Origin: Candidatus Desulfolinea nitratireducens
GTDB taxonomy: Bacteria > Chloroflexota > Anaerolineae > Anaerolineales > Villigracilaceae
Direction of reading: 5' to 3'
Assembly: GCA_014382535.1 (NCBI GenBank)
Contig: JACNJN010000145.1
Location: 1 to 39,700 of the forward strand
Length of the DNA: 39,700 bases
Shown: positions 1 to 39,700 of the stretch, piece after piece
Numbering within the stretch: position 1 is the stretch's first letter
How the letters are laid out: each line of letters begins with the position of its first letter
Position numbers and translations under genes: made by a program
The notes under the pieces: model-generated
What the model saw: only the letters and a program-made list of their open reading frames with translations
The model's database searches: none
What the model was told of the DNA's origin: nothing

Positions 1-1725
1 CTCACTGCTCTTGAAAACGTTGCACTGCCCCTGATGCTTGGCGGTGTGCCCATTGCTGAACGACATGAACGTGCCGCGGATCTGCTCAAGCGCGTTGGCC
101 TGGATCATCGCCTGGATCATCGCCCGACGGAAATGTCTGGCGGCGAACAGCAAAGGGCAGCCATTGCCCGAGCCCTGGTTAATAACCCAAAATTGGTTTT
201 GGCAGATGAACCAACCGGGAATTTGGATTCATCTACGGGGGACGAGGTCATGCAGCTCCTGCGCAAGCTCAATGCGGAGAGTGGTGTGACATTAATTGTG
301 GTTACTCATGATCCGGAAGTAGCTGCCTACGCAGATCGGATCGTGCATTTACGCGACGGGGGCGTTGATCGAATTGAAGTTAGCAAAGCCGCTCCAGCCA
401 AAAATCGACTGGTTGATCATAAGCAACCAGAGTTGAAACTGAACGGTGGGCTGTCTTTTCGTGATCTGGCACGAACGGCCTGGGAGAATTTGCTTCGCCG
501 TCCGGTGCGCAATATATTAACTGCTGCAGGCGTGCTGATCGGGATCGTTACTTTGGTAGCCATGGTTTCCTTCGGTGTGGGCGTGCAGGAGGAAGTCAAT
601 CGTAATTTTGAAGCGCTGGGCCTGGAAAATGTAATTATCTCCCCGACCTTTCCGGAAGAAGATGCCTTTGATCCCTTTGGGATTGCTGAACCGGAAAAAC
701 CAATTACCTCAGAAACTATCGCGGCATTTAGAAACCTGCCTGAAGTGCAGTCTGTGACGCCAATATTAAATTTGCCACGTAATATGGAAATCAGTCTGTC
801 TTATGGGGAAAAGGCACTTCCGATCAGATTGTCTGGAGAATTCGATCACGGCCCGGGTGGGCCGGGAATGCCCGCCCCCCCGGAGATGCTGGTGGGTGTC
901 CCGTTGGGTGAAGGTGATACGCAGGGTTTGACTCTGATCGAGGGTCTGGCCGATCAACTGATCGAGGATACTGCGCTGGAGTATGGAGACCTGGTAAATC
1001 AACCAGTTACGTTGACCATCCGCCTGCCGCGTGGCGAGACCAAAGAATTCAAGTCTCAGATAGCAGGGGTAGAGTTTGGAAGAGGGTCCAATACTATCGA
1101 GTTAGGTCTGGCCGAACGGACGGAGATCAAAGCCTGGTGGTATGGACGGTCGGACACATTGGAGACAGACGGCTATGATATGCTGATAGTACGCGCAGTT
1201 GACCAATTGAAAGTACCGGCCATTCTTGAAACCGCCGAGAGCATGGAACTGGAGGCGCAATCTTTGGGCACCATCCTTGAGCTTGCCAACCGCGTTTTAG
1301 CCATCATGCAAGCCTTACTTGGATCGGTGGGAGGTCTGGCACTTCTGGTTGCAACCCTCGGTGTAGCCAACACCATGATGATGGCCATTTACGAACGCAC
1401 GCGTGAGATCGGTGTGCTAAAAGCCTTGGGTGCGACCAGCCGCGAAGTACGCCGCATGTTCACTGCAGACGCAGTCCTCCTGGGCATCATCGGCGGAGTG
1501 GTGGGGGTTATTCTGGGAACGCTGTTGGGCCGCCTGGTCGATTGGATCGGACATCTGTACCTGGAATCCGAAGGGGTGATCGGGATCGGACAAATGTCAA
1601 TCGTGCCTCCCTGGCTGGCGATCGGAGCACTGGTTTTTGCTGGTTTAATCGGCGTGCTGGGTGGGCTGTACCCGGCAGCGCGAGCTGCCCGGCTTGACCC
1701 GGTGGAGGCCCTCAAACATGAATGA
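1..1725 (+). CDS. MacB-like ABC transporter, ATPase fused to FtsX-type permease (5' truncated by window edge)
   Basis: Open frame from base 1 ([12 protein letters not shown]...). ABC signature [14 protein letters not shown], Walker [14 protein letters not shown]-loop VVTHD, then permease with C-terminal MacB/FtsX motif [23 protein letters not shown] and [20 protein letters not shown]. Confidence 0.93.
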
Positions 1726-1762
1726 GAATTGATTTTTTCTGATCCGCTTTGGATCACTACAC

Positions 1763-1801
1763 ACAATCATGGCTTTCAACCAGGAAGCCATGATTGTTTT
1801 A
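1763..1801 (+). terminator. Rho-independent terminator
   Basis: Perfect 13-bp stem ACAATCATGGCTT (1763-1775) / AAGCCATGATTGT (1785-1797), 9-nt loop, followed by a short T tract; 38 nt after the stop codon of the MacB-like gene. Confidence 0.85.
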
Positions 1802-1812
1802 TATACAGAGTA

Positions 1813-1921
1813 GGACTTACGCATTTTTATAGTCCTGGTCCCAATGCTCTGCGTTGGGGGTGTTGGAGACAAGCTACAATGAAGAGTGTTGCAGCGAGAA
1901 AAAAGTATTTGGCGTAAGTCC
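1813..1921. repeat. MITE-like element with 10-bp terminal inverted repeats
   Basis: GGACTTACGC at 1813-1822 and its exact reverse complement GCGTAAGTCC at 1912-1921; 109 bp, no coding potential; matching stops exactly at the outer ends. Confidence 0.55.
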
Positions 1922-1931
1922 CGCAGGGTTC

Positions 1932-1960
1932 TTGCATTTATTTGAAATGCTGCATATAAT
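1932..1960 (+). promoter_or_regulatory. Sigma70-type promoter of the ECF operon
   Basis: TTGCAT (1932-1937), 17-nt spacer, TATAAT (1955-1960). Confidence 0.65.
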
Positions 1961-1969
1961 AATATAGAT

Positions 1970-1985
1970 GTCTATACTTATAGAC
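1970..1985. promoter_or_regulatory. Candidate GntR/HutC-family operator
   Basis: Perfect dyad GTCTATA-CT-TATAGAC just downstream of the -10, covering the expected start site; a GntR/UTRA gene is encoded at the end of the same cluster (6303-7097). Confidence 0.6.
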
Positions 1986-2049
1986 CTTTGTTGACCGGAT
2001 TTCTTTTTCTCATCAGGTCAATATCAACAACCTTTTTATTAAGGAGATC

Positions 2050-2577
2050 ATGAAGATGACGACTGAAGTTAGTGAAGAGGCAACACCCCAGGTAAATACT
2101 TTCTGGACCCCCCGACGAGTAGCCCGAATGGCTATTTTCATCGCACTGGCCGCTGTTGGTGCATTGATCAAGTTCCCAAGCCCTACAGGCACGGTAGCCC
2201 TTGATTCTGCGCCAGGTTATTTCTCAGCAATATCTTTTGGTTGGCTCGAAGGTGGTATCGTTTCAGCATTTGGTCATATCCTGACAGCTGCCAGCACGGG
2301 TTTCCCCCTTGGTCTTGTAATCCATCTGATTATAGCTGCCGAGCAATTCCTTTGGGCTGCCATCTTCTGGTTTGTAAAAGAGAAAGTCAATATTTGGGTG
2401 GCGATCATTGTGGCTGCTTTCTGTAATGGTGTTCTGGGCGCTCTGATCGTGCTCCCGATGGGCGGCGTTGGTCTGTATATTTCTCTGCTCCCCGGACTTC
2501 TTGTAGGATCAGCAGTAAATATAATTCTGGCAGCATTGGCTTATCTTAGCATCTCGAAAAGCGGTTTGCTCAAATAA
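2050..2577 (+). CDS. ECF transporter S component, substrate unknown
   Basis: 175-aa hydrophobic protein with several TM segments, starting with RVARMAIFIALAAVGALIKFPSPTGTVALDSAPGYFSAI; directly followed by ECF ATPase and T genes. AAGGAG at 2041-2046; ATG at 2056 is an alternative start. Confidence 0.8.
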   Translation: MKMTTEVSEEATPQVNTFWTPRRVARMAIFIALAAVGALIKFPSPTGTVALDSAPGYFSAISFGWLEGGIVSAFGHILTAASTGFPLGLVIHLIIAAEQFLWAAIFWFVKEKVNIWVAIIVAAFCNGVLGALIVLPMGGVGLYISLLPGLLVGSAVNIILAALAYLSISKSGLLK

Positions 2578-2609
2578 TTTCTGTCAGATGAACTGATAAG
2601 CTTTAATAT

Positions 2610-2690
2610 CTATCCTAAAGATATCCCGTAGTGGCGACTTTAGTCGCTCTTTACGGCTGAAGCTGTTACTACAAAAGAATTTTAGGATAG
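2610..2690. repeat. REP/MITE-like inverted repeat
   Basis: Outer arms CTATCCTAAA (2610-2619) / TTTAGGATAG (2681-2690) enclosing an imperfect dyad GTAGTGGCGACTTTAGTCGC...GGCTGAAGCTGTTACTAC. Confidence 0.55.
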
Positions 2691-2708
2691 GTTATTAATC
2701 TAAATCAG

Positions 2709-2758
2709 GCGACTATTGTAAAGATGGGTCGACCCATGTAGAAGGACGCAATAGTCGC
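2709..2758. repeat. Nested palindromic element between ECF S and A genes
   Basis: GCGACTATTG (2709-2718) / CAATAGTCGC (2749-2758) flanking a perfect 14-bp palindrome ATGGGTCGACCCAT (2724-2737). Confidence 0.6.
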
Positions 2759-2786
2759 TTGACATTTATTGCTTGATGAATCGCCC

Positions 2787-4520
2787 ATGTCGCTAAAACA
2801 AGTTTCCATCCAAAATGTCACTTATAGCTATCCGGAACAAGAAACTCCTGCTCTAAAGGATATTTCTCTCTCCGTGAATAGTGGCGAAGTCCTGGCGATC
2901 ATGGGACCTACTGGAGCAGGAAAAACAACCCTGGCCCTGCTATTAAATGGTCTTATTCCCCAGTTTTACGAAGGAAGATATGTTGGGAACGTGACCATCA
3001 ATGGTCTCTCCACAAATAGCCACAGCATTCAGGATTTGGTCGAACATATTGGGCTGGTCTTGCAGGACCCGGAAACGCAGATTTTTGGGATCACTGTTTT
3101 TGAAGACACAGCTTTTGGCCCCAGCAATCTTGGGTATCCTAGAGAGAAAATTTTTTCAGAAGTGGAGGAAGCCCTCTCCAGGGTCAGATTATCAGGCTTT
3201 GAAGATCGCCTGACAAGCACCTTGTCGGGTGGGGAGAAGCAACGCCTGGCTATTGCGGGTGTCCTGGCAATGCAGCCGGAAATACTTGTATTGGATGAAC
3301 CAACCTCTGAGCTGGATTCCTTTGGAAGAGTGGAAATAATCGATGCAGTTCAGCATTTGCGATCCCGTCATCAAACCACGGTCATCTTAATCGACCATGA
3401 AGTTGAGAGCGTGATCGAGCTGGCAGATCGAGTTGCTGTCATCATAGATGGCAAAGTTGCCTGGCTTGGAGACCCAAGGGAACTATTTCGAAACGCCAGA
3501 TTGACAAAAGAATTTTCAATCCGCCCGCCAAAAATGTTTAATTTGTGGCAAGGCTTGGCGGATGCGGGGTTGGTACATGAAAAAGAAGAGATGCTTACTG
3601 TCGACAATGCTGAAGCAGTTCTTCGCGAAATTATGCGCGGGAAAAAATTTCTTCCCCAACCTGGTATCAACCCCAAGGTTGAGGAAGAAACGAGGCATCC
3701 GATCATTGAGATAGATGGACTTTGTCACACCTATCCCACTGGCGTAGAGGCGCTTTCGGGGGTTTCATGCTCGATCCGTCAAGGAGAGCTGATTGCCGTC
3801 ATCGGGCAAAATGGTGCCGGAAAAAGTACCCTTGTCAAGCATTTGAATGGACTTCTGCAACCCTCTTCAGGCTCCATCAAAGTAAAGGGCGTCGATACAA
3901 GATCTGCCAGTGTGCATGAATTGGCTCATCAAATTGGATACGTCTTCCAAAATCCTGACCACCAGATATTTTCAATGACGGTTGAGGATGAATTGCGTTA
4001 TGGGCTAAAAAACCTGGGGTTGAGCGAAGCAGATCATGAGGCTCGCCTGACAGAGGCATTGGAATTCGTCGGTTTGCAAGATCAACGGGATCGTCACCCA
4101 TTTTCATTGGGAAAGGGAGAACGTCAAAAAGTAGCCGTAGCCTCAATCCTTGCCATCGCCCCTCCGGTGATCTGTATCGATGAACCCACGACCGGTCTGG
4201 ATTGGACGGAAAAAATACAAATGATGGAATTGATCCAAAAGGTGCACCAGAAAGGACATACGGTCATCATGATAACGCACGATATGGACCTTGTGGCAGA
4301 ATACGCTCAACGTGTCCTGCTGGTCAGCCAGGGAGAAATACTCCTGGATGACACTCCGTCACGGATATTTTCGGAGGCAGACCTGCTCCGAAAAAGCCAT
4401 ATCATCCCCCCGGCAGTTTCGCAGCTTGCTGAAAGATTGGGCGACCTTGATTGTCCTGGAACGATTTGCACAATTTCGCAGATGATGGATGCAATCACGA
4501 CCTTGTTAAGGGTCAGTTGA
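2787..4520 (+). CDS. ECF transporter energizing ATPase, A1-A2 fusion
   Basis: Two ABC ATPase domains in one chain: Walker A GPTGAGKTT and GQNGAGKST; signatures LSGGEKQRLAIAG and LGKGERQKVAVAS; Walker B LVLDEPTSELD and ICIDEPTTGLD. ATG at 2787 preferred over the upstream TTG at 2769. Confidence 0.92.
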   Translation: MSLKQVSIQNVTYSYPEQETPALKDISLSVNSGEVLAIMGPTGAGKTTLALLLNGLIPQFYEGRYVGNVTINGLSTNSHSIQDLVEHIGLVLQDPETQIFGITVFEDTAFGPSNLGYPREKIFSEVEEALSRVRLSGFEDRLTSTLSGGEKQRLAIAGVLAMQPEILVLDEPTSELDSFGRVEIIDAVQHLRSRHQTTVILIDHEVESVIELADRVAVIIDGKVAWLGDPRELFRNARLTKEFSIRPPKMFNLWQGLADAGLVHEKEEMLTVDNAEAVLREIMRGKKFLPQPGINPKVEEETRHPIIEIDGLCHTYPTGVEALSGVSCSIRQGELIAVIGQNGAGKSTLVKHLNGLLQPSSGSIKVKGVDTRSASVHELAHQIGYVFQNPDHQIFSMTVEDELRYGLKNLGLSEADHEARLTEALEFVGLQDQRDRHPFSLGKGERQKVAVASILAIAPPVICIDEPTTGLDWTEKIQMMELIQKVHQKGHTVIMITHDMDLVAEYAQRVLLVSQGEILLDDTPSRIFSEADLLRKSHIIPPAVSQLAERLGDLDCPGTICTISQMMDAITTLLRVS

Positions 4521-4523
4521 CCG

Positions 4524-5324
4524 ATGTTTGAATATTTCCCCGGAAACAGTTTGCTGCACAAACTGGATGTGCGCACAAAGACAATCGGTTTTCTGGTCCT
4601 GACCCTATTATCCTTTATATTCAAATCACCATTGGTCAACCTTTTTTTTACCTTTTTATCAGTGATTTTGGCCTTATATAGCGGGATTTCCATTAGATCA
4701 ATTATTGGCAAGCTTAAACCATTGCTCACTGTTTTTATTTTTATTATCTTATTGACGGGATTTAGTTATTCTCCAACCTGGTTCAAAACGCCAGTGGCTC
4801 AGCAGGTTTTCTTATCGATCTCTGACACAATTTTCCTGACGTTGGGTGGTTTTTTATTTGGGATTAGTTTACTGTTGAGAATTATTACCATGGTGATCAC
4901 TACCTCTGTCCTGATATATTCCACACCTTTGGATGATTTTCTGCAATTTCTTCAAAAAATGTCCATGCCCTACCAAATGGCATTTGTTTTGACAACTGCA
5001 ATTCGTTTCGTACCGACGATGGAAGAGAAAACGAATGCCATTCTTGATGCCCAAAGAGCACGTGGAACTCAAATTGGAAAAGGAAAATTTTTCCAGCGTA
5101 TCCGAACCTTTGTACCGGTTGTGATTCCGATGCTGGTCATAGCAGTAAGAATGTCTGAAAATCTGGCGGTGGGAATGTTGAACCGTGGCTATGGCGCGCG
5201 TTTTAAAGTAACCCCCCTAAAAGAGATCCAACTTGCGGGCCTTGATTATATGCTGATCGGAATTTTCCTGATTATAATTTCGTTGGGAATATATCTAAGT
5301 AGGCTTGGGTTTGGTACGCTTTAA
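4524..5324 (+). CDS. ECF transporter T component (EcfT-like)
   Basis: Multi-TM protein with EcfT-like motifs (LDVRTK near the N-terminus, DAQRARGTQIGKG, NRGYGAR); 3 nt after the ATPase gene. Confidence 0.85.
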   Translation: MFEYFPGNSLLHKLDVRTKTIGFLVLTLLSFIFKSPLVNLFFTFLSVILALYSGISIRSIIGKLKPLLTVFIFIILLTGFSYSPTWFKTPVAQQVFLSISDTIFLTLGGFLFGISLLLRIITMVITTSVLIYSTPLDDFLQFLQKMSMPYQMAFVLTTAIRFVPTMEEKTNAILDAQRARGTQIGKGKFFQRIRTFVPVVIPMLVIAVRMSENLAVGMLNRGYGARFKVTPLKEIQLAGLDYMLIGIFLIIISLGIYLSRLGFGTL

Positions 5325-5341
5325 CGGAATAGGATTATTTT

Positions 5342-6271
5342 ATGGATTTTGATATAGTCACTTTTGGCGACCTGGTCACGGATATATATTTACCAATCCC
5401 TCAATTACCGGTAAATCCGAAGGATATTCAAATAGCACATCAAATCTCCACCGAGCCGGGAGGAGCGGGAAATTTTTTGATCATGGCAGAACGCCTGGGT
5501 TTGCATACGGCGGCCCTGGGAAGTGTGGGTGACGATCTGTACGGAAATCTTTCGATGAAAAAATTACAAGGGGAAGGGATTGATATCAGTAGTGTCAATA
5601 TCGTTACTGGTAAAAGCACAACCCTAATTATAGTTTTAATCGATGATGCCGGAGAACATGCTTTTCTGGGCGCATTGGGCACGGTTCAGGTAACGGAAAT
5701 TGAAAATTCCTTTATCGAAAAGATTGAACGATCAAAAGCGCTTTTTACAAATGGATATGCCTTTCTGGAATCTTCTCCGCCAGAACTTGTCGTCGAGCTA
5801 ATGAAGCAATTCAGGCTGAATAACAAATTGGTCTTTTTCGACCCCGGCCCACAAATCCATCAGGTGGATGGGAAACTGATGAAGATGGCCTTTGCCCAGG
5901 CGGACTATTTGCTCCTGACTCAAGAGGAGGCTGCTACCCTTGTGGATGCCGATTCTGCCGAAGAGATCGCTCATAAACTGCTAAACCTGGGTCCAAAGCT
6001 CGTTGTCCTTAAAATGGGGGCAGAGGGCTCTCTGGTAGTCACGCCACAAGCTTCCATAAAAACCCCCGCTTTTTCTGTTGATATTCGCGATTCGACCGGT
6101 TGTGGTGATGCATTTGATGCGGCATTTGCTTATGGTATTATCAACAATATGCCCCTCGGTGAAATAAGCAAACTTGCAAATGCTGCTGGTGGGGCCACGG
6201 TTTCCAGGATCGGTGCTGGCACGGGTCTTCCGCCCAAGTCAGAGATCGAAAACCTTCTGAAGAAAATCTGA
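5342..6271 (+). CDS. PfkB-family carbohydrate/nucleoside kinase
   Basis: PfkB signatures GGAGNFLIMAERLG and DSTGCGDAFDAAFAYG. Confidence 0.88.
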   Translation: MDFDIVTFGDLVTDIYLPIPQLPVNPKDIQIAHQISTEPGGAGNFLIMAERLGLHTAALGSVGDDLYGNLSMKKLQGEGIDISSVNIVTGKSTTLIIVLIDDAGEHAFLGALGTVQVTEIENSFIEKIERSKALFTNGYAFLESSPPELVVELMKQFRLNNKLVFFDPGPQIHQVDGKLMKMAFAQADYLLLTQEEAATLVDADSAEEIAHKLLNLGPKLVVLKMGAEGSLVVTPQASIKTPAFSVDIRDSTGCGDAFDAAFAYGIINNMPLGEISKLANAAGGATVSRIGAGTGLPPKSEIENLLKKI

Positions 6272-6302
6272 TATTCAAATTTACCTGATCCTGTTCGAGT
6301 TA

Positions 6303-7097
6303 TTGATGAGGGCATTGATGATTGATAGAGAGTCTCCTGTTTCGCTTTACTATCAAATTGCAACTGATCTTCGCAGCCGCATCGCACGTGGTGAGTGGAC
6401 AGAAGAGATGCGGCTTCCTGGTGAAATTGATTTGGCAGGAGAGTATCAGGTCAGCCGGATGACTTTACGCCAGGCCTTGGCCTATTTGGAAAATGAAGGT
6501 ATTTTAATCCGCAAGAGGGGCGTAGGGACACTGATCAGAATCGATCCCAAGCGTGTTGGGACTCCCTTGAATTTCCCGATAAGTTTCTCACGACAAATGC
6601 GTGAATTGGGATTTTCTCCGACAGTCAAAGCTGTTCATGCAAAAATAATTTCAGATCCAACACCGGATATTATGACTAATCTCAACCTGGCAGAGAGCGA
6701 CCAAGTCGCTTCTTTCAAAAGATTATTCTTTGTAAATGAGCACCCGGTCGCAATTATCAACTCGATGCTACCGCATCACCTTTGCCCTGATATTATCAAC
6801 AATAAACTTTATCATGATTCTTTGACCGCAACGCTTGAAAAAACTTATGGCCTGTTTCCCGTACAAGTGGATCAACGACTGAGTGCTACTTTATTATCTT
6901 CAGAAGACGCTGATTTATTGAAAGCGAATCCAGGCTCCGCTATTTTTGAAATTACGACACGCTCTCACCTGGAAGATGGCAGAATTATTGAATTTGCTAA
7001 AACACTTTGTGTCGGGGATCGATTATCGCTCCACATCAATATCTCATCGTTGGATGAAAGTGGAAAAACGAAGTTTGAATATGTCGCAACCATATAA
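6303..7097 (+). CDS. GntR family transcriptional regulator, HutC/UTRA subfamily
   Basis: N-terminal wHTH SLYYQIATDLRSRIARGEW...LPGEIDLAGEYQVSRMTLRQALAYLENEGILIRKRGVGT followed by a UTRA-like effector domain. Confidence 0.9.
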   Translation: MMRALMIDRESPVSLYYQIATDLRSRIARGEWTEEMRLPGEIDLAGEYQVSRMTLRQALAYLENEGILIRKRGVGTLIRIDPKRVGTPLNFPISFSRQMRELGFSPTVKAVHAKIISDPTPDIMTNLNLAESDQVASFKRLFFVNEHPVAIINSMLPHHLCPDIINNKLYHDSLTATLEKTYGLFPVQVDQRLSATLLSSEDADLLKANPGSAIFEITTRSHLEDGRIIEFAKTLCVGDRLSLHINISSLDESGKTKFEYVATI

Positions 7098-7221
7098 AAT
7101 CCTTGAAGAAAACTTTGTCAATATTATTTAAGTCAAATTTACGGAAGAGGCGCGCAGTGTACCTTTGATAAATGTGGTGTAGTGTTCTCAGGTGGTTGGG
7201 AGTGTCTAAATCAGTTGGTAC

Positions 7222-7332
7222 TGTCTTCGCGAGGAGGGCTTCCCGCACCTGTGGTGGGGCAGGTGTAGCCCGACGTGGCGATCTCCAACCCGGGGAGGGA
7301 GACTGCTTCGCGAAAAGATGCTCGCAGTGACG
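7222..7332. repeat. Dispersed REP-like intergenic repeat (copy A)
   Basis: GTCTTCGCGAGGAG...GGCGATCTCC...GGAGACTGCTTCGCG...GCTCGCAGTGAC; same sequence theme as 25776-25900. Confidence 0.5.
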
Positions 7333-7377
7333 ACCAAGTTTTTACTCACCAAATTCTGCACTCCCGGCGGTTGATTT

Positions 7378-8442
7378 ATGGCAATGAAGAAGAAATGGAT
7401 TGATATCAGCAGCCCCGTGCGAAGTGAGGCTGAAAATAGTGTTTATAGCGCATCGTACACTTTACGAAATCTGGCTGAGGGTGGAGTGATACCTGAACAG
7501 CAATTAAAAAGGTTTCAGAAGAAAACATTCTTAGATGATTTTTATTGGCGGGCGTATTGGCGGCGAGGTGATTTGATTACCGCTGGAGGACGGGCCCAAT
7601 TACCACAAAGAGTGGATGCGGTAGTTGTTTTTATGCACGGGTGGGATGGCAACGGTGAGATTTGGGAAAATTTACCAGCGCGTGTGTTGGGTAATGAAAA
7701 GAATTTACTTGTTCTTGTTCCGGATGTAAATGGTTTTTACCGCTCTCCCTTCAGGCATCCTGATAAAATTTCTTTTCAGCAATGCAACCCGTCTTCGGAT
7801 ATGAAGGCAATTGAGCTTTGGCTGGAATTAATAGGTGTTCTGGGTGGACGAAGATATACACCCGTGGTTTTTGCGGGACATTCCATGAGTGGGGCAGCTT
7901 TGTTTTATTTTAATGAAAAACGATGGCGGCAGCATCCTATCGGGCGGGTGGCATTGGCTCCGGCATTATTGATGAATGATGGGTTAAGGAAAAGCTTTTA
8001 TCGTGCTTTAGGGATAGGAATCTATGCCAGTCAGAAACTTTCGCTTGAGCAGCTTTCCAATTCACTTTCTCCAAAAGTGATTAACCAGTTGATTTCCGGG
8101 GCGAGTAAATCCGTGCAGGCCACTCATGAAAAAGTGTTCAAAGCAACGGCAAAGGAAACACTCGCAAATACCTTTTATGCCATGGGGGGCGCAAAACTCC
8201 CTGTTCAAAATAAAAAGTGGCAGAATTTTAAGGTTCTCTTAGGCCATGAAGACCGTCTTGTTGGATTGACTTCCATGCTCGATTTATTAGTGGAGTTGGG
8301 GATTGGCTCGCGACAGATGCGTGTAGTCTTAGGGGATCATTATTTCTTTTCGGTTGGGCATCACAGCCGTTCTTTGCATCAGGAAAGCCGTGAAATTGCG
8401 CTGGAAGAAATTTGCGATATGGTCCAAGCCTGCCGAAGATAG
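7378..8442 (+). CDS. Alpha/beta hydrolase
   Basis: Oxyanion motif FMHGWDGNGEIW, nucleophile elbow GHSMSG, candidate catalytic His in VVLGDHYFFSVGHHSR. Confidence 0.7.
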   Translation: MAMKKKWIDISSPVRSEAENSVYSASYTLRNLAEGGVIPEQQLKRFQKKTFLDDFYWRAYWRRGDLITAGGRAQLPQRVDAVVVFMHGWDGNGEIWENLPARVLGNEKNLLVLVPDVNGFYRSPFRHPDKISFQQCNPSSDMKAIELWLELIGVLGGRRYTPVVFAGHSMSGAALFYFNEKRWRQHPIGRVALAPALLMNDGLRKSFYRALGIGIYASQKLSLEQLSNSLSPKVINQLISGASKSVQATHEKVFKATAKETLANTFYAMGGAKLPVQNKKWQNFKVLLGHEDRLVGLTSMLDLLVELGIGSRQMRVVLGDHYFFSVGHHSRSLHQESREIALEEICDMVQACRR

Positions 8443-8570
8443 AAACCCTTTGTTATTGATTTAGCGAACCCAGCAGCTAAACTAACGCTTCCAGATTCTC
8501 ACGTTTGAAGGGTAATGATTTTTCTTGTGGTCTTGATGTCAATGATATAAATTTCCATGGGGAGTGCCTA

Positions 8571-8599
8571 TTGTTTGTCACCATAATTGGGTGTACAAT
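8571..8599 (+). promoter_or_regulatory. Putative promoter of the MFS gene
   Basis: TTGTTT (8571-8576), 17-nt spacer, TACAAT (8594-8599). Confidence 0.4.
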
Positions 8600-8645
8600 G
8601 CCTTGCTGATTTTAAATAGTAAACCCAATTAGGCAGAGAATATTG

Positions 8646-9911
8646 ATGCAGACAACATTATCGACACTTCAAATAGAAATTCGTAAAAACTTAAAGCACA
8701 ATCTTATCGTGAATCTGCTGGATGGCGGCTTCTTTGGCTTTGGCATTGGCTTTGCCTCCTTCATTACCATCATCCCTCTATTTGTCAGCCAGATGACCGA
8801 TTCCGCCATCCTGATTGGGTTGATTCCCGCGATCCACAGCGTCGGCTGGCAATTGCCCCAATTGCTGGCAGCAAGTTGGGTCTCCAGAATGAAGCGCTAT
8901 AAACCGGCCGTTCTGATGATGACCATCCATGAGCGGATCCCATTTTTCGGATTGGCAGCTGTCTCATGGTTCTTCCTCGGAAAAAATAACTCGCTGGCCC
9001 TAACCCTGACCTTCATCCTGCTGATCTGGCAAGGATTAGGTGGTGGGCTGGCTGCTAATCCCTGGCAGAGTATGATGGCCAAAATAATTCCAGCCAGACA
9101 CCAAGGTTCGTTTTTCGGGGGGCAGGCTGCTCTGGCGAACCTTGCAGCCAGTATTTCAGCCATCCTGGCAGGAATTGTCTTGAGCAAACTGAAATCCCCC
9201 CAAGATTTCACCTGGCTTTTTCTCCTGGGAGGTATCTCGCTGATCATCTCTCTGGGAATAATCGCACTAACGCGTGAGCCAGAGGATACGCAAAAGGTCA
9301 ATCATCAGAAGAAAGACCCTTTCTGGCTCGGCACACGCACCATCTGGCGCCGGGATGTGAACTTCCGCGGTTTCATGTTCAGCCGTGTGCTGATGCAATT
9401 CGCTACCATGGGATATGCCTTCTATATCGTCTACTGCACTCGCTATCTGGATATGGATGTATTCACCGCAGGCGTACTGACCAGTGTGTTAATGATCAGT
9501 CAGATCGTAGCCAATCCGGTGATGGGTTGGTTTGGCGACCGCCTGGGACATCACACCATGCTCAAGATTGGAATAATTGCATCCGTGATTAGTGGGGTGC
9601 TGGCATGGTGGGCTACATCTCTGATATGGTTCTATCCCGTCATGATCCTGGCCGGTATTTCCATTGTGGCAGTCTGGACGACCAGCCTGACTATGAGTGT
9701 GCAATTCGGAACCGAAGCCCACCGTCCGACTTATATTGGTATGGCCAACACAATGCTCGCTCCAGCAACTTTGCTGGCGCCCATATTCGGTGGCTGGCTG
9801 GCTGATGCCGTCTCGTACCAGACCACATTCCTGGCTTCGGCTGGATTTGGAATAATTACGCTAATTGCCTTGCAGATCTTTGTCAAAAATCCTCTGGTGA
9901 TCGAAAAATAA
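8646..9911 (+). CDS. MFS transporter
   Basis: About 12 hydrophobic segments; MFS-like loop GWFGDRLGHHTMLKIG; C-terminal second half APIFGGWLADAVSYQTTFLASAGFG. Confidence 0.85.
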   Translation: MQTTLSTLQIEIRKNLKHNLIVNLLDGGFFGFGIGFASFITIIPLFVSQMTDSAILIGLIPAIHSVGWQLPQLLAASWVSRMKRYKPAVLMMTIHERIPFFGLAAVSWFFLGKNNSLALTLTFILLIWQGLGGGLAANPWQSMMAKIIPARHQGSFFGGQAALANLAASISAILAGIVLSKLKSPQDFTWLFLLGGISLIISLGIIALTREPEDTQKVNHQKKDPFWLGTRTIWRRDVNFRGFMFSRVLMQFATMGYAFYIVYCTRYLDMDVFTAGVLTSVLMISQIVANPVMGWFGDRLGHHTMLKIGIIASVISGVLAWWATSLIWFYPVMILAGISIVAVWTTSLTMSVQFGTEAHRPTYIGMANTMLAPATLLAPIFGGWLADAVSYQTTFLASAGFGIITLIALQIFVKNPLVIEK

Positions 9912-9917
9912 AGAGGG

Positions 9918-10281
9918 GTGATCCCTCCTTTAAAAGAAGAAGCAACACAGGCCATTGGTTCTCTGAAAGAAGCACTTCTCACACAGCCAACCACCTTCGA
10001 GAATTTCACCTTGAAAGGTGACCCTCAGCGGATCGAATTGCCACCTGGGCCGTTGGCTGTCACTTTTTGCCAAACGCCAATAGTTTATCAGAACGGAGTA
10101 AAATCCGGTTTCCAAGTCACTATTCATATGACTATATAAAAGAGCATCTGGGAACTCCGTTGGATTATGAAACCAGCCTGCATATCTTCAAGCGTGATGG
10201 GGAGTTACTAAATTAGCAAATGGTGAGAAAACTGTTGATGAGCAATTTGAGTATGTCAGTAAATATTATGGTTTTTCTTAG
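9918..10281 (+). pseudogene. Frameshifted conserved-looking ORF
   Basis: Coding-like peptide continues through two frame changes: MIPPLKEEATQ...VKSGFQVT / HYSYDYIKEHLGTPLDYETSLHIFKRDGE / VTKLANGEKTVDEQFEYVSKYYGFS*. Confidence 0.45.
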
Positions 10282-10371
10282 CCTATACTGTATGTAGATT
10301 ATTAAAAGGGAGGGGGATGTGCAACCCTTTGCGGATTGGAAAATTCAGACATTTTTTTGCGAGATAGGTTA

Positions 10372-10399
10372 TTGACAAAGTTTATAATTATTGTATAAT
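10372..10399 (+). promoter_or_regulatory. Sigma70-type promoter of the ROK-UroD operon
   Basis: Consensus TTGACA (10372-10377), 16-nt spacer, consensus TATAAT (10394-10399). Confidence 0.75.
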
Positions 10400-10433
10400 T
10401 TAATTAGTTGGTTGCTCCAACATACTAACCCTT

Positions 10434-11678
10434 ATGTCATCAAAAAATTCAGCTGATCAAGCCCTGATTCGTGAACTAAATCTTTCACTAGTGCTTCAAC
10501 AGATCCATAATGATGCACCTGTTTCGCGTGCACAGATCGCACAAATTACTGGTTTGAATAAATCTACAGTCTCAAGTTTGGTGGAATCTCTCATAGATCG
10601 GAACCTGATCCACGAAACAGGAATAAAAACTGTAGGAACGGGACGTCCAGCTACTTTATTGGAAATCAACCCCAGGGCTGGTGGGATCATTGGTGTTGAA
10701 TTGGGGATAGATTTTGTTGCTGTCGCATTGACTGACTTCGCAGGAAATATTTTGTGGAAACAAAGAGAGAATGCCAATCCAACAGATGCCCAGGAAAAGA
10801 CACTTGCTCAGACATTGGAATTAATTAACAGGGCTGTTGTTGTTTGCAAAAAGCAGGATCTTTTCCTTTTTGGTCTTGGGGTTGCGACACCCGGAACTGT
10901 GGATCTGAACGAAGGAATTCTTGTCTTTGCCCCAAACCTGCAATGGAGAAATGTACCTCTGAAGGAAATTATTTCCAGTCATACTGGTATTCAGGCTTAT
11001 ATTGAAAACGATGCTAACGCTGCAGCGGTTGCAGAGCATTTATTTGGTGCAGCCCGGCAAAGTCAAAATTTTATCTTTGTTTTCGCTGGTGTGGGCATCG
11101 GCGGCGGGCTCTTTCTCAACGGAGAATTACACCGGGGAAATAATGGCTATGCCGGGGAGCTTGGTCATTCCCCGATTATGATTGAACCATTCCTCTCATC
11201 TTGTCATTGCGGGAATCAAGGCTGTTGGGAAACATATGCCAATCAGTATTCCATCATAAAGCGAGTTCAGGCTCGCCTGGAAGTTAATCGAAATAGTATT
11301 ATTCCTGGCCTATTGAAAGAAGAAAATATCCCATTATCCATATCCATTATTAAACAGGCGGCTGACGATGGTGATCCTGTGGCTATCGAAGCTCTCTCTG
11401 AAACTGGTGTTGCCATTGGTCTTGGTATTGCAAACTTAATTAATATTTTCAACCCAGAAAAAATTATTTTTGGAGGGCCTCTTAGCATCGTTGGGGAATA
11501 TCTTTTGCCTTCGATCAAGGACACTGCCTTAAAACATTCACTTCCTGAAATAAACCCAAACGTTGAGATTCTTCTCTCCGGTTTTGCAAAAAATGCGAGC
11601 TTGATTGGCGCAGTAAGTATCGTTGTGGATGACATTCTTCAAAGCCCTACAATTATTGATCGGCCAGTACAACAATGA
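10434..11678 (+). CDS. ROK family transcriptional regulator (NagC/XylR type)
   Basis: N-terminal HTH (APVSRAQIAQITGLNKSTVSSLVESLIDRNLI), ROK domain with GVGIGGGLFLNGELHRGNNGYAGELGH and zinc motif CHCGNQGCWETYA. Confidence 0.92.
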   Translation: MSSKNSADQALIRELNLSLVLQQIHNDAPVSRAQIAQITGLNKSTVSSLVESLIDRNLIHETGIKTVGTGRPATLLEINPRAGGIIGVELGIDFVAVALTDFAGNILWKQRENANPTDAQEKTLAQTLELINRAVVVCKKQDLFLFGLGVATPGTVDLNEGILVFAPNLQWRNVPLKEIISSHTGIQAYIENDANAAAVAEHLFGAARQSQNFIFVFAGVGIGGGLFLNGELHRGNNGYAGELGHSPIMIEPFLSSCHCGNQGCWETYANQYSIIKRVQARLEVNRNSIIPGLLKEENIPLSISIIKQAADDGDPVAIEALSETGVAIGLGIANLINIFNPEKIIFGGPLSIVGEYLLPSIKDTALKHSLPEINPNVEILLSGFAKNASLIGAVSIVVDDILQSPTIIDRPVQQ

Positions 11679-12715
11679 ATTCTATTGAAAGAACCCTGCT
11701 TACCCTTGAAGGGAAATTACCAGATCGTGTCCCCGTTGATCTGCATAATTTTCTGGTAACAGCCCGTTTAATGAATGTTGGGTCTTATGCTGATTATTTT
11801 CGCGATGGTGAGGCAATGGCTGAAGGTCAGATCATGGCATGGAAGCGTTTTGGCCATGATGTACTGATCATTGAAAATGGAACCGCTGCGCTGGCTGGAG
11901 CATTAGGGGTTGAGGTGCGTTTTCAATCTGACTCTGCCCCGGTTGCAACGACACCGGTTTTAAAAAGTCTTGATGAAGTTGATAAATTAAAATTGCCCGA
12001 CCCTTATAAAGATCCGATTTTGAGCGAATTACTAAAGGCAACCCGAATTGTTGTCGATCAAATTGGAGATCAGGCTTTTGTTATTGGCAGGGCGGATCAG
12101 GGACCATTCAGCCTGGCCTGTGAACTGCGCGGAATGGGCGATTTTTTGCTTGACCTTGCTAAGAACAAGCAGCCCGAAAAAATTGAGCAGCTATTGGATT
12201 TCTGTCGGCAGGTTTGCCACCGTTTTGCTGTTGCCCAAATTGAACAAGGTGCACACGCAACATCAATCGGAGACTCATCTTCTGGGCCGGATGTGATTTC
12301 TCCAACATATTATCGAAAATTTGCTTATCCATATGTCAAACGCCTGTTGGATGATCTGAAATCACAAAATATTCTCCTCGCATACCATATTTGTGGAAAC
12401 TCAACATCCATTATTGACGATATGGTTAGCACAGGCGCAGCAATTCTTGAAATTGATCAAAAAGCGGATATGACCAAAGCAAAATTTGCTGCAAATGGGC
12501 GAACGACCTTGTTAGGCCCCATTGATCCAAGTGGCATTATGGCGCACGCAACTCCTGACGCAGTTGCAGAAAAGTGTCGCGAAGCACTCGATATTCTCGC
12601 CCCTGGCGGCGGATTTATTTTAGGCCCCGGATGCGCTTTACCCGCTTTTACTCCTGATGACAATATTTTTGCAATGATTGAAACTGCTAAGGAATATGGA
12701 CATTATACAATTTAA
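11675..12715 (+). CDS. Uroporphyrinogen decarboxylase-family protein, probable methyltransferase (MtaA/CmuA-like), not HemE
   Basis: UroD-fold sequence with zinc-type motif H-x-C-x79-C (YHICGNS ... GPGCALP). Start overlaps the ROK stop by 4 nt. Confidence 0.8.
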   Translation: MNSIERTLLTLEGKLPDRVPVDLHNFLVTARLMNVGSYADYFRDGEAMAEGQIMAWKRFGHDVLIIENGTAALAGALGVEVRFQSDSAPVATTPVLKSLDEVDKLKLPDPYKDPILSELLKATRIVVDQIGDQAFVIGRADQGPFSLACELRGMGDFLLDLAKNKQPEKIEQLLDFCRQVCHRFAVAQIEQGAHATSIGDSSSGPDVISPTYYRKFAYPYVKRLLDDLKSQNILLAYHICGNSTSIIDDMVSTGAAILEIDQKADMTKAKFAANGRTTLLGPIDPSGIMAHATPDAVAEKCREALDILAPGGGFILGPGCALPAFTPDDNIFAMIETAKEYGHYTI

Positions 12716-12767
12716 GAGTAGATACTGATGGTCAATTTAAGATGTTGCAAAACCTGGATATTGTATA

Positions 12768-12796
12768 TTGACAATCACATTTGTAATTGCTAGAAT
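12768..12796 (+). promoter_or_regulatory. Sigma70-type promoter of the GntR-LacI gene
   Basis: TTGACA (12768-12773), 17-nt spacer, TAGAAT (12791-12796). Confidence 0.7.
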
Positions 12797-12811
12797 GTAC
12801 ATAAATGTACA
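12796..12811. promoter_or_regulatory. Candidate AraR-like operator
   Basis: Perfect dyad TGTACAT-AA-ATGTACA starting at the last base of the -10, 58 nt upstream of the GntR-LacI regulator. Confidence 0.65.
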
Positions 12812-12868
12812 CTGATAAAACATTTAGATAATTTTCACAATTACATTTCGATAAGATTTGAATCACTT

Positions 12869-14032
12869 ATGAGCATTCAACCGCTTTCTGATTATGATTT
12901 ACTCCCAATCTACATTCGTGTGGCGGATGATCTGCGGTCAAAATTAGGAACGCCAGGATTTGAAATCGGTTCATATTTACCTGGTGAGCATGAAATAGCC
13001 ACTCAATATAATCTCAGTCGGGGAACTATCCGACGTGCGCTTGGTATTTTAGAAACTGAAGAATTGCTGAGCAGGCAGCCTGGACGAGGCACCCTTATTC
13101 TTCCGCCTTCAGCGCGGGAGCAAGGTACAAGACCCAGGATTGCTATTGTGTGGACAATGGTGCGGTGGATGGGAATGGAAATGTTTAGCGCACTTGAGGA
13201 TCATCTCTCCTCGGCAAATTGTGACATCCTTTTCAGCTCATCCAAGCACGACCATCAACAGGAACTTGAGATTCTCACAAGCCTGCTTGATTCTGATGTT
13301 GATGCAATTGTGTTGTATAGTACCGGGCATCCCGATATCCATCCAATAATTCAACAACTTCAAAATCAAGGAAAACCCGTTATCCTTCTCGACCGATTTG
13401 TTCAAGATCAGGCTGAAACGCTTAGTTGGGTAACCTCTGACAACGAGCAGGGCTCATATGAGATTACGTGGCATTTAATTGAATTGGGACATAAGCGCAT
13501 TGGCATGAGTATTCTTACGCCAGAGCATCAACATGAGCGAATTAGTACGATAATTGAACGTGAGAACGGGTATATAAAAGCAATTAATGAAGCTGGACTT
13601 AAAAGCTTAATTATGAAAGAACGTGGAATTGTTGGTGCGTCCAGCGCAGCATATAGTCAGGGACTGATGGAATTCCTTATCACGCATCAACCTACGGCTC
13701 TTTTCTTTCATAATGATGTGTCCGCATATCGTATGCACGAGGTACTCATTCAAAATGGAATTCGAGTGCCAGAAGATATCTCAATTGCCGGTTTTGACGG
13801 GTTAGACCTTTTTGACGATTTATTACCCTTCGATTTTACAACTGTAAAACAGGATTTCGCCAGTCTGGGACTGGAGGCTGGTAAACTAGTATTATCACTT
13901 ATACAGAACCCTAATCGCCAGTCAAGACAAATCAGACTGCCGGTTAAGCTCCGTGTGGGAAGTACAACGGCTCCTCCGCGGAAGGATGCAGACTCTCGCA
14001 AACTACTGCCTCGATTGCTGGAGGCAGACTAA
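12869..14032 (+). CDS. GntR-LacI hybrid transcriptional regulator (AraR-like architecture)
   Basis: GntR wHTH (YLPGEHEIATQYNLSRGTIRRALGILETEELLSRQPGRGT) joined to a LacI-type effector domain (RIAIVWTM..., DNEQGSYEITWHLIELGHKRIGM, PEDISIAGFDG, TTVKQDFASLG). Confidence 0.9.
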   Translation: MSIQPLSDYDLLPIYIRVADDLRSKLGTPGFEIGSYLPGEHEIATQYNLSRGTIRRALGILETEELLSRQPGRGTLILPPSAREQGTRPRIAIVWTMVRWMGMEMFSALEDHLSSANCDILFSSSKHDHQQELEILTSLLDSDVDAIVLYSTGHPDIHPIIQQLQNQGKPVILLDRFVQDQAETLSWVTSDNEQGSYEITWHLIELGHKRIGMSILTPEHQHERISTIIERENGYIKAINEAGLKSLIMKERGIVGASSAAYSQGLMEFLITHQPTALFFHNDVSAYRMHEVLIQNGIRVPEDISIAGFDGLDLFDDLLPFDFTTVKQDFASLGLEAGKLVLSLIQNPNRQSRQIRLPVKLRVGSTTAPPRKDADSRKLLPRLLEAD

Positions 14033-14149
14033 TTTATGTACTCATATTTTAAAGGAGGTGAGGCGTATTGATTGGAATATAAAAAAAGTTCATTTCCAAT
14101 AGTTGAAAGAAGAACGTCAAATAACGAACCATAAATGGAGAATTGAAAC

Positions 14150-15967
14150 ATGAAACGTAATTTGTTTTTCCTATTTGTAATACTGATGCTTGTGGTAGCC
14201 GCTTGTGGTACCCCAGAAGCAGCACCCGCAGAAGAAGTTGCACCTGCTGAAGAAGCAGCACCCGCAGAAGAAGCTGCACCTGCTGAAGAAGAGACCATGG
14301 AATTGATGGAAGTAGCCCGCGAAGATACACTTATCGTTGGGTGGAGCGTTTCCTCTCCCATCGGTGTAACCAACCCGTGGGCAGTTCCCGGCTATACCCA
14401 CCAGGAAGGCAATGGCTTTATGTGGGAAGGCTTGTCCTACTTCCGCATCTTCGCTGACGTAGAGGCACCCTGGTTGGCCGAAAGCATGGTCTATAACGAT
14501 GACTTCACCGAGTTGACCATTAGCGTAAATCCGGCAGCAAAATGGAGTGATGGCGTTGCCGTTACCTCTGCTGACGTAGCTTTCACGCTCGAAGGTCAAT
14601 TGGCAGACGAAACCTTGCCTTACCACGCCGCCTTTGTACAATTTGTAGAATCGATTGAGGTAGTGGATGATCTGACAACGGTTGTCACCTTTAACCAGCC
14701 AGCACCTCGTTTTAAATTTGAAGTGTTGACCCTGAAATTCGACACCGGTATTCCGATTGTTCCTGCGCATGTACTTGAACCCCTGGATAACTACAGTGAA
14801 TATCCTGGTGGCCTGGATATGCCTCACTCTGGTCCTTACACCAATGTTGTCTGGGACCAAACCCAAAAGATTTTTGACCTGCGTGAAGATTGGTGGGCAG
14901 TTGAAGCCGGCCTGATCGAAATGCCAGATGTCAAACGCATCGTCATGGTGAACCTCGGCGGTCAGGTTGGGGCAAATATGGAAGCAGTTGCCCAACGCAT
15001 CGTCAATAACGATATGGACACAGCACTTGACTTCCGCCAGAGCCTGATTGCAAGCACCATTGAGCAAAATCCAATGGTAACTTCGCATACAGGTGACCAG
15101 CCTCCTTATGGATACCTGGACTGGTGGCCGAACTCACTGTGGGTCAACACGCTGGTGTCACCCTATGATGAAGCAAACGTGCGCCGCGCTATGAGCCTGG
15201 CCATTGATCGCGACAAGATTGATGAGATTGTCTATGATGGTGCACAAGTCACGACCATCTTCCCATTCCCGCTTTACCCCGGTTTGGAGAGCTTTGTTGC
15301 CCGTGATGATGTTCAAGCTTTAATCGCGGAATACGAGCCACGCAAATTTGACGTCGATGAAAGCGCCAGCCTCATGGAAGCAGCCGGATTCGCATTGAAC
15401 GGTGATGGCCTCTGGGAACGCGATGGCGAGACAGTCAATGCCACCATCCACGGTTTCGGCGGAATTCACGGTGACATCGTTCCTGTATTGGAGCAGATGC
15501 TGCTGGACGCAGGTTTCGATGCCTCGATCAACTTTGGCGATGATGCCTATCAGCAAATGGCTGACGGTGCTGCTGGAATGTATATGTTCGGTCACGGTGC
15601 TAGCTTGGCCGATCCGTATGAAGCACTCAACCTGTTCCACGGCAAATACAGCGATTCAATCGGCACCTCTGCCGGTAACAACCGCTTCTCCCGCTACAGC
15701 AATCCAGAGTTTGATGCTATCCTGGATGAAATCGCTCCGCTAGATGCCAATGATCCGGCGTTCCAAGAAGGAGCTGCAAAAGCATTGGGAATCTACTGGG
15801 CTGAGCAAATTGATATTCCGATCATCCAGTGGTTGCACCGTATTGCTTATAACCAAACATACTGGACCAACTGGCCCACGGCTGCTAATGTAGGCCCTGG
15901 TGTCAACGGTGCCTTCTGGGCGCACACAGGTATGCTCGTTGTGACCGGTTTGGAAAAAGCCGAATAA
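14150..15967 (+). CDS. ABC transporter substrate-binding lipoprotein, family 5 (peptide/oligosaccharide type)
   Basis: Lipobox VVAACG; family-5 features AAKWSDGVAVTSADVAFTLE and ANVRRAMSLAIDRDKI; followed by Dpp-type permeases and ATPases. Confidence 0.92.
   Translation: MKRNLFFLFVILMLVVAACGTPEAAPAEEVAPAEEAAPAEEAAPAEEETMELMEVAREDTLIVGWSVSSPIGVTNPWAVPGYTHQEGNGFMWEGLSYFRIFADVEAPWLAESMVYNDDFTELTISVNPAAKWSDGVAVTSADVAFTLEGQLADETLPYHAAFVQFVESIEVVDDLTTVVTFNQPAPRFKFEVLTLKFDTGIPIVPAHVLEPLDNYSEYPGGLDMPHSGPYTNVVWDQTQKIFDLREDWWAVEAGLIEMPDVKRIVMVNLGGQVGANMEAVAQRIVNNDMDTALDFRQSLIASTIEQNPMVTSHTGDQPPYGYLDWWPNSLWVNTLVSPYDEANVRRAMSLAIDRDKIDEIVYDGAQVTTIFPFPLYPGLESFVARDDVQALIAEYEPRKFDVDESASLMEAAGFALNGDGLWERDGETVNATIHGFGGIHGDIVPVLEQMLLDAGFDASINFGDDAYQQMADGAAGMYMFGHGASLADPYEALNLFHGKYSDSIGTSAGNNRFSRYSNPEFDAILDEIAPLDANDPAFQEGAAKALGIYWAEQIDIPIIQWLHRIAYNQTYWTNWPTAANVGPGVNGAFWAHTGMLVVTGLEKAE
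14219..14290 (+). repeat. In-frame 36-bp tandem repeat (2 copies) encoding a PAEE-rich linker
   Basis: gcagcacccgcagaagaagttgcacctgctgaagaa repeated with one difference (gtt/gct); encodes AAPAEEVAPAEEAAPAEEAAPAEE after the lipid-modified Cys. Confidence 0.85.
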
Positions 15968-15986
15968 TTAGTACCTAGTTTAGACC

Positions 15987-16032
15987 GAGAGACCAATTGT
16001 CCCAGCGAATGCTGCGTGGCAATTGGTCTCTC
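15987..16032 (+). promoter_or_regulatory. Intercistronic RNA hairpin
   Basis: Perfect 13-bp arms GAGAGACCAATTG (15987-15999) / CAATTGGTCTCTC (16020-16032), 20-nt loop, no T tract; between SBP and permease. Confidence 0.75.
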
Positions 16033-16063
16033 AATTAGTCAAGTTTTCAAAGGAGTAATCCTT

Positions 16064-17065
16064 ATGAGTTATAAAAACATATTGCGACGCCTTGTTTTTC
16101 TTGTGATGGTTATTTGGGTGGCAGCTACTATTGTTTTTTTTATTCCCCGAATATCTTCACGTAACCCTGTCCGCGAACGCTTTGCTGCTTTGGCCCGCAC
16201 AGGCGGGTTTTCACCGGGCGATCTGGAAACAATCATTGCTTCTTATAATACAAAATTTGGACTCGACAAACCTTTAATGGAACAGTACACCGATTACTTG
16301 GGCAGCCTGGCTCGTTTTGATCTGGGCATTTCGATGAATCAGTTCCCAAAGACTACCAGCGAGTTGATTATGGAAGCGCTGCCCTGGACCATTGGATTGC
16401 TCTTCGTTACCACCATTCTGTCATTCATCATTGGTAATCTGCTCGGTGCGATGGCTGCCTGGCCGAAGACTCCCGATTGGTTGCGGAATATAGCGACTTC
16501 TTTTGTATTGTTGCAGGGGGTGCCACCCGTTTTGATGGGACTCTTGTTAATATTCTTTATTGGCTTTCGCGCTAATCTTCTCCCGATCAGTGGTGCCCAC
16601 AGTATTGGGGTTGTGCCAGAATTCACATTGAAGTTCTTGCTGGATGTAGGTAAGCACCAAATTTTGCCAGCATTGGCCTTGATTTTTGGCAGCGTAGGTG
16701 GATGGGTCTTGAGTATGCGTGGCATGGGTGTCACCATTCAGGGTGAGGATTACGTCCTCTTTGCTGAACATAAAGGTTTGGGGAATTCGGCTATATTTAA
16801 GAATTATTTTCTGCGTAACGCGATGCTCCCCCAGGTGACCGGTTTTGCGCTGGCATTAGGTAATTTGGTTGTCTCAGCCATTGTTGTCGAGGAAATATTT
16901 GGTTTACCTGGCTTGGGTACCTTGTTGAGTAAATCTATCAGAGTGAATGACTTCCTGGTAATTTATGGCATTGTATTATTCATTACCATCGCAATTGCCA
17001 CATTGATGGTACTGGTTGAGCTACTTTATCCGCTGCTGGATCCGCGAATTAGCCTCGAAAATTAG
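16064..17065 (+). CDS. ABC transporter permease (DppB/OppB type)
   Basis: Permease motif FAEHKGLGNSAIFKNYFLRNAMLPQVTGFALALGNLVVSAIVVEEIFGLPGLG; SD AAAGGAG before ATG 16064. The listed ORF start at 16016 lies inside the hairpin. Confidence 0.92.
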   Translation: MSYKNILRRLVFLVMVIWVAATIVFFIPRISSRNPVRERFAALARTGGFSPGDLETIIASYNTKFGLDKPLMEQYTDYLGSLARFDLGISMNQFPKTTSELIMEALPWTIGLLFVTTILSFIIGNLLGAMAAWPKTPDWLRNIATSFVLLQGVPPVLMGLLLIFFIGFRANLLPISGAHSIGVVPEFTLKFLLDVGKHQILPALALIFGSVGGWVLSMRGMGVTIQGEDYVLFAEHKGLGNSAIFKNYFLRNAMLPQVTGFALALGNLVVSAIVVEEIFGLPGLGTLLSKSIRVNDFLVIYGIVLFITIAIATLMVLVELLYPLLDPRISLEN

Positions 17066-17077
17066 GAGAATTCCCCT

Positions 17078-17992
17078 ATGACAAACATGGCATTTTCTCA
17101 AACGCAGGCGCAGTCAAATGACGACCTGCAACCCAGCAGGCTGACACTTATTCTACGTTACCTACGCCGAAATAAGAGCCTGACATTTGGTCTGCTCTTA
17201 CTCATATTTCTGATCGCCTTTACCACCATTGGCATGCTGACCATCGATCAAGATCGCGCCTATGCCCTGGCCGTCAAATCTAAACAAGCGCCGGGCGCAG
17301 AATTTCTGTTCGGTACCGATTTCTTTGGCCGTGATATGCTGGCAGTAATGATCGTGGGCACCTGGCAAACGGCACTCATCGGCGTCCTCGCCGGTGGACT
17401 CGGTACGCTGATTGGTGTGATTCTTGGTTTCGTGGCAGCTTATTTTGGCGGTATTGTAGACAAATCTATTATTGGAATCAGCCAAATTCTGGTGCCGATT
17501 CCTCCCCTACTAATTCAAATTATTATCGCCGGGACACTCGATAAACGAGATGTCACCATATATACTATGGCCTTTATTGTGGTGATTTTGGCCTGGATGG
17601 GCCCGACGCTGGTGATGCGCTCACAGGTGCTGTCGATGAAGGAACGGCAGTATGTTTCTGTGGCTAAACTTTCTGGCGTGGGTGATGTTGGCATTATCTT
17701 CATGGAAATATTACCCAATCTATTGCCATTCATTGTGGCCCAATTTGTGACCCAGGTCTTCGCGGCTGTTTTCGCCTCATTCTATTTGGCGGTGCTGGGT
17801 CTTGGCCCGGTGCGTGAGCCACTGCTGGGCAATATCATTTGGGCTGCCATGAATCAAGGTGCGTTTTTCAATGGCTGGTGGTGGTGGCCCATATTCCCTG
17901 CTGTGGGTTTAGTATTGATCCTCGGCTCCTTGGCGCTGATTAATATGGGGCTGGACGAATTGTCTAATCCTCGTGTGCGTAGGTCGGAGTAA
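17078..17992 (+). CDS. ABC transporter permease (DppC/OppC type)
   Basis: FLFGTDFFGRDMLAVMIVGTWQTALIGVLAGGLGTLIG and RQYVSVAKLSGVGDVGIIFMEILPNLLPFIVAQF. Confidence 0.92.
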   Translation: MTNMAFSQTQAQSNDDLQPSRLTLILRYLRRNKSLTFGLLLLIFLIAFTTIGMLTIDQDRAYALAVKSKQAPGAEFLFGTDFFGRDMLAVMIVGTWQTALIGVLAGGLGTLIGVILGFVAAYFGGIVDKSIIGISQILVPIPPLLIQIIIAGTLDKRDVTIYTMAFIVVILAWMGPTLVMRSQVLSMKERQYVSVAKLSGVGDVGIIFMEILPNLLPFIVAQFVTQVFAAVFASFYLAVLGLGPVREPLLGNIIWAAMNQGAFFNGWWWWPIFPAVGLVLILGSLALINMGLDELSNPRVRRSE

Positions 17993-18013
17993 ATAAATAA
18001 TGGAAAAAATATC

Positions 18014-19045
18014 ATGGTAGATATGAAGAGAGATAATAATAAATCAACTGGGGTGAACGATGCTGTCCTCCAGATCAAGGACTTGGATGTTTCCTACTAT
18101 ACTGACGCAGGACGGGCACAGGCCCTGGCTGGTATTAGCCTAAACCTTAAGGCTGGTGAAAAGTTGGGTTTGGTCGGCGAATCCGGGTCTGGCAAAAGCA
18201 CGATGGCACTGGCGATGATGAATATGATCAAACCCCCCGGACGGATCGAAGGAGGGCAAGTAATTGTCGATGGCACAGATCTGATGGCGCTGTCGGAGGA
18301 GGAAATGCTCAAGGCACGCTTGAGTAAGATTTCTTATATTCCCCAGGGGGCCATGAACTCGCTCAACCCGGTGATGCGTATCGGTGATCAAATGCTCGAT
18401 GCCATCGAAGCGCATGATAGCACTATCTCCAAGAATGATATGAAGGAAAGATCCCGGAGCGCACTGGAGTCAGTAGATCTGGATCATCATGTATTCAGGA
18501 TGTATCCCCATGAATTGAGCGGCGGTATGAAGCAGCGCGTATGTATCGCTATTGGTATTTTGCTTGAGCCCAAAGTCATCGTGGCTGACGAACCAACCAG
18601 CGCATTGGATGTGGTCACCCAGCGTCAGGTAATGGAAACGATTGATAAACTGCGGGTACAGCTTGGGGCAGCCGTGATCTTGATCGGACACGATATGGGA
18701 TTGATGGCTCAATTTGTGGATAAGGTGGCTGTTCTATATGCTGGTCAAATTATGGAATTGAGCACTGTAACCGAAATGTTTACAGACTCTTTGCATCCTT
18801 ATGCACAGGCATTAATTAGTAGCCTGCCCAACCTGGACAACAAAGGCGAATTTCAAGGCATTCCCGGTCTTGCGCCGGCACTTCTGCGTTTGCCCAGCGG
18901 GTGCTCTTTTCATCCCCGTTGCGAATATGTGATGGATATTTGTCAAACCGACAGACCGCTCCCTGTAGAGATAAATGGCCGAACAGTGGCCTGTCATTTG
19001 CATACCAATAAAGAACCAGCAGCATCTCAGGTGATCAAATCATGA
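18014..19045 (+). CDS. ABC transporter ATPase (DppD/OppD type)
   Basis: Walker A GESGSGKST, signature LSGGMKQRVCIA, Walker B VIVADEPTSALD, C-terminal Cys-rich GCSFHPRCEYVMDICQTDRP. Confidence 0.94.
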   Translation: MVDMKRDNNKSTGVNDAVLQIKDLDVSYYTDAGRAQALAGISLNLKAGEKLGLVGESGSGKSTMALAMMNMIKPPGRIEGGQVIVDGTDLMALSEEEMLKARLSKISYIPQGAMNSLNPVMRIGDQMLDAIEAHDSTISKNDMKERSRSALESVDLDHHVFRMYPHELSGGMKQRVCIAIGILLEPKVIVADEPTSALDVVTQRQVMETIDKLRVQLGAAVILIGHDMGLMAQFVDKVAVLYAGQIMELSTVTEMFTDSLHPYAQALISSLPNLDNKGEFQGIPGLAPALLRLPSGCSFHPRCEYVMDICQTDRPLPVEINGRTVACHLHTNKEPAASQVIKS

Positions 19046-20052
19046 CAGAACTATTAGAATTCAAGAACGTTACCAAAGTATTTTCAAGTGGCCTGTTGAC
19101 GAAGACATCAACGACAGCGGTTCGTAACGTTTCCTTCAAGTTGGCCCAGGATGATCCCACCATCATGACAGTGGCAGGTGAAAGCGGTAGCGGCAAGACG
19201 ACCCTGGCCATGCTTCTGCTAGGATTCATTCCAGCTACCTCAGGGCAGATCTTATATAAAGGAACTGATATTAAAAATTTGAGAGGCGCCGAAAGGATGA
19301 TCTTCCGGCGTGAGGTGCAGGCAGTTTTTCAAGACCCATTTGCTGTATTCAATCCCTTTTATACGGTGGACCATTTGCTCACAGTGCCTATTAAACGATT
19401 TAAGTTGGCTAACTCCAAGAGTGAGGCGCATGAGAAAATGATCGAGGCGCTTACAGCTGTGGGCTTGCATCCGCAGGATATTCTTGGCCGCTTTCCGCAT
19501 CAACTTTCCGGTGGACAGCGCCAACGGATCAATGTGGCGCGCGCCCTTGTGCTAAGACCAAAGGTCTTGGTAGCTGATGAGCCAGTTTCAATGGTGGATG
19601 CCTCTTTGCGTGCAAATATCCTGGAATTATTGCAGAGTTTGAAAGAAGATCATGGAGTTTCGATTATCTATATCACGCATGACCTGACCACTGCTTATCA
19701 CGTGGCTAAATCAATCATGGTAATGTATCGAGGTACCGTGATGGAAGCGGGCAGTGTCGATAGAATTATCAAAAAACCGGAGCATCCTTATACCCGCTTG
19801 CTGATCGATTCGATCCCCTGGCCAGATCTAAAACGTCGTTGGGGAGAAACTGATATTAAGGCACGCGAAGCAGCGATCGAAGATATTAGCGAGGGATGCA
19901 AATTTTATGGCCGCTGTCCCTTTGCGATGGATAAATGCAAAGTATTTCCTCCATTATTTCAACTCAATGAAGAACAGGCCGCCTCCTGCTATTTATTTGA
20001 TGAGAATAAGCAAATCGCTTCAGAAAAGTTATCAGAACTCTTACCTGTGTAA
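19042..20052 (+). CDS. ABC transporter ATPase (DppF/OppF type)
   Basis: Walker A GESGSGKTT, LSGGQRQRINVARAL, VLVADEPVSMVD, C-terminal GCKFYGRCPFAMDKCK; 4-nt overlap with the preceding gene. Confidence 0.94.
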   Translation: MTELLEFKNVTKVFSSGLLTKTSTTAVRNVSFKLAQDDPTIMTVAGESGSGKTTLAMLLLGFIPATSGQILYKGTDIKNLRGAERMIFRREVQAVFQDPFAVFNPFYTVDHLLTVPIKRFKLANSKSEAHEKMIEALTAVGLHPQDILGRFPHQLSGGQRQRINVARALVLRPKVLVADEPVSMVDASLRANILELLQSLKEDHGVSIIYITHDLTTAYHVAKSIMVMYRGTVMEAGSVDRIIKKPEHPYTRLLIDSIPWPDLKRRWGETDIKAREAAIEDISEGCKFYGRCPFAMDKCKVFPPLFQLNEEQAASCYLFDENKQIASEKLSELLPV

Positions 20053-20102
20053 ATTCTACCTTTCTAAAAAAATATAGATACTACCTGGAGTGCCGACAAA
20101 TT

Positions 20103-20438
20103 ATGTCTCGTAATATTTCATATGCATTAACCGGTTGGCTGGCCGGTGCTGTGACCATGATCATCATGGGCTTTCTTTGGCCAAAAATATTTCCAGCAAT
20201 CGTCAATGTTGAACATTATTATGGTGCTGGACCCAATTTAATCTCAATTATCGGGATAGCCTTGCTAGTGATGTCACCAGTATCACTGCTGGGTGGTCTT
20301 ATTGGAGGTCGGGTTTCCATCGAGGGTGGGGAGTGGGGGCAGCGAGCGATTTCCGCCATTTTTGGAATCATTTTTACGATGCCGGTTAGCTGTGGGGTGT
20401 ATCTGTATTTCACAGGATATGGGTTTGGTATTTCATGA
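20103..20438 (+). CDS. Small hypothetical membrane protein
   Basis: 111 aa with about 3 hydrophobic segments; stop overlaps the next ATG by 4 nt, suggesting real translation and coupling. Confidence 0.65.
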   Translation: MSRNISYALTGWLAGAVTMIIMGFLWPKIFPAIVNVEHYYGAGPNLISIIGIALLVMSPVSLLGGLIGGRVSIEGGEWGQRAISAIFGIIFTMPVSCGVYLYFTGYGFGIS

Positions 20439-21409
20439 TAAAAATCGCAGAATATTTGACTCCCACTCCTTCACCATTGTGGAAACTGGCCAAACAGGCC
20501 GGGGCAGATTGGGCAGTGGGAAGTTTGCCCTTTGACGACCCGCTCAATGCTGGGGATGCCCCCTGGGACTATTTCCCGCTTTTACGGGTGAAACAATCAT
20601 TTGAGAGCCATGGTTTTAAGTTGGCGGTGATTGAATCTCGCCCACCCTTGAATAATGCCAAACGCGGCTTACCGGGTCGTGATGAAGAAATCGCCACAGT
20701 GTGTACCTTGCTTGAGAATATGGGCAAATTGGGAATTCCTGTCTGGTGTTATGAATGGATGACCGATTTTAATTGGTTGCGCACCAATACCAGCACCCCG
20801 GCACGGGGCGGCTCGTTGGTGACCAGTTTTGATTACACATTGATTCAAGATGCACCACAGACCGAATTAGGGCCCATCAGTGAAGACACACTGTGGGAAA
20901 ATCTGGAATATTTCTTAAAACGAGTGCTACCAGTAGCTGAAAAATGGAATGTCAAATTGGCCATGCACCCTGATGATCCCCCTTTATCACCCATTCGCGG
21001 TATTGGGCGGATAATGAGCAGTGTTGAAAATTTCAAGCGTCTGCTTGATCTGGTGCCCAGCCCAATGAATGGCATTACGATGTGCCAGGGCAACTTTACA
21101 CTCATGACTGATGATCTGCCAGGTGTGATTCGGCAATTTGGAGAGCAGGACAAAATTTTCTTTGTTCATTTCCGCGACGTTATTGGTACACCTGAGAAAT
21201 ATTCGGAGGCGTGGCATGATGCTGGACAAACAGATATGTTGGCCTGTATGCAGGCTTATAAGGATATAGGTTTTGATGGAGTCCTGCGGCCCGATCACGT
21301 ACCCACGGTTGAGGGAGATAGCAACGAAAACGCGGGTTACTCCTCATACGGTCGGCTCTTTGCGCTGGGCTATATTCACGGTCTAAGCCAGGCCGTATAC
21401 AACGATTAG
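20435..21409 (+). CDS. Mannonate dehydratase-like TIM-barrel protein (UxuA family), paralog 1
   Basis: UxuA-type motifs MHPDDPP, CQGN, VHFRDV, LRPDHVPT. Confidence 0.85.
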   Translation: MIKIAEYLTPTPSPLWKLAKQAGADWAVGSLPFDDPLNAGDAPWDYFPLLRVKQSFESHGFKLAVIESRPPLNNAKRGLPGRDEEIATVCTLLENMGKLGIPVWCYEWMTDFNWLRTNTSTPARGGSLVTSFDYTLIQDAPQTELGPISEDTLWENLEYFLKRVLPVAEKWNVKLAMHPDDPPLSPIRGIGRIMSSVENFKRLLDLVPSPMNGITMCQGNFTLMTDDLPGVIRQFGEQDKIFFVHFRDVIGTPEKYSEAWHDAGQTDMLACMQAYKDIGFDGVLRPDHVPTVEGDSNENAGYSSYGRLFALGYIHGLSQAVYND

Positions 21410-21441
21410 AAATTACAGATTCTGATAAAGGATTTTATTGC

Positions 21442-22272
21442 ATGAGAATCGCAATTACCGGTGGCAATGGCCGAATCGGACAAGCCGTTGTTGAACTTGC
21501 TCTTACCCAAGGACACACTGTTGTAAATATTGATCGCATAAAAGGGGACGCAGATTTATCAGGGGTAACCCATTTTCAGCTGGACACTACAGATTATGAT
21601 TCATTCAAGAAAGTACTGGATGGGTGTGAGGCGTTGATTCACCTGGCCGCTATTCCAGGGCCTGGCTATCATCCTGATCATATTGTTCATAATAATAATG
21701 TTGTTTCGAGCTACAATGCGCTCAGGGCGGCCGCAGAACTAGGTATCAATCGTGTTTGTCAGGCCTCCAGCATTAATGCCATTGGCGGTGCATATAGTCG
21801 CTTACCACACTACGATTACTTTCCTCTTGATGAAGAGCATCCCACCTATAATGAAGACCCTTATAGCCTGTCAAAGTGGATCTGTGAGATCCAAGCTGAT
21901 TCATTCGTCAGAAGATATGAGAATATGAAGATTGCCAGCCTTCGTATTCATGGTGTCGCGGCTGAACGGATTGATTCAGCCAAATGGCAGGATTCGGCTA
22001 CTGATATCGTGGTAAAACATTTGTGGGGCTATGTACGCCGCGATTCAACTGCGCGCGCCTGCTTACTTGGTGTTACGGCTGATTTTAGCGGTCATGAAGC
22101 TTTTTATATTGTTGCCTCTGATACGGTTATGAACATAGCTTCGCTGGAGCTTAAAGAGCAATTCTATCCAAATGTTTCCGTGCAGGGGGATCTCAGTGAA
22201 AATAAGAGCTTCTTTGATTGTCAGAAAGCTAAGCGATTATTAGGCTGGCAGCACGATACAGATTCTAAATAG
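21442..22272 (+). CDS. NAD-dependent epimerase/dehydratase, uronate dehydrogenase-like
   Basis: Rossmann GGNGRIGQ, HLAAIPGPG, SSINAIGG, YSLSKWICE (YxxxK); overall pattern resembles uronate dehydrogenase. Confidence 0.78.
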   Translation: MRIAITGGNGRIGQAVVELALTQGHTVVNIDRIKGDADLSGVTHFQLDTTDYDSFKKVLDGCEALIHLAAIPGPGYHPDHIVHNNNVVSSYNALRAAAELGINRVCQASSINAIGGAYSRLPHYDYFPLDEEHPTYNEDPYSLSKWICEIQADSFVRRYENMKIASLRIHGVAAERIDSAKWQDSATDIVVKHLWGYVRRDSTARACLLGVTADFSGHEAFYIVASDTVMNIASLELKEQFYPNVSVQGDLSENKSFFDCQKAKRLLGWQHDTDSK

Positions 22273-22322
22273 GGGTGTATTCGTTCTCTTTTTCTATTCT
22301 CAATCCAATAACGGAGTAAATA

Positions 22323-23141
22323 ATGCATATTCAACCCTCGCGTGAGGATTTGATCGAACTCACTAAGCTCAACCCTTTTTTGCGTTTCGACGATGGCCGA
22401 CCAAAAGTTCCAGATGATCTACTGGCTCGCATGAAATTGGTAACAAATGAGGAAGCCTGGGCAATTCTGCATAAGCATGAGTATCTGCGTCAATTTGAAG
22501 GTGGCTGGCGAGAAACGCACCCGGGGCGCAAGCTTGTGGGACGGGTGGTCACAGCCCAATTTCTTCCTCACCGCCCTGATTATCATGATGCTATTCAGCA
22601 GGCTGGCTTGGCCGAGGGGCGCTCCAATATTGGAGGTCAAAACTCGTGGGTTATTGAGATGTTGGGGGAAAATGATGTCATGGTGGTAGATATTTTTGGG
22701 AAAGTTAAAGATGGAACCGTAATCGGGGATAATTTGGGAACTGCTGTTCAGGCACGTACCAATACTGGTGCGGTTATAGATGGGGGTATCCGTGATTATG
22801 ATGGATTGACTAAACTACCAAACGTAAATTTCTTTATGCGCGGCATGGACCCAACCCCCATCGCCGACGTGACATTGGCTGGCATCAACATTCCAATTCG
22901 GATTGGCGGAGCGACAGCACTCCCCGGTGATATTATTTTGGGCACGCCAACCGGGATCACCTTTATTCCCCCACACCTCGTGCAAGAGGTTGTTGAAACC
23001 AGCGAAGAGATACGAATCCGTGATGAGTTTGGCAAGCAGCGCCTGGCAGAGGGAAAATACACCAGCGGAGAGATTGATGTCCCAGAGTGGCGTGAAGATA
23101 TCAATGCAGATTTTAAAACCTGGCTCAAGAATAGAAACTGA
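22323..23141 (+). CDS. RraA / HMG-aldolase family protein, paralog 1
   Basis: GDNLGTAVQARTNTGAVIDGGIRDYDGL and PGDIILGTPTGITFIPPHLVQEV, typical of RraA/HMG aldolase-like proteins. Confidence 0.82.
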   Translation: MHIQPSREDLIELTKLNPFLRFDDGRPKVPDDLLARMKLVTNEEAWAILHKHEYLRQFEGGWRETHPGRKLVGRVVTAQFLPHRPDYHDAIQQAGLAEGRSNIGGQNSWVIEMLGENDVMVVDIFGKVKDGTVIGDNLGTAVQARTNTGAVIDGGIRDYDGLTKLPNVNFFMRGMDPTPIADVTLAGINIPIRIGGATALPGDIILGTPTGITFIPPHLVQEVVETSEEIRIRDEFGKQRLAEGKYTSGEIDVPEWREDINADFKTWLKNRN

Positions 23142-23151
23142 AAGGAAGCGC

Positions 23152-24471
23152 ATGAATAAAAAAGAGAAAAACTCTACACGGCCCGAAGAGTATGTGTCCA
23201 ATTTTGGGCTCCCGAGCGATCTGAAGATAACAGATCTGAGAATTGCTACCGTGGGCTGGGACGACTGGCGCTTCCCAATAATTCGTATTGATACAAATCA
23301 GGGATTAAGCGGTTATGGGGAAGTGCGCGATGGGGCCAGCAAGACCTTCGCCCTGATGCTTAAAAAGCGTTTATTGGGTGAGAATCCATGCAATGTGGAT
23401 AAACTTTTTCGTAAAATCAAGCAATTTGGACACCATGCCCGACAGGGTGGCGGTGTATGCGGTATCGAAATGGCCCTCATGGATTTGGCGGGGAAGGCTT
23501 ACGGCGTCCCCGCTTATGCTTTATGCGGTGGCAAGTTTCGGGATCAGGTCCGCATCTATTGTGATACGCCGAATGAAGACACTGGGATAGCAATGGGCCA
23601 TAAGCTTAAGGAGCGGATGGAGCGCGGCTTCACAATGCTCAAAATGGATATCGGCATCCAACCATTGATTGGTATAAAAGATGCGCTTACTTATCCAGCA
23701 GGAATGTTGAACTCTCATGATGGAACCTCATTAGAGCGGATGCTGGATATCAACTCCATTCAGCACCCTTTTACCCATGTGCGCTTAACCACGGAGGGGA
23801 TTCGATTATTAGTGGAATATGTTGAGCAGGTCCGGTCGGTTGTTGGATACGAAATCCCAATTGCGGCCGATCACTTCGGGCATATCGGGATAGATGATTG
23901 TATCCGTCTGGGTGAAGCCCTTGAACCCTATAATCTGGCCTGGCTTGAAGATATGGTGCCCTGGCAATATACCGATAAATGGGTTCGCCTGGAGCGCTCG
24001 CTCAAAACACCTGTTTGCACCGGGGAGGACATCTATCTAAAAGAAGGCTTTTTACCTTTGTTGCAGGCAGGAGCCGTTAATGTCATTCATCCAGATCTGG
24101 CCACAAGCGGTGGCATTTTAGAAACGAAGAAGATTGGTGACCTCGCCCAGGAATATGGCATCAGCATGGCCATGCATATGGCGGGCACGCCCATCAGCAC
24201 TATGGCAAGTGTTCATTGTGCTGCTGCAACTGAGAATTTTATCGCTTTGGAGCATCACTTTGCAGATGTGCCCTTCTGGAATGATTTTATTAACATTGGA
24301 TCAAAACCAATTATTCAAGAGGGCTATATCCCTGTGCCCGATAAACCCGGGCTGGGATTTGAAATCAATGAAGAAACGATTAAAGAGCATCTCGTCTCCG
24401 ACGACCAGGGATTTTTTGAACCAACTACGGAGTGGGATTCTGAGCGTAGCTGGGATCGCCTGTGGTCATAG
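23152..24471 (+). CDS. Enolase superfamily (mandelate racemase/muconate lactonizing) protein, paralog 1
   Basis: GIEMALMDLAGKAYGVPAYALCGGK, K-M-D motif (FTMLKMDIG), candidate metal ligands AADHFG, LEDMVPW, GEDIY, His in MHMAG. ATG 23152 follows AAAGGAAG; the longer ORF start at 22903 overlaps the RraA gene. Confidence 0.88.
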   Translation: MNKKEKNSTRPEEYVSNFGLPSDLKITDLRIATVGWDDWRFPIIRIDTNQGLSGYGEVRDGASKTFALMLKKRLLGENPCNVDKLFRKIKQFGHHARQGGGVCGIEMALMDLAGKAYGVPAYALCGGKFRDQVRIYCDTPNEDTGIAMGHKLKERMERGFTMLKMDIGIQPLIGIKDALTYPAGMLNSHDGTSLERMLDINSIQHPFTHVRLTTEGIRLLVEYVEQVRSVVGYEIPIAADHFGHIGIDDCIRLGEALEPYNLAWLEDMVPWQYTDKWVRLERSLKTPVCTGEDIYLKEGFLPLLQAGAVNVIHPDLATSGGILETKKIGDLAQEYGISMAMHMAGTPISTMASVHCAAATENFIALEHHFADVPFWNDFINIGSKPIIQEGYIPVPDKPGLGFEINEETIKEHLVSDDQGFFEPTTEWDSERSWDRLWS

Positions 24472-24498
24472 ATGATTATCGGAAAATGGAATAAATTC

Positions 24499-25755
24499 AT
24501 GAAAATTACAAATGTTAAATCTATTCTGACGGCGCCTGAAGGCATCGCCCTCGTTGTCGTCAAAGTCGAAACGGATCAGCCGGGATTATATGGGCTCGGC
24601 TGTGCAACCTTTACGCAACGCCCCACCCTGGTGGCAAATGCGGTTGACGAATATCTTGCTCCCCTGCTTCAGGGCCGTGATCCAGCCAATATCGAAGATC
24701 TATGGCATATGATGCATGTCAATTCCTACTGGCGCAACGGCCCGGTCCTGAATAACGCGATCAGTGGTGTCGATATGGCCTTATGGGATATTAAAGGCAA
24801 AGAAGCCAATATGCCCGTATATGATTTGCTGGGTGGCAAGTGCCGTGAGGCGGCCATGGTCTATCGCCATGCCGATGGTCGTGACCCCCAGGAAGTATTG
24901 GATAATGTACTCAATTATCAGGAAGAGGGATATCTGGCGGTCCGTTGTCAGATGGGCGGTTACGGTGGCCGGGTCAAGGAAATGACAGACGATACGGTTC
25001 AACCGGGGAAAGCAGCACCGCAAGCGACCCATCGCATCCATATGATGGAACGTTTGAATACCAATTTTCCCGGGGCATATTATGATCCGGACTGGTATGC
25101 CCGTTCCGTCGTGGAATTATTTGAACATGTGCGGACAAACGTCGGTGATGACCTTTTCCTTTTGCATGATGTCCATGAGCGTCTTACACCGATGGATGCG
25201 ATTCGCCTGGCAAAGGCATTGGAGCCTTATCGCCTCTTTTTCCTGGAGGACCCCCTGGCTCCCGATCAGATCGAGTGGTTCCGTCGGTTGCGTGATCAAT
25301 GTGCCACGCCAATTGCTATGGGTGAGCTGCATAATAACCCCCTGGAATGGCGTATGCTAATTGCCGAGCAATTGATAGATTATATCCGTGCCCATATTTC
25401 CCAATTGGGTGGCTTGACTCCTGCCCGCAAATTGGCCTCCTTATGTGAAGCCTTCGGTGTACGCACAGCCTGGCATGGCCCGGGCGATGTCTCTCCTGTC
25501 GGACATGCGGCAAACCTGCACCTGGACCTGGCATGTCATAATTTTGGGATTCAGGAAGTGATCAATTTCAGTGATGTACTCTATGAGGTCTTCCCGGGCA
25601 CACCTGAATTGCGCGGAGGATATGTCTGGTCGAACGGCAAACCTGGATTTGGGGTTGATATCGATGAAGAAAAAGCAGCTCAGTACCCCATCGAGATTCC
25701 GCCAATTACGTGGACGCAAAGTCGTTGGCCTGACGGTACGATTTGGACACCTTAG
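24499..25755 (+). CDS. Mannonate dehydratase ManD/RspA-like (enolase superfamily), paralog 2
   Basis: GVDMALWDIKGKEANMPVYDLLGGK, RHADGRDPQEV, R-C-Q motif (LAVRCQMGGYGG), FLEDPLAPDQ, GELHNNP, WHGPGDVSPVGHAANLHLDLA. Upstream ATG 24472 possible. Confidence 0.88.
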   Translation: MKITNVKSILTAPEGIALVVVKVETDQPGLYGLGCATFTQRPTLVANAVDEYLAPLLQGRDPANIEDLWHMMHVNSYWRNGPVLNNAISGVDMALWDIKGKEANMPVYDLLGGKCREAAMVYRHADGRDPQEVLDNVLNYQEEGYLAVRCQMGGYGGRVKEMTDDTVQPGKAAPQATHRIHMMERLNTNFPGAYYDPDWYARSVVELFEHVRTNVGDDLFLLHDVHERLTPMDAIRLAKALEPYRLFFLEDPLAPDQIEWFRRLRDQCATPIAMGELHNNPLEWRMLIAEQLIDYIRAHISQLGGLTPARKLASLCEAFGVRTAWHGPGDVSPVGHAANLHLDLACHNFGIQEVINFSDVLYEVFPGTPELRGGYVWSNGKPGFGVDIDEEKAAQYPIEIPPITWTQSRWPDGTIWTP

Positions 25756-25775
25756 TAAATTACAGAAAACATTCT

Positions 25776-25900
25776 AACTACTCAGGCTTGTCTTTGCGAG
25801 GCAGTTCTACCGCCGAAGCAATCTCCCAAGCAGTTTTGGAGACTGCCGCGTCGCAAAAGCGTGCTCCTCGCACAGACACTTCTGAAGAGGCTGAGTAGTT
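25776..25900. repeat. MITE/REP-like element (copy B of the dispersed repeat) with 10-bp TIRs
   Basis: AACTACTCAG (25776-25785) / CTGAGTAGTT (25891-25900) enclosing TTGCGAGG...GAAGCAATCTCC...GGAGACTGCCGCGTCGC...GCTCCTCGCA. Confidence 0.6.
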
Positions 25901-25962
25901 ACGAAGCAATCTAATATTAAAGTGCTACATTTCATTGCTAGAAAGTATATAGAAGAAAGCTT

Positions 25963-27021
25963 ATGAGCATTAAACCTGATAAATTCCCAATGCGGGCAGT
26001 CCCCGGATATTATTCGAGTACCGAAGGTATTCAGATCGCCTTCCAGACAAATGCCAATGCCAGCGATGAAGATTTGCAGTTTTATCAGCAATTAGGTGTC
26101 GAGTGGGCTATGGTTAACATCAATAATGCTGAGCAGCACTCGCTCGAATTTTATAAAGGCCTGGTCAAACGTTTTGGTGATTACGATATCAAGATTTATC
26201 GAATAACCAACCTCGGCGTTCACAACGTGCCTGAGATCACACTCAATCTTCCCGGCCGCGATAATAAGATAGATGAATTTAAGGGTTTTATCCGTAATAT
26301 CGGCGCCGCAGGAATTAAATACAATACCTACGCCCATATGGCCAACGGGATTTGGTCTTCCCCCCGAATCGATGGGCGAGGCGGGATGAGTGCACGCCAC
26401 CTTGATATATCTAACGCTGTCGGATATTGGGATGATCATAGTTATTCTGGGGAATTGACACATGGACGGACCTATAGCGAAGAAGAATTATGGGAAAACT
26501 ATGCCTATCTGATCCGCCAGATTGCACCGGTGGCCGAAGAGGCCGGTGTACGGATCGGGATCCATCCCGATGATCCGCCAGTTTATGCATTGGGAGGCAT
26601 TCCACGCTGTATCTTTGGCAATTTTGCCGGTTATAAAAAAGCAATGGAAATTGCAGATAGCCCCAATATCGGCGTTTGTCTTTGCATTGGCTGCTGGCTG
26701 GAGGGGGGCGAAATCGGTATGGGCAATAGCGTGGTTGATGCCATAAAATATTTTGCATCAAAAAACCAGCTCTTCAAAGTTCATTTTCGGAATGTTTCAA
26801 ATCCCATGCCCGAGCCATTGGCCGAGACGCTGATCGATAATGGGTATCAGGATATGTACGATGTAATGAAGGCACTCCGCGAGGTGAAATTCGACGGGTG
26901 TATTATTCCTGACCATATTCCACAGATGTTGGGTGGGCATCGGGTGGGCGTGGCCTATTCGATTGCCTATATGCGAGCGCTGGTGCAGGCGGCGAATCAT
27001 GAGTTTGGCGGGGCTGCATAG
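25963..27021 (+). CDS. Mannonate dehydratase-like TIM-barrel protein (UxuA family), paralog 2
   Basis: IHPDDPP, CLCIGCW, VHFRNV, IIPDHIPQM. Confidence 0.83.
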   Translation: MSIKPDKFPMRAVPGYYSSTEGIQIAFQTNANASDEDLQFYQQLGVEWAMVNINNAEQHSLEFYKGLVKRFGDYDIKIYRITNLGVHNVPEITLNLPGRDNKIDEFKGFIRNIGAAGIKYNTYAHMANGIWSSPRIDGRGGMSARHLDISNAVGYWDDHSYSGELTHGRTYSEEELWENYAYLIRQIAPVAEEAGVRIGIHPDDPPVYALGGIPRCIFGNFAGYKKAMEIADSPNIGVCLCIGCWLEGGEIGMGNSVVDAIKYFASKNQLFKVHFRNVSNPMPEPLAETLIDNGYQDMYDVMKALREVKFDGCIIPDHIPQMLGGHRVGVAYSIAYMRALVQAANHEFGGAA

Positions 27022-27055
27022 AGTCGGTATTGAATGAAAAAAGTGAGAGTATCCT

Positions 27056-27706
27056 ATGAACAAAGTAATTGAGCAAATTGGAAAGCTGGGCGTCGTCCCT
27101 GTCGTAGCAATTGAGGATGCAGCCGACGCGCCCCGATTGGGTCAGGCCTTGATGGCCGGTGGTTTGCCTTGTGCAGAGATCACATTTCGTACGGCAGCAG
27201 CAGAATCGGCCATCCGTGCAATGGCTACTGAATATCCGGATATGCTGGTGGGGGCCGGAACTGTGTTGACGGTGAATCAGGCAGAAAGAGCCCTTTCCGC
27301 TGGTGCAAAATTTATCGTTACCCCTGGATTTGACGCCGCCGTTGTCGATTGGTGCCTGAGTCACGAGTTGCCGATCACTCCCGGAGTAATGACCCCGACT
27401 GAAATTAATTTGGCTCTCAATAAAGGGCTGAAGCTGTTGAAATTTTTCCCTGCGGAAGCGGCTGGTGGCATCAAAACGCTCAAGGCCATTGGTGGCCCTT
27501 ATGTCGGTGTTTCCTTTATCCCAACCGGCGGGATCGGTGTTCACAACCTGGCTGACTATTTGCGATTGCCCATGGTCCACGCTTGTGGAGGCAGTTGGCT
27601 GGTCAAAAAACAGCTGATTGCAGAGGGCGAATTTAAACAAATCGAGAAGTTAACTGCTGCCGCTGTAAAACTGGTTCAGGAAATACGAGGAGAAAATCAT
27701 GACTAA
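27056..27706 (+). CDS. eda: KDPG/KHG aldolase, paralog 1
   Basis: [22 protein letters not shown], Schiff-base region [18 protein letters not shown]. Confidence 0.92.
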
Positions 27707-28745
27707 GCGCGTTGTGACTCTCGGCGAAATCATGTTGCGTTTGAAACCAGTCGGTTTTGAGCGCTTCTTTCAATCGCCGACATTGGAAGCCACCTTTGGC
27801 GGTGGTGAGGGGAATGTTGCTATATCATTGGCGAATTTTGGCCTGGACGCAGCTTTTGTGACAGCCCTGCCCATGAACCCCATTGCCGACGCCTGCATCC
27901 GATTTTTGCGCGGTTATGGTGTAAACACCGATCATATTACTCTACAGGGAGAGCGGATGGGGATCTACTTTTTGGAGGCTGGAGCCAATCAACGACCCTC
28001 GAACGTCGTCTATGATCGCGCCCATTCTTCCATTTCCACTGCCCAGGCTGCAGATTTCAACTGGGATGCCATTTTTGAAAATGCAGGTTGGTTTCATATT
28101 ACCGGCATCACACCGGCCATAAGTGAATCAGCGGCAACGTTGTCCCTGAAGGCTGTGCAGGAAGCAAAAGCACGCGGCGTCACTGTTTCCTGTGACTATA
28201 ACTTCCGCAAAAAATTGTGGAAGTATGGCAAGAGTGCTCCTGAGGTGATGGGAGAATTGGTCAAATTTGTGGATGTGGGCATCGCCAATGAAGAGGATTG
28301 TCAGCGTTCGCTGGGGGTTTCTGTGAGTGAAGGGGATTGGGAGCAGGGTGTCAGTTCAGGTGAATTGGATACAGCTCGGTATCAGGCCCTGGCAGAGAAA
28401 ATGTTTGCCACCTTCCCCAATCTGAAATATCAGGCGATCACGCTGCGTGAAAGTTTTAGCGCCAGCCATAATGGCTGGTCGGGATGTTTATTTAACGGAA
28501 ACAAATTCCTCGTCAGCCAGCGATACGATATCAAAGATATTGTGGATCGTGTCGGGGGAGGCGATTCATTTGCGGCCGGATTAATTTACGGTTTACACAC
28601 GGGAATGACAGATGAAGACGCCCTGAGCTTTTCAGTGGCAGCTTCTTGTCTGAAACATTCCATTTCCGGAGATGTAAACCTGAGTACAGTCTCTGAGGTC
28701 CAAAAACTGATGGCTGGTGATGGCTCAGGCCGAGTACAGAGGTAG
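27699..28745 (+). CDS. kdgK: PfkB-family sugar kinase, 2-keto-3-deoxygluconate kinase type, paralog 1
   Basis: [49 protein letters not shown]; start overlaps the aldolase gene. Confidence 0.88.
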
Positions 28746-28803
28746 CTGTCCTGTTGAATTGACTCTTCAATCCCATTCAGTATTTATAAGTAGAGGAGAA
28801 ATA

Positions 28804-29952
28804 GTGAATCAGAAACCTTTCTTTAAAATAACGGAAGACGATTTATCTCAATTTGCCAGTCCGGTATTCGTGACTTTTGGTGAAACCATGGTTCGGGATA
28901 CCCCGGCAGATAATGAACGACCAGAACGCACGCGGCAGGTTCACCTTTCCATGGCAGGGAGTGAATATACCCTGGCGATGGGACTCAGCCGCCTTGGGAT
29001 GCCTGCTGAATATATTACCCGGGTTCCGGATAATCCTTATGGTCGCGCGCTGCGAAATATTGCCCGCGAAAATGGTGTTCTGACCGATCATTTTGTGTGG
29101 GCACCCAAAACTGAACCCATTGGACGTCTGATCTATGAAATTGGTCGCACCCCCCGCAAGAATACCGGTGTTTACCAAAGAATGTACTCTGCGGCTTCAA
29201 AGTTGGATGCAGGTATGGTTGATTGGCCATCTGTCTTGAAGAATGCCCGGCTATTTCATACCTCCGGAATCACCTTTGGCTTGGCAAATCACAGTGGGTA
29301 CGATCGTAATTTCAATTATGAGGCCTTTAAAGAAGCGATGTCCGCCAAACCAAATGACTGCCTGGTTGGGATGGATTTCAACTACCGCCCGACCCTGTGG
29401 TCGCCGGATCAGGCCCGAGAATTAATGACGCCAATTGTGTCTGAACATATCGACATTTTTATCACCACAATTGAGGATATGGCTCGTTTATACGACATCG
29501 ATTGTGGCCAGTATTCGGCCAAACAGGTCGTCGATGGCGATATGGGACGACTGGAAGATGATGATATTCAAGCCTTCGCCCAGAAAGTGATGGAACTCTT
29601 TGATGTCAGGATTGTCGCCATCACCATCCGCTATCCCGACACCTTTGAACAGCATCGTTGGGAATCAGCCGCCATAGATTCGGATGGGTTTTTCTTCCGC
29701 TCCCCTGAGGTGAAACCAATCACGCTCTGGGATCGGTTGGGCGGCGGCGATACCTGGAATGCTGGATTTTATTATGGCTTACTGACCGAAGATTTTAGCC
29801 CCGCCGGGTTGACCAAAGGTGTTCTGGTTGGTGATGCCGCCACGCGCATCAAACAGACCCTGATGTTCGATCTGCCACTGATCGATAAAGCCGAAGTCGA
29901 ATCCTTAATGAAAGCCGATGCCTTTGGAGGCGGAAAGCGTACCTCTCGATAG
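28804..29952 (+). CDS. PfkB-family sugar kinase, KDG kinase type, paralog 2
   Basis: VTFGETMVRD, AGSEYTLAMGLSRLG, DFNYRPTLW, DRLGGGDTWNAGFYYG. GTG start at 28804 after AGAGGAGAA. Confidence 0.85.
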   Translation: MNQKPFFKITEDDLSQFASPVFVTFGETMVRDTPADNERPERTRQVHLSMAGSEYTLAMGLSRLGMPAEYITRVPDNPYGRALRNIARENGVLTDHFVWAPKTEPIGRLIYEIGRTPRKNTGVYQRMYSAASKLDAGMVDWPSVLKNARLFHTSGITFGLANHSGYDRNFNYEAFKEAMSAKPNDCLVGMDFNYRPTLWSPDQARELMTPIVSEHIDIFITTIEDMARLYDIDCGQYSAKQVVDGDMGRLEDDDIQAFAQKVMELFDVRIVAITIRYPDTFEQHRWESAAIDSDGFFFRSPEVKPITLWDRLGGGDTWNAGFYYGLLTEDFSPAGLTKGVLVGDAATRIKQTLMFDLPLIDKAEVESLMKADAFGGGKRTSR

Positions 29953-30058
29953 ATCTGTTTCCGGTCGAGGATTAGCAGGAGACTTGTTCTGGTCCAAAGC
30001 ATAATTGATTGAAGACAAGAGCCGTGGTCCAATTTTTATTTATTAATAGGAGATACCA

Positions 30059-30706
30059 ATGAAGAAACACGAAAAACTAGCCATCATTCGCGATACCGGC
30101 ATCATCGCCATTATGCGGGCCTCTTCATCCGATCAATTGATTACTGCGGCCGATGCCATCAAGGCAGGTGGGGTCAGGGTAATCGAAGTCACCATGACAA
30201 CGCCCGGAGCTTTAAGCGTTATTGAAAAAGCCAAAGCCAGATATGGAGATGATGTTCTTTTTGGCGCAGGGAGTGTGCTTGATCCGGAAACTGCTCGATC
30301 TGCCATCCTGGCCGGAGCTGATTTTGTGGTCGCACCTACGCTGAATCTTGCTATGGTGGCCTTGTGCAATCGCTATAGTATCCCCGTGATGCCCGGTTGT
30401 TACACTCCCACTGAAGCACTTACTGCCTGGGAAGCAGGTGCTGATATGATCAAGCTCTTTCCAGCCAGCTTTGGAGGTGCGTCCCTGGTCAAGGCGATGT
30501 TGGCGCCCCTGCCTCAACTGGAGATTGTCCCCGTTGGTGGAGTTGACCTCGATACCGCTGCCGATTTCATCCGTAAAGGGGCTGCAGCCCTTGGGGTTGG
30601 GAGCAGTTTGGTCAACCAAAAATTGCTGGATGAGGGGAACCTCGATGAGTTAACCCGCCGGGCAGAGAAGTTTATCCAGGCAGTTAAAAACGGTCGTTCT
30701 GGGTAG
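30059..30706 (+). CDS. KDPG/KHG aldolase, paralog 2
   Basis: VIEVTMTTPGAL, FGAGSVLDPETA, MIKLFPASFGG, PVGGVDLDTAADFI; SD AGGAG upstream. Confidence 0.92.
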   Translation: MKKHEKLAIIRDTGIIAIMRASSSDQLITAADAIKAGGVRVIEVTMTTPGALSVIEKAKARYGDDVLFGAGSVLDPETARSAILAGADFVVAPTLNLAMVALCNRYSIPVMPGCYTPTEALTAWEAGADMIKLFPASFGGASLVKAMLAPLPQLEIVPVGGVDLDTAADFIRKGAAALGVGSSLVNQKLLDEGNLDELTRRAEKFIQAVKNGRSG

Positions 30707-30740
30707 GAAGATTTTTTATATTTACCGTGGAGCATTTTAT

Positions 30741-31895
30741 ATGAAAATAGAAAAAGTGGATGTTTGGTTGGTGGAAGGGATCAAATATAACTGGACACTT
30801 CTGCGTATAACCACAGACAATGGTTTGACAGGCGTTGGGGAAGCCACAAACTGGCCAGGCAGCCCGCTGGTCTATCATGCCGCCAAACATCTTGGAGAAC
30901 GGATCATTGGTTTGGACCCAAGCCGTATAGACTATATCTGGTCCAAACTCTACCGCGATTTGAATTGGCTTGGACCAACAGGTGTGATGATGTGTGCCAT
31001 GTCTGGGATCGATATGGCATTATTAGACCTGAAAGCAAAATCTTTGGGAGTTCCTTGCTACGAGTTATTGGGTGGGGCATTTCGCAAGAAAATCCTGCTT
31101 TACGCAAATTACTGGTTTATCAAAGGTGGTCACAACCCTGAAGATTATGTGTGGCAAGCCAAAGAAGTTGTGGCTCAAGGGTTCACAGGGTTAAAGTTTG
31201 ACCCATTTGCACACACCAATTACCTTTTTGGAGATGACCTCAGTTCCAATTTGACCCTGACATCGGCCCAGGAAGATTTGGCCTATGATATTGTTCGGGC
31301 TGTTCGGGAAACTGTCGGCCCGGATGTTCAACTTGCGATCGAAACCCATGCCATGCTCAGCATGCCCACAGCTCTTCGAATGGCTGAGCGTCTGGCTCCC
31401 CTTAATATGATGTGGTACGAAGAACCTGTAGGCCCGGAATCAGCCAATACCCTGAAATATTTTCGTGAGCGAACCAACGTCCCGATTTGTGTGGGAGAGC
31501 GACACTACAGTCGCTGGGGTTTCCGTCCTGTTTTGGAGCAGCAGCTTGTGGACTATATTATGCCTGATATCACCCGCTGTGGTGGTCCCAGTGAACTGAA
31601 GCGCATCGCCACAATGGCCGAGACATATAATATCCAGGTCGCTCCACATAACCCCAATGGACCTCTATCGACCTTGGCCAGTGCCCATGTATGCGCCTCC
31701 ATCCCTAATTTTTTCCGCCAGGAATTTATGTTCACTGATGTCCCCTGGAGAGATACCGTTATCAGCCGCCCTCTTAATATCAAGGATGGTTATTACATTT
31801 TGGATGATACACCTGGATTAGGCGTAGACCTTGTTGATGAGGTCATGGAAGCACATCCGGGGATCACGGAAATGAAACCAGGTTTTTACGTCTAA
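30741..31895 (+). CDS. Enolase superfamily dehydratase (galactonate dehydratase-like), paralog 3
   Basis: GIDMALLDLKAKSLGVPCYELLGG, K-F-D motif (GLKFDPF), IETHAML, YEEPVGPES, GERHY, APHNPNGPLSTLAS. Confidence 0.88.
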   Translation: MKIEKVDVWLVEGIKYNWTLLRITTDNGLTGVGEATNWPGSPLVYHAAKHLGERIIGLDPSRIDYIWSKLYRDLNWLGPTGVMMCAMSGIDMALLDLKAKSLGVPCYELLGGAFRKKILLYANYWFIKGGHNPEDYVWQAKEVVAQGFTGLKFDPFAHTNYLFGDDLSSNLTLTSAQEDLAYDIVRAVRETVGPDVQLAIETHAMLSMPTALRMAERLAPLNMMWYEEPVGPESANTLKYFRERTNVPICVGERHYSRWGFRPVLEQQLVDYIMPDITRCGGPSELKRIATMAETYNIQVAPHNPNGPLSTLASAHVCASIPNFFRQEFMFTDVPWRDTVISRPLNIKDGYYILDDTPGLGVDLVDEVMEAHPGITEMKPGFYV

Positions 31896-31914
31896 AGTAG
31901 GGCGAGGCTCCTTT

Positions 31915-32607
31915 ATGAAATTATGGCAATCTGATCAGGAATTATTTGAACTGGCTCGCCGGGAATTATTTACGGCCGTTGTCGGCGATATTATGGATAC
32001 GCTCGGCCTTCAAAAACAATTTTTGCCACCCCAAATACGCCCCTTGCGCAATGATATGGTCCTCATCGGTCGTGCAATGACGGTTTTGGAAGCAGATGTT
32101 TTTTCCGCAGAAGTGGAAAATTCTGCCAATTCACTGATGGCAAAACCATTTGGATTAATGCTCGAGGCGTTGGATGATTTGAAAGCCGGAGAAGTTTACA
32201 TATGCACGGGAGCATCTCCGACCTATGCGCTTTGGGGGGAGTTGATGAGTGTCAGGGCAATCCAATTGGGTGCAGCCGGAGCAGTTCTGGATGGGTACGC
32301 CCGTGATACGGACGGGATTCTGAATCTCAATTTCCCGGCCTTTTCATACGGTTCCTATGCCCAGGATCAAGGTCCACGCGGCAAGGTAATTGATTTTCGG
32401 GTGCCTCTGGAAATCGGTGGGGTCAAAATCATGCCGGGCGATATTGTTTTTGGCGATATCGATGGCGTTTGTATCATTCCGCAAGAGGCTGAAGAAGAGG
32501 TGTTTGTCAAATCTGTCGAAAAGGCACGCGGTGAAAAGCTGGTCCGTAAAGCGATCGAGTCAGGGATGAGTGCCGCTGAGGCCTTTAATAAATTTGGAAT
32601 TATGTAG
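31915..32607 (+). CDS. RraA / HMG-aldolase family protein, paralog 2
   Basis: WGELMSVRAIQLGAAGAVLDGYARDTDGI and PGDIVFGDIDGVCIIPQEAEEEV. Confidence 0.85.
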   Translation: MKLWQSDQELFELARRELFTAVVGDIMDTLGLQKQFLPPQIRPLRNDMVLIGRAMTVLEADVFSAEVENSANSLMAKPFGLMLEALDDLKAGEVYICTGASPTYALWGELMSVRAIQLGAAGAVLDGYARDTDGILNLNFPAFSYGSYAQDQGPRGKVIDFRVPLEIGGVKIMPGDIVFGDIDGVCIIPQEAEEEVFVKSVEKARGEKLVRKAIESGMSAAEAFNKFGIM

Positions 32608-32617
32608 GGCATAGCTT

Positions 32618-33413
32618 ATGTCTCTGAAAATCGATTTGAGCGGAAAACGAGCTTTGGTCAGTGGTGTGTCCAGTGGCATTGGGAGTGGGGTTGCGCGGAT
32701 TTTAGCCCAGGCAGGTTGTGATATTTCGGGATGTGGATTAGATGAATTTGACTCAGCGGGGGCACAGCATTTTATTGAGTCTGTTGAAAAAGAGGGTGGT
32801 ATGGCAGAATATTTATCCCTTGATCTGACTGATCCAGGAGAAATTGAGCGATGGGTGAATACAGCCCGATCCACAATGGGGGGGATCGATATTATTATTT
32901 CCAACGCGGGCCGCAATATTTTTGAGGGGCTGGAAAATTGCACTAATGCTGCCTGGGAAGAATGCATGAATCTGAATTTGGCTTCGCATTGGCGTTTGGC
33001 AAAATCTGCATACCCATATTTAAAGGAAAGTGGGCGGGGCGTTTTTATTATTACAACATCTAATCATGCCTTCAATACAATTCCAGACTGCTTTCCATAT
33101 AATATTGCTAAAGCCGGGCTGGTGGCCATGGTGCAATCTTTGGCTATTGAGTGGGGACCCCATATTCGCGCAGTTGGCATTGCTCCTGGCTTTGTTGATA
33201 CACCGGCTGGCCGCAACTGGTTCAACACCTTTGCAGATCCAGATGCCGAGTTAGCCAGAACAAAAGCCTCCCATCCGGTTAATCGAATTTGTTCCGTTGA
33301 GGAGATTGGTGCTTTGGCTGCTTTTTTGGCCAGCGAATGGGGGGGATTTATTTCTGGCACTACAATTTTGGCGGACGGTGGTCGCTCCGCTTTAATGCAG
33401 GATGGTGAAGGAT

Positions 33414-33430
<17 letters not shown>
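32618..33430 (+). CDS. Short-chain dehydrogenase/reductase
   Basis: SGVSSGIGSG, SNAGRN, YNIAKAG (YxxxK), C-terminal ISGTTILADGGRS. Confidence 0.9.
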
Positions 33431-35871
<2,441 letters not shown>

Positions 35872-35952
35872 TGAGGAATCTGAAGACAAAATTGAGGATG
35901 TTTACGAGGAAGGTTCTCAATTTAAATGTATTGGGCAATAAAGGACAATATA

Positions 35953-36717
35953 ATGATTCTTGACCGCTTCAAACTTGATAATAAAGTTGCCCTCGTTACT
36001 GGAGCTGGTCGTGGACTTGGGCAGGGGATGGCAATTGCCCTGGCTGAAGCAGGTGCCGATGTGGCCGGGTTGGGATCCGGCTCCCTGGACGAAACCGCTG
36101 ACCGAGTAAAGACTCTTGGAAGGCGCTTCCTGCCGCTTAAAGTCAATTTACTCGAAGCAAATGCTGATGACCTGAACAAAGTGGTTGGACGGGTGGTGGC
36201 CGATTTGGGGAGGCTGGATATTCTGGTTAACAACGCCGGCATCATCCGTCGCGCCCCGGTGCTGGAATTCAGCGAGCAGGACTGGGACGATGTGATCCAG
36301 GTAAACCTGAAAGCCGTCTTCCTGCTCTCCCAGGCCGCCGGGCGAGTCATGGTTGAATATGGGCAGGGCAAAATTATCAACATCGCCTCGATGCTCTCCT
36401 TCCAGGGTGGCATTCGGGTAGCCTCGTACACCGCCTCAAAAGGTGGCGTGGCGGGCATTACCCGACTGATGGCAAATGAGCTCGCCCCAAAGGGTATTAA
36501 TATCAATGCTATCGCCCCAGGCTATATGGCTACTGATATTACCGAGACATTGCGAGCGGACCCAGAGCGTGGCCCAGCGATCCTTGACCGTATTCCGGCT
36601 GGGCGCTGGGGAAACCCCGACGACTTAAAGGGAGCGGTTATTTTCCTTGCATCTCCTGCGTCAGACTATGTGAACGGCGCCATTGTGCCGGTAGATGGTG
36701 GTTGGCTGACTCGCTAA
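35953..36717 (+). CDS. kduD: SDR, KduD / 2-deoxy-D-gluconate 3-dehydrogenase-like
   Basis: VTGAGRGLGQGMAIALAEAGADV, NNAGIIRRAPVLEFSEQDWDDVIQVNLKAVF, YTASKGG, NAIAPGYMATDIT, VNGAIVPVDGGWLTR. Confidence 0.82.
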   Translation: MILDRFKLDNKVALVTGAGRGLGQGMAIALAEAGADVAGLGSGSLDETADRVKTLGRRFLPLKVNLLEANADDLNKVVGRVVADLGRLDILVNNAGIIRRAPVLEFSEQDWDDVIQVNLKAVFLLSQAAGRVMVEYGQGKIINIASMLSFQGGIRVASYTASKGGVAGITRLMANELAPKGININAIAPGYMATDITETLRADPERGPAILDRIPAGRWGNPDDLKGAVIFLASPASDYVNGAIVPVDGGWLTR

Positions 36718-36932
36718 TAAGAACCAGGTCACGGAAAACGACGGAAGAAACTGCGAAATCTCTAACCTTCAGGTTTACCAAATCGTTTCCCAGCATAATT
36801 CCAGACCAGACAATCTTAATCCAAAGTCGATAAACATAAAAAAATACCCGCGAGAAATAATATTTTGGCTCTATCAATACCCCACCGTGTATAATAATTT
36901 ATTGCTTGTAATCTTTAATAAAAGGCCAACTT

Positions 36933-39167
36933 ATGCCCATTTCCCGACGCTTTAAACTTTTGGAAGAGCGCGAAGTCAATCGCGAGACCTTTGTCGAACC
37001 GTGGCCTGAAGCCGGACTGATTGTGGCTGATAGTCCAGCTGACCCTCAGCCCGGTCTGCGTATCGAAGCAGGTCGTGTGATTGAGCTGGATGGAAGACTT
37101 CGCGCCAAGTTCGATATTTTGGATTATTTCATTGCAGATAACGGCTTGGACCTGGCCGCCGCCGAGATTGCGATGGCGACCCCGTCCATTGATATTGCCA
37201 GAAAATTAGTGGATATCAATGTCCCTCGTGCCGAAATCCTGTATCTTGCAAGTGGCTGCACTCCGGCCAAACTTGTGGACATCATCCGGCATATGAACGT
37301 TTTGGAGATGATGGTGGGGTTGGGCAAGATGCGTGCTCGCCGCACACCAGCGAATCAGGCGCATGTCACCAATCTGCGGGAGCACCCTGCGCTCCTGGCC
37401 GCTGATGCGGCTGAGGCGGCCTTGCGCGGCTTTGCTGAAGTCGAAACCACCGTAGGCGTGGCACGTTACGCGCCATTCAGTGCATTGGCGATTCTGATCG
37501 GCAGTCAAACCGGAAGGGGTGGTGTACTCACCCAGTGTGCAGTTGAAGAATCATTAGGATTGGAATTGGCGATGAAGGGCCTCACCTCTTATGCCGAAAC
37601 CCTCTCAGTCTACGGCACGGAAGGCACTTTTGTGGATGGTGATGATACTCCCTGGTCAAAGGCTTTTCTTTCTGCGGCATATGCCTCGCGTGGTGTCAAA
37701 ATTCGCTTTACCTCTGGTACCGGATCTGAGGCATTGATGGGGCATGCAGAGGGATGTTCCATGTTGTATCTGGAGGCCCGTTGTCTGTTCGTAACTCGCG
37801 GAGCAGGGAGTCAGGGCGTGCAGAATGGCTCCATTTCCTGCATCGCATTACCCGAATCGCTCCCTGGCGGAGTGAGAGCAGTGCTGGCTGAAAATTTACT
37901 TGCAACCATGCTGGGATTGGAAGTAGCTTCAGGCAACGATGCTTTGGCCTCGCATTCAGATATCCGCAAAGCTGCCAAGTTGATGTTGCAATTTATCCCC
38001 GGTACTGACTTTATTACTTCCGGTTACAGCGCAATGCCCCGGCGTGAAAATCTATTTGGCGGCGGTAATTTTGACGCCGCTGATTTTGATGATTACAATG
38101 TTTTACAACGTGATATGCAAGTGGATGGCGGAATCACTCCCATTTCTGAAGACGAGGCATTATCGGTCCGCCGTGAGGCAGCCTCCGCCATCCAGGCGGT
38201 CTACGCGGAGTTGGGTTTTCCAGGGATAACCGATGCGGAAGTTGAGGCTGCTGTGCTGGCTCATGGAAGCGAGACAATGCCCGAGCGGGATGTGATTGCT
38301 GATCTTGCAGCGGCCGATAAATTCCTGCCCAGCCAGCAAACCATCCTGACTGTGATCCGGGCCCTCCAAACCCGCGGTTTTGAGCAAGTGGCATCTAACC
38401 TGTTGGAAATGGCACGACAGCGCGTGGCAGGTGATTATCTCCAGACTTCCGCAATTTTTGATAGCAACTTCAAAGTCCAGAGTGCGGTCAATGATGCCAA
38501 CACCTACACTGGTCCGGGCACAGGATATCGGATGAGCGCCGAACGCTGGCAGGAGATCCAAAACCTGCCGCAGGTAAAATCTCCACGTGATTTTATTGCT
38601 GATCAGATCGGGGAACCATGCCTTCGCCTCGCGGAACTGTCCCCCGCAGAAGCCGGTAATAATTCCGAAGTCATTGTGGCTGTCGGACCAGCCTTTGGAA
38701 CCGAGCTGACGCGTACGATCAACGGTCTCGATCATGAGGAGGTCCTGGCCGCCATCCTGACCGGCGTAGCAAGCCAGGGATTGGTAGCACGTGTGGTCAA
38801 GGTTTATCGCACATCCGATTGTGCCGCCATTGGGCAGATCGGGGCACAACTCAGCGGCTCGGGTATCGCCATCGGTTTGCAATCGCGGGGAACGACGATC
38901 ATCCACAAGCGAGGGTTGGCTCGGCTCAACAATTTGGAATTATTCTCTCAATCGCCAAATCTGACCCTGGAAACTTATCAGGCTATCGGGGTGAACGCTG
39001 CGCGGTATGCAATGGGCAAAGCCACCGCTCCCGTCCCTGTGCAGGTGGATAACTGGGCAAGGTTACGGTTAATTGTCAAAACTGCCTTACTGCATCGCCA
39101 TGAAACCGGTGAAATTCAGGACCAACCGCCAATGGAAATGCGCTTCGACTGGGAACCGGATCTATAA
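36933..39167 (+). CDS. Adenosylcobalamin-dependent diol/glycerol dehydratase, large and medium subunits fused (PduC-PduD / DhaB1-DhaB2)
   Basis: PduC-like RRTPANQAHVTN, VYGTEGTFVDGDDTPWSK, FTSGTGSEALMG, QGVQNGSISCIA, DFITSGYSAMP, DFDDYNVLQRDMQVDGG; then PduD-like VIVAVGPAFGTELTRTINGL, LSGSGIAIGLQSRGTTIIHKRGL, LTLETYQAIGVNAARYA in the same frame. Confidence 0.95.
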   Translation: MPISRRFKLLEEREVNRETFVEPWPEAGLIVADSPADPQPGLRIEAGRVIELDGRLRAKFDILDYFIADNGLDLAAAEIAMATPSIDIARKLVDINVPRAEILYLASGCTPAKLVDIIRHMNVLEMMVGLGKMRARRTPANQAHVTNLREHPALLAADAAEAALRGFAEVETTVGVARYAPFSALAILIGSQTGRGGVLTQCAVEESLGLELAMKGLTSYAETLSVYGTEGTFVDGDDTPWSKAFLSAAYASRGVKIRFTSGTGSEALMGHAEGCSMLYLEARCLFVTRGAGSQGVQNGSISCIALPESLPGGVRAVLAENLLATMLGLEVASGNDALASHSDIRKAAKLMLQFIPGTDFITSGYSAMPRRENLFGGGNFDAADFDDYNVLQRDMQVDGGITPISEDEALSVRREAASAIQAVYAELGFPGITDAEVEAAVLAHGSETMPERDVIADLAAADKFLPSQQTILTVIRALQTRGFEQVASNLLEMARQRVAGDYLQTSAIFDSNFKVQSAVNDANTYTGPGTGYRMSAERWQEIQNLPQVKSPRDFIADQIGEPCLRLAELSPAEAGNNSEVIVAVGPAFGTELTRTINGLDHEEVLAAILTGVASQGLVARVVKVYRTSDCAAIGQIGAQLSGSGIAIGLQSRGTTIIHKRGLARLNNLELFSQSPNLTLETYQAIGVNAARYAMGKATAPVPVQVDNWARLRLIVKTALLHRHETGEIQDQPPMEMRFDWEPDL

Positions 39168-39177
39168 GGAAAATTTT

Positions 39178-39588
39178 ATGGGAACAGAATCTTTAAAATA
39201 CCCACTCAGTGAAAGTGCTGCCGAGACGTTGTTTGCTGCCAGCGGGCGACGGCTTGCTGATATTACGACAGAGGCTGCCCGCGCCAGCGACCTGAAAATG
39301 GAAGATGTCCAAATCAGTGCCGATACTTTACGTGCCCAGGCCGAAGTGGCACTTCAGGCAGGATACCCTCAACTGGCATCCAATCTTATTCGTGCGGCAG
39401 AACTTACTGCTGTACCAAATGCTGAGGTCTTGCGCATGTACAATACGCTCCGCCCCGGACGAGCCACGTATGTTGAACTGGTGGCATTGGCTGACTCTCT
39501 GGAAATGCAATACCACGCCCCAGAATGTGCACGGATGGTGCGGGAAGCCGCAGCCGTTTATAAGACACGAGACTTATTGCAGAAATAA
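39178..39588 (+). CDS. Diol/glycerol dehydratase small subunit (PduE-like)
   Basis: YPLSESAAETL..., ISADTLRAQAEVALQAG, NLIRAAELTAVPNAEVLRMYNTLRPGRATYVELVALADSLE; ATG 39178, 10 nt after the large/medium gene. Confidence 0.92.
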   Translation: MGTESLKYPLSESAAETLFAASGRRLADITTEAARASDLKMEDVQISADTLRAQAEVALQAGYPQLASNLIRAAELTAVPNAEVLRMYNTLRPGRATYVELVALADSLEMQYHAPECARMVREAAAVYKTRDLLQK

Positions 39589-39677
39589 ATTGGCCGCAAA
39601 ATGCCCTTTATATATTTGGTGTCTCTAGATTCCAACCAAATCTGAATAACTGAAACGCTTATACCTAAGGAGAAAGT

Positions 39678-39700
39678 ATGAAAATTGCAGTCACGGGAGG
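39678..39700 (+). CDS. Start of a possible Rossmann-fold NAD-dependent epimerase/dehydrogenase (truncated by window edge)
   Basis: AAGGAGAAAGTATGAAAATTGCAGTCACGGGAGG encodes MKIAVTG(G), similar to the start of the gene at 21442; only 23 nt visible. Confidence 0.45.

Follow-up and report, generated by a model that had tools for sequence, protein, structure and literature searches.

The ROK–URO-D gene pair and its neighbours

The window, the whole stretch of 39,700 nucleotides analysed here, makes up its entire contig, in a genome of 3.65 Mb that is 97.9% complete. It carries a ROK-family regulator gene followed by a URO-D-family gene, with the following features in and around the pair:

10372..10399 (+): promoter-like site TTGACA-16-TATAAT 5' of the ROK gene, a 12/12 match to the consensus
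10407..10421 (no strand): perfect inverted repeat GTTGGTTGCTCCAAC just 3' of the -10 box, candidate ROK operator
10434..11678 (+): ROK-family transcriptional regulator gene, an ORF of 414 aa with winged helix and ROK domain
11675..11678 (+): ATGA stop/start overlap of 4 nt between the ROK and URO-D genes, translational coupling
11675..12715 (+): URO-D/MtaA-CmuA-like methyltransferase gene, an ORF of 346 aa
12386..12394 (+): codons of H238-I-C240, predicted zinc ligands from alignment and conservation
12632..12634 (+): codon of C320, predicted third zinc ligand on the same grounds
12768..12796 (+): promoter-like site TTGACA-17-TAGAAT, a consensus match and separate start for the downstream unit
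12796..12811 (no strand): perfect palindrome TGTACATAAATGTACA, candidate operator of the GntR/LacI regulator
12869..14032 (+): regulator gene with GntR helix-turn-helix and LacI-type sugar-binding domain
14150..20052 (+): Opp-type ABC transporter (SBP5, two permeases, two ATPases)
20435..33430 (+): uronate/sugar-acid catabolic cluster with two UxuA, three MLE-family dehydratases, two KDPG aldolases, PfkB kinases, an RraA-like protein, an epimerase and an SDR

The first gene encodes a ROK protein (PF00480, 219 bits) that combines an N-terminal winged helix, a ROK domain and the zinc motif CHCGNQGCWE (CxCGxxGCxE) with a kinase phosphate loop that is degenerate as judged by eye, which is the make-up of a ROK transcriptional regulator without an intact kinase phosphate loop. 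Among curated proteins, NagC and Mlc are the closest to it. The first-pass annotation's reading of a sugar-type regulator is supported. NagC/Mlc-type repressors have the same winged helix, ROK domain and CxCGxxGCxE motif, but the window protein scores far below their equivalog cut-offs, and its predicted co-transcribed target is a corrinoid-type methyltransferase rather than a sugar kinase, hydrolase or transporter. No link between ROK proteins and corrinoid methyltransferases was found in the literature searched.

The ATGA overlap bears out the translational coupling of the two genes proposed in the first-pass annotation. Because the GntR/LacI gene has a promoter-like site and a palindrome of its own (12768-12811), the ROK–URO-D pair looks like a transcription unit of its own, as predicted from sequence, with the URO-D gene as its sole co-transcribed structural gene. 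The uronate cluster that had been described as adjacent is real, but it starts about 7.7 kb downstream, and a separate promoter, the GntR/LacI regulator and the Opp-type transporter intervene. The candidate operator of the ROK protein was rejected as a regulon marker: GTTGGN5CCAAC showed no enrichment, with 3 perfect matches in the genome versus 8 for the reversed control. One other genome site, on contig C88, lies inside a large ORF. The palindrome at 12796..12811 occurs once in the window. Upstream, at 2050-5324, are ECF-type transporter genes (fused ATPases, a CbiQ-like T component and a small ORF, possibly the S component).

Family and zinc site of the URO-D protein

The second gene product matches PF01208 over its whole length (residues 4-341, 238 bits). 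Its best NCBIfam match is mtaA_cmuA (TIGR01463), at 187 bits against a cut-off of 235 bits, and it contains the His-x-Cys ... Cys zinc ligands of that subfamily; H238, C240 and C320 are all present, as first annotated. The protein looks as if it works like the MtaA/CmuA subfamily though it falls below the membership cut-off. The best sequence match in the PDB is MtaA (4ay7), and in that alignment the HICGN and PGC motifs coincide. An AlphaFold model (pLDDT 90) gave the same protein as its top structural match (TM 0.88 / 2.3 A), and the best HemE structure scored about TM 0.84 / 3.2 A.

Alignment with E. coli HemE showed that the window protein lacks RQAGRY and has other residues in place of the catalytic Asp, Tyr and His. 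The hemE profile (TIGR01464) gave 93.9 bits against a cut-off of 302.95, and contig C208 carries a distinct HemE gene, which is incomplete at the contig end and scores 307 bits. The protein is thus almost certainly not HemE, as the first-pass annotation had argued; an ordinary uroporphyrinogen decarboxylase arising as a HemE paralogue, which has the Pfam family name and the shared fold in its favour, is close to refuted by the missing residues, the low score and the real HemE elsewhere.

In a tree of 70 rows, whose deep branches are weak, the protein falls within a 41-row clade (SH-aLRT 99). The H-C-C site is kept in 41/41 members of this clade, so its presence in the window protein is not due to chance. 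Other URO-D proteins, whose sites read H-D-H, H-C-H or the like, group apart from this clade in the same tree; two of the H-C-H type are encoded in the window's own genome, in unrelated contexts. The chloromethane:corrinoid methyltransferase CmuA also carries H-C-C in the alignment, so the substrate cannot be read from the motif. From these features we predict that the protein is very probably a zinc corrinoid-type methyltransferase. The first-pass annotation had named the methylcobamide:thiol methyltransferase arrangement; the cobamide-methyltransferase type stands, while transfer towards a thiol is not required, and the enzyme may be donor-side.

Set against characterised enzymes, the window protein shares the fold (TM 0.88), the length and the H-x-C...C ligands of the methylcobamide:CoM methyltransferases MtaA and MtbA (4ay7). 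It differs from them in sequence (23% identity in the structural alignment, and a score below the MtaA/CmuA subfamily cut-off), in being bacterial with a sugar-operon context, and in that some of its relatives adjoin another acceptor-side enzyme. CmuA, in its N-terminal domain, has the same H-C-C residues, and its donor-side role with a corrinoid domain resembles the one proposed below. Unlike the window protein, CmuA is fused to its own corrinoid domain; identity is 27% and the substrate context is different.

Corrinoid and sugar genes in the genome and among relatives

Only one URO-D gene occurs in the window, corrinoid and Ram genes are absent from it, and no corrinoid, MeTr or RACo gene was found on its contig. 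Elsewhere, the genome encodes four stand-alone corrinoid proteins (contigs C100, C94, C65 and C69) beside MttB-type genes, two RACo proteins, MeTr proteins and a CODH/ACS operon that includes AcsV and a methyltransferase (locus L108, contig C199). The first-pass annotation had counted the absence of a corrinoid partner among the signs against its reading; with these genes present, and corrinoid genes beside some relatives (below), that objection fails. As the genes of the stand-alone corrinoid proteins adjoin MttB genes, we name none of them as the partner. The protein of contig C100 (locus L031) groups with URO-D-linked corrinoid proteins at 100/100, but since that tree holds only nine sequences and the gene has an MttB neighbour, we do not claim it as the partner. 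As a separate observation, the CODH/ACS operon indicates that the organism probably has the carbonyl branch of the Wood-Ljungdahl pathway.

We then considered the neighbourhoods of 37 window-type genes in 27 genomes, taking B12-binding_2 within 3.5 kb as a corrinoid protein; the scan of genome contigs yielded only four relatives. Corrinoid genes lay near 5/37 URO-D genes against an expectation of 0.28 (P about 8e-6; 3e-5 when the margin is widened), in a calculation that ignores shared ancestry and includes some short contigs. The remaining 32/37 had no corrinoid gene nearby. RACo was present in 25/26 genomes with a window-type gene versus 259/370 without (P 0.0015, again ignoring shared ancestry). 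In the exception, G306, no RACo was seen and there are only two B12-binding_2 proteins, one of them MetH-sized.

One set lies around a relative 60% identical to the window protein (L052), where a divergent URO-D gene, the URO-D gene itself, a corrinoid protein (L052:5407-6462), a pterin MeTr, RACo, a second URO-D gene and PfkB occur together. This provides all the components of a three-component O-demethylase (MT I, corrinoid protein, MeTr and activase); no such operonic set is found at the window. At L115, the URO-D gene is accompanied by a small ORF, RACo, a corrinoid protein and a homocysteine-methyltransferase-type protein. At L053, the URO-D gene and a corrinoid gene (L053:11040-11675) belong to a glycan operon, among GH1, GH57, a solute-binding protein, Gfo/Idh, GH130, esterases (acetyl-xylan-esterase) and a sulfatase. 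L120 and L128 combine a LacI-type regulator, a corrinoid protein, an H-C-C URO-D protein and further URO-D proteins (two or more in all), and L128 has a GHMP sugar kinase as well. The gene of the best plasmid match (34%) has that of a cobalamin-dependent protein on one side and that of an ASKHA-domain protein on the other. Gene context in relatives thus suggests a corrinoid link for the URO-D protein itself.

Sugar genes recur in these neighbourhoods. In another family, locus L051 has the order seen in the window, namely ROK, URO-D, LacI-type regulator and sugar ABC transporter, with the ROK proteins 31% and the URO-D proteins 46% identical. At L023 and L025 the URO-D gene begins 3-4 nt 3' of ribose-type ABC genes, and its neighbours at L050 encode a KDPG aldolase, a Gfo/Idh protein and an isomerase-like TIM barrel. 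Distribution of the gene is patchy: in eight genomes of the same genus, no match was found at the search threshold. The sugar ABC operon of L051, 3' of ROK-URO-D-LacI, also contains a PhyH-family (oxygenase-type) gene (L051:15891-16700).

Direction of methyl transfer and possible substrates

L052 and L115 already have an acceptor-side enzyme, MeTr in the one and homocysteine methyltransferase in the other, so a donor-side role (MT I) is the simplest for the URO-D protein, and we consider it probable. The fuller proposal, a donor-side corrinoid methyltransferase acting in trans on a methylated sugar-like compound, we hold to be evenly balanced; for the substrate alone, a methylated sugar-like compound is plausible at slightly less than even confidence. 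Counting against the proposal are the contig free of corrinoid, MeTr and RACo genes, the MttB neighbours of the stand-alone corrinoid genes, the 32/37 relatives with no corrinoid gene near them, G306, and the S/Se use described for H-C-C sites (PMC10418091). What the sequences show is the structure of the gene pair, the family, the conserved zinc ligands, the predicted fold, the genome's corrinoid machinery and the linkage to corrinoid and sugar genes in relatives; catalysis, direction, the partner in trans, substrate class and regulation are all inferred. Zinc on H238, C240 and C320 would bind or activate the hetero-atom of the substrate, and Co(I) of a corrinoid protein, whose gene would lie at another place in the genome, would take over the methyl group, which could then go to tetrahydrofolate and CODH/ACS, or to homocysteine. 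The co-transcribed ROK repressor would be autoregulated, its sugar ligand opening the gene pair.

It is possible, but in our view unlikely, that the protein is instead an acceptor-side enzyme (MT II, a true MtaA analogue), moving the methyl group from a methyl-corrinoid to a zinc-bound thiol, homocysteine or another small thiol, with another URO-D protein as the demethylase. H-C-C is a thiol-type site (PMC10418091), MtaA is the nearest solved relative, and an H-C-C protein occurs with a second, mostly non-H-C-C URO-D protein at L024, L114, L116, L120, L123, L124, L127 and L128. The two H-C-H type proteins of the window's own genome could be read in the same way, but their contexts are unrelated, and L052 and L115 pair the URO-D protein with a different acceptor-side enzyme.

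The zinc site also bears on the methylated atom. H-C-C sites serve methyltransferases of sulfur and selenium compounds, and O-demethylases have carboxylates there (PMC10418091). This rule is not absolute, as CmuA demethylates a halide yet shows H-C-C; CdmB is an MT I of the same fold that lacks zinc (PMC13222342). Both O and S are compatible with the evidence, and the methylated atom of a sugar-like substrate may be either. A Mlp-type demethylase that merely happens to lie in sugar operons, with a methylthio or methylseleno compound, possibly a methylthio-sugar, as donor, would account for the H-C-C site, and the characterised Mlp2 acts on selenide/methyl-selenol (PMC10418091). We regard this as rather improbable: the relatives' neighbours are sugar transporters, sugar kinases, glycoside hydrolases and LacI/ROK regulators, and no sulfur or selenium genes were noticed among them. 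The window protein does resemble the Mlp proteins of type 1 mlp clusters in being MtaA-like, with H-C-C, in a non-methanogen, and some loci of both kinds have corrinoid and Ram/RACo partners (PMC10418091). The window differs in having no cluster of several Mlp proteins with corrinoid protein and Ram and in its sugar, rather than sulfur or selenium, neighbours, and L052 contains MeTr, which type 1 clusters exclude by definition (PMC10418091).

Very unlikely, finally, is a corrinoid-independent enzyme that acts as a zinc-thiolate transferase or performs some other reaction on a sugar-derived substrate. The 32/37 relatives without an adjacent corrinoid gene and G306 without RACo would fit such an enzyme, and the superfamily includes a non-corrinoid thiol transferase, epoxyalkane:CoM transferase (PMC10418091), but the significant corrinoid adjacency and RACo co-occurrence speak against it.

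Returning to the donor-side reading, the first-pass annotation had speculated that 4-O-methylglucuronate is O-demethylated to feed the uronate cluster. This compound is normally freed by GH67 or GH115, and a search of the window's own genome for both families found neither. The uronate genes belong to another transcription unit, the contig has no corrinoid gene, and H-C-C sites have been described for S/Se substrates, not for O substrates (PMC10418091). Uptake of the free compound would bypass GH67/GH115, and even so we think this substrate highly improbable. Three-component O-demethylases (MtvB/OdmB/VdmB/MtoB with corrinoid protein, MeTr and RACo) have the same set of components as L052, but their substrates are aryl methyl ethers, the window has no operonic corrinoid protein or MeTr, and the O-type enzymes are described without a full H-C-C site (PMC10418091).

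The URO-D protein is a previously undescribed variant of a known superfamily, in an unusually consistent sugar context. Plant, algal and bacterial glycans often contain methylated sugars. As a tentative generalisation, the large H-C-C URO-D clade of anaerobic Chloroflexota under ROK/LacI regulators might comprise corrinoid-dependent demethylases of methylated sugars or cyclitols, so that folate, homocysteine or CODH/ACS would receive the methyl group and the sugar would be catabolised. In the literature searched, mostly outside subscription journals, we found no report of corrinoid-dependent demethylation of sugars. Several families of the class have about 20-70 first-look URO-D candidates per genome, a large unexplained expansion; if true, the proposal would help explain this abundance, and operons such as L053 and L052 would make it directly testable.

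Three further observations concern the neighbours of the relatives. A divergent family unrecognised by Pfam lies near or next to H-C-C URO-D genes (L052:2560-3714, L051:16721-17818), its L052 member giving a weak URO-D profile match of 42 bits. MttB-like genes stand directly beside window-type URO-D genes at L130, L095 and L101. At L123:12042-12956, a CobW-type metallochaperone gene lies amid four URO-D genes, which suggests metal delivery to their products.
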